A program made the position numbers and the translations under genes. Under the pieces are notes generated by a model, which saw nothing but the letters and a program-made list of their open reading frames with translations, was not told the DNA's origin and searched no databases. From Desulfobacteraceae bacterium (GTDB lineage: Bacteria > Desulfobacterota > Desulfobacteria > Desulfobacterales > Desulfosarcinaceae): a stretch of DNA of 64,000 bases. Positions 1 to 64,000 of the stretch are shown here, one piece after another. Each line of letters starts with the position of its first letter. Positions within the stretch are counted from its first letter, which is position 1. The stretch spans positions 124,001-188,000 of the forward strand of contig QZKV01000065.1 of assembly GCA_003599575.1 (NCBI GenBank), read 5' to 3'.

Positions 1-328
1 CCTCCAAATCCGCGTCCGCCCATTGGGGGTTCGGCCGGTCGGGACGGCTTTTCTCCCGGCGCAGGCGGTCGATAGCCTTGTGGCGCGCAATGGCGGTCAA
101 CCAGGTCCGGACTGAACCGGCAGGATGCCGGTAGGATGATGCATGGCGCCAAATCTGCACAAATACATCCAGGGTGATCTCTTCGGCGGCCGAGGCATCA
201 CCGACCATCTGACAGGCAAGTCCGAAAACAGCGGCCTTGTAGCGGTCGTACAGCAAGCTGAAGGCCTGCTCGTCGCCTTGGGCGATGAGGTGCATCAAGA
301 CAGCATCCGCGAAGCGTTTGCGGCTCAC
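1..328 (-). CDS. ECF-type RNA polymerase sigma-70 factor, C-terminally truncated by the window edge
   Basis: Manual translation of the reverse strand from GTG at 328: VSRKRFADAVLMHLIAQGDEQAFSLLYDRYKAAVFGLACQMVGDASAAEEITLDVFVQIWRHASSYRHPAGSVRTWLTAIARHKAIDRLRREKS; typical sigma-70 region 2 pattern. Confidence 0.82.
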   Translation of the reverse strand, partial: MSRKRFADAVLMHLIAQGDEQAFSLLYDRYKAAVFGLACQMVGDASAAEEITLDVFVQIWRHASSYRHPAGSVRTWLTAIARHKAIDRLRREKSRPDRPNPQWADADLE

Positions 329-668
329 AGGATTATCCCCTGCAAAAGGTTCCGAAGAGGGGTCTTCGGATTTCCGCCAACTATTACGAAGTCCTCCAAG
401 TGTCAAGCAGAGCGTTGCGGGGCGCAAATTTCGGAAAATGGGTCGAAGCCTCGGAATCCGGATCGGAATTTCATCCCATCGTCTATGCATCAAGCCGAGC
501 CGCCCTGCAGAAAAAAGAGCCAAATCCAAAATCCAACATCTTGCGTATAGATAATCACAAGGATCATCCATCATCTGTGCCGTCGCGTCACAACAAAACG
601 GCCGAACTTAATAACCGCGTTTAGCGCATATCATTCAGCACGCAGCGTACGTCGCAAAGGAGCTTGCC

Positions 669-1088
669 ATGAAAAAAATCATGATCAGCCTGTTGGCGAT
701 CGGTTTTGGGGCCTTTATTGTTACGGCCGTTTCGGCCGATCACCACGCCGTCAAACTCAGCATGAAGGAGGGCATGGGCAGCTATCTGACCGATGCCAAG
801 GGCATGACACTCTACTGGTTCACTAAAGACACGCAAGGCATGAGCAACTGCAATGAAGGTTGCCTGGACAAATGGCCCATCTATTATAACGAAACCATCG
901 CGGCGACGGGTGGATTGAATTCCTCTGATTTCAGCACCATCACCCGCGCCGACGGCAAAAAGCAAACCGCTTTCCGCGGATGGCCGCTCTACTACTTCGT
1001 CATGGACAAAGCGGCCGGCGACACGACCGGCCAAGGCGTCAGAGAAGTGTGGTATGTGATCGATCCGGCCAATTTCCCACCCAAATAG
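669..1088 (+). CDS. Secreted repeat protein of the COG4315 / PF03640 type, with signal peptide
   Basis: MKKIMISLLAIGFGAF signal peptide; repeats GSYLTDAKGMTLYWFTKDTQGMSNCNEGCLDKWP and GWPLYYFVMDKAAGDTTGQGV; RBS AAGGAG upstream. Confidence 0.85.
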   Translation: MKKIMISLLAIGFGAFIVTAVSADHHAVKLSMKEGMGSYLTDAKGMTLYWFTKDTQGMSNCNEGCLDKWPIYYNETIAATGGLNSSDFSTITRADGKKQTAFRGWPLYYFVMDKAAGDTTGQGVREVWYVIDPANFPPK

Positions 1089-1367
1089 GATCTCCCCCGC
1101 CAACGAACGGCCATCCGCCCGGGTGGTCGTTCGTTGAATCCTGAACGCTCCCAGCCTGTGAACAAGATTTCCAAACGATGCCCCCGCGTAGCATTGCACA
1201 TTGTGCAAGCTGAATCTTATCCATCCAGAATTGCTGGCCACCGCGCCGCCGCCCGCTTAGAGCCCTTGCGGACAAACCTCAGGTTATATATAGTAAACGG
1301 CTCTGGCGACGCGCGGTGCCCGCGGTGCCGTGCATGCCCTTATCAATCGATCAGGAGGTGGAGTTAC

Positions 1368-3047
1368 GTGAGCAACGATGCCAATAAAATCATCTATTCC
1401 ATGATCAAGGTGAGCAAGTTCTACGATCAGAAGCCGGTCTTGAAAGAGATCTCGCTGTCCTATTTTTACGGCGCCAAAATTGGTGTGCTGGGTTTAAACG
1501 GCGCCGGCAAAAGCTCACTGCTGCGCATTATGGCCGGCGTGGATCAGAATTTCAATGGTGAAACCGTGCTGGCGCCCGGTTACAGGGCGGGCTTCCTGGA
1601 ACAGGAACCCCTGGTGAACGTGGACAAAACCGTCCGGGAGGTCGTGGAAGAAGGTGTGCAGGAGACCGTCGATCTGCTCAAGACCTTTGAAGAAATCAAC
1701 AACAAGTTTGCCGAACCGATGAGCGACGCGGAGATGGACAAGCTGATCCAGCGCCAGGGCGAGGTCCAGGAAAAATTGGACGCCCTGGAGGCCTGGGACC
1801 TCGATTCCAAGCTGGAAATGGCCATGGACGCCCTGCGTTGTCCGCCCGGCGATACGCCGGTGGAGGTGCTGTCGGGCGGCGAGAAGCGGCGCGTGGCCTT
1901 ATGCCGGCTGCTGCTGCAAAAACCGGATATACTTCTTCTGGACGAGCCCACCAACCATCTGGACGCCGAAAGCGTGGACTGGCTGGAGCACCACCTGAAG
2001 GCGTATGCCGGCACCGTCATCGCCGTCACCCACGACCGCTACTTTCTGGACAATGTGGCCGGCTGGATTCTCGAGCTGGACCGCGGCCACGGCATCCCCT
2101 GGAAAGGCAACTACTCCAGTTGGCTGGCCCAAAAACAGGAGCGCTTGCGGCGCGAAGAAAAAAGCGAAAGCGCCCGGCAGAAGACGCTGGCCCGTGAATT
2201 GGAGTGGATCCGCATGTCTCCGAAAGGCCGCCATGCCAAGAGCCAGGCGCGCATCAGCGCCTATGAGAAGCTGCTCTCCCAGGAAGCCCAAAAGCGGGAC
2301 AAGGAGCTGGAGCTTTACATCCCGCCCGGACCGCGGCTGGGCGATATGGTCATCGAGGCCGAGAATGTCGGCAAGGCTTTCGGCGACCGCCTGCTGCTGG
2401 ACGGCATGAGTTTCCGCCTGCCGCCCGGCGGCATCGTCGGGGTCATCGGGCCCAATGGTGCGGGTAAGACCACGCTCTTCAGGATGATTGTGGGCGAAGA
2501 AACACCCGACAACGGTACGATCCGCTTCGGAGAGACCGTCAAGGTGGCCTACGTCGATCAAAACCGCGCGCTGGCCCCTGAAAAGAGCATCTGGGAAGAG
2601 ATCACCGGCGGCAACGAACAGATCGAGCTGGGCAACCGCCTGGTCAACTCACGCGCCTATGTGGCCCGCTTCAATTTCTCCGGCACCGACCAGCAGAAAA
2701 AGGTCGCTGCGCTTTCCGGCGGCCAGCGCAACCGCGTGCACCTGGCCAAGGTGCTCAGGGAAGGCGCCAACGTACTGCTGCTCGATGAACCGACCAACGA
2801 TCTGGATGTCAATACGTTGCGCGCCCTGGAAGAAGCGCTGGAGAATTTCGGCGGCTGCGCCGTGGTCATCAGCCACGACCGCTGGTTCCTGGACCGCATC
2901 GCCACTCACATCCTGGCCTTCGAAGGCGACAGCCGGGTGGTCTTTTACCATGGCAACTGGAGCGAATATGAAGAAGACCGCAAGCGCCGGCTGGGTCCTG
3001 CAGCCGAAAGACCGCACCGCATCAAATACCGGCAGCTGACCCGGTAG
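1368..3047 (+). CDS. ettA: ABC-F ATPase, energy-dependent translational throttle protein EttA
   Basis: Two Walker A (GLNGAGKSS, GPNGAGKTT), two LSGGE/LSGGQ signatures, LLLDEPTNHLD and LLLDEPTNDLD; GTG start at 1368 preceded by AGGAGG. Confidence 0.94.
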   Translation: MSNDANKIIYSMIKVSKFYDQKPVLKEISLSYFYGAKIGVLGLNGAGKSSLLRIMAGVDQNFNGETVLAPGYRAGFLEQEPLVNVDKTVREVVEEGVQETVDLLKTFEEINNKFAEPMSDAEMDKLIQRQGEVQEKLDALEAWDLDSKLEMAMDALRCPPGDTPVEVLSGGEKRRVALCRLLLQKPDILLLDEPTNHLDAESVDWLEHHLKAYAGTVIAVTHDRYFLDNVAGWILELDRGHGIPWKGNYSSWLAQKQERLRREEKSESARQKTLARELEWIRMSPKGRHAKSQARISAYEKLLSQEAQKRDKELELYIPPGPRLGDMVIEAENVGKAFGDRLLLDGMSFRLPPGGIVGVIGPNGAGKTTLFRMIVGEETPDNGTIRFGETVKVAYVDQNRALAPEKSIWEEITGGNEQIELGNRLVNSRAYVARFNFSGTDQQKKVAALSGGQRNRVHLAKVLREGANVLLLDEPTNDLDVNTLRALEEALENFGGCAVVISHDRWFLDRIATHILAFEGDSRVVFYHGNWSEYEEDRKRRLGPAAERPHRIKYRQLTR

Positions 3048-3072
3048 AAAAAGGTCAATAACGCGCTGTACA

Positions 3073-4710
3073 TCAGATCGGCAGCTTCATCCGGCAGGCC
3101 TGGGCGAAGTCTTCGGGGTAGTGGCCGTTGATCCAGCGCAGCTGGGCTTCGCTGAAGGCGCCGGGCGATTCGGGCAGGCGGGGCAAAAAGACATACAGCA
3201 GGCGTTGGTCGCTGCCCGCGATATCGAAGCGTTTGCTGTATTCGATCACGCTGATCATGGCCGCGCCCATGGCCGTCAGGATGCGCATGGCCAGCAACAG
3301 CGCCCGATCCAGCGCCGCGCGAACGGCCGCATCCGCCTCCAGGAGGTTGCCCACCGGGCCGCGGGTCATCACCTGCAGCTCCCACTGGGAGGTCTGGGCC
3401 TTGGGCACGAACAACATGAGATGCTCGTCCTGATGGACCACCAGATCGCTCGGCCGGTCGGAGCGGCCGTCCATGCGCCGATTGGCGGCGATGGCTTTCT
3501 GATAGCACTCGAAAAAGGGTCGGCCGGTCAGCCGGCGGTACGCCTGGATGAATTCGTGAATCATATCCCCGCAGGCAAACGCGGGCAGGGCCTTATCGCC
3601 CTCTGCGACAACAGCCGGAACCGCGGCCGGAATCAGCGCATACTGCTGGTGGATCTGCTGGTGGGAGGCGTGCAGGCGGTAGCCGTTGGGCGCGTAATCA
3701 AAACCGTAATTCCAGCCCCAGAGAGTCGCATTGAAAACCGCGGCCTTGCCCCCGCCCAGCGACTCAAGAACGGATCGGCGCAACAACTCCAGCTCGTCCA
3801 CCGATAGCTCGCTGCGTCCCGCCGGAGTTTTGATATCGAGCGATTCGGCAAGGCGCAGGTAAGTGCGCTGGTAGTAGAGATGGCGCATGCCGCGCATATC
3901 CTCGGCGGTCAAAGAACCGGCGGCATAGCGCACGGCATCGTGGGCCATGTTGGCCGCATAATGGCCCCAGGGAATGTAGCTGTTGCGCCGCAGGTATTCG
4001 AAAACGTGACTTCCGTTGCGGCGCCATTCGCCCACAATTTCGCTTTGCCCCTGAACGCCCGGCCGCAGCACCATCACCTCCTTGTAGGCATCCGGCAGGA
4101 AGGGGTTGTTGGCCACCGTATCGAACAGGGCTTGATCGCTGATCTTGGGCTTGAGCCGGCCGCATGCATCGGCGGCAAACACGAGGCCCGCGGGCGCACC
4201 GCTGGCCGGATCGCGCACAAATTCGCAACAGCTGCCGGCCAGGCGCACCAGATCATCCGCATCGCTGGATGCGGCGGCGACCGCCAGCTGGACCGGCCGC
4301 GGCAAGCGGGCGAACAAGCGCTCGATGCGGTCGCCCGCGTCCGCGGGGCCGCCAAAAACGGACTGCAACGTCTGGGACAATGACATTGGAGCGCGGCAGG
4401 GAATGGCGATGGCGCCCGGATCCCGGGCCGCCCGGTCGGCCCAGGGCTTGCCGATATAGGTGGTTCCCCTGAACGGAAAAGGATTGGCGATCTCGAATAT
4501 GGGATCCGCGCCGGGCTCGTCCACATCGCCGGCCGGAAAGTTGGTCGTGTTTAAAAGTACCGCGCCCTCAGCGTTGCGCCCCAAGGGCAGAAGCGTGTCC
4601 TGCGTGCGCAGGTTGGCCGCTGAAAAACTGGGCCGGTGCAGGCCATAGACAAAACGGCCTTGGGGAGAAACGCAGGTGCGAAGCATAGGAGAAATGGTAT
4701 CGCTGCTCAT
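3073..4710 (-). CDS. Conserved hypothetical protein, possible HIT/GalT-like fold (YRLHASHQQIHQQYALIP motif)
   Basis: Long 545-aa ORF with coherent protein composition; His-rich motif HASHQQIHQQ resembles nucleotidyltransferase-type His triads. Confidence 0.6.
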   Translation of the reverse strand: MSSDTISPMLRTCVSPQGRFVYGLHRPSFSAANLRTQDTLLPLGRNAEGAVLLNTTNFPAGDVDEPGADPIFEIANPFPFRGTTYIGKPWADRAARDPGAIAIPCRAPMSLSQTLQSVFGGPADAGDRIERLFARLPRPVQLAVAAASSDADDLVRLAGSCCEFVRDPASGAPAGLVFAADACGRLKPKISDQALFDTVANNPFLPDAYKEVMVLRPGVQGQSEIVGEWRRNGSHVFEYLRRNSYIPWGHYAANMAHDAVRYAAGSLTAEDMRGMRHLYYQRTYLRLAESLDIKTPAGRSELSVDELELLRRSVLESLGGGKAAVFNATLWGWNYGFDYAPNGYRLHASHQQIHQQYALIPAAVPAVVAEGDKALPAFACGDMIHEFIQAYRRLTGRPFFECYQKAIAANRRMDGRSDRPSDLVVHQDEHLMLFVPKAQTSQWELQVMTRGPVGNLLEADAAVRAALDRALLLAMRILTAMGAAMISVIEYSKRFDIAGSDQRLLYVFLPRLPESPGAFSEAQLRWINGHYPEDFAQACRMKLPI

Positions 4711-4743
4711 AGCGGACTTTGAATCGCTTTTTCCAGGAAAAGA

Positions 4744-5379
4744 CTATTCGCTGTAAATGACCGCCAATATCTTCGCCTGCCCGTCTTGTGCCGTCAGCAG
4801 ATGGGGCGTGGCGGAAAGATAATAAGCGCTGTCCCCGGGCTGCAATTCGAAACGTTCCTCGCCAATGCGCAGCAAAACGGTCCCTTCCAGGACATGAATG
4901 AATTCTTCCCCGCCGTGCACGGACAGCTCGTCGTCCGGCATCTCTTCCAGTTGCACCATCAGGGCTTCCATATGCCGGCCTTTAACTTCCGGCGCCAGAC
5001 TCATATAAGTGTAAGCCGAACGTTGCCCGCGCGAAGAGGAAGACCGGGTCACCACCTTGCGCTCGTCCCTGCGCGTGACGGCATACAGCTTCTGGCCTTC
5101 ACCGGCGATGAGACGCTGCAGGGCGCTGTCCAAGGCCTTGCTGAGTTTGATGATGGTACCCAGCTGGGGACTGATGGCGTTTCCTTCGATGTCGCGCAGC
5201 GTTTTCTCATCAAAACCGGTCAGGTGCGACAACTCGCCGATGGAGAGTCCCTTTTCTTCGCGCAGCCGGCGGATGCGGTCGCCGATCTGTTCGCGGCAGA
5301 TATCGTGGCAGGGCGCAATGTCGCCGGTGAGATCTTCAAAATAGTCCACGTTGATCGGCGGTTTTTTTTCATTTTCCAT
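4744..5379 (-). CDS. XRE-family transcriptional regulator with C-terminal cupin domain
   Basis: N-terminal HTH (IGDRIRRLREEKGLSIGELSHLTGFDEKTLRDIEGNAISPQLGTIIKLSKAL) and cupin (VHGGEEFIHVLEGTVLLRIGEERFELQPGDSAYYLSATPH); start chosen at MENEKKP. Confidence 0.9.
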   Translation of the reverse strand: MENEKKPPINVDYFEDLTGDIAPCHDICREQIGDRIRRLREEKGLSIGELSHLTGFDEKTLRDIEGNAISPQLGTIIKLSKALDSALQRLIAGEGQKLYAVTRRDERKVVTRSSSSRGQRSAYTYMSLAPEVKGRHMEALMVQLEEMPDDELSVHGGEEFIHVLEGTVLLRIGEERFELQPGDSAYYLSATPHLLTAQDGQAKILAVIYSE

Positions 5380-5381
5380 GG

Positions 5382-6560
5382 TCACTCTCCTTGTTTGGTC
5401 CGCAGATGCTCCGGCAGGGCGGCCTTCGCGCCCCAACCCTCGGGCATTTTCTGGCCAGGCTTCTCCTTGCGTTTTTCTTTGCGCACCTTCAATCCCGGGC
5501 GGGCGTAACCCGGATGCCCCTCTTTAATGGTGCGCCCGTTGATGGCCGCCTCGGAGCGCAGGCGCTGGCCCACTGTTTTTTCCATCTGGCGGCCCAGCCA
5601 GAGAATACGATCCACATCATAACTGTGTTCAATGCCCATTTCATCGATCTGCACCAGCAGATCCTCCAGGCACACCAGGCCGACAAAGCGCGGATCGTCA
5701 TAGTAGTAATCGCCGGTGCCCGGCACGGGGCAGTCGTCCAGGAAATTGGAAGGCTGGCCGCCCATGCCCCCCAGAGTGGCCTCAAAATGACAGATCCCGG
5801 CCTGCAAGGCCGCCAGGACCGACGCCGAGGCCACACGCTTGGTCTCATGAAAATGGGCAATGTGCAAGCGCGTATCGGGTATCGCATCCAGAATCATGGC
5901 GAAGTAGCGATACACCTGGGGTGCGGAGGCGCTGCCGTCGTGGTCGGCATGCTCGATGTCGTCGGCCCCGATCTCAAGCCAGCGCTTGGTGAACTCAACC
6001 GCATCTTCCAGAAGTGTGGCGCCGCCGATGGGGCTGCCCCAGATCGTGCTCACCGTTCCGCACATCTTGATGCCCGCGGCGCGGCATTTGCGGATGCAGC
6101 GCTCGGCTTCGGCCCAGTACTCGGGCAGGGTGCAGCCCGAATTGGCGAAATGATGTTCTTCTTCGGTGGAGACCATCATCAGCACGCGATCGGGTCCGAT
6201 GCCCTGCTCGCGCAACCGGATGGCACGATCCACGGCCGGTTCGCGGATGGTGATGGCCGTCAGCACGAGTTCGTCATAGTTGATGCCCTTGCGCGCGCAG
6301 CGTTCCTTGAAGCGCTCGCTGCGCAGATGCTTGAACAACACTTCGGCATCTTCGAACTGGGGCATCAGGAACGGATTGCCCAGGTTGGTCACCTCGATGT
6401 TGCGGCAACCCGCAAAAATCAGCTCCTCCAGGTAGAAGATCTTGGCACGCGTGGAGATAAACTTCTCCAAATGCTGGAACCCGTCACGAATGGTGATATC
6501 GCCGATGGTGACCTTGCGCGGCATGCGTGGAAAGATCTTCCAATAATCATACTCGGTCAT
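5382..6560 (-). CDS. HMGL-like (pyruvate carboxyltransferase / HMG-CoA lyase family) enzyme
   Basis: TIGDITIRDGFQHLEKFI start of TIM barrel, HIAHFHETKRVASASVLAALQAGICHFEATLGGMGGQ motif. Confidence 0.85.
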   Translation of the reverse strand: MTEYDYWKIFPRMPRKVTIGDITIRDGFQHLEKFISTRAKIFYLEELIFAGCRNIEVTNLGNPFLMPQFEDAEVLFKHLRSERFKERCARKGINYDELVLTAITIREPAVDRAIRLREQGIGPDRVLMMVSTEEEHHFANSGCTLPEYWAEAERCIRKCRAAGIKMCGTVSTIWGSPIGGATLLEDAVEFTKRWLEIGADDIEHADHDGSASAPQVYRYFAMILDAIPDTRLHIAHFHETKRVASASVLAALQAGICHFEATLGGMGGQPSNFLDDCPVPGTGDYYYDDPRFVGLVCLEDLLVQIDEMGIEHSYDVDRILWLGRQMEKTVGQRLRSEAAINGRTIKEGHPGYARPGLKVRKEKRKEKPGQKMPEGWGAKAALPEHLRTKQGE

Positions 6561-6671
6561 GGTTGCTCCTTTGTTGATTCGTGATTGCTGCTAATTCAAA
6601 CCGTTGGTTCGTCGAACCGGTCAACTCTTCGGATGCCGCCACCCGATTGAAGAATCGACCAAATACCGATT

Positions 6672-7451
6672 TTATTTCCCTTTATAGACCGGCTTGCGTT
6701 TTTCGCGAAAGGCGGCCAGGCCTTCCAGCCGATCTTCGGTGGGTATGCACACCCAATAGGCATTGGATTCGATGGCCAGACCGGTGTTCAAATCGGTCTC
6801 CAAGCCACGCTGGATGGCGTACTTGGCCTGCTGCACGGCGATCGGGCCGGATTCGCAGATCTCCGCGGCCAGGCGCCGGCTCGCATGCAATAGTTCTTCG
6901 GGTGGATGGACATGGTTGACCAGGCCGATCTTCAGCGCCTCCTGGGCGTCGATGCGGCGGCCGGTGAAAACCATCTCCATGGCGATGCCTTTGCCGACCA
7001 GCCGGGGAAGGCGCTGGGTGCCGCCGGCACCCGGTATGATGGCCAGGCGCGCTTCGGTCAGCCCCATCACGGCGCTTTGGGAGGCCATGCGGATATCCGA
7101 GGCCAGGGCCAGCTCCAATCCGCCGCCGAAAGCCGCGCCGTTTACGGCCGCGATCACCGGCCGGGGAAACTGCTCGATGTCGTCCATCAGCCGGCGGATG
7201 GCGAATATGAACGCCTTGACCTGCTCGGGAGTCATCCCGGCCCGCTCCTTGAGATCGGCGCCGGCACTGAAGGCCTTGCCCGCACCGGTGATGATGAGCA
7301 CGCGGATGGCCGGGTCAAAGCGCAGATTCGACAAACGTTGCGCCATGGCATCCAGCATGGCGACACTGAAGGCGTTCATGGCATCCGGGCGGTTGAGCGT
7401 CAAAGTGGCGATGCCGTCCGCAATCTCACAGGTCACAAGGTTTTCTTCCAT
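6672..7451 (-). CDS. Enoyl-CoA hydratase/isomerase family protein
   Basis: GAGKAFSAGADLKE, AAVNGAAFGGGLELALASDIRMAS, PGAGGTQRLPRLVG. Confidence 0.94.
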   Translation of the reverse strand: MEENLVTCEIADGIATLTLNRPDAMNAFSVAMLDAMAQRLSNLRFDPAIRVLIITGAGKAFSAGADLKERAGMTPEQVKAFIFAIRRLMDDIEQFPRPVIAAVNGAAFGGGLELALASDIRMASQSAVMGLTEARLAIIPGAGGTQRLPRLVGKGIAMEMVFTGRRIDAQEALKIGLVNHVHPPEELLHASRRLAAEICESGPIAVQQAKYAIQRGLETDLNTGLAIESNAYWVCIPTEDRLEGLAAFREKRKPVYKGK

Positions 7452-7560
7452 GCAAACTCCTCACCGGCGTCACCGGATTCTATTGAGTCTCTGTATGTGT
7501 AACGATGCAGCCATGCCATCCAATCGACAGAAAGCCCTCACTCTGCACTTTTTTTTGCAT

Positions 7561-8709
7561 TCAACAGCCGATGTGCCTGGATATCACGATGCGCTGCACC
7601 TCCGAAGTGCCTTCCCCTATTTCCAGCAGTTTGTGATCCCGGTAAAATCGTTCCACGTGGTAGTCTTTCATCAGTCCATAGCCGCCATGGATCTGCACGG
7701 CGTGGTCAGCCACCCGGCCCATCAACTCAGAACAATACAGTTTGGCCATGGCCCCCTCCTTGCCGAAGGGCCGATCGTGGTCGCGCAACCAGCAGGCCTT
7801 GTAGAGCAGGTTGCGGGCGCATTCGATTTCCGTGGCGCAATCCGCCAGCTTGAAGGCCACGGCCTGGAATTTGGAGATGGGTTGACCGAACTGCTCGCGC
7901 GTGCGGGCGTACTTGATGGCCAATTCATAGGCGCCGATCGCCCCCCCCAACCCCATGGCGGCAATGGACAGGCGTCCGCCGTCCAGCGTTTGCAGCATCT
8001 GGTGAAAGCCATCGCCCCTGCGCCCCAGAATATTGGCCTGGGGTATGCGGACATCGTCGAAATAGAGTTCGGCCGTATTGGAGGCGCGCCACATCATCTT
8101 GCCCTTCATGGCAACGGCCTTGAATCCGCGCATGCCGGGCTCCACCAGAAAGCAGGTATATTCGGGCTTGCCGCCCGGTCGGGTACCGGTGACCGCCTGT
8201 ACCGTAACGCCCAAAGTCATATCGCAAGCGGCATTGGTGATAAAAATTTTGGATCCATTGAGCACCCAATCGGCACCGTCCGGAACGGCGGTGGTCTTGC
8301 TGCCGCCCGCATCCGATCCGGCCGTCGGCTCGGTCAGGCCGAAGCCCCACAAGGCTTCTCCGCGGCACAACGGCGGCAGAAACCGGTGCTTTTGTTCCTC
8401 AGTGCCGAAATAGTAGAGCGGGCCGATGCCCAAGGAATTGGCGGCGGCAATGGTGGCGGCCTGGGAACCGTCCACGCGGGCGATCTCTTCCACGGCGATA
8501 ATATAGGAAAGATAATCCAGCCCCTGGCCTTCATAGCCTTCCGGCACAACCATGCCGAACAACCCGATCTCGCCCATCTTGCGCGTCAATTCGGATGAAA
8601 ATTGTTCGCCTTCATCCAGGTCGGCGGCCACCGGTGCGATCTCTTTTTCGGCAAAAGAACGCACTTCCCTGCGGATCATCTCCTGTTCACGGGTCAAGTC
8701 GAAATCCAC
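7561..8709 (-). CDS. Acyl-CoA dehydrogenase
   Basis: FGLTEPTAGSDAGGSKTTAV, YARTREQFGQPISKFQAV, QIHGGYGLMKDYHVERFYRDHKLLEIGEGTSEVQRIVIS; GTG start at 8709. Confidence 0.95.
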   Translation of the reverse strand: MDFDLTREQEMIRREVRSFAEKEIAPVAADLDEGEQFSSELTRKMGEIGLFGMVVPEGYEGQGLDYLSYIIAVEEIARVDGSQAATIAAANSLGIGPLYYFGTEEQKHRFLPPLCRGEALWGFGLTEPTAGSDAGGSKTTAVPDGADWVLNGSKIFITNAACDMTLGVTVQAVTGTRPGGKPEYTCFLVEPGMRGFKAVAMKGKMMWRASNTAELYFDDVRIPQANILGRRGDGFHQMLQTLDGGRLSIAAMGLGGAIGAYELAIKYARTREQFGQPISKFQAVAFKLADCATEIECARNLLYKACWLRDHDRPFGKEGAMAKLYCSELMGRVADHAVQIHGGYGLMKDYHVERFYRDHKLLEIGEGTSEVQRIVISRHIGC

Positions 8710-8722
8710 AGCTTCCTCCTTT

Positions 8723-9343
8723 TTAGGTCCTGGTCGCAAACTCGGCCGGACTCTGCTGAAAAGCACGGGATGCTTGCGCGGCCATCAAGCCGTTCAAGAC
8801 GAATTTTTCATAGATATCGGCAATTTCATCCACGGATAAGCGGCCGTCGGGCCTGAACCAGAAGGCGCCTGCGGTACACAAGGTCAAAATCGCGTAGGAA
8901 AGGATCTTCATATCACAGTTCTCATAAACGCCCTGATCCACCCCCTGGCGGATCAGCTCCTGAAAGATGCGTTCATAATCATCGCGCCGGGCCACGATGA
9001 CGCTGAGATGATCCTCCGTGAGCCCTCGCAACTCGCTGGTGGCGATAAAGGTTTCCTTTTGCCGATTCAGATGAAAAGAGACATGGCTGCGGATCGCAGC
9101 CCGCATGCGGCCTTCGATATCGCTGGCATCGGCAAGGTGGTTCTCAAGGCTGCTCAGCAGATCCTGCATGGTGGATTGCATGATGCTGAACAGCAACTCC
9201 TCTTTTCCGGGGAAATGATAATAAATACTGGCCTTTTGAATACCACATCCCCTGGCAATATCGCTGATGCTGGTGGCGTAATAGCCTTTGCGGAAAAACA
9301 GGTCGACGGCCACGCTTTTGATCGTATCTTTCATCGATGCCAT
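8723..9343 (-). CDS. TetR/AcrR family transcriptional regulator
   Basis: MKDTIKSVAVDLFFRKGYYATSISDIARGCGIQKASIYYHFPGKEELLFSIM HTH. Confidence 0.94.
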   Translation of the reverse strand: MASMKDTIKSVAVDLFFRKGYYATSISDIARGCGIQKASIYYHFPGKEELLFSIMQSTMQDLLSSLENHLADASDIEGRMRAAIRSHVSFHLNRQKETFIATSELRGLTEDHLSVIVARRDDYERIFQELIRQGVDQGVYENCDMKILSYAILTLCTAGAFWFRPDGRLSVDEIADIYEKFVLNGLMAAQASRAFQQSPAEFATRT

Positions 9344-9547
9344 TAAATGCGTTTCTCCTCGTCGACCCGGGTAGCCGGCGTTCGAGCGGTCGGGAGGCAC
9401 AGCGGATGGGCGGGTTCAAGCTTACCGACCGGTCGTTAGGTAAAATCAACTTAGCTGCGCGGATTTGGCTTGTCAAGTATTATGAAGGAAGCGCAGCCAT
9501 TTCTTATTCAGCGGCCTCGGGAAGGTAAAGACTCCCATGGCTTGCGC

Positions 9548-10234
9548 CTAAGATGCGTGCTGTACTTTTTCAAGCAGAATCCGCCTGCCGTCCGCGCTCA
9601 ATCCCAGGCTGTCGATCTCGCGGGCCAGCTGCGCAGGGCTGCCGTAACCGCCGACGTAGCCGTTAAGGCGCGTTACAGCCGTCGAGCGCACGAAATCGGA
9701 GTGCCGCGGATAAATCAGCGACATCTCCCGCGCCAAATCGGTCTGGCGTTTCAGAATATATTTCTGATGATAATCCTCCGCCGGGGTAAAGAAGCGCACC
9801 GGAAGTATTTCGCTTCCCACCGCGCGGCCGAGCCGCCGTTGCACCTCCGCCTTGGATGCCATAGCGGCTTGCCGCTGGCGCTCGTCATGGTAAAAGACCG
9901 CATTCAGGTACTGGCGGGACCACCCATGGCTCTCCGGGTGGTGGCTGTTCCAGAATACGGCCAGCAGCGCCGCGTAGCTGGTGCGCCGGGGGTCGAAATC
10001 GATCTGCACCGTCTCGGTGTGATCGCCCAAATCCGCGTAAGTCGGAGATGCCATGCGGCCGCCGGCATACCCCACGAATGTCCGAATGACGCCCTCGATA
10101 GCCCCGAACCGGGACTCGATGCCCCAGAATCAGCCCAATCCGAAATAGGCCGTTTCAAAAACCGCCGGGGCCGCCGCATCGATGGGCGGCTGCGCCGGAG
10201 CGGATGACACGTCGGTACGATATGCTGATCTCAT
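9548..10234 (-). CDS. msrA: Peptide-methionine (S)-S-oxide reductase MsrA, predicted selenoprotein (UGA at 10132..10130, Sec35)
   Basis: ORFs 10130..10312 and 9548..10075 are in the same frame; joined translation ...[34 protein letters not shown]...GDHTETVQIDFDP...; UGA occupies the catalytic Cys position of GCFWG; no other Cys in the protein; ATG at 10234 with GGAG upstream. Confidence 0.88.
10100..10116 (-). promoter_or_regulatory. Candidate bacterial SECIS apical stem-loop in msrA
   Basis: Minus strand AGTCCCG-GTT-CGGGGCT: 7-bp stem (one T:G wobble), 3-nt loop beginning with G, 20 nt after the UGA. Confidence 0.6.
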
Positions 10235-10738
10235 GCAGGACTCCTCACATTTTATTTCTTGTATCATGCTAATCACGATCCGGTCGGGAAACACCCCCAT
10301 TTCCGGCCCCACTCATCCCAGCGGCGCAAACCGCGGCCTTTATTCCCCGGCACCCCCGACGCGCCGGCGCTTCCGACCGCAGCGATTGGGTTTTTCCCTG
10401 CCGGTGCAATACCTCCCTTCCCGGACTGCCGAGCTTGCGCGGGGCGCAAAAATTCATTGCCGGTTTTGCGCTTAGGTCGTAGTGTTACCAATCTACGTCA
10501 AAGGCACCAAATACAGCAGATTAAAACCAGACATGAAAATAGGTGCACATACACTAATAAGATCCACCGCTGGCGAGGAAGTTATTAATGTCCCTTAGCT
10601 GTCTTCCGGATAACCAATAATTAAACGGATGCAGGTAGACTTTTTCCGCGCGGGTGCGTCTAAATCGATAAGCCCTGGTGGAAACGGCGGCCTGATAAAT
10701 AATCGTTGCCGGCCTCACAGGCAAAGGAGAAAGCGGTT

Positions 10739-12919
10739 ATGCGCAACATTGCAATCATCTTATGGGTCATTGCTTTCGGGCTGCTGGCCGGCGTCGCGTC
10801 GGCCGCGCAGGAAACCGCAGCGCCCGACACTTCCGAGGATGCGATCGGCCGGACGCCGCCGCGCCTGAGCCTTGTGGAGGGAGAGGTATCCTTCTGGCGT
10901 CCCGGGGCCGAGGAGTGGGTCCAAGCCCAGATCAACACACCCCTGGCGCCCGGCGACCAGCTCTTTGCCGGGCCAGACAGCCGCATGGAGATTCAAATCG
11001 GCGGCCAGGCCTTTATACGAGGGGGCGCGCACACCCAGATCGGCCTGGAAAGCCAGGAGCCGGATTTCATTCAGCTTAAAGTGACCGCGGGACAGGCCTC
11101 CCTGGACCTGCGCAGCATAGCCCCCGGCCGCATGGTGGAAGTGGACACCCCGAATGCCGCCTTCACCATCGAGACCGAGGGCTATTACCGGTTGGATGTC
11201 GGTGAAGATCGCACCGTATTCATCACCCGCCGCGCCGGACGGGCTTCGGCCATTCTCGCCGGCGGCGACAAGATCCCCATCGGACCGAACGCGGCAGTGA
11301 CGGTCCAAGGCTCCGCAAACCCATCGATTTCCTCGCAAACGGCACCCCCGTTGGATGGGCTGGATCAATGGAATTATGCCCGCACCGACCGGATGCTGGA
11401 AGAACGCGAGAGCGGCCGTTACGTCTCTCCCGAAACCTACGGCATTGATGAACTCGACCGCCACGGGACATGGCGCATAGTGCCCACCTACGGGGCGGTC
11501 TGGAAGCCCAGAGGAGTTGCCGTCGATTGGGTCCCGTACAGTACCGGCGCCTGGATGCATGATCCCTATTACGGCTGGACATGGGTGGATACGGCCCCGT
11601 GGGGCTGGGCGCCCTATCATTACGGACGCTGGGTCCGCTTCAACGGGACCTGGTGCTGGGCGCCGGGTCCCCGGATCACCCGGCCGATTTATGCACCCGC
11701 ACTGGTCGCATTCTTCGGCGAACCCGGTTTTCAGCTCGGCATCGGCTTCGCCGGGCCGGTCGTCGGATGGGTCTCGCTGGGCTGGGGCGAACCGCTGATT
11801 CCATGGTGGGGAAGACCCGGCTTCATCCATCGTCCCTGGTGGGGAGGATGGGCCGGCCCGCGAATGGTGAACAACCGCGTCATTCATCACAGGACCGTCG
11901 TCAATGTGACGGAAATCAACATCTATCGCAATGCGCGGTTCCGCAACGCCATGGTCGTGGTCGGAAGAGATCATTTCGGACGCGGTCCCATCAGCCATGC
12001 GCGCATCCGCAAGGCCGACTCCCGGCATCTGCGCCCCGCCCACGCGGCACCCCGGATCGCGGCGACGCCCGCCGGCCTGGTACCGAACTCCCATCGCGGC
12101 GTACGGCCGCCTGAAACGCACCTGAAGCGATCCGTGGTAAGCGCCCGCCAGCACCGCGGAGGGTCGATATCCACCGCCGATCCCGGCCAGGACGGCAACT
12201 CACGGACCCGCTGGAGCTCGCCGCAGCATTCGCCGGCAGGCTCGCAACGCCCGTCCGTCAAGGCGGACACGGACACGCGCACCAGAGTTAATGGCCGTGC
12301 GGCATCCCCGTCGGTCCGCAGCGAAGGAGTTAAGAGACTGGAACGGCGCACCGATATCCCAACGCCGGCGCGCGGCCCGGCAGCGCCGCACCCCCAGGGG
12401 CCGGCCCGTGTGGATAAACCGCAGATCGCAGCGCCCAGCGCACCCGAGAAGCCCGTGGAGGCGAAACGAAACGATTTGCGACATCGATCGGAGCGGGAGG
12501 CACCGCCGCCGCGCATGGTCCGCGAGGGCGACCCACCCGCGAAGCGTACAGCCCCAGCCAGGGAAACGCGGGTTGAATCGAGCGGCAAAGTCGTGCGCCG
12601 GCCCGAGCGCAATCCGAGCGGTCCGAGCGCTCCGCCGCCCGCCATCCGTTCCGAATCCGCGCGGCCGCAAGATCAGTCGCGCGGCGCCGCGCCGTCGCGG
12701 ATCGAACCGGAGCGTTCAGAACCACCCCGGGGTACGGGCGACCGTTTCTCAAGGGCCTATCCGAATGCATCGCCCCGGCAAGAAGGTCCCTCCGGATCTT
12801 TTGCGCCGCGCCGTGATTCATCCGAACTGCCGCAGAGATTCAACCGCGCCGTACCGGAAAGCCGGCAGGGAGGCCGGGCGCCCCAGGTGCAGAACAGCCG
12901 GCCTGGTCGTGCCTTTTAA
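10739..12919 (+). CDS. FecR-domain / DUF6600-type secreted protein with long Arg/Pro/Ser-rich C-terminal region
   Basis: Signal peptide MRNIAIILWVIAFGLLAGVASA; FecR-like LSLVEGEVSFWRPG...; aromatic repeats WVPYSTGAWMHDPYYGWTWVDTAPWGWAPYHYGRWVRFNGTWCWAPG; RBS AAAGGAGA. Confidence 0.82.
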   Translation: MRNIAIILWVIAFGLLAGVASAAQETAAPDTSEDAIGRTPPRLSLVEGEVSFWRPGAEEWVQAQINTPLAPGDQLFAGPDSRMEIQIGGQAFIRGGAHTQIGLESQEPDFIQLKVTAGQASLDLRSIAPGRMVEVDTPNAAFTIETEGYYRLDVGEDRTVFITRRAGRASAILAGGDKIPIGPNAAVTVQGSANPSISSQTAPPLDGLDQWNYARTDRMLEERESGRYVSPETYGIDELDRHGTWRIVPTYGAVWKPRGVAVDWVPYSTGAWMHDPYYGWTWVDTAPWGWAPYHYGRWVRFNGTWCWAPGPRITRPIYAPALVAFFGEPGFQLGIGFAGPVVGWVSLGWGEPLIPWWGRPGFIHRPWWGGWAGPRMVNNRVIHHRTVVNVTEINIYRNARFRNAMVVVGRDHFGRGPISHARIRKADSRHLRPAHAAPRIAATPAGLVPNSHRGVRPPETHLKRSVVSARQHRGGSISTADPGQDGNSRTRWSSPQHSPAGSQRPSVKADTDTRTRVNGRAASPSVRSEGVKRLERRTDIPTPARGPAAPHPQGPARVDKPQIAAPSAPEKPVEAKRNDLRHRSEREAPPPRMVREGDPPAKRTAPARETRVESSGKVVRRPERNPSGPSAPPPAIRSESARPQDQSRGAAPSRIEPERSEPPRGTGDRFSRAYPNASPRQEGPSGSFAPRRDSSELPQRFNRAVPESRQGGRAPQVQNSRPGRAF

Positions 12920-12961
12920 GAATAGCCGGGGATGGAAAGGTCAGTGGGTCCATTCATATTT

Positions 12962-13789
12962 TCATGAACGTCCCCTATTCTTGATTAAATCCAGGAAGCC
13001 TTCAAGTTCAACCGGGTTCATGTGCCTTAAATTTTCCTCCCCGGGAAATTTGCGGTTATTCACCTCATCGACATAGGACCGAATTGCACTCAAAGCACGC
13101 TCGCGAAAGTTTTCGTACTTTTTGTTGTGCCTGAAATTGAAAGACGACCATCCCAACATATCCAGAACAACAAGAACTTGACCATCCGTGTGTTTTCCAG
13201 CGCCGATGCCGATCGTTGGCACGCTTAACTTTGAAGTCAGATATTCGGAAATTTCATCCGGTATGGTCTCGAACAAAATGATCTTGGCCCCGGCTGCCTC
13301 CATCAAAAATACTTCTTGCACGAATGTGTACGCTTCGGATGCCGCCTTAGCCTTATATCCCGGCTTTTCTGTTTGAGGGGTGAGTCCCAGATGTGAGCAG
13401 ACCTCCACACCGTGGGTGCTGAGATGTTTCACGACATCTGCTTTTATGCCTTCAATCTTTACCCCATCTGCGCCGTTCGCAAGAAAACGCCGGGCGTTTT
13501 CGAGAGCCTGACCGGGTGTGTCACAAGACCCATAGGGCATATCCACAAGGAGATACGCCGTAGTGACTCCGCGGCGAACCGCCTTCAGGTGGTGCACCAT
13601 ATCATCCATCAGCACTTCTTGTTCGGAGCCATAACCCAGGATATTGGTCCCGACACTGTCGCCGACAAAAATAATGTCGACGCCGGCCTCCTCTTCCAAT
13701 ACGGCCGTGGGATAATCGTAGCAGGTGAGCATGGTGATTTTCTCGCCCGTCAATTTTCTTCTTTTGAGATATTCCAGATCTTTTTTCAT
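12962..13789 (-). CDS. panB: 3-methyl-2-oxobutanoate hydroxymethyltransferase
   Basis: KITMLTCYDYPTAVLEEEAGVDIIFVGDSVGTNILGYGSEQEVLMDDMVHHLKAV; GIGAGKHTDGQVLVVLDMLGW. Confidence 0.97.
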   Translation of the reverse strand: MKKDLEYLKRRKLTGEKITMLTCYDYPTAVLEEEAGVDIIFVGDSVGTNILGYGSEQEVLMDDMVHHLKAVRRGVTTAYLLVDMPYGSCDTPGQALENARRFLANGADGVKIEGIKADVVKHLSTHGVEVCSHLGLTPQTEKPGYKAKAASEAYTFVQEVFLMEAAGAKIILFETIPDEISEYLTSKLSVPTIGIGAGKHTDGQVLVVLDMLGWSSFNFRHNKKYENFRERALSAIRSYVDEVNNRKFPGEENLRHMNPVELEGFLDLIKNRGRS

Positions 13790-14095
13790 ACTTTTCTCCT
13801 GCGAACCTTCATCCCGGTGAAGCAGGCGGCGGCGAACTTCGCTAAAGCCAATTCACTGAACTGCGATTTTGGTACAACGCCCCTGCTGCCCCGGGGCATG
13901 CAGGGTTAGCCAAAAAAGCCACAAGGATATCTCTCCGGTCGATAGGTGACTGCCCGGCTGGCTACTCAACACGATTGCCAAGTTTTTGCAAATCAATTCT
14001 CCGGTTAGCTCTACGCGTAAGGATGTGACGTACTGCCGGAGTACCCCGGATCAACCACGTTCAGGCCTAAACTCAACTCTGCAGCGCAGCTCATC

Positions 14096-14494
14096 TTAAA
14101 TCCAGTCCTCGCAGGACGCGGTCTTGTCCCCGCCTGCATCGCCCGTGTTCAGCGTGCCTGACACCTCAACCAGCATGGCCCGGCACTCAGCTTGCGCCGA
14201 GGTCTTGTGTTCAACGCCCTTGGGAATCACGAACAGTTCCCCTTTTTTCACCGCCACGGCATGACCACGGAACCGAATCAACATCTGCCCCTCAAGGACG
14301 ATAAACACTTCATCGGTATCCTTGTGATCGTGCCACACGAACTCCCCCTGGAACTTCACCAATTTGAAGTGATAGTCGTTCATTTGGGCAATGATCTTGG
14401 GCGACCAGTGTTCGGAGAACTTGGCGAACTTTTCAGCGATGTTGATCGAGTGGTATTCCAATGCGGTTGCTCCCATCTGGCGGTTGTGGGCCAA
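14096..14494 (-). CDS. Cupin domain protein (native start probably near 14461; upstream residues come from the fusion junction)
   Basis: LEYHSINIAEKFAKFSEHWSPKIIAQMNDYHFKLVKFQGEFVWHDHKDTDEVFIVLEGQMLIRFRGHAVAVKKGELFVIPKGVEHKT. Confidence 0.82.
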   Translation of the reverse strand: MAHNRQMGATALEYHSINIAEKFAKFSEHWSPKIIAQMNDYHFKLVKFQGEFVWHDHKDTDEVFIVLEGQMLIRFRGHAVAVKKGELFVIPKGVEHKTSAQAECRAMLVEVSGTLNTGDAGGDKTASCEDWI

Positions 14495-14910
14495 CTGTTT
14501 ATCGCTTCCTCGACCGACCGATACGGTTTAATGGGGTAGCCGAAATGACTCTCGTGCCAGATATGAACGCGGGCTTCGTTCTTAAGATCGATTCGGATCG
14601 GCAATTCCGCAAAAAGACTTCGCGCCGAGTCACATCTTCGAGATTCAGTTGCCTCCGTCAAGTCTGCGCCGTCGTAGTAGACGAGATCAATGTCATGTAT
14701 GTCGGCCGACAAATCGCGGCCCGCCAGATAATTCCATACCGACTGGCTCACACAGCCCGCACCGACATACCAATTTGGCAAGCATAAATCGGAGGCCCGC
14801 TCAAGAACCGTTCGGATTAAGCGGTTATCCAACAAAATCGACTCCAGTGCCTTTAATTGCGACTGAAGATTCAGGGCGATTGGACGCATCGGTTCTCCCA
14901 TGCCAAACAC
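14380..14910 (-). pseudogene. Nucleotidyltransferase family protein (COG3575-like), 3'-truncated and run into the cupin gene out of frame
   Basis: WYVGAGCVSQSVWNYLAGRDLSADIHDIDLVYYDGADLT...VHIWHESHFGYPIKPYRSVEEAINSWPTTA, then out-of-frame cupin-encoding DNA. Confidence 0.65.
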
Positions 14911-15154
14911 GGAATTGAGGGCCGCTCCGGAAATTCGACAAAACGGCAGCGCTGCTTTTCGTGTCCTTCAAATACTGGATTAGCCTGGCGTTCACATACT
15001 CGAATGCCCAATAGTATGGCCATCTTGTAAATAGCGCGCGTTCACCAAGCCCGGCCGCGAATGCGAGCAACTGGCTCTCGGATGGACCGGTTCTTCCTTC
15101 CGCACCTAACGTTGCTGTGCGCGTCCTTTCGATGGATGAGTCAGGCCAGGACCG

Positions 15155-15889
15155 TTATTCGGAGACAACCATTCTATACCCGAAATCGATCTCATTTTTC
15201 TCGAGAATATCGCCATAGCGCGCATGCCACAGACCGCTGGACAGATCGGCCTTCAAGCGCGCCAATCCTTCTTCAACCTGGTGAACCCGCGAAAATGTTG
15301 AAATGGCGCTTCTGACGCCCTCGTCGAGGTATGCTTCCGGGCGGCGCCAGTAAGCACACAAAAACCCATCGGTGCAGTCATGCGCTATCGGCACCGTGAC
15401 CGCCCGAACAGGGCCCATCCAGGACGAGAGTTGTTCTATTGAGGGAAACATCGATTCATCGATCGATTTGATCTGGGGCAGATAGTCCAAGAGCCAGAAA
15501 TGGGTGACGAAGCCGATCCATGTCAGCAGGACCACCTTTCGCTTCGCAACCCGCAGGGCCTCGCGCAGGCCTCTTGCGATGTCGGACCAATGATGAATGG
15601 TCAGCAGGGCCATGGCGCAGTCGAACGTGTCTTGTTGGAAGGGAAGTGCCTCGGCGCGGGCCTGAACGATAGGAACTTTGGGCTGGTGGCGTTGGGCGAT
15701 CATGACCCAAGACGGTTCCACGGCAATCACGCGACGATCAGGCGGTTCGTAGGAGCCTGCCCCGGCACCAAGGTTTACAATTGCGCGAGCGTCGGCGAGT
15801 TCACGCGCAAGGACGGCTGCGATTCCGGGATCAGGACGCCGGTAGTTGCGATATTGTTTCCCGATGCTGTCGTATAGAGTTGCAGCCAA
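15155..15889 (-). CDS. Class I SAM-dependent methyltransferase
   Basis: IVNLGAGAGSYEPPDRRVIAVEPSWVMIAQR...ARAEALPFQQDTFDCAMALLTIHHWSD. Confidence 0.9.
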   Translation of the reverse strand: MAATLYDSIGKQYRNYRRPDPGIAAVLARELADARAIVNLGAGAGSYEPPDRRVIAVEPSWVMIAQRHQPKVPIVQARAEALPFQQDTFDCAMALLTIHHWSDIARGLREALRVAKRKVVLLTWIGFVTHFWLLDYLPQIKSIDESMFPSIEQLSSWMGPVRAVTVPIAHDCTDGFLCAYWRRPEAYLDEGVRSAISTFSRVHQVEEGLARLKADLSSGLWHARYGDILEKNEIDFGYRMVVSE

Positions 15890-15907
15890 GTTGAACTCCT
15901 TTTCCCC

Positions 15908-16501
15908 TCAAGCGCCGTGTTTGGCGCTTTGCGGATATTTCCCGTGCTTGAAAGCCGCGTACCAAGTCGCTCTCATCTGTGGAGTTGCCAGATCGAGCTC
16001 GTTGAATATTTCCATCGTAAATTCGATAGAACCCAACCCGCTGGCGGTAACGATACCTCGATCCCTGGTCGATAGGGAATCGATATAATGATCACTTTCC
16101 TGATACTCGGGAACCATCTTTGATAGATATGCCCGTGAGTTGCTCGTATGTTTTCGGCCTCGCAAAAGTCCGGCACGCGCTATGACCGTTGTGGCGGCAC
16201 AGATCGCCGCAATAGGTCTTTTTGCATTTTCCAGGCGGTGCAGAAGTTGTTCGATCTCGGCCTTGGGATAGGTGCCTTCCCACAAATACCCACCCGGAAG
16301 AATGAAAATCAGGACATCTTCAATCTCAATTGCAGAAATCGGCTGGTCAGGCAGGACACGTAAACCACCCATTGAAACAACCACTTTATCTGAGAAACCG
16401 ACGCTCACCACTTCAACTTTGCCAAAACGCCGGAGTTCGGCAAGCACATGCCCTAACTCCCAATCTGCATATCCATCAAATACGAGTGTATATGCTCTCA
16501 T
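15908..16501 (-). CDS. DJ-1/PfpI family protein
   Basis: YTLVFDGYADWELGHVLAEL...DVLIFILPGGYLWEG...KRPIAAICAATTVIARAGLL. Confidence 0.9.
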   Translation of the reverse strand: MRAYTLVFDGYADWELGHVLAELRRFGKVEVVSVGFSDKVVVSMGGLRVLPDQPISAIEIEDVLIFILPGGYLWEGTYPKAEIEQLLHRLENAKRPIAAICAATTVIARAGLLRGRKHTSNSRAYLSKMVPEYQESDHYIDSLSTRDRGIVTASGLGSIEFTMEIFNELDLATPQMRATWYAAFKHGKYPQSAKHGA

Positions 16502-16647
16502 TTCCTCTTTCCTCCTGGTGTCGGATTAAACGACATGCCTTCCCCGCCGCCTGCTGCACTCAAGCGCCTGGCTTGGCAGCCGCGCTGATCCCTCTTAAAC
16601 CCAACCTTTACACTGTGGGCGCAATGTAGATATCACTGCCGAGCGTT

Positions 16648-17364
16648 TCAAGATAGGCCGGCCCCACCAGGCAACGATTGCGCCCTGCCAATTTTCAATC
16701 TGCGATTCGACCTTCCTTTGAACGCGCCAAGCAACTCTCGTGGGCTCTTAAAACAGGCGCGTGCGCCCGAAGACTCCAGCTCCTCTCTTGTGCCGTACCC
16801 CCACAGAACGCCAAACCCACAGACGTCATTCGCGTTCGCACCGATCATATCATGCTCTCGATCGCCTACCATTGACGCCTCCGACGCAACGATCGATTCA
16901 TTCTGTAGAATATGAGCTATCAGACTTGCTTTATCGCAGCGGGTCCCATCCAGCTCGCTTCCATAGATTGCCTTAAAGTATCGGCGCAATTCAAAATGAT
17001 CGATAATCCGTTCAGCGAAAACCGTGGGTTTTGATGTCGCGACATGGAGTGTATGACCATTGTCCTGCAGGATATTCAGCATTTCTGGAATACCTTCATA
17101 GATTTCGTTCTCAAACAGGCCCACTGCGCCGAACCGCTCCCGATAAACCGATAGGGCTTGCTCGGCCAGCTTGTCATCATCAGAGCCAAGCAATGCAGCG
17201 AAACTTTTCTTCAGAGGAGGCCCGATACACCAGCGCAAACTCATGCGTGGCGGTAACGGCCGACCCATCCTGATCAAGGCATACGAAATGCATCTCGTGA
17301 TGCCTTGATAAGGATCTGTCAGTGTTCCGTCCAAATCAAAGAATATGTTCATTTGGTTTTTCAA
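16648..17364 (-). CDS. HAD-family hydrolase (phosphoglycolate phosphatase-like)
   Basis: IFFDLDGTLTDPYQGITRCISYAL; VATSKPTVFAERIIDHF; MVGDREHDMIGANANDVCGFGVLWGYG. Confidence 0.93.
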   Translation of the reverse strand: MKNQMNIFFDLDGTLTDPYQGITRCISYALIRMGRPLPPRMSLRWCIGPPLKKSFAALLGSDDDKLAEQALSVYRERFGAVGLFENEIYEGIPEMLNILQDNGHTLHVATSKPTVFAERIIDHFELRRYFKAIYGSELDGTRCDKASLIAHILQNESIVASEASMVGDREHDMIGANANDVCGFGVLWGYGTREELESSGARACFKSPRELLGAFKGRSNRRLKIGRAQSLPGGAGLS

Positions 17365-17418
17365 AAATTCGCTTGAGCCGTGAGCGTTTTAAACCGAAGC
17401 GGCGTGCTGCAAATAAGG

Positions 17419-18510
17419 TCAGAAATAATTAGTTTTCAACCTTTTCTCATTTTCAAATCTTTCCATTGCCAGCTGAATTAATCGATCAATTAGTTCGTCG
17501 TATGGAATTCCGGATGCTTCCCAAAGTTTGGGATACATACTTATTCTTGTAAAACCGGGAATCGTGTTGATTTCGTTTACAAGTATTTCACCATTGCTTT
17601 TCAGGAACATATCAACACGGCCAAGCCCTTCACAGCAAAGCACCTTGAATGTCTTTACGGCAATTGCTTGCGCGCGTTCGGTCACCTCACTTTGAAGGTT
17701 AGCGGGAATTTCCAGGACAGCGCCTTTTTCATCTATATACTTGGCTTCATAAGAATAAAATTCATGACTTGATTTAATCTCTCCAAGTATGGATGCAATT
17801 GGTTTTTTATTGCCAAGCACAGAACATTCAATTTCTCTTCCCTCAATATATTCTTCAATAATTACCTTCAAATCGAATGCGAAAGCAGTTTCTACGGCTT
17901 TAATATAACCGGCTTCGTTATGGACCTTATTAACACCTACGGAAGAACCCATATTGGCGGGCTTGATAAAAAACGGTACTCCCAATGTACGGGCAACGGT
18001 TTCAAATTCCGGTATTTCACCTTCTGAATTTAAGGTCCAAAAACGGGCTATTGGAATTTCCGCCTCTCTTAACAATCGTTTCATTACATCCTTGTCCATA
18101 CCGACTGCGGAACCTAAAACGCTTGATCCTACAAATGGAATGTTGGCAAGTTTCAAAAGTCCTTGAACGGTACCATCTTCACCCATGGGACCGTGCAGAA
18201 TTGGAAAAGCCACATCAATGGAGCCATAATCCTGGTAGTTGGCAATGTCGGATATTTGACCATTGCTTTCAGGGGCGAAGGTAACAAGATTGGCTGATCG
18301 GTTCAGGCCGATGAGCTTTGGATTGTCTTCATTAATCAAAAAATTTGATTGCTCGTTCAATAACCATCTTCCGGTTTTATCAATTCCGATTAAAATTGGA
18401 TTGTACTTTTTTTTATCGATTGCATCAAAAACGTTTTTTGCCGATTGAAGTGAAACCTCATGTTCCGCTGATTTACCTCCAAATAGTATCGCCACATTTA
18501 TCTTTTTCAT
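17419..18510 (-). CDS. ddl: D-alanine--D-alanine ligase
   Basis: NVAILFGGKSAEHEVSLQSAKNVFDAID; PILHGPMGEDGTVQGLLKLANIPFVGSSVLGSAVGMDKDVMKRLL; EINTIPGFT. Confidence 0.96.
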   Translation of the reverse strand: MKKINVAILFGGKSAEHEVSLQSAKNVFDAIDKKKYNPILIGIDKTGRWLLNEQSNFLINEDNPKLIGLNRSANLVTFAPESNGQISDIANYQDYGSIDVAFPILHGPMGEDGTVQGLLKLANIPFVGSSVLGSAVGMDKDVMKRLLREAEIPIARFWTLNSEGEIPEFETVARTLGVPFFIKPANMGSSVGVNKVHNEAGYIKAVETAFAFDLKVIIEEYIEGREIECSVLGNKKPIASILGEIKSSHEFYSYEAKYIDEKGAVLEIPANLQSEVTERAQAIAVKTFKVLCCEGLGRVDMFLKSNGEILVNEINTIPGFTRISMYPKLWEASGIPYDELIDRLIQLAMERFENEKRLKTNYF

Positions 18511-18588
18511 ATCAGCACCGCCTTTCTATATGAATAGGATCAATCGAAGTGCGCCGGAGCGTGAGCGATAGGCTCCAATTCGTTCTAC

Positions 18589-18630
18589 AGGATAAGATCG
18601 TGATTCGCTTCGTTCTCACGATCTATCCTT
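18589..18630. other. Imperfect hairpin (one bulge) upstream of ddl
   Basis: AGGATAAGATCGTGA ... TCACGATCTATCCT inverted repeat. Confidence 0.5.
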
Positions 18631-18711
18631 ATTCGTTGGTCTTTTTTTGGCAGTCTAGCTCCAATTATCGATCTGACTCGACCTTACGGCTTATCCCCTT
18701 CCAAGGACAAT

Positions 18712-20097
18712 TCACGGTCTCTTTATTTCCTCTATGGCAGGCCTCTTCCATGTCTTCATCTTTTCGAAATCCGGAGCATAAATGCGGAGCGCTACGTCAA
18801 GGGCCTGATCATTGCGATGAGTGGGCAGCCAGTTTTCGTCCGAAACCCCCACGGGCTTTTCGGCTGAGATGTATATGTCGAGACCCCCTTCGTCGTTCAG
18901 TTGGTAGCCTGTATTCTCGCCCACGCTGTACTTTTGCCTGTCGTTAGGTATGAAGAAGCCGGTCCTGGAATCGTAGAGCGTGAACGACCAGAATGCCTTG
19001 GCTGGGGGCAGCTGATCCTTGGCAATGCGGATAACGTAATCGTTGCGTGCATTGAGCACCTCTTTTGCAAGGGCGCGAGAGCCAAGATAGATCGCCTGAT
19101 GCTCCGGTTGACCCAATGGGCCGACCACTGTCTGGAACAACTGTGTCTCTAGATCGATCCGGCCCTTTGGCATGAAAAGCCTGCTCCGGTTCACGGGCGG
19201 CCGCACACTTTTTTCCACACTCTCCGCCACCGGGCGGAGCCGCAGAGAACCGATTCCTGCTGCTTTGGCCGGATCAAAGGATTTTCCGGGCTCCATGCCG
19301 AGTGCCTTGCAGGCCTCAAGCAGCGCCCGATCCATGTCATTATTCGGATCGAAAATTGTGTGGTTCAGGACAAACTGCATTACCTCCAAGAAATTCGTTC
19401 CGAAAACGTCGGCGGTCGTTCTCCCGAACTCCGGAAACGAAAGATCGGCAGGTGCTATGCCCGGCCCGTTCTTGAACTGGGAGAGGGTTTTAAGGGTCAC
19501 TTGTCGCAACTGTGACTTGATCCGCTCCGCGCGCGGCGGATCATTCAGATGGGGCATGGCGCGAAGTATCATGGCCACGAAATCTCCGGTCATCTCGCAG
19601 GTACGATCCACACCTTCAACAGGTTCACCATGGTAGCGCTCCGTACGTTGATTGTAGAAGAGCACACGGGAAGGTCGGGAAAAGTCTCCCCTTTCAAAGG
19701 TGGTCGACATAGGGATTTCTATGTAGTGATCGTACGCCGATGTCATCATCGACACGTATTTCGAGTCGATGGCAGGAACCTCCACGATCACCGCCTCTTT
19801 ACGTAAATCGAGAAGGGCTGTCAGATTAAGAGTGTCGTTATTGGGCCGGGCGACACTTCTTGCTGTGTGGCCGGCCAGTCGACCGGAGAAAAGTATTTTA
19901 TTCCACCCGGAGTAGGCTGCCCACTTTGCGAAGGTGTTGTATAAGGCCACATACGGGTAGGACCGGCGTACGATGTTCACTGTGTCAACGGCACTTGGGC
20001 GTACGCCACTGTACTCCTCGGCTCCGCCGAGATTGACGTACGGGAAAAGGAGACACAGGAGAAGAATAAGGCATTTTCGTTTGCAGATGGTCTTCAT
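18712..20097 (-). CDS. DUF1254/DUF1214 domain exported protein
   Basis: Signal peptide MKTICKRKCLILLLCLLFPYVNLGGA; ARPNNDTLNLTALLDLRKEAVIVEVPAID; FWSFTLYDSRTGFFIPNDRQKYSVGENTGYQLNDEGGLDIYISAEKP. Confidence 0.88.
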   Translation of the reverse strand: MKTICKRKCLILLLCLLFPYVNLGGAEEYSGVRPSAVDTVNIVRRSYPYVALYNTFAKWAAYSGWNKILFSGRLAGHTARSVARPNNDTLNLTALLDLRKEAVIVEVPAIDSKYVSMMTSAYDHYIEIPMSTTFERGDFSRPSRVLFYNQRTERYHGEPVEGVDRTCEMTGDFVAMILRAMPHLNDPPRAERIKSQLRQVTLKTLSQFKNGPGIAPADLSFPEFGRTTADVFGTNFLEVMQFVLNHTIFDPNNDMDRALLEACKALGMEPGKSFDPAKAAGIGSLRLRPVAESVEKSVRPPVNRSRLFMPKGRIDLETQLFQTVVGPLGQPEHQAIYLGSRALAKEVLNARNDYVIRIAKDQLPPAKAFWSFTLYDSRTGFFIPNDRQKYSVGENTGYQLNDEGGLDIYISAEKPVGVSDENWLPTHRNDQALDVALRIYAPDFEKMKTWKRPAIEEIKRP

Positions 20098-20496
20098 CGG
20101 TCTATTCTTTGGCCGGGGGCTTCCAACAAAGGGGTAAATCGGAGCGCACCAAAACATCAAACCGATCCGCAACCTCTCTTTGAATGCTTTGGCCCCTGTC
20201 TGGAGGGTATGGCTGCCGGTCGAGTGCGTTTTTTGGCTGGTATTGGACAGCCGATCTTTGCGCCGAGCACCGCCCATCGGATTCGTCTCCTGGCTAGGCA
20301 TCATACATGAAAGCCATTCACGAGGGCAAAACAAAAATGATAGCGGCGATTCTATGAAATCGCATGTCAATACCCACCCAGTACAATCCCCTGCAGCAAA
20401 GCGGATGCCGCACGCTTCAACTTTTTAATCGAAGGCCAAATATGCAAACTCCGATTCCGGTCTATCTGTTGCATCAGCAGAGAGTTGAATATCGAC

Positions 20497-21768
20497 TTAT
20501 TTTTTTTTGAGCGAACGGACCTGCCGGCCGGGCATCAGCATGCCGATTGCCATACCCGACGCAATCATGGCCAGCGTGATGGCGAAGGACAGGTCGTATT
20601 TTCCGGTTGCGTCGTATAAAACGCCCGCAAGCGCCGGACTGGCGGCGCTTGCAAGCGTGACGACCGGTGAGGTCCAGCCGAGAATCCGGGCGTAATGGGT
20701 TCGTCCGAAGTAAGTACCCAGCAGATGCGGCATCAACACGATCATGCCGCCGAAGCCGATTCCAGTCAGAATCGAGTAGGCGTAGATGAAGTAAATCGAT
20801 CTTGCGTGCATCAGGCACAGGATGCCGAGCCCCATGCCGGAGAGGAAAAAAACGGATAGACGGCGTCCATCGAACCGCATGCCCAACGCCCCGCACGACA
20901 GTCGCCCAATGATGCTGAAGCCCAACATCGTACCCAAGGCGGTTGCCGACGCCATCGGGGAGAAGCCAAGGTCCTGCAGATAGGCGACCTGATGGGTGTT
21001 GAGGATGTTGGCGGCAAACAGGATAATCGCGAAGAGCGCGACGATCATCCACAATGCAGGCGATTGCAAGGCCTCCCCCACCAGCCAGTCCGGCTCTGCC
21101 GGATCCGGTTGCCTTCCGGCGGCCTGCTTTGTGTTGCGCTCTGCGGATCCCGGGTCGATGCCATCCGGCTTTTGACCGATATCTTCAGGTCGATTCCGGA
21201 TGAGCAGACCTCCAAGAATAACGGATAGAAAGAGGTGCATGCCGGCCAGGCAAGTCCAGGCCCGCGGCCATCCATAAGTGGAGATCAACCAGCTGATCAT
21301 GGGGGGCATGGCAAAGCCGCCTATTCCGCCCGATGCGAACAGCAGCCCCATGGCCATGGATCTCCTTCGAATGAACCAGTTGTTGATCACCGAAGTAATC
21401 GGAATGAATTCGCCAAAGGCAATCACAATCCCGATGATCACTCCGAAAAAAACATAGGCGTGCCAAATGGCACCGACTTTGGACATACCCAGCAAGCCGA
21501 CCACAGCGAGGGTGTTGCAGACAAAAATATTTTTCCTCGCCCCGAACCGCGCAATGGTCATACCGGCAAGCGGCCCCAGCATGCCGCCGATGATGAAAAA
21601 AAGTGTATAGGGACCGGATAAGACCGACCGGCTCCAATCAAAAGTAGCACTCATGGCAGGCAAAAAAACGCCGTACGCATAAGTGATATTTCCGCACAAG
21701 CTCCCATAGATCAGCATCAGTCCGAGAAGATTGATCCATCCATAAAAGCGCATAGGCCGGGTTCTCAT
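20497..21768 (-). CDS. MFS transporter, OxlT/monocarboxylate-type
   Basis: Twelve hydrophobic segments; FYGWINLLGLMLIYGSLCGNITYAYGVFLPAMSATFDWSRSVLSGPYTLFFIIGGMLGPLAG. Confidence 0.92.
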   Translation of the reverse strand: MRTRPMRFYGWINLLGLMLIYGSLCGNITYAYGVFLPAMSATFDWSRSVLSGPYTLFFIIGGMLGPLAGMTIARFGARKNIFVCNTLAVVGLLGMSKVGAIWHAYVFFGVIIGIVIAFGEFIPITSVINNWFIRRRSMAMGLLFASGGIGGFAMPPMISWLISTYGWPRAWTCLAGMHLFLSVILGGLLIRNRPEDIGQKPDGIDPGSAERNTKQAAGRQPDPAEPDWLVGEALQSPALWMIVALFAIILFAANILNTHQVAYLQDLGFSPMASATALGTMLGFSIIGRLSCGALGMRFDGRRLSVFFLSGMGLGILCLMHARSIYFIYAYSILTGIGFGGMIVLMPHLLGTYFGRTHYARILGWTSPVVTLASAASPALAGVLYDATGKYDLSFAITLAMIASGMAIGMLMPGRQVRSLKKK

Positions 21769-21850
21769 CGCGTTGCACTCTTGACTGCCGGCGAAAATGG
21801 AAAGTTCTTACCAGCCGATGGGCCGGATCCGGACACTGCGGTATCGATGC

Positions 21851-22486
21851 TCATTTTCGATTCGCCTTTACTCGGCGTTCATTGCTGACCGGAAAAGGAT
21901 ATTCCATGTGCATAGCCGTAGCTTTGGCAATGTCTTCACCGAGGTACCGGGCAACCACCTTGAGGGCCATGTCGATTCCCGCCGAGATGCCAGCCGAAGT
22001 GAACACACGGCCGTCCTCGACGACATGCTGCTCGTACTCAACGGTCACTGCAGGAAAAGAGTCCCGCATCCAATCCAAGGATTTCCAGTGCGTCGTTGCA
22101 TGCAACCCATCGATCAATCCAGCGTGCCCCAGCAGCATCGCGCCGGTGCAGACGGAAGTCATCGTTTCAACTTCAGCAGCCTTTGAGCGCAGCCATTCAA
22201 GCATCAGCGGGTTTTTCAATTCCTTGCGTGTGCCCCACCCACCGGGAACAACCAGGATATCGAGTTTGGGACAATTTTCGAATGAAAAATGCGGAATGAC
22301 TTTCATGCCCCCGGTTGTCGTGACATTGGAAAGAGTTTCAGCGACTAAAAATACTTCGAATGGGGAAGGCTCTTCCCGCCGCTTGGCCTCATCAATGCGG
22401 GTTGCTGAAAATACCTCGAACGGGCCGCAAAAATCGAGCACCTCAATGTCCTTGAAGATAACGATGCCCACACGCTTTCGGATCAT
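21851..22486 (-). CDS. DJ-1/PfpI family GATase1-like protein
   Basis: VGIVIFKDIEVLDFCGPFEVFSATR; DILVVPGGWGTRKELKNP; TMTSVCTGAMLLGHAGLIDGLHATTHW. Confidence 0.92.
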   Translation of the reverse strand: MIRKRVGIVIFKDIEVLDFCGPFEVFSATRIDEAKRREEPSPFEVFLVAETLSNVTTTGGMKVIPHFSFENCPKLDILVVPGGWGTRKELKNPLMLEWLRSKAAEVETMTSVCTGAMLLGHAGLIDGLHATTHWKSLDWMRDSFPAVTVEYEQHVVEDGRVFTSAGISAGIDMALKVVARYLGEDIAKATAMHMEYPFPVSNERRVKANRK

Positions 22487-22849
22487 TTTTACCTCCCGGT
22501 GGCGCAGCTCCGTTTACCGGCTGCGCGTGACGGAAATTTATCCTAAGCAGGCGGCAGGTTGCCACCTCTAATTCAGTTCTGTGCGATCCAACACTTTTTA
22601 GTAAAGGCATGCAGCATACTCGAGTTTTTTCCTCCTCGAAACATCTTTTTCGGCGCTTCCATATGCTCGGGATCCACTGGCGGTCATTCCGCCGAACTCG
22701 ACCGGCCGTGGCGGGCGCAGAGGTTCGTGCGCCGGCAGCCCTTTCAAGGACCGCTGGGTGCTCACAAGCATAGATTCAGTGACCTATAATCCAGTCTTCA
22801 ATAACGTGCCGCTTTGGGGGATTTTGCTTAGTCGGTGAATACCGAGACC

Positions 22850-22980
22850 TACCGCACGGCAAATCGATATCCGTCATTCCGGCGTAAGCCGGGCACGCAG
22901 TGAAGCCTTGGCGCTATCCAGTGGCAATGGCACAATTTCCTGGTTCTCGCCTGGATGCCGGGTCGAGCCCGGCATGACGA
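22850..22980. repeat. 131-bp direct repeat copy 1, with terminal palindrome ATGCCGGGTCGAGCCCGGCAT
   Basis: taccgcacggcaaatcgatatccgtcattccggcg...ggatgccgggtcgagcccggcatgacga; near-identical to 23039..23169. Confidence 0.9.
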
Positions 22981-23009
22981 TGTCGGAGGCACAGCCGTAT
23001 ACCGGGACT

Positions 23010-23169
23010 TACCGCTCGGCAAATCGATATCCGTCATTTACCGCTCAGCAAATCGATATCCGTCATTGCGGCGCAAGCCGGGCACGCAGTGAAGCCTTGG
23101 CGCTATCCAGTGGCAATGGCACAATTTCCCGGTTCTCGCCTGGATGCCGGGTCGAGCCCGGCATGACGA
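23010..23169. repeat. Direct repeat copy 2 (23039..23169) preceded by a short partial copy of the unit start (23010..23037)
   Basis: taccgctcggcaaatcgatatccgtcat then taccgctcagcaaatcgatatccgtcattgcggcg...gcatgacga. Confidence 0.9.
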
Positions 23170-23428
23170 GATCAGGGGCACTTTCGGATATCGGATTACG
23201 CTACTGGAGTGAACTGCATAACCATTTATTTAGAATATGTGTACTCAGGTCAGTGGCCCGGAGTTTGAGCGCATGTGCGTTTCCGGGCCTCCCGGAGCGC
23301 ACTAAAGGCACTTGAACGTGTGGGTATGGCCCAAACCGCCTGCCGCGACCGCCGGGTTTAAGACCAGAAAGTTGAATTAACTATCTTCCATTCAGATTTT
23401 TGTTGACATTCAATTTACGACAATGACA

Positions 23429-23440
23429 TTGTCGACAATA
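23429..23440. promoter_or_regulatory. Predicted GntR (FCD/FadR-type) operator ATTGTCGACAAT upstream of the Liv operon
   Basis: Perfect 12-bp palindrome, 25 bp from the start of a TTGACA box (23404..23409); same palindrome at 32703..32714. Confidence 0.65.
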
Positions 23441-23480
23441 CCACCTTCCGTTTGGCTTTAAACTCCTAAGGGGTCGTCGA

Positions 23481-24266
23481 ATGGCAACAAACCCAAATCT
23501 GCTTGAAATTCGTAATCTTTCTCTCAACTTCGGAGGTATCGGGGCCCTAAATAAAGTCGACCTGAACGTAAAAAGGGGCCTCCTCTTTTCACTCATTGGG
23601 CCGAACGGCGCCGGTAAAACAAGCCTAGTAAACTGTATTTCTAAATTTTATATCCCCAAAAGCGGTAAAATCAGCTTCAATGGCCGTGATATTACCTCTA
23701 TCGCCTCCCATGATGTGGTCCGCTGCGGTATCTCCCGGACCTTTCAAAATATAGAGCTTTTCAAGGAAATGACAGTCCTCGACAATATCAAGCTCGGGCG
23801 CCATATCCATCTTCGCTCCGGTCCGATTTCAGGAATCCTATACTGGGGCAAAGCCAAAAAGGAAGAAAAGGAACTCGAGGAACTTCTGGCCCGGGAAATC
23901 CTCTCTTTTCTTGATCTCAGCTCCTACAAAAACCGCGTCGTCGGAACGCTCTCTTATGGACTCCAGAAGCGAGTCGATCTGGCCAGGGCTCTCGCATGCA
24001 AACCGGAGCTTCTAATCCTTGACGAACCGGTGGCCGGCATGAATCGCGAAGAAACCAAAGATATGATCGACCACGTGCTCCAAATCAAGAAATCCTGGGG
24101 TTTGACCGTTTTTCTCATTGAACATGACATGGAAATCGTAATGAACATCTCCGACTGGATAGCTGTGATGAATTTCGGCGAAAAAATGGCGGAAGGAACG
24201 GCTGCGGAGGTTCAAAAGAACCCTGAAGTGATACGGATCTATCTGGGAAAGCAATGCCAGCAATAA
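23481..24266 (+). CDS. Branched-chain amino acid-type ABC transporter ATP-binding protein (LivG-like)
   Basis: GPNGAGKTSLVNCISKFYIPKSGKISFNGRDIT; LSYGLQKRVDLARALACKPELLILDEPVAGMNREET. Confidence 0.95.
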   Translation: MATNPNLLEIRNLSLNFGGIGALNKVDLNVKRGLLFSLIGPNGAGKTSLVNCISKFYIPKSGKISFNGRDITSIASHDVVRCGISRTFQNIELFKEMTVLDNIKLGRHIHLRSGPISGILYWGKAKKEEKELEELLAREILSFLDLSSYKNRVVGTLSYGLQKRVDLARALACKPELLILDEPVAGMNREETKDMIDHVLQIKKSWGLTVFLIEHDMEIVMNISDWIAVMNFGEKMAEGTAAEVQKNPEVIRIYLGKQCQQ

Positions 24267-24278
24267 GGGGAGAGGCTG

Positions 24279-25163
24279 ATGCAACTTTTAATGAATGTTC
24301 TGGTCGCCGGGATTGCCACAGGTAGCGTCTATTCCCTCATTGCTATCGGACTTGTTCTGATTTTCAAGTCGAGCGGAGTTATTAACTTTGCTCAGGGATC
24401 GATGGTGATGATAGGAGCGTTCTTATCCTACGCCTTCGTTACCCAACTTAAGTTATCCGTCTATACAAGCCTCTTTTTAGCTCTTTTAATTTCCGCAATC
24501 ATCGGTGTGATCATAGAACGTTTCGTCCTCCGTTACCTTACGGGGGTTTCACTTATTTCAATTATCATGGTGACAATGGGAATTTCCATCATTATGGATG
24601 GAAGTGCTCTGGCGATTTGGGGATCCTCCAATTTTACATTTCCTCGTATGTTTCCTTCCTTTTCGGTCAGCTTCGCTGGAATACGAATTGCTTCCAGCTA
24701 CATCTGGAGTTTTGTCGCTTCAATGAGTCTTTTGTTGATATTCTTCATCTTTTTTAAGTATTCCAACTTAGGGCTTTCCATGCGGGCCGCGGCTGACAAT
24801 CAGAAACTTGCGATTGCCTTGGGAATCAGTCCAAGAAAAATCTTATCAGTTACATGGGCGATAAGCTCAGTCGTGGCGACTGCAGGAGGAATTCTGCTTG
24901 CAAGTCTGAGTTCTCTTCACGTCAGCCTGAGTTTTATTGGCCTGGTTGTGTTTCCAGTGGTCATCCTGGGCGGCCTTGACAGTATCGTGGGGGCTGCTAT
25001 CGGCGGCATCATCGTGGGTATCATCGAGGCGATAGCAGGTGTCTATATAGCACCACTTCTGGGCGGCGCATTTCAACAGGTTGCTGCATTTGCTTTTCTT
25101 TTGATCATTCTTTTTATCAAACCGTACGGATTGTTTGGGACAAAACAAATCGAAAGGCTCTAA
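24279..25163 (+). CDS. Branched-chain amino acid-type ABC transporter permease (LivH-like)
   Basis: VAGIATGSVYSLIAIGLVLIFKSSGVINFAQGSMVMIGAFLSY; AIGGIIVGIIEAIAGVYI. Confidence 0.95.
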   Translation: MQLLMNVLVAGIATGSVYSLIAIGLVLIFKSSGVINFAQGSMVMIGAFLSYAFVTQLKLSVYTSLFLALLISAIIGVIIERFVLRYLTGVSLISIIMVTMGISIIMDGSALAIWGSSNFTFPRMFPSFSVSFAGIRIASSYIWSFVASMSLLLIFFIFFKYSNLGLSMRAAADNQKLAIALGISPRKILSVTWAISSVVATAGGILLASLSSLHVSLSFIGLVVFPVVILGGLDSIVGAAIGGIIVGIIEAIAGVYIAPLLGGAFQQVAAFAFLLIILFIKPYGLFGTKQIERL

Positions 25164-25166
25164 GGC

Positions 25167-26219
25167 ATGGCTGCTTTTCCGGGGAACAAGCGACTGGCGC
25201 TGGTGGTGATTTGCTCCTTTGTGTTCCTATTACTCCCCTTCTCACTCGCGTCCTACACCAAGTATATTCTATTTTTGATCAACATGTCGGCTATCGGTGT
25301 CATCGGCGCCTCGGGACTGAACATTCTCACAGGCTACACAGGCCTGATTTCCATGGGGCAGGCGGCCTTTATGGGAGTAGGCGCCTATACCGTGGCCATC
25401 CTGAGCACCCGTTTTGGCCTTCCCTTCTGGATCAATCTACCTGCCGCGGGAATCGTAACGATGATCGTGGGGATAATCGCCGGCACCCCTTCGCTTCGGT
25501 TAAAAGGATTCTATCTCGCAATGGCCACTTTGGCAGCCCAGTTCCTTCTGGAATACCTGTTCAAGAACTGGGAAGGATTAACCTTGGGGGTTCAGGGCAT
25601 TTTTATCACCCCGCCCAAGATCTTCGGTTTGCACATGAATGATGACCGCGTGTTCTACTTTATCGTGGTGCCTTTGGCCATCTTGGGTGTCCTCGCCAGT
25701 CGGAATCTTTTCAGAACCAACGTGGGACGCTCTTTCATTGCCATACGAGACCGGGACATCGCAGCCGGTCTCATTGGAATCAACGTGCTAAAGTACAAGT
25801 TGTATTCATTTGCGATCAGCTCTTTTTACGCCGGGGTGGCCGGTGGTCTATGGTCTTACTATATGACCATCATTAACCCGGAAGCCTTTCAGTTAACTAC
25901 TTCAATAGACTACATAGCAATGATCATTGTCGGCGGAATGGGTACCATTCTCGGCGCCGTCTTTGGCGCTCTGTTCGTCGTACTTCTCCCCGAGGCGATT
26001 CAGCGCATAATGGAGATCCTGCAGCCTATCCTTAACATCGATTACACTTTTGTAGCTTTCAAGCAAATTATCTTTGGTTTCTTCATTGTCATATTTCTAA
26101 TTGTGGAACCCAGAGGCTTGGCGCAAATTTTTTCGCGAATCTCCGCAGCAATAAAACACCGGAAGGATGGAAAGGAGGTTAAGGAAAAAGAATCGTTGGA
26201 GTCGGCCTTCGTAGAATAA
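25167..26219 (+). CDS. Branched-chain amino acid-type ABC transporter permease (LivM-like)
   Basis: GLNILTGYTGLISMGQAAFMGVGAYTVAIL; GRSFIAIRDRDIAAGLIGINVLKYKLYSFAISSFYAGVAGGLW. Confidence 0.95.
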   Translation: MAAFPGNKRLALVVICSFVFLLLPFSLASYTKYILFLINMSAIGVIGASGLNILTGYTGLISMGQAAFMGVGAYTVAILSTRFGLPFWINLPAAGIVTMIVGIIAGTPSLRLKGFYLAMATLAAQFLLEYLFKNWEGLTLGVQGIFITPPKIFGLHMNDDRVFYFIVVPLAILGVLASRNLFRTNVGRSFIAIRDRDIAAGLIGINVLKYKLYSFAISSFYAGVAGGLWSYYMTIINPEAFQLTTSIDYIAMIIVGGMGTILGAVFGALFVVLLPEAIQRIMEILQPILNIDYTFVAFKQIIFGFFIVIFLIVEPRGLAQIFSRISAAIKHRKDGKEVKEKESLESAFVE

Positions 26220-26247
26220 TCATTCACTTTACAGGAGGGTTTGGACC

Positions 26248-27423
26248 ATGAAAAAGATTTCGATCTTGATAATTGCAAGCCTGATTATGACAGCAGGCTT
26301 CTTTTCAACAGCGAGCGCAGGAGAAATTCCTATTGGGATCTGGGGGACCTTGAGCGGAACCGATACCGATGTAAATGGCATGTCCTATGGACCAAGAGAC
26401 TTCTTGACCTATGCGAATGAAAAGTTCGGAGGAGTTATGGGGCATAAATATGTTCCCATTCTGCTGGACGGCAAGAACGCAATCCCCGAGGAAGTCAAGG
26501 TGTTCAAACGTTTAGCTGACGTCGACCGCGCCATTGTAATCAACGGCTGGTCCACGGGAGGGACAAAAGCCCTTAGAGATCAAATCAACACGTTGACCAA
26601 GATCCCTTATCTAGGACAAACTTTGACCAAGGACGTCCTCGATCCAAAACTCTACCCCTTCATTTTTTTGATCGGGCCGACTTACGAAGACCAGGTTGTC
26701 ATAGGCTTGAACTGGGCCAAACAGCAGGGGGCTAAAACTTTTGCTTTCCTGCATGCCGACATCGAGTATGGAAGGGGGCCGGTTCGCACGGCCATAAATG
26801 AGAAAGTACCGGAAAAACTAGGCTTAACTATCGTTGGAGATATTGAATATCCGGGCGCATCGCCGGACTTTACTTCACAGTTGCTCAGGATACAGCAACT
26901 CAATCCCGATTATATCTACATACAAGATTCAGTCAACAATACCATTAAAATCCTCAGGGATGCCGCCAAAGTAGGGGTGCCCGCAAGCAAGTTCATCGGC
27001 AATTGCTATAATTTCAGTCATCTGATCACCGATACGGCCGGAAAAGATGCGGAGGGATTCAAAGCTCTCCAGATCAATGCAGATTGGGGTGAGGATATCC
27101 CACTCATGAAAGAGATCATGGAATTTAAAAAGACCCATAAAGTAGCCAAAGAGGACACCTATTACGTCAAGGGCTGGGTGGAAGGGAAAATCATTCACGA
27201 GGCGGTTTCCCGGGTGCTGAAGAAGACCGGTGGAAAAATTCCCGAACTTGCGGCGTTCCGCCAAATGGTCAGAGACGAATGGGAGAACATTGAAGAATTC
27301 GACACCGGCGGCGGCACTCCTCCGCTCACTTATAAAGGTCACCAGGGTCATGCCTTGGCACGGATCCTCGAAGTCAAGGGAGGGAAGTACGTTCCAATCA
27401 GTGACTGGATCGAAAGCAATTAA
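26248..27423 (+). CDS. ABC transporter substrate-binding protein (LivK/Peripla_BP_6-like)
   Basis: Signal peptide; GEIPIGIWGTLSGTDTDVNGMSYGPRDFLTYANEKFGGVMGHKYVPILLDGKN. Confidence 0.92.
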   Translation: MKKISILIIASLIMTAGFFSTASAGEIPIGIWGTLSGTDTDVNGMSYGPRDFLTYANEKFGGVMGHKYVPILLDGKNAIPEEVKVFKRLADVDRAIVINGWSTGGTKALRDQINTLTKIPYLGQTLTKDVLDPKLYPFIFLIGPTYEDQVVIGLNWAKQQGAKTFAFLHADIEYGRGPVRTAINEKVPEKLGLTIVGDIEYPGASPDFTSQLLRIQQLNPDYIYIQDSVNNTIKILRDAAKVGVPASKFIGNCYNFSHLITDTAGKDAEGFKALQINADWGEDIPLMKEIMEFKKTHKVAKEDTYYVKGWVEGKIIHEAVSRVLKKTGGKIPELAAFRQMVRDEWENIEEFDTGGGTPPLTYKGHQGHALARILEVKGGKYVPISDWIESN

Positions 27424-27474
27424 TTTCTTTTGCCGGGTAAGGCATGTCCCGTGTCCGCCCTTGGAAATCAAACT

Positions 27475-28206
27475 ATGCTGCTTGAATTCAATGAAGTTGA
27501 GATTCTTTATAGCAACATTATCCTCGCTTTAAAGGGGGTAACTCTGGAAGTTTCAGAGGGAAGCATCGTGAGCATCCTCGGGTCCAATGGGGCTGGAAAA
27601 TCCACCATCCTGAAGGCAATTTCAGGCCTGCTTACGACCGAAAGCGGCCGGATCAGCAAAGGTGCCGTTATCTTTCAGGGAAAGCGGATCAACGGGGTGG
27701 AGCCGGCCGTGATTGCAAGGTCCGGGATTTCCATGGTCATGGAGGGCAGGGCCTTGTTCCGATCCCTGACGGTGGAAGAGAACATTAAGGTAGGGAGCCT
27801 TATCCGCAAAGACGGCAAAAAACAAATAGCTGAGGACTTGGAAACCATCACGCGGTTTTTCCCACGCCTGTGGGAACGAAAGCGTCAAACGGCCGGAACC
27901 TTGAGCGGCGGAGAAGCGCAAATGCTTGTGATCTCCATGGCCTTGATGACCAAGCCCAAGCTTCTCCTTCTGGATGAACCGTCCCTCGGGCTTGCCCCCT
28001 TAATGGCCGAACATGTTTTCGAGGCGATAAAGAAGATCAACGCTGATTTGGGAACGACCATCGTGCTGGTAGAGCAAAATGCCTATCTTTCCCTTCCGAT
28101 ATCTGATTTCGCCTACGTCATTACCAATGGGCAGGTTGCCTTGAAAGCGGCCGCGGAAGAACTGGAAGGGCGGGATATTTCCTGTTATTATCTGGGAGCT
28201 AATTGA
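27475..28206 (+). CDS. Branched-chain amino acid-type ABC transporter ATP-binding protein (LivF-like)
   Basis: GSNGAGKSTILKAISGLLTTESGRI; LSGGEAQMLVISMALMTKPKLLLLDEPSLGLAPLMAEHVFEAIKKI. Confidence 0.94.
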   Translation: MLLEFNEVEILYSNIILALKGVTLEVSEGSIVSILGSNGAGKSTILKAISGLLTTESGRISKGAVIFQGKRINGVEPAVIARSGISMVMEGRALFRSLTVEENIKVGSLIRKDGKKQIAEDLETITRFFPRLWERKRQTAGTLSGGEAQMLVISMALMTKPKLLLLDEPSLGLAPLMAEHVFEAIKKINADLGTTIVLVEQNAYLSLPISDFAYVITNGQVALKAAAEELEGRDISCYYLGAN

Positions 28207-28257
28207 TAGACAGCAGGCTGTTGTGTTTTCATCTTGACTTTAGGTATGGGTTTACTT

Positions 28258-28295
28258 CCGGGAGAGCCTACCGTCCAATGAGCAGGCTCTCCCGG
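28258..28295. other. Intercistronic perfect 12-bp hairpin
   Basis: CCGGGAGAGCCT ... AGGCTCTCCCGG. Confidence 0.7.
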
Positions 28296-28484
28296 AGGCC
28301 TCCACTAAGGGGGATAACGGCAAACCTTCGCTATCCAGATACCCATCCATGCAAAGAGGTTTCCAAACTTTCAATCGGGCTCAAAGTAAATACGCGGTGC
28401 AATGTTCTGCAGGTCAAGTGCGCGGTTTTGAAGTTACTTCTACTCAAAGCCCCGGTCATACCATAAAAAAGGAGATCGATAACC

Positions 28485-29570
28485 ATGAACGGACGATTGG
28501 CTGCCTTAGTCGGCCCTAAACAGATCGAGATCAGGGAATACCCCTTACCTTCGGTGGAAAAGGGGGCGCTGCTGACGCGCGTGCTGCGGAGCAACCTTTG
28601 CGGCAGCGAGTTGCATATTTGGCGTTGGGCCCATCCGCTGATTAAAAATGCTGTAATGGGGCACGAAATGGTAGCCCAGGTGGTGAGCCTGGGGCAAGGC
28701 GTAGAGAGCGACTATGCCGGCAATCCAATAAAAGCGGGGGACCGCGTGGTGGCCCCTTATTTTCTCACCTGCCTCAAATGCGGCCCCTGTTCCCGAGGGG
28801 ATCTGAATATGTGCCAGAATGCTTACCGCTGGTGGTCCCAGAAGCCGGAAAACCCGCCCCATTTTACCGGAACGTTCGCCACCCACTACTACATCCAGCC
28901 GGGACAATTTTTCTATAAGGTGCCGGAGGAACTTCCCAGCAGCATCGTTGCGGGTGCGAATTGTGGTCTCTCCCAGGTTATTTTCGGGCTGGAGAAGGCG
29001 GGTCTTTCCTCGGGCGAGAATCTGGTCATTCAGGGTGCCGGGGGGCTCGGACTCTATGCAACTGCCGTCGCCAAAGAAAAAGGCGCGATCGTCACCGTCG
29101 TGGACGGCATACCGTCACGGTTGGAGCTGGCCAAAGAGTTTGGGGCGGACCATACGATTGATTTGAAATCACTCTCCTGGGATGCTTTAAAGGAAAAAGT
29201 TCTGCATATCACGGAAACGAAAGGTGCCGACGTGGTGCTGGAGGTATCAGGCGCTCCCGCTGCCTTCCCGGAAGGGATTGAGTTGTTGCGAACCTGCGGC
29301 AGGTTGGTTTCGATCGGGAATGTGAGCGTGGACAAGGCCTTCGAAGTGCCCCTTGCCCCCGGCTGGATTACCCGCAAATCGATAACGATTATCGGTGTCG
29401 TTCGATATAATCCATGGTATCTGCTTAAGGCCCTGGAATTTCTAAAACGCACTTTTAAGAAATTGAATTATGAGAAATTAACCGACAAGACATTCTCGCT
29501 CGACCAGATCCAGGAAGCCCTGGAACAGGCGGAGAACCGGACCGTCACCCGAGCTGTGATAATACCTTGA
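28485..29570 (+). CDS. Zinc-dependent (MDR) alcohol dehydrogenase
   Basis: GHEMVAQVVSLGQGV; CLKCGPCSRGDLNMC; VIQGAGGLGLYATAVAKEKGAIVTVVD. Confidence 0.92.
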   Translation: MNGRLAALVGPKQIEIREYPLPSVEKGALLTRVLRSNLCGSELHIWRWAHPLIKNAVMGHEMVAQVVSLGQGVESDYAGNPIKAGDRVVAPYFLTCLKCGPCSRGDLNMCQNAYRWWSQKPENPPHFTGTFATHYYIQPGQFFYKVPEELPSSIVAGANCGLSQVIFGLEKAGLSSGENLVIQGAGGLGLYATAVAKEKGAIVTVVDGIPSRLELAKEFGADHTIDLKSLSWDALKEKVLHITETKGADVVLEVSGAPAAFPEGIELLRTCGRLVSIGNVSVDKAFEVPLAPGWITRKSITIIGVVRYNPWYLLKALEFLKRTFKKLNYEKLTDKTFSLDQIQEALEQAENRTVTRAVIIP

Positions 29571-29645
29571 TTTTCGGTTTATCGCTTCCCCTGAAGGTGA
29601 ATGAAAGAAGCGATAAGGATTACAGAATAAAAAAGGATCAAAAAT

Positions 29646-31343
29646 ATGGAGACCTTCTTAAGAGTTGATGTCGGCCGCAAAACGGCTGTCAGGGAAAAGG
29701 TGGCGGAAAATTACCTTAAGGTGGGTGGAAGGAGCCTGACGGTTAAGCTTCTCCTGAATGAAATCACTCCATCATGTGAACCTTTGGGCAAAAATAACAA
29801 ATTGATTATCGCCACGGGGCTTTTTGCGGGAACAGGACTGTCAAGCAGCGGCAGAACATCCATAGGCGGAAAAAGCCCACTGACGGGCACCATCAAAGAG
29901 AGCAATTCGGGCGGCATTTTGGCGGACCGGCTCGCACGGATTGGGATCAAGGCTGTCATCATCGAAGGATTGCCTCAGGATGATTCCTGGCATCTTTTGA
30001 AGATCACGCCGCACGGGTGCTCTTTTATTCCCGCCGATCCTTACCTGGGGATGGGAACTTACACCTTGTGTGAAACGATTCTGACCCAATTTCCCCAAGC
30101 CGCAATCACTTGCATTGGTCCCGCCGGAGAGAAACTCTATTCCGCCGCCGCGATCGCCATTACCGACAAGGAAGGCAAGCCGGGTCGGTTCTGCGGCCGC
30201 GGGGGGCTCGGCGCCCTGATGGGGTCCAAGAAAATTAAAGCCATCATCGTTGAAGGGCAGGGGAAAGTGCCTCTCGCGGATGAGGAAAAGTTCAAAAATT
30301 GCCGCAAGAGATATACCCAACTGTTGAAGGATGCCCCCAGCAGCGCGGCATACCGGGAATTCGGAACGGCCGCCATGGTGGGAGCGGTCAATGCACTTAG
30401 CGGGCTGCCGGTCAGGAATTTCAGCCAGGGAAGTTTCGATCAGGCCGAGCAAATTTACGCGGAGTCCATCAACGCCAGCATCCGGCAGCGCGGGGGAGAG
30501 GGCAAAATCACCCATGCGTGCATGCCCGGTTGCGTGATTGGATGTTCCAACGTTTTCCCTGATGCCAACGGGAAAGCCATTGTTTCCCCAATCGAGTATG
30601 AAACCATCGGTCTGCTGGGTCCCAACCTCGGGATATCCAGTATGGATGTCATCACGCGACTCAATTTTTTATGTAACGACATCGGATTGGATACTATTGA
30701 GACCGGGGCTGCCCTAGGTGTGGCCATGGAGGCAGGCGTCCTGCGGTTCGGCGACGGGGATGGGGCAGCCCGAATCCTGGAGGAAGCCCGGCGGGCGACC
30801 GTTTTGGGCAGAGTCATCGGCAACGGCGTAGTTGTAACCGCAAAAGTCTTCGGGATCATCAATGTGCCGGCAGTAAAAGGCCAGGCCATGCCCGCCTATG
30901 ATCCGCGGGCCATCAAAGGCATGGGCGTCACTTATGCCACCTCGGCTATGGGAGCGGATCATACGGCGGGCCCCACCGCACGGTCTCCCGTTGAACATAA
31001 AAGTCCCGACGGGCAGGCGGCGCTTTCCTTGAAGATGCAGAAGCTGCTTCCGATTTTTGATTGCACGGGTCTTTGCCTGTTTACAATAGGCGCGGTAGCC
31101 CCCCGCCTGGACCTTGTGCTCGATCTTCTCAACGCCCGGTTCGGCTGGGGTTTGGATCAGGGCTGGTTTGAAAAAATGAGCGTGGAGACCCTGAAGGACG
31201 AAAAACGATTCAACCAGTTGGCCGGTTTTACGTCGGTCCATGACCGCTTGCCGGAATGTTTCACCGAAAGACCTCTTCCGGAGCTGGGAACCGTATTCGA
31301 TGTCCCTGAAGAAGATTTGGACCACCTGGTCAAATATGAATAG
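29646..31343 (+). CDS. Aldehyde:ferredoxin oxidoreductase family (tungsten/molybdopterin) protein
   Basis: GRTSIGGKSPLTGTIKESNSGG; GRFCGRGGLGALMGSKKIKAI; CMPGCVIGCSN; GADHTAGPTARSPVEH; DCTGLC. Confidence 0.92.
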   Translation: METFLRVDVGRKTAVREKVAENYLKVGGRSLTVKLLLNEITPSCEPLGKNNKLIIATGLFAGTGLSSSGRTSIGGKSPLTGTIKESNSGGILADRLARIGIKAVIIEGLPQDDSWHLLKITPHGCSFIPADPYLGMGTYTLCETILTQFPQAAITCIGPAGEKLYSAAAIAITDKEGKPGRFCGRGGLGALMGSKKIKAIIVEGQGKVPLADEEKFKNCRKRYTQLLKDAPSSAAYREFGTAAMVGAVNALSGLPVRNFSQGSFDQAEQIYAESINASIRQRGGEGKITHACMPGCVIGCSNVFPDANGKAIVSPIEYETIGLLGPNLGISSMDVITRLNFLCNDIGLDTIETGAALGVAMEAGVLRFGDGDGAARILEEARRATVLGRVIGNGVVVTAKVFGIINVPAVKGQAMPAYDPRAIKGMGVTYATSAMGADHTAGPTARSPVEHKSPDGQAALSLKMQKLLPIFDCTGLCLFTIGAVAPRLDLVLDLLNARFGWGLDQGWFEKMSVETLKDEKRFNQLAGFTSVHDRLPECFTERPLPELGTVFDVPEEDLDHLVKYE

Positions 31344-31349
31344 GAGGGA

Positions 31350-32519
31350 ATGATGATCAGCGCACTCAAAAATATCAGCTTGGCCGTGCCGGAAATCCTT
31401 TTTGGACTGGGAGTGATCGGAGAGCTGGGAAATCGAATTCGATCGCTCGGGGCCGACAGGGTCATGGTGGTCACCGACGAGGGGGTTGCCGCGGCCGGCA
31501 TCCTCAAACGTGTGCTTGGAATTCTCGAAAAAAGCGGCCCAGCCTGCACTGTCTTCGACAAGGTTGAAAAAGAGCCTTCCACAGAAAACGTGGAGCACGC
31601 ATTCAAGGAAGCTTCGGAAAGCTCCAGCCAGCTTATAATAGGACTTGGCGGGGGCAGCTCCATCGACGTGGCCAAAATGGTGGCCGTGTTATTGAGACAC
31701 GGTGGGAATCTCCTGGATTATATGGGCCTTGACAAGGTTCCCGGAAGAGGAATTCCCACCATCCTTGTCCCTACCACAGCCGGAACCGGCTCGGAAGTCA
31801 GTAAGTATGCGATTTTTGATAACCGCAAAGCCAAAACGAAGCTGGGTGCGGTCAGCAATTACCTCCTTGCCGATCTTGCGGTGGTCGATCCGGAACTGAC
31901 GCTCTCCATGCCGCCTGCAGTGACCGCTTCCACCGGTGCCGATGCCTTCATCCATGCTGTAGAAGGCTACCTTGCAGTAAAATCTTCTCCGCTTTCCGAG
32001 TTATTTGCTCTTGAAGCGGTGCGCATCATATATGAGAATCTGCCGGCAGCCTTCGCCGACGGCCAAAACATTCGCGCCCGGTACCAGATGGCCTATGGAA
32101 GTATGCTGGCTGGCATCGTCCTGAATGTTGCTGGAGCAAGCTCCTCTCATGCCCTGGCATATCCAGTGGGTTCCGAGTATCATGTGCCGCATGGGGTTGG
32201 GTGCATGCTTACTTTCCTGGAGGTCATGAAATACTTTGCAATGGCGGATTTGCCCAAATTTTCCCGATTGGCCCGGGCCATGGGAGTCAAAACGGAGACC
32301 ATGAGCCTGCGCCAGGCAGCCGAGCAGGCGCTTGAAGAGATGCGGAAGTTGGTGGAATATATCGAGATACCTCATAAACTCAGCGCGATCAAAATGGACC
32401 GGAACCTGATCGAACCTTTTGCCCGGTCCGTGGTGGCCAATCAACAGCGCCTTCTCACCAATGGTCCGCGTGTACTTACGGTTAAAGATATTCAAAACAT
32501 CTACGAACGGTCTTACTAG
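31350..32519 (+). CDS. Iron-containing alcohol dehydrogenase
   Basis: IIGLGGGSSIDVAKMVAVLL; VPTTAGTGSEVSKYAIF; PVGSEYHVPHGVGCMLTFLEVMKY. Confidence 0.94.
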   Translation: MMISALKNISLAVPEILFGLGVIGELGNRIRSLGADRVMVVTDEGVAAAGILKRVLGILEKSGPACTVFDKVEKEPSTENVEHAFKEASESSSQLIIGLGGGSSIDVAKMVAVLLRHGGNLLDYMGLDKVPGRGIPTILVPTTAGTGSEVSKYAIFDNRKAKTKLGAVSNYLLADLAVVDPELTLSMPPAVTASTGADAFIHAVEGYLAVKSSPLSELFALEAVRIIYENLPAAFADGQNIRARYQMAYGSMLAGIVLNVAGASSSHALAYPVGSEYHVPHGVGCMLTFLEVMKYFAMADLPKFSRLARAMGVKTETMSLRQAAEQALEEMRKLVEYIEIPHKLSAIKMDRNLIEPFARSVVANQQRLLTNGPRVLTVKDIQNIYERSY

Positions 32520-32702
32520 GTCCCAAAGGCGGCTGCACGATCTTTTAAGGTGCTACCAAAGGTTTGCCTTGCGCTGCTTCTCGAATTTTGGCTTGCCGGC
32601 ATTGAGTTGCGGTCATTTTTTTCATACGGCTTGCTTGACGAAAGTCAAATCGAGGGGCCTTAAAAGCAGAAATTAATCTTGACAACTGAGAGGTAAATTG
32701 CA

Positions 32703-32714
32703 ATTGTCGACAAT
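32703..32714. promoter_or_regulatory. Predicted GntR operator ATTGTCGACAAT upstream of the SucCD-like operon
   Basis: Perfect 12-bp palindrome, 24 bp from the start of TTGACA (32679..32684); same architecture as 23429..23440. Confidence 0.65.
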
Positions 32715-32733
32715 CGACAATGCAGGAGGCGCT

Positions 32734-33921
32734 GTGCGTTTACTGGAGTTTGAAGCCAAATCAATCTTAAAGCGGTACGGCATTGCCACGCCATTGGGTG
32801 CGGTATTATCCGAAGGGGAAACGCCTATCAACAATTTTTCCGGGCCGGCCATGCTCAAGGCCCAGATTCCGATCGGCGGACGTGGTAAAACGGGAGGGGT
32901 CGTAACTGCGCAAGAGGGTCCCGGATTGCATCGGCAGGTTGCAGGGCTGTTCGCAACCAAGATCCGGGGCTACCGTCCAAAGAAGCTGCTGCTTGAAGAA
33001 AAAATGGATATTCAACGTGAGTTTTTCATGGCGATCACCTATGACACGGTCGCCAAAGCGCCTGTGGTCATCTTCTCCAGTGAAGGCGGAGTCGATATCG
33101 AAAAGCTGGCCCAACGCGAGCCGGAAAAGATCTGCACGGAACATTTTTCCTTTCGCGACGGCCTGCCCGAACACAAGGCCCGGCAGATTGTCGCCGAAAC
33201 GGGCATCTCCGGCAAACTGCTGCTGGGGATAGGCACGGTGCTGGCCAAGTTGGCCAAAGTCTTTATCGAAACCGATGCCACGATCGCAGAAATCAACCCG
33301 CTGGCATTGATTGGTGCGGGGCAATTGATCGCATTGGATTGCCACCTGGATGTTGATGACGACGCCTTGTTCCGGCACCCGGACATAGCTCAGATCGAGA
33401 AAGACGGATCCAGGATTGAATCCGCCCAATCCCAGAGCGATTTCGAGCGCAAAGCAGCCCAGATCGACAGCGTGGATCACAGGGGGGTGGCCGGACGCGT
33501 CATCGAATTCGAGGGGAGTTTGGGCCTTATTATCGGCGGCGGGGGCGCCTCCCTGACCGCTTTTGATGCGGTGCGCGCCCATGGTGGCAAGCCGGCCAAC
33601 TACTGCGAGATCGGCGGCAATCCTTCGGTCAAAAAAGTGAAGGAACTGACCAAGCATATTCTTTCCAAGCCAGGTGTGGAAAAGGTGGCGGTTATCATGA
33701 ATGTGGTCAGCAACACCCGAGTGGATCTGGTCGCACGCGGCATCATCAAGGGCATCATCGAAGCCGGTAAAGATCCCTCGAAGACTGTGGCCGTGTTCCG
33801 GATACCGGGCGCCTGGGAGGAAGAAGGTTTCAAGATTCTGAAAAAGTACGGTGTCCGCTACTGCGACCGAAAAACTTCCATTGACGAAGCAGCGCAGATG
33901 GCCGTGGCAAACGCGCGATAA
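32734..33921 (+). CDS. Succinate/malate--CoA ligase beta subunit-like ATP-grasp protein
   Basis: LLEFEAKSILKRYGIATPLGAVLSEGE; LKAQIPIGGRGKTGGV; EINPLALIGAGQLIALDCHLDVDDDA; GTG start with AGGAGG. Confidence 0.9.
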   Translation: MRLLEFEAKSILKRYGIATPLGAVLSEGETPINNFSGPAMLKAQIPIGGRGKTGGVVTAQEGPGLHRQVAGLFATKIRGYRPKKLLLEEKMDIQREFFMAITYDTVAKAPVVIFSSEGGVDIEKLAQREPEKICTEHFSFRDGLPEHKARQIVAETGISGKLLLGIGTVLAKLAKVFIETDATIAEINPLALIGAGQLIALDCHLDVDDDALFRHPDIAQIEKDGSRIESAQSQSDFERKAAQIDSVDHRGVAGRVIEFEGSLGLIIGGGGASLTAFDAVRAHGGKPANYCEIGGNPSVKKVKELTKHILSKPGVEKVAVIMNVVSNTRVDLVARGIIKGIIEAGKDPSKTVAVFRIPGAWEEEGFKILKKYGVRYCDRKTSIDEAAQMAVANAR

Positions 33922-33942
33922 TCAGCCGAAAGGGGATGTGCG

Positions 33943-34836
33943 ATGTCGATATTGGCCAATAAGGAGACGCGGGTCATCGTTCAGGGAATAACCGGACGGG
34001 AGGCTTCCGCGTTTACCAAGGATATGATGGATTACGACACCACGGTTGTGGCCGGCGTGACGCCCGGCAAAAAGGGCCAGTCAATCCACGGAGTGCCGGT
34101 TTTCGATACGGTGCGGCAGTCCTTGAAAGCGCATCCGGCCGATGCCACCGTCATTTCGGTTCCACCGGCATTGGTCAAAGGGGCCGCCCTGGAAGCGCTC
34201 GAAAACGGGATCAAACTGCTGGTGATCGTATCCGAGCGCGTACCGCGCAGGGATACCATCGAGATCCTGGAAATCGCCAAAGAACAGGGCGCCAGGGTCA
34301 TCGGCCCCAATACGCTCGGACTGATTTCCCCCGGCATGATCAAATTGGGAATGGCGGGAGGACCGGTGGAGGATGTCCGCAAGGCGTACACGCCGGGTCC
34401 GGTGGGGATCGCCTCGCGCAGCGGCGGAATGACTACCGAGGTGGCCAATCTGCTGACCACCAACGGCATCGGGCAAAGCACCTGCATCGGGATCGGCGGC
34501 GACCCGGTGGTCGGATCCAATTTTCTGGATTTGATTCCGCTGTTCGACCAAGACCCTGAAACCAAAGCCGTCGTGCTGTTCAGCGAGCCGGGCGGCGTCA
34601 TCGAAGAGCGTCTGGCCGACTATGTGAAAGAAAATGAAATCAGGATGCCTATCATCGCTTTCATTGCCGGCCGTTTCGTAGATGAAATGCCCGGCGTGCG
34701 CTTCGGGCATGCCGCAACGATCGTCGAGGGGGATCGGGGCAGCGCGCGCGGCAAAATCGCCCGGCTCAGAGATGCCGGCATCCATGTGGCGGATGCTTTT
34801 TCGGACATCGTGCGTATAGCCAAAGAGAATATCTGA
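33943..34836 (+). CDS. Succinate/malate--CoA ligase alpha subunit-like protein
   Basis: VIVQGITGREASAFTKDMMDYDTTVVAGVTPGKKG; GPNTLGLISP; GVRFGHAATIVEG (phospho-His motif). Confidence 0.92.
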   Translation: MSILANKETRVIVQGITGREASAFTKDMMDYDTTVVAGVTPGKKGQSIHGVPVFDTVRQSLKAHPADATVISVPPALVKGAALEALENGIKLLVIVSERVPRRDTIEILEIAKEQGARVIGPNTLGLISPGMIKLGMAGGPVEDVRKAYTPGPVGIASRSGGMTTEVANLLTTNGIGQSTCIGIGGDPVVGSNFLDLIPLFDQDPETKAVVLFSEPGGVIEERLADYVKENEIRMPIIAFIAGRFVDEMPGVRFGHAATIVEGDRGSARGKIARLRDAGIHVADAFSDIVRIAKENI

Positions 34837-34848
34837 GAAGGAACCTGC

Positions 34849-35439
34849 ATGAAGCTGAACGAGCTCGAACAAAAAATATGGCAGCGGATTTCATCCGACC
34901 TGAGCAAGGAGGTGGTGGCAAGTCCGGATCACGTGGAGCGCATGACCGGCTGGTGCCGCAAGCTGGGCCCTGCCGAGGGCGCGGACATGCAAAGCCTGGT
35001 GGCGGGCGCCCTGGTTCACGATATCGGCGTGCTGCATGACAGGAAGTACCATTACGTCGTGGGCAGACCCTTCGCGGTAGAAATATTGCGCGATGCCGGT
35101 TTGCCCGAGGAGAAGATCGAACCGGCCTTGCACGTGCTCGAATCGCACAGCCGCTACGGCGGCCCGAACCCCGAGTCAATCGAAGCCCGGGTGGGCCAGG
35201 ACGCCGACGCACTGGAATACATCGGCGCCATCGGCATCCTGAGGGCCGTCGTCCGCGGGATGACCGACGGGTCTTTCAACGGGCGGATCAGCGATTTTCC
35301 GGATTACCTCAAAAATCTGCTCAAAAAAGTGGAAGGCACCTTCCATACGGAAGCGGCCCGCAAGATCGGAACACAGCGAATTGAGTACATGCGTCGATTC
35401 CTCGAACGCATCGAATCGGAACTTGCCGGCGAGGTTTGA
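34849..35439 (+). CDS. HD-domain protein
   Basis: SPDHVERMTGW...LVAGALVHDIGVLHDRKYHYVVGRPFAVEIL...VLESHSRYG...DADALEYIGAIGI. Confidence 0.85.
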   Translation: MKLNELEQKIWQRISSDLSKEVVASPDHVERMTGWCRKLGPAEGADMQSLVAGALVHDIGVLHDRKYHYVVGRPFAVEILRDAGLPEEKIEPALHVLESHSRYGGPNPESIEARVGQDADALEYIGAIGILRAVVRGMTDGSFNGRISDFPDYLKNLLKKVEGTFHTEAARKIGTQRIEYMRRFLERIESELAGEV

Positions 35440-36348
35440 ATGAAAGCAATCGATTTATTGAGGTCGGCCCTGTTTGTCCCCGGCAACCGGCCCGAGCGCA
35501 TCGACAAGGCTGTGGCCACGGCGGCCGATATCGTGATCATCGATCTCGAAGATGCCGTGCCGATCGCCGAAAAAAAAGCCGTGCTTCCGATCGTGCGCAA
35601 AAAGCTGAACGAGCACAGGACGCACCGGATGATGGTGCGTGTTAATGCCTTTGAAACCGGCCTGACCCAAGGCGATCTGGCCGGCATCGTCGGGCCGGGA
35701 GTCTGCGCGGTCATGCTGCCCAAAGTGCAGAGCGCTGCAGACATCGTGCACATGGCCAAACTCATCCTGGCGGCGGAAGACGCCTCGGGCATCGAACGGG
35801 GCTCACTGGGCCTGGTGGCACTGGTCGAAACGGCCTTGGGCGTGGAAAACGCTTATGCGATTGCGGCCGCGCAAACCCATCCGCAGCGTCTCCACACGAT
35901 TGCTTTCGGTGCAGCGGATTTCACTTTGGACATGGGGATAAGGATATCCAAAACCGGGGAAGAACTTGCTTTTCCGCGGGCCAGGATCGCAGTGGCCTGC
36001 CGTGCGGCGGGTATCGCCCCACCGCTGGACACACCCTGGATGATCGATCTGAAGGATCGCGAGGCGTTTGAGGCCGATGTCGTTCGGGGAAGGTGTTTAG
36101 GCTATCGAGGCAAACTGTGCATCCACCCCAATCAAGTCGATTTCTGCAACCGGACGTTTTCGCCCTCGGAAGAAGAAATCGTTTTTGCCGCCAAGGTGGT
36201 TGAAGCCTTTGAAGCGGCTGAAGCCGCCGGGCAAGCGGCCATACAGGTGGAAGGCAAATTCGTCGACTACCCAGTGGTCGCGCAGTCCAGAAGAATTTTG
36301 GCGTTTGCAGATACAATCGGCCGAGTGGCGATAACTGACAAGCAATAG
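35440..36348 (+). CDS. HpcH/HpaI-family CoA-ester lyase (malyl-/citramalyl-CoA lyase or citrate lyase beta-like)
   Basis: LLRSALFVPGNRPERIDKAVATAADIVIIDLEDAVPIAEKKAV; GLVALVETALGVENAYAIA; GKLCIHPNQVDFCN. Confidence 0.92.
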   Translation: MKAIDLLRSALFVPGNRPERIDKAVATAADIVIIDLEDAVPIAEKKAVLPIVRKKLNEHRTHRMMVRVNAFETGLTQGDLAGIVGPGVCAVMLPKVQSAADIVHMAKLILAAEDASGIERGSLGLVALVETALGVENAYAIAAAQTHPQRLHTIAFGAADFTLDMGIRISKTGEELAFPRARIAVACRAAGIAPPLDTPWMIDLKDREAFEADVVRGRCLGYRGKLCIHPNQVDFCNRTFSPSEEEIVFAAKVVEAFEAAEAAGQAAIQVEGKFVDYPVVAQSRRILAFADTIGRVAITDKQ

Positions 36349-36358
36349 CGAGGCGGAA

Positions 36359-36574
36359 ATGGGAGAATTTATAAGAGTGCACATTGACCAGGAAAAATGC
36401 AAAAGTCCGGATGAGGTGAAAGCCTGGGCCAGCGTCTGTCCGGTAGGCATTTTCAAAGTGCACGATGGAAAGGCGTATGTCGTCGAAGAAAATGAGGATG
36501 AATGCACATTTTGCGGGCTTTGCCTGCAGGTCTGCCGAAGCGGGGCTGTGACGATTGAAAAACTCTACGAATGA
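36359..36574 (+). CDS. Ferredoxin-like 4Fe-4S protein
   Basis: SVCPVGIFKVHDGKAYVVEENEDECTFCGLCLQVCRSGAVTI. Confidence 0.82.
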   Translation: MGEFIRVHIDQEKCKSPDEVKAWASVCPVGIFKVHDGKAYVVEENEDECTFCGLCLQVCRSGAVTIEKLYE

Positions 36575-36623
36575 TTGAAAGTTCTGCGGTCGCTTACCTC
36601 CTCTTATTCAGGAAAGGGCAGTC

Positions 36624-37310
36624 ATGTTGGCTCTAAAAAGCATAAATGAAATCAAGCCGTCGGGCCTGGGTGATCAGGTGGCCCGCGCGCTGGCCGAAGC
36701 GATTCTCGAAGGCGAATTCAAAGGCGGCGACCAACTGCTTGAAATGGAGCTCCAGGCCCACTTCGGTATCAGCCGCTCTCCATTGCGCGAGGCTTTCCGC
36801 GAGCTGGAAAAACAGGGTCTGGTGGTCATTGTTCCGCGCAAAGGGACTTATGTCAAACGCATTACACGCAAGGACATAGAAGAACATTTTCCGGTTCGGG
36901 CGGAGTTGGAGGGGCTGGCGGCACGACTGGCGGCCTCCCATATAAATCAAACCGCTCTGGACGTCATGGGGGATCTGCTCGAAAAAATGAGAGATGCGGT
37001 CAGGAGCGGGGATACCAAGACCTACTATTCGAACCATCTGTTGTTCCACGAGACCTTCATCAATCTGGCCGGCAACGAACTGCTCCTGGGACTGCTGAAA
37101 AATCTCCGCATGCAAAGTCTGTGGCATCGTTTTTCCTACCAGTACTACCAGGAGGATCTTCGGAAAGCCTTCGAGGTGCACGGGGAGATTTTGGATCTGT
37201 TCAGGGCATCGCCGCCGGTACCCGAAGCAGTCGGGCGCAAAGTGGCCGAACATATCCATGTCGCCTTGGAGCGCTTTCTTACCTATCTGGATGATTACGA
37301 GCAGGGTTAG
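36624..37310 (+). CDS. GntR family (FCD domain) transcriptional regulator
   Basis: LGDQVARALAEAILEGEFKGGDQLLEMELQAHFGISRSPLREAFRELEKQGLVVIVPRKGTYVKRI; FCD-type helical C-terminus. Confidence 0.94.
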   Translation: MLALKSINEIKPSGLGDQVARALAEAILEGEFKGGDQLLEMELQAHFGISRSPLREAFRELEKQGLVVIVPRKGTYVKRITRKDIEEHFPVRAELEGLAARLAASHINQTALDVMGDLLEKMRDAVRSGDTKTYYSNHLLFHETFINLAGNELLLGLLKNLRMQSLWHRFSYQYYQEDLRKAFEVHGEILDLFRASPPVPEAVGRKVAEHIHVALERFLTYLDDYEQG

Positions 37311-37378
37311 CGCGCTATCACCGGCCCAAATGATTTCAAGCTCCCGAGGTTCCATATCCATAGTTCAGGAGAAAGCAA

Positions 37379-38200
37379 ATGGCGGATGCGGTGTCTGTAG
37401 TCAAAAGAATGAACCTGAAGGTTCAGCCATTGGTCGAATTTTTTGAAAGGCTGGCGAGTATCCGGGGCTGGCCCTTTCTGGCCTCCTGGGCCCACCGCGT
37501 CACCGGGGTAGTGTTAGTTGTTTATATCGGCTTTCACATCATCACTTTATCCTCCTTGATCGACCCTGTAAAATTCGATGCCAAGATGAAAATACTTGGC
37601 TTTGTGCTCTTCGTCTTTCTGGAATTTCTACTCGTTTTGCCCGTGATCTACCATGCGCTCAACGGCGGCCGGGTGATCCTCTACGAGGTATTCGAGTATC
37701 GGCGCGACCAGATGGTTCTCCTGTGGGTGGTTGCTCTGGGCGCCCTTTACACCTTCTTGCTGGCCTTCTTCATGATAGCCGGAAACCAGAGTGTTTCAGC
37801 GCCTTTTTTCTGGGTCTACACGGCGGCCGCCGCTGGTTGCGTGACCTATATCACGGTCAAAAAGCTCCGCGCATCCGGTGCTTCCGTGTTCTGGAAGTTT
37901 CAACGGATTTCCGGCGCATTTCTTTTCCTGATGGTGCCTGCGCATATGCTCTTTATGCATCTCAACCCGGCCATGGGCCACGATTCCCAGGTCATCATCG
38001 CGCGCATGGGCAATCTCTTTATCAAGATCGTCGATCTGGGCCTGGTGGCCGGTGTGCTCTACCACGGGGGCTACGGCCTCTACTCCATCGGTCAGGATTA
38101 CATTACTTCATCGAGGGCCAAGACCGGTATGCTGGCAGTGCTGATTTGCATCGCCCTGGTATTCGCCTGGAAAGGCCTCAAGCTGATCGTGCTGATCTAA
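37379..38200 (+). CDS. Succinate dehydrogenase/fumarate reductase-type cytochrome b subunit, apparently SdhC-SdhD fused
   Basis: WAHRVTGVVLVVYIGFHIITL...YHALNGGRVILYE (SdhC-like) followed by FWKFQRISGAFLFLMVPAHMLFMHLNPAMGHD...VLYHGGYGLYSIGQDY (SdhD-like). Confidence 0.82.
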   Translation: MADAVSVVKRMNLKVQPLVEFFERLASIRGWPFLASWAHRVTGVVLVVYIGFHIITLSSLIDPVKFDAKMKILGFVLFVFLEFLLVLPVIYHALNGGRVILYEVFEYRRDQMVLLWVVALGALYTFLLAFFMIAGNQSVSAPFFWVYTAAAAGCVTYITVKKLRASGASVFWKFQRISGAFLFLMVPAHMLFMHLNPAMGHDSQVIIARMGNLFIKIVDLGLVAGVLYHGGYGLYSIGQDYITSSRAKTGMLAVLICIALVFAWKGLKLIVLI

Positions 38201-38212
38201 CAAGGAGCCGCC

Positions 38213-40009
38213 ATGCAAGCAGATTTCAAAATAAGCGCCACCATTCGGTGTGATGCGCTGATCATCGGCGCGGGCGGCGCGGGACTGCGCTGCGCCGCGG
38301 AAATCCTGGAGCGCAAGCCCGATGCGCAGATCATTGCCTTGACCAAAGTAGCGCACCCGCAGAAATCGCATACATCGACCGCCCAGGGCGGACTGGCCGC
38401 CGTCGATCCCCGCGATCCCAACGACGCCAACATTTTCCACATGTTTGATACGTGGAAAGGGTCCGATTGTACCGCTGATCAAAACGTGGTCAAGAAAATC
38501 TGCGAGTCGGCCTGGGAGCAGATCTTGTGGCTGGAAAACCGCGGGATGCATTTTTCGCGCGACCAGCAGGGCCGCCTCAGCAAGCGTACATTCGGGGGCC
38601 ACACGCGCAATTTTGGAGAGGCTTCGGCCTTCCGCGCCGTCTTCGAGGCCGACCGGACCGGCAAAGGCATCATGGATACCGGCTGGGGAGAGTGCCTGAA
38701 GCGCGGCATTCGCTTTATCCACCAGTGCATGGCGGTTGAATTGCTGATCAAGGACCGGCAGTGTACCGGCTGCATCGTTTTTCAGCAGAAAACAGGCACC
38801 TTTGTGCAGATCCTGGCCAAGGCGACCGTTTTCGCCTCGGGCGGCAGCGGCCAGGTGTTCAAGGTGACGACCAACTGCCGGCAGAACACCGGAGACGGCC
38901 TGGCCCTTGTGCTGGAAGCCGGTCTGCCGGTCATGGACCCGGAGGCGGTTCAATTTCATCCGACCGGCATTGTGGGGCCCGGTATTCTGGCCAGTGAAAC
39001 GCTGCGTTCGGTGGGCGGCATTTTGCGCAACAAAGACGAAGAGCCTTTTATGGCCAAATACGCCCCCAAGATGAAAGAGCTCGCGCCCAGGGATTTGGTT
39101 GCCCGCGCCATCGAAACGGAGATTCGTGAAGGCCGGGGCATTCTGAACCCGGATCACAATATCCCGCATGTCTGGATCGATCTGCGGCACCTGCCGGCCG
39201 AGGTGCACGAACAGCAGATTCCGGAAGTGGTCAGCTTCTTCAAACACTATGTCAATCTGGACCCGCGAACCGAGCTTTGCCCTGTCCGGCCGAGCAACCA
39301 CTACCATATGGGCGGTATCCCGACCAACGAATTCGGCGAGGTTCAGGATGCCCGTCAAAGAATCGTGGAAGGACTCTATGCCGTGGGCGAGTGCGCTGCG
39401 GCCAGCTTCCATGGCTTTAACCGGCTGGGCACCAATTCGATCCTGGAACTCATCACCATGGGCAAGCACATCGGCGAACGGGTGATAGAACGGCTGGGCA
39501 AGGAGTCATCCGTGAGATCCGATGCCCCGGCCGAGCGCTTTCGAGAGAAATTCACGGGCTATTTCGCCGCCGGCGGACAAGACAACATCGGCCTGATCAG
39601 AAACGCCTTGCGCTCGGTCATGACCGATAAAGTCAGCGTATTTCGCACGGAGACCGGCATCACTGAAGCGATCGAAACCCTGCGCGAACTCAAGGTGCGG
39701 GCGCGGAGAACCCAAATCGGCGGACAAAGCCTGGCCATGAACCAGGAGCTTGTGCAACGCTGGGAAATCGACAACCTGCTGGCCGTGGCGATGGCGATTT
39801 GTGAAGCGGCCTTGCACAGAAAGGAATCGCGCGGCGCTCATTTCCGGGATGATTTCCCCGTGCGCAGCGATGATTTCAACTATCACACCCTGGTGAGCAT
39901 GCCGGAATTCGGAAATGCGGAACTCGGCCGGCGGGAGGTGGATATGAGCATCTTCCAGGCTCGAGGAGCAACATACGAGAAATTTGGCATCATCGAACGT
40001 AAATACTAG
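38213..40009 (+). CDS. Fumarate reductase/succinate dehydrogenase-like flavoprotein subunit
   Basis: ALIIGAGGAGLRCAAEIL; HTSTAQGGLAAVDP; VQFHPTGIVGPGILASE; NHYHMGGIPTNEFGEV; SFHGFNRLGTNSILE. Confidence 0.92.
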   Translation: MQADFKISATIRCDALIIGAGGAGLRCAAEILERKPDAQIIALTKVAHPQKSHTSTAQGGLAAVDPRDPNDANIFHMFDTWKGSDCTADQNVVKKICESAWEQILWLENRGMHFSRDQQGRLSKRTFGGHTRNFGEASAFRAVFEADRTGKGIMDTGWGECLKRGIRFIHQCMAVELLIKDRQCTGCIVFQQKTGTFVQILAKATVFASGGSGQVFKVTTNCRQNTGDGLALVLEAGLPVMDPEAVQFHPTGIVGPGILASETLRSVGGILRNKDEEPFMAKYAPKMKELAPRDLVARAIETEIREGRGILNPDHNIPHVWIDLRHLPAEVHEQQIPEVVSFFKHYVNLDPRTELCPVRPSNHYHMGGIPTNEFGEVQDARQRIVEGLYAVGECAAASFHGFNRLGTNSILELITMGKHIGERVIERLGKESSVRSDAPAERFREKFTGYFAAGGQDNIGLIRNALRSVMTDKVSVFRTETGITEAIETLRELKVRARRTQIGGQSLAMNQELVQRWEIDNLLAVAMAICEAALHRKESRGAHFRDDFPVRSDDFNYHTLVSMPEFGNAELGRREVDMSIFQARGATYEKFGIIERKY

Positions 40010-40053
40010 AACAAAACCGCGCTGCAGCGGACTTTTCAACGGCAGGTAAAGCT

Positions 40054-40761
40054 ATGACGACATATGACATCACTCTGAAAATACACCGGTACGATCCTGA
40101 TCAGGAAAAATCGTGGGTGCAGACCTACCAGCTGAAAGCCGGGCGCATCATGCGGTTTGTCGATCTGCTGCGCAAAATCAATGACGAACAGGACCCGACC
40201 CTGGCCTGGGGATCTTCCTGCGAACACGGGCAGTGCGGCACCTGTTCCATGAAAATCAATGGCAAACCGCTGCTGGCGTGCGAACTTCTCGTGGAAAACG
40301 CGGTCGCTCAATTCGGCACGACCACTTTCAAGGTCGAACCCCTTGATGTAGCGCCCATCGTGCGCGACCTGGTGATCGACACGGAAAAGGCATACCAGAG
40401 GCTCGACAAGATCAAACCCTACATCATCAATCCCAAGCCGCAGCCCGGTGAAGGCAAGGAACACCTGATCGACCCGAAGGCGTTGGAGCGCTACGTGGCG
40501 GCGACCCGCTGCATCAATTGCTTTTGCTGCACCTCGGCCTGCATGTCCGGCCATAAGAATTTCCTCGGCCCCAACGCCATGCTGGCCACCATCGTACGGG
40601 TAATGGATCCGCGCGAGCAGGAGAAAGCAGAACGGCTGCAATGCTTGTACAGCAATGAAGGGGTGTACCGCTGCCATTCGTCCCAGGCCTGCTCGTTTGT
40701 CTGTCCCAAAGAGATCGACGTGGCCCATTATATTGCGCTCGCCAAAGCCGGAACGCTGTAA
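40054..40761 (+). CDS. Succinate dehydrogenase/fumarate reductase iron-sulfur subunit
   Basis: CEHGQCGTCSMKINGKPLLAC; CINCFCCTSACMSG; CHSSQACSFVCPKEID. Confidence 0.93.
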   Translation: MTTYDITLKIHRYDPDQEKSWVQTYQLKAGRIMRFVDLLRKINDEQDPTLAWGSSCEHGQCGTCSMKINGKPLLACELLVENAVAQFGTTTFKVEPLDVAPIVRDLVIDTEKAYQRLDKIKPYIINPKPQPGEGKEHLIDPKALERYVAATRCINCFCCTSACMSGHKNFLGPNAMLATIVRVMDPREQEKAERLQCLYSNEGVYRCHSSQACSFVCPKEIDVAHYIALAKAGTL

Positions 40762-40799
40762 AGAAGATGAAAGTTGAGGCATTCTGTCTTTTATATCTT

Positions 40800-40887
40800 A
40801 ATCGTACCCGTACGCGTACTCAGGGAAGCGGTCCTCGTACGCGAATGGGTTAAGGGTTCGAGTACGAGCACGCGTACGCGTACGATT
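40800..40887. repeat. Palindromic GTACGCGTACG-rich repeat element between frdB-like and fumarase-like genes
   Basis: AATCGTACCCGTACGCGTACTC ... GAGTACGAGCACGCGTACGCGTACGATT. Confidence 0.8.
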
Positions 40888-40927
40888 GGTGGCAGGATGG
40901 CTGGATTCGAACTTTGAAGGTGCCAAG

Positions 40928-41767
40928 ATGCGCGAGATCCTAACGGAAGAAATTACGCGGCACGTTCGCGATCTGGCCATGCGGGCCGCAACGGATCTCG
41001 GAGATGATGTGCGCGATGCCCTTGAGCGGGCGCAAGCGGCCGAGACTTCGCCGACCGGCCTCGACATCCTCGGCCGGCTGATTGAAAATGCGGACATTGC
41101 CCGGCGTGAAAAAATTCCGATGTGCCAGGACACCGGCATGGCCGTGGTGTTCATCGAAATGGGGCAGGAGGTGCACATCCAAGGCGGCTTGCTGACCGAA
41201 GCCATTCATGAAGGGGTCCGGCAGGGCTATGCGGACGGATACTTGCGCAAAAGCGTCTGCGATCCCATCACCCGGCAAAATACGGGGGACAACACGCCGG
41301 CCGTGATTCATCTGGAGCTCGTCGCAGGCGAACGCTTCAAGATCACCCTGGCCCTGAAAGGTTTCGGATCGGAGAATATGAGCCGCGTCACCCTGCTGCC
41401 GCCGTCCGCCGGCATCGAAGGCGCCAGGGATTTCATCGTTCAGCGGGTGGCCGAGGCGGGTCCCAATCCCTGCCCTCCCACCATTATCGGTGTGGGTATC
41501 GGGGGGACAATGGAAATGGCTGCCCTAATGGCCAAGAAGGCCTTGCTGAGACCTTTGGGTTCAACCCATCCCGATCCGCAAATCGGCCGTATGGAAAGCG
41601 AATGGCTGGCGCGCATCAACTGCCTCGGTATAGGACCGCAGGGTCTGGGAGGAAGGGTGACCGCCCTGGCGGTGCATATCAATACCATGCCGACCCATAT
41701 CGCCAGCATCCCGGTGGCCGTAAATATTCAGTGCCATGCTTCCCGGCATAAAGCGGCCGAACTTTGA
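40928..41767 (+). CDS. Class I fumarate hydratase family, alpha (N-terminal) subunit
   Basis: PMCQDTGMAVVFIEMGQEVHIQGG; GVRQGYADGYLRKSVCDP; GFGSENMSRVTLLPPSAG. Confidence 0.92.
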   Translation: MREILTEEITRHVRDLAMRAATDLGDDVRDALERAQAAETSPTGLDILGRLIENADIARREKIPMCQDTGMAVVFIEMGQEVHIQGGLLTEAIHEGVRQGYADGYLRKSVCDPITRQNTGDNTPAVIHLELVAGERFKITLALKGFGSENMSRVTLLPPSAGIEGARDFIVQRVAEAGPNPCPPTIIGVGIGGTMEMAALMAKKALLRPLGSTHPDPQIGRMESEWLARINCLGIGPQGLGGRVTALAVHINTMPTHIASIPVAVNIQCHASRHKAAEL

Positions 41768-41817
41768 TTCAGCCCCAAGAAGGCTTGGATTTGACGGGAA
41801 CCTACAGAGGTGAGGAA

Positions 41818-42384
41818 ATGGATTCGACGGTCCATCTGCAAACCCCCTTGGACTCGGCAGGGGTTGAAAGCCTGCGCTCCGGCGACCGGGTGTTGCTCAG
41901 CGGGGTCATCTACACGGCCCGGGACGCCGCTCACAAACGCCTGGTGGCGATCATTGCAGAAAATGGTGCCCTGCCCTTAGATTTGGAAGGACAGATCATA
42001 TACTATGTCGGACCCACGCCCGCCAGACCGGGCGCGCCGATCGGCGCGGCCGGGCCGACCACCAGCTACCGGATGGACCCTTACGCCCCCGCATTGATCG
42101 CGCGCGGCTTGAAAGGCATGATCGGAAAAGGCGTGCGCGGGCCTTCGGTGAAGGAAGCCATGCGACGGTTCAAGGCCGTTTACATGGCGGCCATCGGAGG
42201 CGCGGGGGCGCTCATGGCCCAATCGGTGCGATCGGCCGAGATGGTGGCCTATCCGGAACTGGGCGCCGAGGCGATCCGGCGCTTGGTCATCGAGAATATG
42301 CCCTTGATCGTGGTCAACGATACCTGCGGGGGCGATTTATACGAAGAAGGCATGAAGGCCTACAGGCGCCCGTTCACTTCATAG
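41818..42384 (+). CDS. Class I fumarate hydratase family, beta (C-terminal) subunit
   Basis: LRSGDRVLLSGVIYTARDAAHKRLV; IYYVGPTPARPGAPIGAAGPTTSYRMD; RBS GAGGTGAGGA before ATG 41818. Confidence 0.9.
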   Translation: MDSTVHLQTPLDSAGVESLRSGDRVLLSGVIYTARDAAHKRLVAIIAENGALPLDLEGQIIYYVGPTPARPGAPIGAAGPTTSYRMDPYAPALIARGLKGMIGKGVRGPSVKEAMRRFKAVYMAAIGGAGALMAQSVRSAEMVAYPELGAEAIRRLVIENMPLIVVNDTCGGDLYEEGMKAYRRPFTS

Positions 42385-42454
42385 TGAAAAGCTGGCGTGC
42401 CCATACAGGCCGTTTCTGGATGCCGATCTATCAACTCTAGGATTGGAGGGTAGC

Positions 42455-43846
42455 ATGCAAATCGCGCGAAGGGTGGCCCAACTCACCCGGGAATTGACGT
42501 ATGCAAACCTGGATGGAGCGGTGGTAGACCGCACCAAATATCTGCTGCTCGACTTTCTGGGCGTCGCGATTCGCGGTTCCCGGAGCGATTCCTCGCAATT
42601 GGTGCAGCGCTTTCTCTCCGTCAACCATGCGCCCCCATCTCACGGTGTGCCGGTCATTGGAACAAACACACGCGCGGAAGCATCCTTTGCAGCTCTGGCG
42701 AACGGCACCGCCGCGCATTCCATAGAGCTGGACGACGTGGTCAATGCCGCTTCGCTGCACCCCGCGGTGACGGTCATGCCGGCGGCGCTTTCCGCAGCGT
42801 ACCTGTCCGGGTGTTCGGGGCCTGAATTGCTGGAGGGCATCATCGCCGGCTATGAACTGACCGTCAAGCTCGGCATTGCCCTGGACCCGGCGGCGCACTA
42901 CGCGCAAGGGTTCCATCCGACCGGAACCTGCGGGAGCTTTGGATCGGCGCTCGCCGCGGCCAAGATCCTCAAACTGGACGCCGAAAAAACAGCCCGGGCG
43001 CTGGGCATTGCCGGAAGTCAGGCCGCGGGCTCCCTGGAATTTCTGGCGGATGGATCCTTTACCAAAAGACTGCATGCCGGTTGGGCGGCGCACGCCGGTT
43101 TGATCGCCGCACTTCTGGCGCGCGAGGGATTCACGGGCCCCACCAGCATCATCGAAGGCCGCTTGGGCTTCCTGCACGCCTACTCACCGGTATTCAGGCC
43201 CGAAAAGGTGCTGCACGGATGGGGCGATCCCTATGAAATCATGCGAACCAGCATCAAGCCCCACGCCTGTTGCCGCTACAAACAGGGGCCGATCGATTGC
43301 ATACTGGGAATCATCAAGCAAAACAGCCTGGCTGAAAATGATATTGAAAAGGTGGTGGTGAGCGTTCTCAAAGCAGGGGCGGCCCTTGTAGCGGAACCGC
43401 GGGCCAGCAAACTGAATCCGCAGAGCATCGTCGATGCCCAATTCAGCATGCCCTTCGGCGCCGCCATGGCGATTATCTACGGCCGCGCGTTTCTGGATCA
43501 ATATTGCCAGGAAAATATCGATTCGCCGAGGGTCCGTGATTTGATGCAGCGCGTCCATTGCGTCGAAAACGCCGAGATAGAGAAGGAATTCCCGCGCAAG
43601 TGGCCTGCGGAAGTTGAAATCCTGACCCGCAAGGGCAGCAGCTACCGTCAACGGCTTGAATATCCGAAGGGCGACCCCGAAAACCCGCTTTCCTGGGATG
43701 AAATCATCGATAAGTTCAACAACCTCGCTTCAGCCGTTTTCAGTAAGGAACCGTGCGGCGCCATCGTCGACCGCGTGCGAGCGATTGAAGAAGAATCGGA
43801 TATCAGAGGTTTTATAGACTCCCTGGCCGCCGCTGCATCGCAATAA
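42455..43846 (+). CDS. MmgE/PrpD family protein (paralog 1)
   Basis: DRTKYLLLDFLGVAIRG; ANGTAAHSIELDDVVNAASLHPAVTVMPAALSAA; GFHPTGTCGSFGSALAAAKIL; IKPHACCRYKQGPIDCI. Confidence 0.92.
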   Translation: MQIARRVAQLTRELTYANLDGAVVDRTKYLLLDFLGVAIRGSRSDSSQLVQRFLSVNHAPPSHGVPVIGTNTRAEASFAALANGTAAHSIELDDVVNAASLHPAVTVMPAALSAAYLSGCSGPELLEGIIAGYELTVKLGIALDPAAHYAQGFHPTGTCGSFGSALAAAKILKLDAEKTARALGIAGSQAAGSLEFLADGSFTKRLHAGWAAHAGLIAALLAREGFTGPTSIIEGRLGFLHAYSPVFRPEKVLHGWGDPYEIMRTSIKPHACCRYKQGPIDCILGIIKQNSLAENDIEKVVVSVLKAGAALVAEPRASKLNPQSIVDAQFSMPFGAAMAIIYGRAFLDQYCQENIDSPRVRDLMQRVHCVENAEIEKEFPRKWPAEVEILTRKGSSYRQRLEYPKGDPENPLSWDEIIDKFNNLASAVFSKEPCGAIVDRVRAIEEESDIRGFIDSLAAAASQ

Positions 43847-43875
43847 AAACCTGCCGGAGGTGGGAAGGAAACGCC

Positions 43876-44442
43876 TTGAGCCTGTCGTGCATCAAAATTG
43901 AAAAGATACTTTACGCGACCGACTTTTCTGAAAATGCGCGTCTGGCTTTTGCGCATGCGGTGAGCCTGGCGGGCATGTATCGGGCGCGGATCACGGTTTT
44001 GCATGTCATGACGAAAGCCATGGATCTGGTTTCCGGTTATATCGGCAGGGATGAATGGCAGAGAATCAAAGCAAAACACATGCAGAGCGCCAAAGACGCC
44101 CATGCGGGGACCCTGTATGAAGCCGCTGCTGTCAGGGAAGCCCTATTGCAATTCATCGAAAAGACCCAGCACGTGCAAGGCATGTCCGCCTTCGAAGTTG
44201 AGGATGTTTTGATAGAATCCGGCAACCCGGTCGAGGCCATTCTCAGGGTTGCAGAGGAAAAAAGGGCGGACCTGATTGTTATGGGACGCTGCGGGACGGG
44301 TATGGTCGACGGCACCATGCTGGGCTCCACGACCTCACGCGTCCTGAAAAGATCCCGGGTCTCCGTACTGGCCGTTTGGCTTCCGGAGGGCGGGAATGAA
44401 TGCTCGCCGATAGATTGGAGAAGCTGCTTGCCGGCTATTTGA
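43876..44442 (+). CDS. Universal stress protein (UspA family), TTG start
   Basis: KILYATDFSENARLAFAHAVSLAGMYRARITVLHVM; ADLIVMGRCGTGMVDGTMLGSTTSRVLKRSRVSVLAVW. Confidence 0.9.
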   Translation: MSLSCIKIEKILYATDFSENARLAFAHAVSLAGMYRARITVLHVMTKAMDLVSGYIGRDEWQRIKAKHMQSAKDAHAGTLYEAAAVREALLQFIEKTQHVQGMSAFEVEDVLIESGNPVEAILRVAEEKRADLIVMGRCGTGMVDGTMLGSTTSRVLKRSRVSVLAVWLPEGGNECSPIDWRSCLPAI

Positions 44443-44522
44443 AATCGCGAATGCTTATACTGCCCGCCCGCCAATTCCTGAGGTTTTGAAATTCCATGGC
44501 GGGTGGTCAGAGGACGGTCTCA

Positions 44523-45179
44523 ATGGAAAATTACAGCGAAAAATTCTGGCGGCTGCGCCTGGAGTCCTGCCGGAAAGCCCTTGTAAAAAATCACTTCGAG
44601 GTGTTTGTCGCGCAAACACCGGAAGATGCGCGGCGCATTTTCCTGGAAGAAATCCTGCCGGGACTCCATGTGCATAGCGCCTCCTGGGGCGACTCCCTGA
44701 CCCTTCATGCAACCGGCATTCTGGAGGAGATCCGCCGCAACCCTGAAATTGAGTTGCTGGAGACTTTCGATCCGGCCGTTCCCCGCGAAACGCTCATCGA
44801 GCGGCGGCGTCAGGCGCTGCTGGTCGATCTTTTCATGACCGGATCCAATGCATTGACCGAAAGCGGGCAGTTGGTCAACCTGGACATGATCGGCAATCGC
44901 ATCGGCGCAATCACCTTCGGGCCAAGGCATGTCATTGTTTTTGCCGGCCGGAATAAAATCGTCGGCACCGTTGAAGAAGCCATGCGCCGCATCAAGCAGT
45001 TCGCCGCACCGCTCAATTCCATTCGACATGAGGATTTCAATCTGCCTTGCGCAAGCACGGGGCGGTGCATGGATTGCCAGAGCCCGAAGCGAATCTGCAA
45101 CACCTGGTGCATCACCGAAAAATCTTATCCCAAAAAGCGGATAAAGGTGATTCTGATCAATGGGGAACACGGACTGTGA
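44523..45179 (+). CDS. LUD-domain protein (lactate utilization/YkgG-like)
   Basis: DLFMTGSNALTESGQLVNLDMIGNRIGAITFGPRHVIVFAGRNKIVGTVEEAMRRI. Confidence 0.9.
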   Translation: MENYSEKFWRLRLESCRKALVKNHFEVFVAQTPEDARRIFLEEILPGLHVHSASWGDSLTLHATGILEEIRRNPEIELLETFDPAVPRETLIERRRQALLVDLFMTGSNALTESGQLVNLDMIGNRIGAITFGPRHVIVFAGRNKIVGTVEEAMRRIKQFAAPLNSIRHEDFNLPCASTGRCMDCQSPKRICNTWCITEKSYPKKRIKVILINGEHGL

Positions 45180-45231
45180 GCAGCGACTCTGGTAAATGAA
45201 ATAACATTTCAGCAGGGGAGGAATAAAGAAG

Positions 45232-45618
45232 ATGTCGCGTGAACTCTTTGAAAAAGGTCTTGAAGTCCGCCGCGAAGTATTGGGAACCGAATACGTGGAT
45301 GCCGCCATATCCCAAGCCGACGATTTCAGCCGCCCGCTTCAGGAGCTGGTAACCGAATACTGCTGGGGAGCCGTATGGACCCGGCCGGGACTGAGCCGCA
45401 AAATGCGCAGCATGATCAACCTGGCCATGCTCACCGCACTGAACCGGCCGCACGAGGTAAAGCTCCACCTGAAAGGCGCCCTGAAAAACGGCTGCAGTAA
45501 AGAGGAGATCATGGAGGTGTTGCTGCAAACCGCAATCTATTGCGGCGTTCCGGCGGCCGTAGACAGCTTTCGCCTGGCCCGGGAGGTCTTCAAGGAAGTC
45601 GAGACCGCAAAGAAGTGA
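45232..45618 (+). CDS. Carboxymuconolactone decarboxylase (AhpD-like) family protein
   Basis: GLEVRREVLGTEYVDAAI; RSMINLAMLTALNRPHEVKLHLKGALKNGCSKEEIMEVLLQTAIYCGVPAAVDSFR. Confidence 0.92.
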   Translation: MSRELFEKGLEVRREVLGTEYVDAAISQADDFSRPLQELVTEYCWGAVWTRPGLSRKMRSMINLAMLTALNRPHEVKLHLKGALKNGCSKEEIMEVLLQTAIYCGVPAAVDSFRLAREVFKEVETAKK

Positions 45619-45768
45619 TCCGGAAGCATCGCAACACCCCGGTTGCGTTGGTATCAAAAAACAAAAGAAAGGAGGCGGCGCTTCGAAGGATGTTCATTAA
45701 TCGGGCCTAAGAAATAGACGCACATGCTTTTCTGGGTCGCTGTCAGGAATGCCTTTGATGCCGGAACC

Positions 45769-47088
45769 ATGGAGATCACAAGAAAACTTGCCGAGTTTGT
45801 CTACCACACAAAGTTTTCGGATATGCCCGATGATGTCGTTCAAAAAGCCAAGGAGTGCTTTCTCGATTGGCAGGGGGTCGCCCTGGCCGGTACCACGGAT
45901 CCGGTTGCAGCAATTGTTGGCAATTATGTGAGATCTTTCGGCGGCCGGCCGGAGGCCAGGGTGATGGGGGCGAATATGCGAACAGACGCAGCTTCAGCCG
46001 CCTTCGCCAACGGCGTGATAGGCCACGCGCTCGATTTTGACGATTACCACGACGAAACCGTTATCCATGCCTCGGCCGCATGCATCCCGGCCGTATTGGC
46101 CTTGGCCGAGCGCAACCGGCTTGGCGGTAAGGATCTTCTGGAGGCAATGATACTGGGTATCGACGTATGCATCCGGATAGGTCTGGGCCTGGGGGACTAC
46201 CATTATCAACGCGGGTGGCACACAACGGCCACGGCCGGCACCTTCGGCGCCACGGCCGGGGTGGCAAAGCTGCTGAAATTGGAGGTGGATCAGATCGCCA
46301 ACGCGTTTGGCATCTGCGGCACCCAGGCCAGCGGGCTGCGTCAGGTTTTTGGAACCATGACCAAGCCGTTTCATGCAGGCAAGGTTTCTCATGAGGGCGT
46401 AATGTCCGCCTTCTTGTCGCACGGCGGATTTACCGCTCCCAAAAATATTGTGGAAGGCGAGCTGGGTCTCTTGGATGTTCTGACCGATGCCCCTGACGAA
46501 GCCGTAATATTAAAGGATTTAGGATCCCGCTGGTACGTTATGGATTTGAGCATAAAGCCCTACCCCACCTGAGCGTGAACGCACTCTGCGATGAATCTCC
46601 TGGAGGAGATTGGGACCCAAAAAAACCTGGACATTGAAAGCATCGAAAAAATCGACCTTGAAATCGGACCGGTGGCCTCTACTGCGGCATCCATCAAGGA
46701 ACCCCAAAAGGGGGTTGAGGGAAAATTCAGCGTTTGGTTTCTGGCTGCCTTGGCGCTTGCGGAAGGCAGTGTCACCTTGGCGAAATTTACCGACGAAAAG
46801 GTAAACGATCCGCGACTGGTGAGACTCAGGCGCAAAATCGAAACCCACCTGGACCCGCGGATCGGTTTTGGCGCGCGCTTCTGTATCCGGATGAAAGACG
46901 GAACCGAGCACAAGGGGTTCCTGGCAAAGCCCAAGGGCGATCCGGACAATCCGCTGAGTTTCGGGGAGTTGACCAAAAAATTCCGCAGCGCGGCTGGACT
47001 GGTAAAGTCCAACAAAGAGGTTGAGGCGCTGATAGCGTCGATTCAGAAGTTGGAGACCGTTTACGATATGAACGATTTAGCCTATTGA
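45769..47088 (+). CDS. MmgE/PrpD family protein (paralog 2), predicted selenoprotein with two in-frame UGA codons (46570..46572 and 46576..46578; Sec268, Sec270)
   Basis: ORFs 45724..46572 and 46591..47088 are in the same frame; joined translation ...WYVMDLSIKPYPT-U-A-U-THSAMNLLEEIGTQKNLDIESIEKIDLEIGP...; C-terminal MmgE domain intact for 166 codons with no other disruption. Confidence 0.75.
46594..46611 (+). promoter_or_regulatory. Candidate bacterial SECIS apical stem-loop in MmgE/PrpD paralog 2
   Basis: AATCTCC-TGGA-GGAGATT: perfect 7-bp stem, 4-nt loop with G in second position; loop begins 28 nt after UGA-1 and 22 nt after UGA-2. Confidence 0.6.
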
Positions 47089-47132
47089 TGAATGAGGAAT
47101 GTAAGTCAGCCCGGCAGTGGACCTCTCTACAG

Positions 47133-47164
47133 AATAAAAAACCCCGGGTGCGGGGCACCCGGGG
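47133..47164 (-). terminator. Rho-independent terminator of the TAXI-TRAP operon
   Basis: CCCCGGGTGC-GGG-GCACCCGGGG perfect 10-bp stem, followed on the minus strand by TTTTTT. Confidence 0.85.
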
Positions 47165-47193
47165 CAGACAGGAAGTTGTGCTGCCGTTCCGGT

Positions 47194-49152
47194 CTAACCT
47201 GCGGCTTGCAACATCGCATCGGTCGGCGGGGCGACCCGCCGGTGACAAAAAACCCCAAAGATCGTTGCGGCCATCACCACCACACCCACCATCATGGCTA
47301 TCTTTCCATCCGGATGAAACATGACGATGAATGAAATCAAGGCCAGCGCCATGCGCAGCAAGGCGTTGACACCATGGTTCGTGACGAACCGGCCGAACAT
47401 CGCCGCGGAGATGCCGCAGGTGGAGATCGCTACCAGAAGAGTGTCGGCAACCTGCGCCCAGCCGGGTTCCATAACCATTCCCGGGCGGGTGAAAATAGCA
47501 AAGGACATCAGCGTGATCGGCATACATATTTTTACGGCTTCATACATGGTGCGCATGAAGGAGGCGCCGGCGATCTGGGCGGTGACCGCGGCGGTGAGCG
47601 AGGTCGGCGGCGACAACTCGCCCCAGATGGCGATCAGAAAAGCAAAGAAGTGCGCGACCCACGGATCGATGCCCAGCTGGCGGAGGGGTTCCACGACGAT
47701 GATCGCCATGATGATATAGGTGGCGGTGGGCGGGAGGCCCGCGCCGGCCAGCCAGCCGAAGGCCCAGGCCATCAGGATGGTGGCGATGATGCTCCAGGAG
47801 CCGAGCTCCAGCAGGATGGCCCCCATGCGGTTGATGAAACCGGTCACGGTAAACAGGCCGATCATGATACCCAGGGTCGCCAGCAGCAGCGTCAGATAGG
47901 AGGTCATGTTGGCATGCGTTTCGATGGTCAGACGGATGTTCGTAAAAAGCGTCTCTTTTTCTACCGCCGGGTCCTTGCGCACGTACTTGAAGTAAAGGAA
48001 AGCCAGCAGCAGTAAGATGAACATAAACATGACCGTGTAAAGCGCTGCGAGCAACGCGCCATAGTTCAGCCAGCCCATCAATATGGCCAGGTATCCGATG
48101 GCCAGAAAGAAGATGGAGGTCTTGACCTTGTCATAGAGCGCCACTGCCGGTACTTTAATCGGCTCGGAGGACAACACGCGAACCGAGATCAGATAAATGG
48201 AAAACGAGAGGGTGACGAAATAGACAAAAGCGAGGGCGAATCCGCGCGTCATCACATCCCAATAGGGAACGCCGAGAAATTCCGACATCAGGAAGCCGGC
48301 GACCGCCATGAGCGGAGGCATGATCAGTCCGCCCATGGACGCCCCGACCTCCACTGCCGCGGCAAAAGCCCCCGGCACACCGAACCGCATCATCAGCGGA
48401 ATGGTGAAGCTGCCGGTGACGGCGGCATTGGCCGCTCCGCTGCCGCTCACCATGCCGACCGAGACCGAAGCCAGCACCGCGGTCTGGGGAATGGTGTGGC
48501 GCGACCGTCCGGCGATCCGCCGCATGACCGCGATCATGGCGCTCTGAGCTTCAAACCCGCGGGCCACCGCCGCCAGGAGCAGGAACGCCGCAATCAGGGT
48601 CAGTGCCATCTGGGAATATAGTCCGAAGATGCCCGTAGAAAGTTCGACCGTGCTGGAGGTGACCACCCGGTAGAAGGTGGTTCCCGGATGCCAGAAAAAG
48701 TCGATCGGGCTCAGATATCCCCAAATGGTGTAAACCACCAGAACCGCGTTGATCCAGAACAGGATCGGATGGGCGATGCGTGAAAGCTCCATGACCAGCA
48801 GAAAAATGAGCAGGCCGACGAAGTAGTCCATTCTCGTATAAGAGCCCTGCCGCCAGATTGCGATCTGTTCGTACTGAGTGACGAAATGATAAAAGGTCAG
48901 CAGGCAAATCCCGATGTACAACATCAAGAGGATGTGGTTTGCCGCCGGCGGCAGGCGCTTGTACAGGTAGCCCTCCTGATACATGAACAGCAACTGTATA
49001 ATCAGCGCGATCGGCACAAGATAGCTCGCCAGTTCGACCGGACCGCCGTAGCTGGTGTAAAAGTACCAGATCAGCCAGACGAACATAACGAGTGAAAATA
49101 AGAAGGTAACGTTTTTCAAGTTGATATGGCGGCTGAGCCGGTCACTCGACAT
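47194..49152 (-). CDS. TRAP transporter fused permease subunit (4TM/12TM type)
   Basis: Multi-TM; VSVGMVSGSGAANAAVTGSFTIPLMMRFGVPGAFAAAVEVGASMGGLIMPPLMAVAGFLMSEFLG; AGAGLPPTATYIIMAIIVVEPL; RBS GGGAGGA. Confidence 0.95.
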   Translation of the reverse strand: MSSDRLSRHINLKNVTFLFSLVMFVWLIWYFYTSYGGPVELASYLVPIALIIQLLFMYQEGYLYKRLPPAANHILLMLYIGICLLTFYHFVTQYEQIAIWRQGSYTRMDYFVGLLIFLLVMELSRIAHPILFWINAVLVVYTIWGYLSPIDFFWHPGTTFYRVVTSSTVELSTGIFGLYSQMALTLIAAFLLLAAVARGFEAQSAMIAVMRRIAGRSRHTIPQTAVLASVSVGMVSGSGAANAAVTGSFTIPLMMRFGVPGAFAAAVEVGASMGGLIMPPLMAVAGFLMSEFLGVPYWDVMTRGFALAFVYFVTLSFSIYLISVRVLSSEPIKVPAVALYDKVKTSIFFLAIGYLAILMGWLNYGALLAALYTVMFMFILLLLAFLYFKYVRKDPAVEKETLFTNIRLTIETHANMTSYLTLLLATLGIMIGLFTVTGFINRMGAILLELGSWSIIATILMAWAFGWLAGAGLPPTATYIIMAIIVVEPLRQLGIDPWVAHFFAFLIAIWGELSPPTSLTAAVTAQIAGASFMRTMYEAVKICMPITLMSFAIFTRPGMVMEPGWAQVADTLLVAISTCGISAAMFGRFVTNHGVNALLRMALALISFIVMFHPDGKIAMMVGVVVMAATIFGVFCHRRVAPPTDAMLQAAG

Positions 49153-49207
49153 TGACTGTCCTCCCTTTGGTCCCAAAGTGGGTCATGTTCTGGCGCAGAA
49201 TCCTCAT

Positions 49208-49261
49208 AAAGCGCGAATCGGGGCTGCCTCTTGCAGTTCTCGCATCCACAATTCGCGCTTT
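49208..49261. other. Intercistronic 11-bp perfect inverted repeat between TAXI SBP and TRAP permease
   Basis: AAAGCGCGAAT ... ATTCGCGCTTT. Confidence 0.75.
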
Positions 49262-49387
49262 AATCGGACGAGACATCGCATATGCAGCGGAGTGAGGACC
49301 TGAGACGCCCTCTCATCGCCGGAGTGAGGACCGGAGACGCCTCTTATGCTTATAACCGGACGCTCACCCCGGTATGACTTGGCGAGG

Positions 49388-50419
49388 CTACTTGCCGGCG
49401 ATCTTCCACTTGTCGTTCCAGGCGTTGTGCTCTTTCAGAAACTTGGCCAACCCCGCGTGCACCGGGACATGCGGATTGGCTTTGATGCCGTTGACCTGCA
49501 TGCCGATGAAATTGCGCGCCAGGGGGCGGAAGCCCGGTTCCACCTTGGCCATGTTTTCGCGTTCCTTGTAGAACGCACTCAGCATCTTGTAAACGATCTC
49601 TTCGGGCATATCGGCAGTCACGTTGTAGCCGAAAAGAAGCGGTACGCCCAGGATCTTCTTGACACCCACATCTTTGCTGAAGGCATCAGAGGGCTCAATT
49701 TCCACGGGAGCCAAGCCGGCTTCCTCCAGCTTTTTGATCTCTTCCGGGCTGGGGTTGATCACCTTGATATCCGTGCGCAGTTCGGTTTCACGCCAGTACG
49801 AGGCCAGCGAACGGCCGGCGGTCGTATAGGCCACTGCGCCGACGATGGTGCCGCTCTGCAGCGAATCGGCCTGGGCGGCCTCGCCGATCTGGACGTGCTT
49901 GAACTCATAGCCGAGCGCCTTGAATACACGCATGAAATTCAGCCAGTTCATGAAGCCGGCCGGAGTAAAGAAGACCGGCTTGCCGCTGAAGTCTTTCAAG
50001 CTCTTGAACTGGTCGGCTTTGGAGGCATGCACGGCCATAAACGATTCCATGGGATAGGCGTACCAGGTATGGACCATCAATGACTTGCCGGGTTTATAGT
50101 CCTTGAAGGCGCCCTCGCCGGCGTAGAGCGGGGTCATGCCGACATCGGCCGTATAACCGATCTCGGCTCCGCCATCCATAGTGGCCTTCATGGCGCCGGT
50201 GGTCGATGGGTACGGATTGATCGTGACGGTGTATTCGCCGCCGAGCGCATCCTCGAGCACTTTGCCCATCTGGGCGGCGACTTTGTAACCGTAAGAGCCG
50301 GTGCTGGATGTGGCCCAGCGGATCGATTTGCGCTGTGCATTGGCCGGAACGATCGACGCAAGCATAAAGGCGACGAGAATAGCCGCTACAGATACGACTT
50401 TAGACGTCTTTGACATCAC
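49388..50419 (-). CDS. TAXI family TRAP transporter solute-binding protein
   Basis: Signal peptide; SIRWATSSTGSYGYKVAAQMGKVLEDALGGEYTVTINPYPSTTGAMKATMDGGAEIGYTADVGMTPLYAGEGAF. Confidence 0.93.
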   Translation of the reverse strand: MMSKTSKVVSVAAILVAFMLASIVPANAQRKSIRWATSSTGSYGYKVAAQMGKVLEDALGGEYTVTINPYPSTTGAMKATMDGGAEIGYTADVGMTPLYAGEGAFKDYKPGKSLMVHTWYAYPMESFMAVHASKADQFKSLKDFSGKPVFFTPAGFMNWLNFMRVFKALGYEFKHVQIGEAAQADSLQSGTIVGAVAYTTAGRSLASYWRETELRTDIKVINPSPEEIKKLEEAGLAPVEIEPSDAFSKDVGVKKILGVPLLFGYNVTADMPEEIVYKMLSAFYKERENMAKVEPGFRPLARNFIGMQVNGIKANPHVPVHAGLAKFLKEHNAWNDKWKIAGK

Positions 50420-51008
50420 TTACCTCCTTCAAGATACGGTTGATTGAACAATTGTGCCGTATGCAGCCGGTGCGCCGCCCAACAGGTAAAGCTTGGAACA
50501 CCTGTGGCATTCGGAACATCTCTGCGCATACGGCAAAAACCTACCCTAACATCCATACACTTCTCAGTAATTTCTCAAAATCGTTCATTTGCTCTGCGCG
50601 GTTTTGACAGACGCGGACTCGCTGCCATTGCCTCGAACCCAGGGCGGTAACTGAACAGTTGGAAATTACTGAATCATCCTAAAAAATTATGGACCATTAA
50701 GAATGATATGGGGCCGGATGTCAATACCATTTTGAACCCAGATTTGCTTTGAAATATCCGCGCGATAGAGGCAATCCCAGCATTTATTAAAAAATTCCAG
50801 GCGCGGAGGGATTGCTCTTATGCGGCAATGAACGAATTGCTTTCTTGGGCGGCGGCTGTCTGTATATCGAAGGAAATTGGACTTGTAGAATCCTTTCCAG
50901 GCCCAGTTCGGCGAGATCTTTGTCATGGGCCACGGGGATAATCGGTGCCCAAATCATTTGCAGAAAGCGTCGAGAAGCACTCAGGCTTTCCGAGATGCCG
51001 CTCGGCAC

Positions 51009-51800
<792 letters not shown>

Positions 51801-51803
51801 AGC

Positions 51804-53843
51804 TTATGAGTTAAGCTCTCCTGCCGGCGCCCTCCCCTTTTGTGCGGTGCCGTTAAGGGTAGCGCTGATCTTGTCCAGGGCCGCCGGGTCCTGCCGCAGT
51901 GCTTCGATGATGGTGGCGGCCGATTTGAGATCCAGGTCGGCTCCGAAGACTTTGCTCAACAAGGCGGCCATTTCGAAATCGCTGCCGCCCTGGGACAGGC
52001 GTTCTTTCATCCGGGCGACGGCATCGGGCTGGCGGGCCAGTTTGGCTGCCAACGCATCGATGGTCGCGGCCGGCAGGCGCTTGCCGAAAAGGTGCCGGAA
52101 GATATCGCCTATGGTGCCGGTGATGCCGGTGACCACCTCGGCGGCCATCTTGAGCGAATTGGGGTCCATGGTTTCGGTAAAACCTTCGATCAGGGTGGAC
52201 ACGCCCTGACCCTTGGTGAAGATGTTTACCATTTTGCCGAGGGTGGCGGGATCGCCGAAGATATTCATTTTGGCGTTGGCCAGGGATTGCCCCATGGCCG
52301 TGGCAAAGGCCTTCTGTACTTCGCCGCCCACTTCGATTTCCTTGAGCTTGACTTCCAATTGAACGGAGATTTCCTTGAACTCGGCCTTGGCCCGGAGCTC
52401 GGGTTGCAGTACTTCATTGATGCGCTTCTGTTCGACGGCCACCTTCTCCTTTTCGACATTCACCGGCACCATCTGCTTGGCCTGTTCGCCGGTCGCTTCG
52501 GCGGTCAGCGCGTCCATTTCCGCGGCAGCTTTGAGCTTGCGCGCCTCGGCTTCCTTTTCCGCGGCTTTACGCAGGGCCTCGGCCTGGCGCTCGGTCTGAT
52601 AAGCTTCCTGGTCGATCTGGCGCGCCTTGTCGATGTACGCTTTTTCGGCGGTGCGCTTGGCCTCCTCGGTCACGGCCACGGTCTTGACGCGCTGATCGGC
52701 CGTTTCGCGCTCGGCTTCGGCAAGCTTCTGGGCCGCTTCGGCCTTGGCGCGTTCTTCGGCGGTCCTGGCGATGGCTTGCTCGCGCTCCAGGTCGGCCACC
52801 TGTTTGGCCCTTTCGCGTTCCACATCGGCCACCTGGACCTTTTGCTCGCGCACCACATTGGCGATGGCCACCGCCTCATCGCGCTTGACTTCACGCACGC
52901 GGGCCAGTTCGTCCTGCTCGGCGGCGAATGTGGCCGCCCTCTGGCGGGCTTCGGCCTCGGCTTTTTCGATCTCGCTCTTCTGGCGGGCTTCGGCGGAAGC
53001 ACGGGCGATTTCCTGTTGGTAGACGAATTGATCCTTTTCGACATCCTGCTTCTTGATCGCTTTGTCGGCTTCACGCTCCAGGGCATTGGTTTCGGCGCGC
53101 ATCATCTGGGTAATCTCGGCGATCTGGCGCGTGCCCTGGGCGTCGAAAATGTTGGAGCCGGCTTTCATTTTATCCGGCGGCGTCTGGTCGAGCTGCGACA
53201 CCGTGACGCTCTCCAGGGTCAGGCCGTTGTGCCGCAGGTCGCTGGAGACGATTTTTTGAACCGCTTCGGCAAATTCATCGCGCTTGGCGTTGAGGTCTTC
53301 CAGTGATTTGGTGGCGGCCACGGTGCGCAGGGCCGAAATGAGTTTTTCATTGACCAGTTCCTTGACCGTGACCGCATTGATGGAGCGCTCGCCCAGGGAG
53401 GTTGCGGCGTTGACCACCGCTTCGCGGTCCTTTTGCACCTTGATGTAGAACTCGGCTTTGATGTCGGCGCGCAGTTTGTCGCCGGTGATCAGGGCATCCT
53501 GGTCCTTGCGTTCCACATCCAGGCGCATGGTGGCCAGGGATACCGGCACCACCTTGTGCACGACCGGAATGACGATGGCGCCGCCGTCGATGATCACTTT
53601 CTGGCCGCCCATACCCGTGCGGACAAACGCCTCATCCGCGGCGGTCCTCATGTACAGGCGGGTGATGATGATCACGATCGATCCGAACAAAAGCAGCAGG
53701 ACGCCGAAGCCCAGCAGAATCAGGCGGCTCAGGCCGGCGAAGACATCGAACATGAACGGAACGACAATGAAGGCCATGGCGAACAGGATCATAAAGACGC
53801 CGAAGCCGGCGCCCGACCCACTGCGTGCTCTCAAGTCTGACAT
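51804..53843 (-). CDS. Flotillin/YqiK-like SPFH domain membrane protein
   Basis: N-terminal TMs; MYMRTAADEAFVRTGMGGQKVIIDGGAIVIPVVHKVVPVSLATMRLDVERKDQDALITGDKLRADIKAEFYIKVQ; long Ala/Glu coiled coil. Confidence 0.92.
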   Translation of the reverse strand: MSDLRARSGSGAGFGVFMILFAMAFIVVPFMFDVFAGLSRLILLGFGVLLLLFGSIVIIITRLYMRTAADEAFVRTGMGGQKVIIDGGAIVIPVVHKVVPVSLATMRLDVERKDQDALITGDKLRADIKAEFYIKVQKDREAVVNAATSLGERSINAVTVKELVNEKLISALRTVAATKSLEDLNAKRDEFAEAVQKIVSSDLRHNGLTLESVTVSQLDQTPPDKMKAGSNIFDAQGTRQIAEITQMMRAETNALEREADKAIKKQDVEKDQFVYQQEIARASAEARQKSEIEKAEAEARQRAATFAAEQDELARVREVKRDEAVAIANVVREQKVQVADVERERAKQVADLEREQAIARTAEERAKAEAAQKLAEAERETADQRVKTVAVTEEAKRTAEKAYIDKARQIDQEAYQTERQAEALRKAAEKEAEARKLKAAAEMDALTAEATGEQAKQMVPVNVEKEKVAVEQKRINEVLQPELRAKAEFKEISVQLEVKLKEIEVGGEVQKAFATAMGQSLANAKMNIFGDPATLGKMVNIFTKGQGVSTLIEGFTETMDPNSLKMAAEVVTGITGTIGDIFRHLFGKRLPAATIDALAAKLARQPDAVARMKERLSQGGSDFEMAALLSKVFGADLDLKSAATIIEALRQDPAALDKISATLNGTAQKGRAPAGELNS

Positions 53844-54072
53844 TTGCGATTCCTTTCCTTTACTGTTGGGTGAACCTGAATCTGAAAATCCGGCCGGACG
53901 CTTGGGCGGCAATCCTTTTGTAAGTCGCATGGAAACTCCTTCCGCAAGATATGCAATTCAGAATGTTTTGCTCCTTGGACCTGCTGGCGTGCCGGTGGCG
54001 AATTCACAATCGACCATGCAGCGTGTGCACAACCCGCACGCTGGCCGGCGCCCGAATCGTACCATCGCATTT

Positions 54073-54726
54073 TCAGACAGCCTTTTTTAGGGCCGGCATA
54101 TCCGTACCTACAAGGAAGGCTTTGTGCGTTTTGTCAAAGAACAGCAGGATCACCTGGGTGCCGCGTTCGATCTTGGCTTCCCCGCCTCGGACCAGGCAAG
54201 GTACCGTATGCAGCACGCCCGCATCGTCATGGACATGGGCTTGACCAAAGGTATCGTCGATCGTCGTCACGGCCTCGCCCCATTTGCCGGCCAACTGCTC
54301 CAGGGAAACGGCGTAGGTTTCCGTGGCGGGCATGATCCTGGCCAGCAGCACGGCCAGCATACGGGTGAAGCCCACCGAAACCAATAAAGCGATGGCGATG
54401 GAGACCCACACGAACAGGATGGACGGCAGGATGGGTTCCAGCAGCGTGTTGCTTGCAAATCCCGCGAAGCCCCACAAGAAACAGATGGAAACCAGGATAA
54501 TGGATAAAGGAACCCGGCCGATGCCGAAAAAGCTCAGCGCCCGGGCCAGCATACCCGGTTCGATGTCGTGGAGGTGCTCAAGTCCGCTATCATGGTCCAT
54601 GTCCACATTGAGTTCTGCGCCGTGATCGCCCGCAACGACTCCCGCACCGAGCATTAGAATGTAAAAAAGCGCGCCCACGAACGGCAGAATAAAAATCAGG
54701 TTCCACCATTGAAGCAACTCCGTCAT
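54073..54726 (-). CDS. YqiJ/NfeD-like OB-fold membrane protein
   Basis: MTELLQWWNLIFILPFVGALFYILMLGAGVVAGDHG...; C-terminal soluble domain TYAVSLEQLAGKWGEAVTTIDDTFGQAHVHDDAGVLHTVPCLVRGGEAKIERGTQVILLFFDKTHKAFLV. Confidence 0.85.
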   Translation of the reverse strand: MTELLQWWNLIFILPFVGALFYILMLGAGVVAGDHGAELNVDMDHDSGLEHLHDIEPGMLARALSFFGIGRVPLSIILVSICFLWGFAGFASNTLLEPILPSILFVWVSIAIALLVSVGFTRMLAVLLARIMPATETYAVSLEQLAGKWGEAVTTIDDTFGQAHVHDDAGVLHTVPCLVRGGEAKIERGTQVILLFFDKTHKAFLVGTDMPALKKAV

Positions 54727-54999
54727 AGCCCCTCCCGTGCAGAAAAGTCGTGAGCGTGCAATTTCATTTTCAAGCGTACCACCGCGATGATCCGGCTGTG
54801 GTGTCGAAAACCGCTGAGTGCGCATCGACCGGAGGGCATCAAACCGACGGGTACAGGACAATATCCATTCATGACCCGTGTCATAATCCCGGGCTCCGGT
54901 GCCGGACTGGAGAAGGCCAAAGCAGCACCAAATTCCCGGTGCCTGCGTCGGAATGACGGTCATTGGGGTTTGTCGCCGGGTCGGCGCCGGAAGGCGCTT

Positions 55000-55791
55000 C
55001 TACTGCTTTTTGGGCGGTACCAAGTCAATCAGGCCGCCCAGTGGCGGCTTTTCCAGAAACTTGATGGCGCTTTCGGCGGGGTCGTCCCCGCGATCGGTGT
55101 ATTCGGCCTCCTGGATCTCGGCCGCGCCGCTCTCGGCGATCTCCCTTTGCCAGCGCCGGCCGATGGCGGCCACCTCAGCGTTCTTCTGCGCGGCCGCGAT
55201 CTCGGCGTCCAGTCCTTCCCGTCCGCTTTGCAGACTCAGGGCGGCAGCCTGGACCGAGGCCGAAAGGAGCAATTCTTCCCGGGCGGCCTCGAATTCGTCC
55301 GCGGCAGTGGATTGCGTCAGCGCCAGGGCCTGATGTTTTTTTTGCAGTTCGATGACGCTCTCCAGCTGCGCCAGGGCCTTTGCTTCGGACGCGGCGCGCT
55401 GAGCGGCCTGGGCTTCCGTCCTGAAGCTTTCCAGCGCGGCCGTAGCCTGTTCGTCGGCTGTTTTGGCCTGCGCCGTCATGTGTTGAATGCTTTGCTGCAT
55501 AATGGCGTAACGCGCCATGGCAGCAGCGGATTTTTGGGTGTTGCCTGCGATCATGGCCTGCTTTCCGAGACCTTCAACGGCTTTGGCTTCCGCGACCAGC
55601 TTTTGCAGATCGCGCCGGGTCTGGGCGGCCAGCCGGACTTGGGCTTCGACCATCTCCATGCGGCCTTGAAGGGCCTGCAGGCGCTTGGCGGCCAGCTCCT
55701 GAATGCCCGGCTTGGTTTTGGGTTCGTCTTTTGGATCTGCATCCGAGAGAAAGCTTGCCATCCTCCGCAAGACATCGTTGAACATCCCCAT
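55000..55791 (-). CDS. PspA/IM30 family protein
   Basis: MGMFNDVLRRMASFLSDADPKDEPK, then a long Ala/Gln/Glu-rich coiled coil; downstream neighbours YqiJ and YqiK. Confidence 0.78.
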   Translation of the reverse strand: MGMFNDVLRRMASFLSDADPKDEPKTKPGIQELAAKRLQALQGRMEMVEAQVRLAAQTRRDLQKLVAEAKAVEGLGKQAMIAGNTQKSAAAMARYAIMQQSIQHMTAQAKTADEQATAALESFRTEAQAAQRAASEAKALAQLESVIELQKKHQALALTQSTAADEFEAAREELLLSASVQAAALSLQSGREGLDAEIAAAQKNAEVAAIGRRWQREIAESGAAEIQEAEYTDRGDDPAESAIKFLEKPPLGGLIDLVPPKKQ

Positions 55792-56090
55792 GGCCTTCTC
55801 CTTTGATTTGTATCCCCGTTGCAGCTGAATTCCCGATGACGAACCCCGTATCTAAGCGCCGGGGCTATCGGGACTACCGGTGTTCCCGCGTATAGGTTGC
55901 GGCGGCAACCCGCCATTCGGGGCACACCTTTCAATGAGAAAAAACCTCTTTCATCAAAAACAAGCAGAAAATACGGTTTGTTGGCGAGTTGCCATAAAAT
56001 TAGCCGACCGGCCTGCGCTTGTCAACGCCGATTTCAGACAGCATTTCCTTGAGGTTGCGCGGGAAAGGACTGGAGGATAGGGACGGGGGA

Positions 56091-56303
56091 TAGGGGATAG
56101 GGGGACGCCCTTAACTTATTAACTTGTTATGATCAAGTTGGGGGGATAGGGGGACGCCCTTAACTTATTAACTTGTTATGATCAAGTTGTTTCAAGAGGG
56201 GATAGGGGGACGCCCTTAACTTATTAACTTGTTATGATCAAGTTGTTTAAAGAGCAATAAATTCAGCTTACAAATAGTAAGTCAATTAGTTGAGAGCGTC
56301 CCT
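56091..56303. repeat. GGGACGCCCTTAAC palindromic element A, with left arm present as three tandem copies
   Basis: GGGGGACGCCCTTAACTTATTAACTTGTTATGATCAAGTTG x3 (about 56.10, 56.15 and 56.21 kb) then right arm AGTCAATTAGTTGAGAGCGTCCCTC. Confidence 0.88.
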
Positions 56304-56599
56304 CTTTCACCCACGCTTCACCCATATGCTTCGCAGGAGCATCGACAGTTGCTTGAATCATACGGGATGATCTGCAGTAATGAGCTGAAAAGGAGACTTC
56401 CGGACATTGCTGTTGCAGAGCACTGTCTGCATTCTCTTAAACTGAATGGCTCGAGGACACCCTTTACAGAACGCGTGACGTGCCAGATACGACGTCGTTT
56501 ACTTCATCGAGGATATACTGTCCTGTTTGACCACATCAGTCCATCCGTTGATCCCGCCAGCGATCACCTACTCACAAGACGCCGAATGCCGGAGCTATC

Positions 56600-56641
56600 G
56601 CGGCAAGTGACAGGCACATCCGAGCGACTGTCACTTGCCGC
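56600..56641. other. Perfect 14-bp inverted repeat
   Basis: GCGGCAAGTGACAG-(14 nt)-CTGTCACTTGCCGC. Confidence 0.85.
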
Positions 56642-56716
56642 GTTCGGCTCTTTTCTAGGCGTCCTCAGAGTTCATCGCCGCAGAACTCCTATCCTTCCGT
56701 CGAGATACTCAAGTAG

Positions 56717-57303
56717 TTAGCTCTCGCCCTTCATCTGAGCTAATATCTGTTCTAGTGCCGTTTGGTTGGGAGCGATAGAGGGGGTGGAATATGGAAACGT
56801 CGCAAGCAACTCCAGAAACTGTTCGGACCTTCCCATTGCCGGTGGTAAGTGCGCCGAGAGGATCATCTTCGGGGCAAGTTGACGAATTCCGTCCAACCCT
56901 CGACTGAATTCCATCGGCTTGACCATATGAACCCATGGGTTATCCAGGCCAGCCCAGCCTGCCATGCCTCGAGCCAGATCCCCCTCGGCGACATCATCGG
57001 CATTTTGCGCCGGTGCCGGGATGATGGCACCGAAGCAATCGGCAGAAAAGAAAACTTCCGATTTATCATCATAGACGCCGATGGTAGTCGGATTATCGAA
57101 CAGGGGCGGTCTCACGGCGGTCAGCTTACGGTCCCCCACATTCAGGCTGTCGCCCGGGTTCAGCCAGTGAACCCGATCCATGGGCACCGGCCAGGCCGTG
57201 CTCATCCTTAGCACTGCTAAGGAGTATGCCGCAAGCCGAGCGTTGCAAGCTGCGTCAAGCACCTTTTGAAGGTTACCCGTATGATCCGCATCATCGATCG
57301 GGC
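56717..57303 (-). pseudogene. MBL-fold metallo-hydrolase, 5'-truncated at a repeat element
   Basis: Readthrough translation PIDDADHTGNLQKVLDAACNARLAAYSLAVLRMSTAWPVPMDRVHWLNPGDSLNVGDRKLTAVRPPLFDNPTTIGVYDDKSEVFFSADCFG...; begins inside a motif resembling the MBL D-H-(T/S)-G-N-L, with the upstream His motif missing. Confidence 0.75.
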
Positions 57304-57307
57304 AATT

Positions 57308-57355
57308 ATTTCAGCTTACCAAAATAGAAAGTTAATTAGTTAAGGGCGTCCCCCC
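57308..57355. repeat. Right half of the GGGACGCCC element (copy B)
   Basis: TTATTTCAGCTTACCAAAATAGAAAGTTAATTAGTTAAGGGCGTCCCC. Confidence 0.82.
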
Positions 57356-57389
57356 CCTTTGCCCGTCCCCCCCTTTGCCCCCCTTTGAT

Positions 57390-58681
57390 TTACTGCTTTT
57401 GCCTGCAATAGGTTTCGCGGGTAAAAAACAGCAGGATCAGCGCCAGCAGCATCCATCCCATGGCCATGCCAAAGCCGGCTTGATAGGCTTGAAGGTCGTA
57501 CAGCCGAATCCCGTCCCGCACAGCGCCCTGCCATTTATGATCCAGCATCCATCCCACGGCCGGTTGAAGCAGCATCGGCCCCGTCATGACACCCGTGTTA
57601 AGCACACCGGAAACTGTTCCGGATAAGTCCGCGGGCACGGATTCCTTTCCGATCACAAAGGTCAGCACCTGGGTGCCCGAGCTGAAACCGATGACCGCGA
57701 TGAACCCGAGCAAAGCGGGAATGGGCAGATGCGGTACAAAAAAGACGACCGTCCAGCCCGCCAGTGCTGTTGCAATTCCAATAATATACATCGGCTTGCG
57801 CTTGCCCCAGCGTTCCGTCAACCATCCGATCACCGGCCCCCCGACCGCAAAGCCGACCAGCAGGCTGGTCGCCAGCACGGCCGCCTGGGATCGCGAAATA
57901 CCGTATGCGTGGTCAGAAAAGGAACGCCCCATAAGCCGGCGAAGCTGAGATTGATGCCGGCGATACTTCCGGGAACCAGAAGCAAAAGCAACGTGTTGCG
58001 ATACCGCACCACCGCCCGGATGTTTGAAACAATTGAACCGCGCGATTGCGGCGGCCGGGATTCGGTCGGCAACAGACTGACATCCCTGTATCCTTTCTCA
58101 TGGGGGCAATCCCTGACGAAAAGGCGGATGGCCAAACCGACCAGGAAGGTGGTTGCGGAAACCACTATCATAACGCTGCGCCAACTGTAGTCATTCAGAA
58201 GCAAACGCAGGGGCGGGCCGGCGGCGACCGCGCCGATGATGCCGCAAAACACGATCAGCCCTGAAACAGTCGCGTAATAACGCGACGGAAACCAGCAAGA
58301 GGAAAGCTTCAGCATGCCGACAAACGCCACGGCCACCGAACCGCCGATCAGCATGCGGCCCAAGCCGGCCCAAAGCGCGCTCGGCGCCAAGGCAAAAAGC
58401 ACGGTGCCTAACGCGGCGACCCAGGCACCCGTGCTCAGCAGCCGCCTGGGGCCGGTGGTATCCGCCAAAATCCCCGCAGGGATCTGCATGGCCGCATAAC
58501 TATAGAAATAAAAAGCCGACAAGTTCCCCAAGCCGGCCGCACTGATGCCGAAGTCGCCCATCAACTCCTGGGTCATAACCGCCGGGGCCACGCGATGAAA
58601 AAAACCGGTGAGATAGAACAGTGCGCCCAAACCCCATATGAACCAGACAAGTGACATGGGCGGCTTTGACTTGGATCGCAT
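57390..58681 (-). pseudogene. MFS transporter with a frameshift near 57905..57909
   Basis: ORF 57830..58681 (N-term) and 57390..57932 (C-term) are in different frames; restoring one base gives continuous ...GVPFLTTHYGISRSQAAVLATSLLVG... Confidence 0.8.
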
Positions 58682-58746
58682 GGTGATTCGTTTCCCTTGT
58701 ATGGAGAGAGTGGAGAGAGGGACGCCCTTGGGAGTGGGGGAGAGGG

Positions 58747-58866
58747 GGGACGCCCTTAACTAATTAACTTGATTATTGCCCAATTTGTTTCAAGAGCAAT
58801 TAGGGGCACTATTATGCAATTATTTCAGTCTACAAAAATGGTTAGTTAATTAGTTAAGGGCGTCCC
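58747..58866. repeat. Complete 120-bp MITE/REP-like element (copy C) with 23-bp perfect terminal inverted repeats
   Basis: GGGACGCCCTTAACTAATTAACT ... AGTTAATTAGTTAAGGGCGTCCC. Confidence 0.92.
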
Positions 58867-58868
58867 TC

Positions 58869-59117
58869 TTAATGCCACGGCCTGCTTTGTGAACCCCGCC
58901 GGTCTTTTTCATATCGGTCATATGATGTGTTGTTTGCCTTGTCCAAGCATTCCTGCCTTTCTTGCGCGCTCTCAATTCTATAACATTCCTGCCGTTGAAC
59001 ATCCCTCAAGCCTTCATACCACGCCCGTGAAGTGCAGCCAGAAAAGACAATCCAAGCATATCCCGCCAGCAAAACCGCGCAAGCACTCTTTACCATTTTC
59101 GTACCTTTTTCTCTCAT
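58869..59117 (-). CDS. Small predicted lipoprotein
   Basis: MREKGTKMVKSACAVLLAGYAWIVFSGCTSRAWYEGLRDVQRQECYRIESAQERQECLDKANNTSYDRYEKDRRGS; lipobox FSGC. Confidence 0.7.
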   Translation of the reverse strand: MREKGTKMVKSACAVLLAGYAWIVFSGCTSRAWYEGLRDVQRQECYRIESAQERQECLDKANNTSYDRYEKDRRGSQSRPWH

Positions 59118-59306
59118 GAAGGCCCGGAGACCCATTGTCTTTGTAAAATTCTGCTCTCCGATGAAATCCTCCATGGTCAATTGTCCGGCCCCCGTGTCAG
59201 AGTATAGCCCGTCCCCACCGTACTGGACAGCTTTTTCGGGTGCAATCAAATTGTCTGTGCGCTCCAGCGGGTGAAATCTATCAATGGGGCAAATCGGTTT
59301 AAGATC

Positions 59307-61706
59307 CTAAAAACCTGCCGGTTCAAGCATCAACAACCTGGCAATGTTCTTCCCGGAAACAAATCGCAGCGGAATCTGCCCGCCGTCGGCCCATAACTGA
59401 GCCAGATCGTCGTAGTGCCGGCTCTTGTAATGTCCCGACTGCCCGGGCGGACTGATAATCGTTGATTTCTCCGGATCAGCGAAATCCACAAGTATCCGAA
59501 TGACCCCTCCAGAGTCCATTTTAAAAGGATTGCCAAGTTCCCAGAAACCGGAGTTTATGGTGAAATGATCACCGTTGGTGGGAATAGAAGCAAGATTGAG
59601 AAAACCCAGCTTGCTCCCCAGCGGGTGCTCGAAAAACATTTTGTGGCCTCGCCCCCAACGCCATTTTTCCGGATTTCCACCCTGCTGCTCATTAAGCTGC
59701 CCGACGGCGGCTTTCATGCTTTTTAGGACGATATCATCCCTTTGTTCCTTTACTTCTTTGGTGGAGATGTCATCGTAGAGTTCATGGTCGGATATGCTGG
59801 CTATCCTGGTCAGTACAAGATCCGGGATATATAACAGGTAAGATTGGCTTAGCCCCTCTTGCCAGAGCTTTTCACCCACTTCATCGGCGAGGGTGCTTTT
59901 CATCATGTGAGCATAGAAGGTGTTGAAAAGAGTGGCTGCCGGGCTTTTTATGTCCGAAGAAAAGTTCCATTCTTTCAACAGCCTGCTGTATCTTTCGAAT
60001 TCGCCGTCGCCACAGGCAGCCGACACCAGCGGCACCCAGCGCTCCGCCACGATGGAAATGGTGTCGAGCTGCATGTCATTCAGGTCCTTCAAGCTCGTCT
60101 TTTTCCCGCTGCGCGCCCTTATGATCTGGTCGAAACGCATAGCGCGTTCAAACAGGTAGTAATTGGTCAGATGGTAAGATACGTTTCCGGGCTCATTGTT
60201 GAAGGAGGCCACATATCCTGAGTCGGGATTGTAGTCATAGGGGAGTTCTTCATAAGGCACATACCCGGTCCATTCAAACTCACCGGTCCATGCGGGCACA
60301 GGAAAAGTGCCGTCTCCTTTTTTTCGTACCGGCGCGGAAGCCGTGAACTGCCATCCGATGTTCCCTTCTTTGTCAGCATAACCCAAACCCAGATTGTTTG
60401 TCTTTATTCTGCTCAGGGCCGAGCGGAACTCGCTAAAGTTGCGCGCACGGTTCAAGAGCAGAAGCCCCTCGACGTCCGTACTGGCATTATCGAAAGTCGC
60501 CCACTTCATGGCGCAATTCGATGGTGCCATGGGCATCACTTCGGAAATAATCGGGCCATGACGCGACACTTTGACCGGATACTTTTCTTCGCGAAGGCCC
60601 CCCCCTTTCACTTTGATTCGCAGCGTCTCGTTGACGACCGTAAAATCACGGTAGCCTTCTTCGGTGAGGTACTGGTCGGGATTTTCGGGGTCGACCTTTT
60701 CGACAAAATAATCAAGCTCATCTCCTCTGCCGTTCACCGCACTCCAGGCAATATAACCATTATAGCCCAAGGGACCGATTCCCGGCAGTCCCGGTAAAGC
60801 GCCGCCGGCAACGTCATAATCCCCACCCTTGATCCGCATCATGAAGAAGAGCGCCGGAAGCGTGGGTTTCAGATCCGGACTGCCGGCGAAAAGCGCCTTG
60901 CCGGATTCAGTCATTTTCCCCGAAAAGATCATAAAGTTGCTGGCGGGAATTTCCGGCTGGAAAAGATCCATTAACGCTCCGGTTTTCAGTGCGTCCGCTG
61001 GGAAGCGATGGAATTGGCTCTTCAATGTGCCCAGCGGAACCGGGCTCAGGCGCTTTCCCGTAAGGGTGGGCGCGAAATCGGGATAAGAGGGTGCGAGCCG
61101 GTAAGCGATTTCTTCGCCGGCATGCTCGGCAATTCTATAAAGGACCAGGTCCACATAAAGCGAACGAGTGAGGCTGAAGCCCATAAGAAGCGCGGTTGCA
61201 ACACAGTCCTCACCCGACCATTTCCCGGGTTTGGCCCTCAAGATGATGAACTCCCGGGAGAGAGGCTCCTTTCCTTCGATGTATGCATTGACACCGGCTG
61301 CGTAGGCGTCCACGGCGGCCCGCGATTCCTTCGACAGAGCCCGGTACCCTTCCTTTGACAGCCTTTGAAACCCGATCGTTTTGAAAAACTTATCCTTTTT
61401 GACGGCCTGCTCGCCGAACAACGTCGAAAGCTCTCCTTGGCCCGCAAGGCGCGTCAGTTCCATCTGGAAGAGGCGCTCCCGGGCGGTAATATATCCCTGG
61501 GCGAAAAAAAGGTCGTCGGCGTTCTCGGCAAAGATATGGGGAACTCCATAATCGTCGGTTCTGACCTCAACTTTTGTTTTCAGGCCGTCGATAAGGATTT
61601 TCCCGGTATAAACCGGGACCGCCATGCGGAAAAAAACCTGGAAGGCGGTATAGAACGCAATAATGCCGATAACCAGCACACCCAGAGCTATTACTAGCTT
61701 TTTCAT
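59307..61706 (-). CDS. Penicillin acylase family (Ntn hydrolase) protein
   Basis: VRTDDYGVPHIFAENADDLFFAQGYITARERLFQMELTRLAGQGELSTLFG; PEIPASNFMIFSGKMTESGKALFAGSPDL; NAVNGRGDELD-like region; C-terminal GGVIRILVDFADPEKSTIISPPGQSGHYKSRHYDDLAQLWADGG. Confidence 0.93.
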   Translation of the reverse strand: MKKLVIALGVLVIGIIAFYTAFQVFFRMAVPVYTGKILIDGLKTKVEVRTDDYGVPHIFAENADDLFFAQGYITARERLFQMELTRLAGQGELSTLFGEQAVKKDKFFKTIGFQRLSKEGYRALSKESRAAVDAYAAGVNAYIEGKEPLSREFIILRAKPGKWSGEDCVATALLMGFSLTRSLYVDLVLYRIAEHAGEEIAYRLAPSYPDFAPTLTGKRLSPVPLGTLKSQFHRFPADALKTGALMDLFQPEIPASNFMIFSGKMTESGKALFAGSPDLKPTLPALFFMMRIKGGDYDVAGGALPGLPGIGPLGYNGYIAWSAVNGRGDELDYFVEKVDPENPDQYLTEEGYRDFTVVNETLRIKVKGGGLREEKYPVKVSRHGPIISEVMPMAPSNCAMKWATFDNASTDVEGLLLLNRARNFSEFRSALSRIKTNNLGLGYADKEGNIGWQFTASAPVRKKGDGTFPVPAWTGEFEWTGYVPYEELPYDYNPDSGYVASFNNEPGNVSYHLTNYYLFERAMRFDQIIRARSGKKTSLKDLNDMQLDTISIVAERWVPLVSAACGDGEFERYSRLLKEWNFSSDIKSPAATLFNTFYAHMMKSTLADEVGEKLWQEGLSQSYLLYIPDLVLTRIASISDHELYDDISTKEVKEQRDDIVLKSMKAAVGQLNEQQGGNPEKWRWGRGHKMFFEHPLGSKLGFLNLASIPTNGDHFTINSGFWELGNPFKMDSGGVIRILVDFADPEKSTIISPPGQSGHYKSRHYDDLAQLWADGGQIPLRFVSGKNIARLLMLEPAGF

Positions 61707-62005
61707 TGCAATCACCATGAAAATGAAAGGGTTGAATAGGAATACGCCCAGGCAACCAACCCGAGCAGAAGGTCGAGAGATAGCACCTGCGGCCAGCCTC
61801 CCTTCGAAGAATAATCCCACCGCCCACCCAGTCGGGCTGCTTTCCTAAACCAAACCTTTTTCTACAAAGCGGCTATATGCACTTAAGCCTGCGACTGTTT
61901 TTAAGCAAATCACCTGAGCACATCATCCCTGAAATTGGGCAACTGTCCTCAGAAAGAGAGTACCCCATGTACCAAATACCTCTTCCCAGATCAAATATAA
62001 AAATA

Positions 62006-62046
62006 TAAAGGGCGTCCCTATATTGACTGACCTATATTGACTATAT
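62006..62046. repeat. Partial GGGCGTCCC arm followed by CTATATTGACT repeats
   Basis: aaagggcgtccctatattgactgacctatattgactatattgag. Confidence 0.55.
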
Positions 62047-62197
62047 TGAGGAGAATTGAAATAAGAGTTGCGGGCCATCGGCTGCATGAACTAAAAACAC
62101 GACAGGTCTGAACGCAGGGACAACTTGGACGTCCTGTGAATTCTGCAACTGGACTCGAGATTGATCAAACCCAGCAGTTCGCGCGAGGTCTGCGACC

Positions 62198-62935
62198 ATG
62201 CACCTTACCTTCATTGGCTCGGGCGATGCCTTTGGCAGCGGCGGCCGGCTGAACACCTGCTTCCACGTGACAGGCCGGTCGGTCAACTTCCTGATCGATT
62301 GCGGCGCTTCATCCCTGATCGGCCTCAAGGCAAGAAAAGTTCCGCTCAACGAGATCCGGGCGATCTTTGTCACCCACTTTCACGCGGATCACTTCGGAGG
62401 CGTCCCGTTTTTCATGCTGGACGCGCAGTTTTATTCCAGGCGAACCCAGCCGCTGCTGATCGCGGGTCCTATAGGGCTGAAAAGCAGGTACGAGCACGTG
62501 ATGGAATCCTCTTTTCCCGGCTCGGCGGCTGCGAAACCAAAGTTCGACCTCTTTCTTGTCGAGCTCGCCGCCGGCCGGCAAACCCGGGTGGCAGGGGTCG
62601 ACGTCAAGCCGTATCAGGCGCACCACGGCGCTCCGGGCGGGCCGTTTTTGTCTTACAGGTTCGAGGCGGAAGGCCGCTCGATCGCCTATAGCGGCGATAC
62701 GGAGTGGACGGACGGGTTGATCGCCGCGGCGGCGCAGGTCGATCTTTTTATCGCAGAGGCCTATTTTTTTGACAAGAAGGTGAAATTTCACCTGGACCTG
62801 CAGTCGCTGACCGATAAACTTCCCGCGATTCAGCCCAAGCGCCTGATCCTCACGCACATGAGCGATGACATGCTGCAGCGCGCGGCCGCCTTGCCCTATG
62901 AGACCGCCTTCGATGGAAAAAAAGTGGATTTTTAA
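62198..62935 (+). CDS. MBL-fold metallo-hydrolase (RNase Z-like)
   Basis: LTFIGSGDAFGSGGRLNTCFHV; FVTHFHADHFGGVPFFML; YSGDTEWTDGL; LILTHMSDDM. Confidence 0.94.
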   Translation: MHLTFIGSGDAFGSGGRLNTCFHVTGRSVNFLIDCGASSLIGLKARKVPLNEIRAIFVTHFHADHFGGVPFFMLDAQFYSRRTQPLLIAGPIGLKSRYEHVMESSFPGSAAAKPKFDLFLVELAAGRQTRVAGVDVKPYQAHHGAPGGPFLSYRFEAEGRSIAYSGDTEWTDGLIAAAAQVDLFIAEAYFFDKKVKFHLDLQSLTDKLPAIQPKRLILTHMSDDMLQRAAALPYETAFDGKKVDF

Positions 62936-63152
62936 GACCGACGACCCAGGCAGCGAGCGCATACCGTCTCCTGTCCCCTCTTCCCATACATGTCTTCCAC
63001 GCACAGGTCTACCTGATTGGTCTGGTCGATGAAGATAAATAAGTGCCCCTCGACAGACAGGTGATACACTTTTACTTTCTATAGTGCACTTCCATACGGA
63101 CGGACAGCAGAAGCCGGCCGGAAGACGCGGTACAAAAGGAGGATGATCTAAC

Positions 63153-63551
63153 ATGAAAAAGACATATGCCGGCAGCTGCCAGTGCGGAGCTGTCCGGTTT
63201 GAGTCCGATATCGATTTGGCTGAAGGCACGAGCAAGTGCAACTGCTCGATCTGCACCAAAACCAGGAACTGGAAAGCCATCGTAAAAGCCGATGCGTTCA
63301 GGCTGCTGGAGGGGGATGATGCTTTGACGGACTACCCGCATGGCGGCGTGCACCATTTCTTCTGCAACCGCTGCGGTGTACACCCCTTTGGGCGAGGCCG
63401 CATGGAGGAACTTGGTAGTGACTTCTATGCGATCAGCGTCGTATGCCTGGATAACGCCGCGCTTGAAGAGCTGGTGAAAGCTCCGGTCAGCTATCAAGAC
63501 GGCAGGAATGAAAACTGGGAGTCAGCGCCCGACGAAACCCGCCACCTTTAA
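63153..63551 (+). CDS. GFA family (CENP-V/GFA domain) protein
   Basis: GSCQCGAVRFESDIDL; CNCSICTKTRNW; HHFFCNRCGVHPFGRGRM; RBS AGGAGG. Confidence 0.94.
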   Translation: MKKTYAGSCQCGAVRFESDIDLAEGTSKCNCSICTKTRNWKAIVKADAFRLLEGDDALTDYPHGGVHHFFCNRCGVHPFGRGRMEELGSDFYAISVVCLDNAALEELVKAPVSYQDGRNENWESAPDETRHL

Positions 63552-63849
63552 GGGTTGCAAATCAAAGTTTGCATTCGGTCTTCCATGGCTTTTGGTAATT
63601 TTAGGCGGCGAGGTGTCGGTTCATTGAGGCCCAAGTCCGGCCTGCGGTTTTAGTCAGCCGCACTGCTGCTTTGCTAAAGCGAGTCATCCGTATCATCACA
63701 AATCAAGGCTCGACCCAACTTATCACATTGCAGGTTTGTCAGGGCACCTGAGATTTTTATAATGGGCTTGAACTGATCAGCCGGGAGGGGCTCACCGCCA
63801 AGTCAACGACTCCGCGCTGCACAGCCGATCATCGACAATGAAAAAGAGG

Positions 63850-63880
63850 GAAGTTAATAAGTTAAGGGCGTCCCCCTTTT
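63850..63880. repeat. Right arm of the GGGACGCCC element (copy D)
   Basis: gggaagttaataagttaagggcgtccccc. Confidence 0.78.
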
Positions 63881-64000
63881 GTGTATTTTGCTAATCTTTT
63901 TGTTTGAACTGAGGGCAATAACTGATATGGTCCGCGCCCATGGAACGAGCGAAGAATTACATACTGATTGATCACATACCTGTTGCCGTTGATTGTTACA

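Follow-up and report, generated by a model that had tools for sequence, protein, structure and literature searches.

A predicted selenoprotein of the MmgE/PrpD superfamily with two in-frame UGA codons in its active-site loop

Catalogued selenoproteins are mostly redox enzymes. The MmgE/PrpD superfamily works by an enolate mechanism with His and Tyr as bases, and its catalytic His, Tyr and pair of Lys residues have been assigned (PMC12290011). Methylsuccinate isomerase activity was assigned to the MmgE/PrpD protein of an itaconate cluster, and mesaconate is hydrated to citramalate by class I fumarases (PMC12290011). In human ACOD1 the exchange H277A abolished the activity (PMC11814083). Here we describe a gene of this superfamily in a window, i.e. 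the whole analysed stretch of 64,000 nucleotides, from a Desulfobacteraceae bacterium (assembly GCA_003599575.1, contig QZKV01000065.1). Its frame is crossed by two UGA codons, and it is very likely to encode a functional selenoenzyme with selenocysteine (Sec, U) decoded at both of them, although this rests on comparative sequence evidence without expression, 75Se or mass-spectrometry data. The gene is laid out as follows, in window coordinates.

45769-47088, plus strand: Sec-MmgE/PrpD gene, 439 codons plus stop, with two UGA codons predicted to be read through
46570-46572, plus strand: first UGA, residue 268; predicted Sec in the UxU subclade, Cys in most homologues
46576-46578, plus strand: second UGA, residue 270; predicted Sec common to all 13 UGA genes
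47086-47088, plus strand: terminal TGA, taken as the stop; the closest homologue has TAA/TAG at about the same point

The coding span is 45769-47085, and the two UGA codons were the only interruptions of the frame 45724/45769-47088. The start was placed at the ATG at 45769, where close homologues begin too; an alternative in-frame ATG upstream at 45724 is less likely. Read-through gives the peptide SIKPYPTUAUTHSAMNLLEE around the UGA codons. The joined protein matched both Pfam domains over nearly their full length, MmgE_PrpD_N at 8.9e-77 (residues 20-257) and MmgE_PrpD_C at 4e-32 (residues 280-443), and no frameshift was found across them. The original prediction of a single MmgE/PrpD frame crossed only by two UGA codons was thus exact, and its numbering of these codons as 268 and 270 holds when counted from the ATG at 45769.

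Homologues were collected at three levels. Among about 85,000 species genomes, one scan yielded L041 (84% identity, UAU motif), L042 (76%, UAU) and L043, L044 and L045 (53-60%, UGA at 270 only, 268 being Cys). L081 (G263), L082 and L077 (both G125), L076, L083 and L079 came from searches of whole genomes in the order, and L111 from a search of the phylum. As L041, L050 and L085 are the same contig (hereafter L085), and likewise L045 and L093, each was counted once. This leaves 13 genes in 12 genomes, window included, with UGA at residue 270, some of the genomes being metagenome assemblies. Six genes carry UAU (window, L085, L042, L081, L082 and L077; 61-84% identity), four CAU (L043, L044, L045 and L111), two PLU (L076 and L083) and one AGU (L079). 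A chance UGA is excluded because eleven other genomes have UGA at the same codon, at 38-84% protein identity. A search of 395 genomes of the phylum with a degenerate DNA version of KPYPx(U/C)AU(T)H matched the window alone; the protein searches did better. A plasmid search returned only distant homologues of at most 37% identity. The CAU gene L045 (Firmicutes bacterium UBA5766) has an in-frame TAA near the C-terminus (6042-6044), which may reflect decay, an assembly error or a shortened protein.

It had been expected that orthologues would have Cys or UGA at both codons. This proved correct for residue 268, which is usually Cys and never Trp in about 90 UGA-free homologues, but not for residue 270, where the same proteins have A, G, H, L, F, E, V, M, W or similar residues. 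Only one distant homologue (the second ORF of L117) had Cys at 270. The invariant predicted Sec of the clade is residue 270 and not 268, all UGA genes having UGA there, and it appears to have been gained rather than exchanged for Cys, since homologues almost never have Cys there. In a maximum-likelihood tree of 58 proteins, made by a quick search with the UGA codons coded as unknown residues, ten UGA proteins formed one clade (SH-aLRT 96) with UxU nested inside it. Sec268 would accordingly have arisen later than Sec270, replacing Cys in the UxU subclade, whose sister genes have Cys there. L079 fell outside the main UGA clade and grouped with 11 CHA proteins, and at least two changes to Sec are needed because of this separate branching. 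The L079 gene (6053-7429), from another MmgE/PrpD subfamily (KYHASAGUNHS), appears to have acquired Sec at residue 270 independently, and its hairpin stem is unrelated to that of the main clade.

The position of the two residues was then considered in relation to solved structures. In the alignment U268 matches the catalytic His277 of human ACOD1 and Lys263 matches its Lys272, and U268 also falls on a Cys in iminodisuccinate (IDS) epimerase and in Bacillus subtilis IRG1. The assumed correspondence to the KRFPAH segment of IRG1/ACOD1, with the first UGA on the Cys/His position, is thereby borne out. Residues His100, Lys199, Lys263 and His272 were invariant in 24 sequences and Tyr146 nearly so; His100, Tyr146, Lys199 and Lys263, aligned to IDS epimerase, match the published catalytic set (PMC12290011). 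By sequence, the acid/base framework of the family is intact in the Sec protein. An AlphaFold2 model with Cys in place of Sec had a mean pLDDT of 88.8 and its nearest folds were IRG1 and IDS epimerase (TM 0.85-0.90), so that the fold of the superfamily is present along with both Pfam domains. Residue 270 lies at the start of helix 269-285 in the model. By alignment and model, Sec268 and Sec270 would both sit in the active-site K-P-Y-P loop, near Lys263 and at a helix N-terminus.

The genes around the Sec gene were annotated from 28.5 to 50.4 kb, with the following main features.

32698-34836, plus strand: succinate-CoA-ligase-like pair, beta 32698-33921 and alpha 33943-34836; also near the L079 Sec gene
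35440-36348, plus strand: CitE/RipC-like HpcH/HpaI C-C lyase of the malyl-/citramalyl-CoA lyase type
37379-40761, plus strand: SDH/FRD-like complex with cytochrome b/anchor (37379), flavoprotein (38213) and Fe-S subunit (40054)
40886-42384, plus strand: class I fumarase-type hydro-lyase, alpha and beta subunits
42443-43846, plus strand: second MmgE/PrpD paralogue, motif KPHACCRYKQGPID, without UGA
45232-45618, plus strand: carboxymuconolactone decarboxylase-like protein (CMD/PcaC); the L085 copy is 81% identical and directly before the Sec gene
47194-50419, minus strand: TRAP/TAXI transporter, DctM-type permease 47194-49176 and NMT1-like binding protein 49388-50419

On the plus strand the order from 32.7 to 47.1 kb is the ligase-like pair, an HD protein, the lyase, the SDH/FRD-like complex, the fumarase pair, the second MmgE/PrpD, Usp, LUD, CMD/PcaC and the Sec gene. 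The upstream paralogue and its motif, which had been reported from the sequence beforehand, are real. L085 retains most of the cluster with conserved gene order, including the SDH/FRD-like complex and a 76% identical lyase. L042 retains the flavoprotein and part of the fumarase, and the transporter is kept in both. L079, the independent Sec lineage, retains fumarase, CoA ligase and a lyase of 49% identity, and TRAP transporter genes lie near L044 and L083. The content of the window cluster suggests breakdown of C4/C5-dicarboxylates. The PcaC-like protein, which adjoins the Sec gene, barely passed its cut-off of 155.7 with 155.8 bits; the bacterium whose dicarboxylate cluster contains it is presumably an anaerobe. 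In L042 the gene immediately preceding the Sec gene codes for a shortened fumarase alpha subunit of 139 aa (4389-4808), apparently a remnant. In L046, L084, L083 and L047, in or near the Sec clade, the MmgE/PrpD gene has methylmalonyl-CoA-mutase-like proteins as neighbours, joined at some loci by genes for a B12-binding protein, a thiolase or an acyl-CoA ligase; this setting suggests another branched-acid pathway.

Because the gene lies in a C4/C5-dicarboxylate cluster, we infer that it most likely acts as an isomerase or lyase and that a substituted succinate is its substrate. Our tentative assignment of function, inferred only and held with somewhat less than even confidence, is a reaction at C2 of a substituted C4-dicarboxylate, either isomerisation or epimerisation, or else addition/elimination. 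The substrate could be methyl- or alkylsuccinate or its unsaturated acid. By the enolate mechanism of the family, His100 and Tyr146 would serve as bases and Lys199 and Lys263 would stabilise the enolate, while the selenolate, close to where the enolate forms, may provide an additional acid/base or nucleophile. The product might then be taken over by enzymes encoded nearby, namely the FRD/SDH-like dehydrogenase, the class I fumarase, the CoA ligase and the CitE/RipC-like lyase. Support for any particular substrate is weak, since the context is not conserved in L081, L082, L077, L076 and L111, where the Sec gene sits amid unrelated genes. Whether this is a first selenium-dependent MmgE/PrpD branch, in which Sec was gained twice at a non-Cys position and takes a direct acid/base or nucleophilic part at carbon on a dicarboxylate, seems to us evenly balanced.

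It is possible, though we think it unlikely, that the UxU or CxU motif is a redox switch, in which a diselenide or selenenylsulfide forms and either regulates the enzyme or turns it into an oxidoreductase. The motif at a helix N-terminus does resemble known redox motifs, and a CxU form of rhodanese is found in the table of PMC9312934. Yet the catalytic residues are all kept, and Sec270 stands alone in L076, L083 and L079, with Pro or Ala at 268, so that a bond of this kind within the motif is not required.

A doubtful alternative is that Sec270 is a covalent nucleophile which adds reversibly to an unsaturated dicarboxylate and allows cis/trans isomerisation (citraconate/mesaconate). Maleate isomerase uses Cys as a covalent nucleophile in cis/trans isomerisation, unsaturated dicarboxylates are Michael acceptors, and the cluster has a fumarase-type enzyme, which requires the trans acid. 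There is, however, no direct evidence for such a reaction, and we know of no characterised member of the MmgE/PrpD superfamily that works in this way.

For decoding of the UGA codons as Sec a SECIS element would be expected downstream, and one candidate was found.

46594-46611, plus strand: SECIS-like hairpin AAUCUCC-UGGA-GGAGAUU, loop 46601-46604, beginning 15 nt past the second UGA

In 13/13 UGA genes the UGA is followed by a hairpin whose apical loop contains G, which is the layout of a bacterial SECIS; most UGA-free homologues lack it. In the main clade it has the same offset as in the window, with the loop G 23 nt past UGA270. The L079 hairpin (GCCAUCGA-GGCU-UCGAUGGC) has an 8-bp stem unrelated to this one, and its loop G lies 17 nt past the UGA; it is present though the underlying protein differs (EASMAI instead of LLEEI). 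By simple SECIS rules the best hairpin had a mean of -7.7 kcal/mol in 11 UGA sequences as compared to -1.8 in 58 homologues without UGA (Mann-Whitney p=6e-7, only indicative because the sequences are related). Against random synonymous recoding the hairpin was stronger than expected in 10/11 UGA sequences (p<=0.025), the exception being L076 (p=0.08). In the main-clade alignment 95.7% of the stem cells pair, compared to 24-63% with the partner slid. Two of the seven stem pairs vary on both sides and four are invariant; in L076 and L083 an A-U pair replaces C-G, so that the stem is kept. The conserved LLEE codons and the hairpin overlap, and the 51-nt stretch folded whole showed nothing unusual (z -0.37). 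The SECIS evidence is the local hairpin and its comparison among homologues, not the fold of the 51-nt stretch. A scan of the window for further genes with UGA plus hairpin gave two candidates, neither of which was believed.

The same hairpin bears on whether both codons are decoded. There is a small chance that Sec is inserted at 270 only and that UGA268 is handled otherwise or yields mostly truncated product. Residue 270 is the invariant one, and the same hairpin serves 270 alone in the CAU members, so that it is 6 nt more distant from 268. Even so, the loop G is 29 nt from UGA268, and the spacing published for bacterial SECIS elements is about 16-37 nt from UGA to loop G. UAU is moreover kept in six genes at 61-84% identity, and UGA268 stands in for Cys, which is the usual Sec/Cys exchange. 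We therefore retain the reading that the hairpin at 46594-46611 would act as the bacterial SECIS of the gene and that SelB and tRNA-Sec would decode both UGA codons.

The machinery for this was found in the genome of the window. The tRNA-Sec (73.4 bits), selB (374 bits), selA (606 bits) and selD (377 bits, with an in-frame UGA of its own) all scored over their cut-offs. The sel genes are on other contigs of the assembly, which has a contamination of 6.93%. Within the window itself, the msrA cited earlier as a sign of a Sec-using organism is real: it has UGA in its GUFW active-site motif near 10135 on the minus strand and is a known selenoprotein type. A tRNA-Sec above the Rfam cut-off was found in nine other UGA-bearing genomes (G101 and G767 being the same genome in this count, and the L111 genome lying outside the check). 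No clear tRNA-Sec was found in the partial L043 genome (1.6 Mb), and none in G074, whose homologues have no UGA at the site.

Purifying selection on the DNA 3' of the UGA codons is indicated by the dN/dS values, which were 0.07 before and 0.11 after the UGA codons for the window gene against L085, and 0.10 before and 0.13 after against L081. A decaying pseudogene, with both TGA as nonsense mutations, is very improbable. Two stops do lie close by in one frame, and decayed copies of the superfamily exist, such as L080 (G028:C1:70000-78000), an MmgE/PrpD homologue split over two frames that is apparently a true pseudogene, in contrast to the UGA genes. This reading was refuted by the same UGA codon in eleven other genomes and by the selection downstream (dN/dS 0.11 past the UGA codons), with no frameshift. 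Sequencing error as the source of the UGA codons was also rejected. Reassignment of UGA in this organism, e.g. to Trp, would account for two UGA codons being read through, but has a negligible chance given that the same gene stops at TGA, the genome holds the full Sec machinery, and residue 268 is mostly Cys and never Trp among homologues. The earlier proposal of Sec rather than decay is strongly supported by the conserved UGA, the SECIS-like hairpin, the sel genes and the purifying selection.

A selenoprotein of the MmgE/PrpD type was not found in the full-text literature or the selenoproteome papers searched, and in NCBIfam 20.0 no dedicated model was matched by the protein. Haft 2023, Haft and Tolstoy 2025 and the Olavius symbiont paper were not covered; earlier description in these is not excluded and the novelty is provisional. 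Sec in an isomerase/lyase superfamily, one member of which makes itaconate, would extend the known roles of selenium, and direct acid/base or nucleophilic chemistry at carbon would, if true, be a rare non-redox role of selenocysteine. Since nature offers U, C, P and A at residue 268, both with Sec270 and without it, the contribution of each residue can be tested. Prediction from Sec/Cys pairs is blind to a Sec whose homologues have no Cys at the site, a blind spot stated by the deep-Sep paper for its own method (PMC12013277). Members of the group are probably under-counted because standard gene calling splits the genes into two fragments.

Compared to known proteins, IDS epimerase (2hp0/2hp3) and the B. 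subtilis IRG1-like protein (7bra) are the best relatives by sequence and fold, with 28% identity. They share the catalytic His, Tyr and two Lys positions with the Sec protein but contain no Sec, having Cys at the position of U268 and Ala at 270. Human ACOD1/IRG1 (6r6u) has the same fold with Lys272 and His277 aligned to Lys263 and U268. It has His rather than Sec or Cys at 268 and Ser at 270; the Sec protein lacks the cis-aconitate decarboxylase hallmark His277, having U268 there, and ACOD1 activity is not implied. Assignment as 2-methylcitrate dehydratase PrpD was not supported either, as the best NCBIfam equivalog reached 71 bits against a cut-off of 950 and TIGR02330 38.5 against 458. The (S)-(R)-methylsuccinate isomerase Msi (PA0881; PMC12290011) is likewise an MmgE/PrpD protein; it acts through an enolate with His and Tyr as bases, and its gene shares a cluster for branched C5-dicarboxylates with that of a citramalyl-CoA lyase. 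It is not reported to contain Sec. Its genes adjoin methylsuccinyl-CoA dehydrogenase in every case, whereas the Sec-gene cluster has the SDH/FRD-like complex instead and no acyl-CoA dehydrogenase among its annotated genes (28.5-50.4 kb). The bacterial CxU/UxxU selenoprotein families (PMC9312934) resemble the present gene in having UGA with a downstream hairpin and Sec near a second Sec or Cys. They are mostly redox proteins and MmgE/PrpD is not mentioned among them, and, unlike in those families, the main Sec of the MmgE/PrpD protein is essentially without a Cys counterpart in its homologues.
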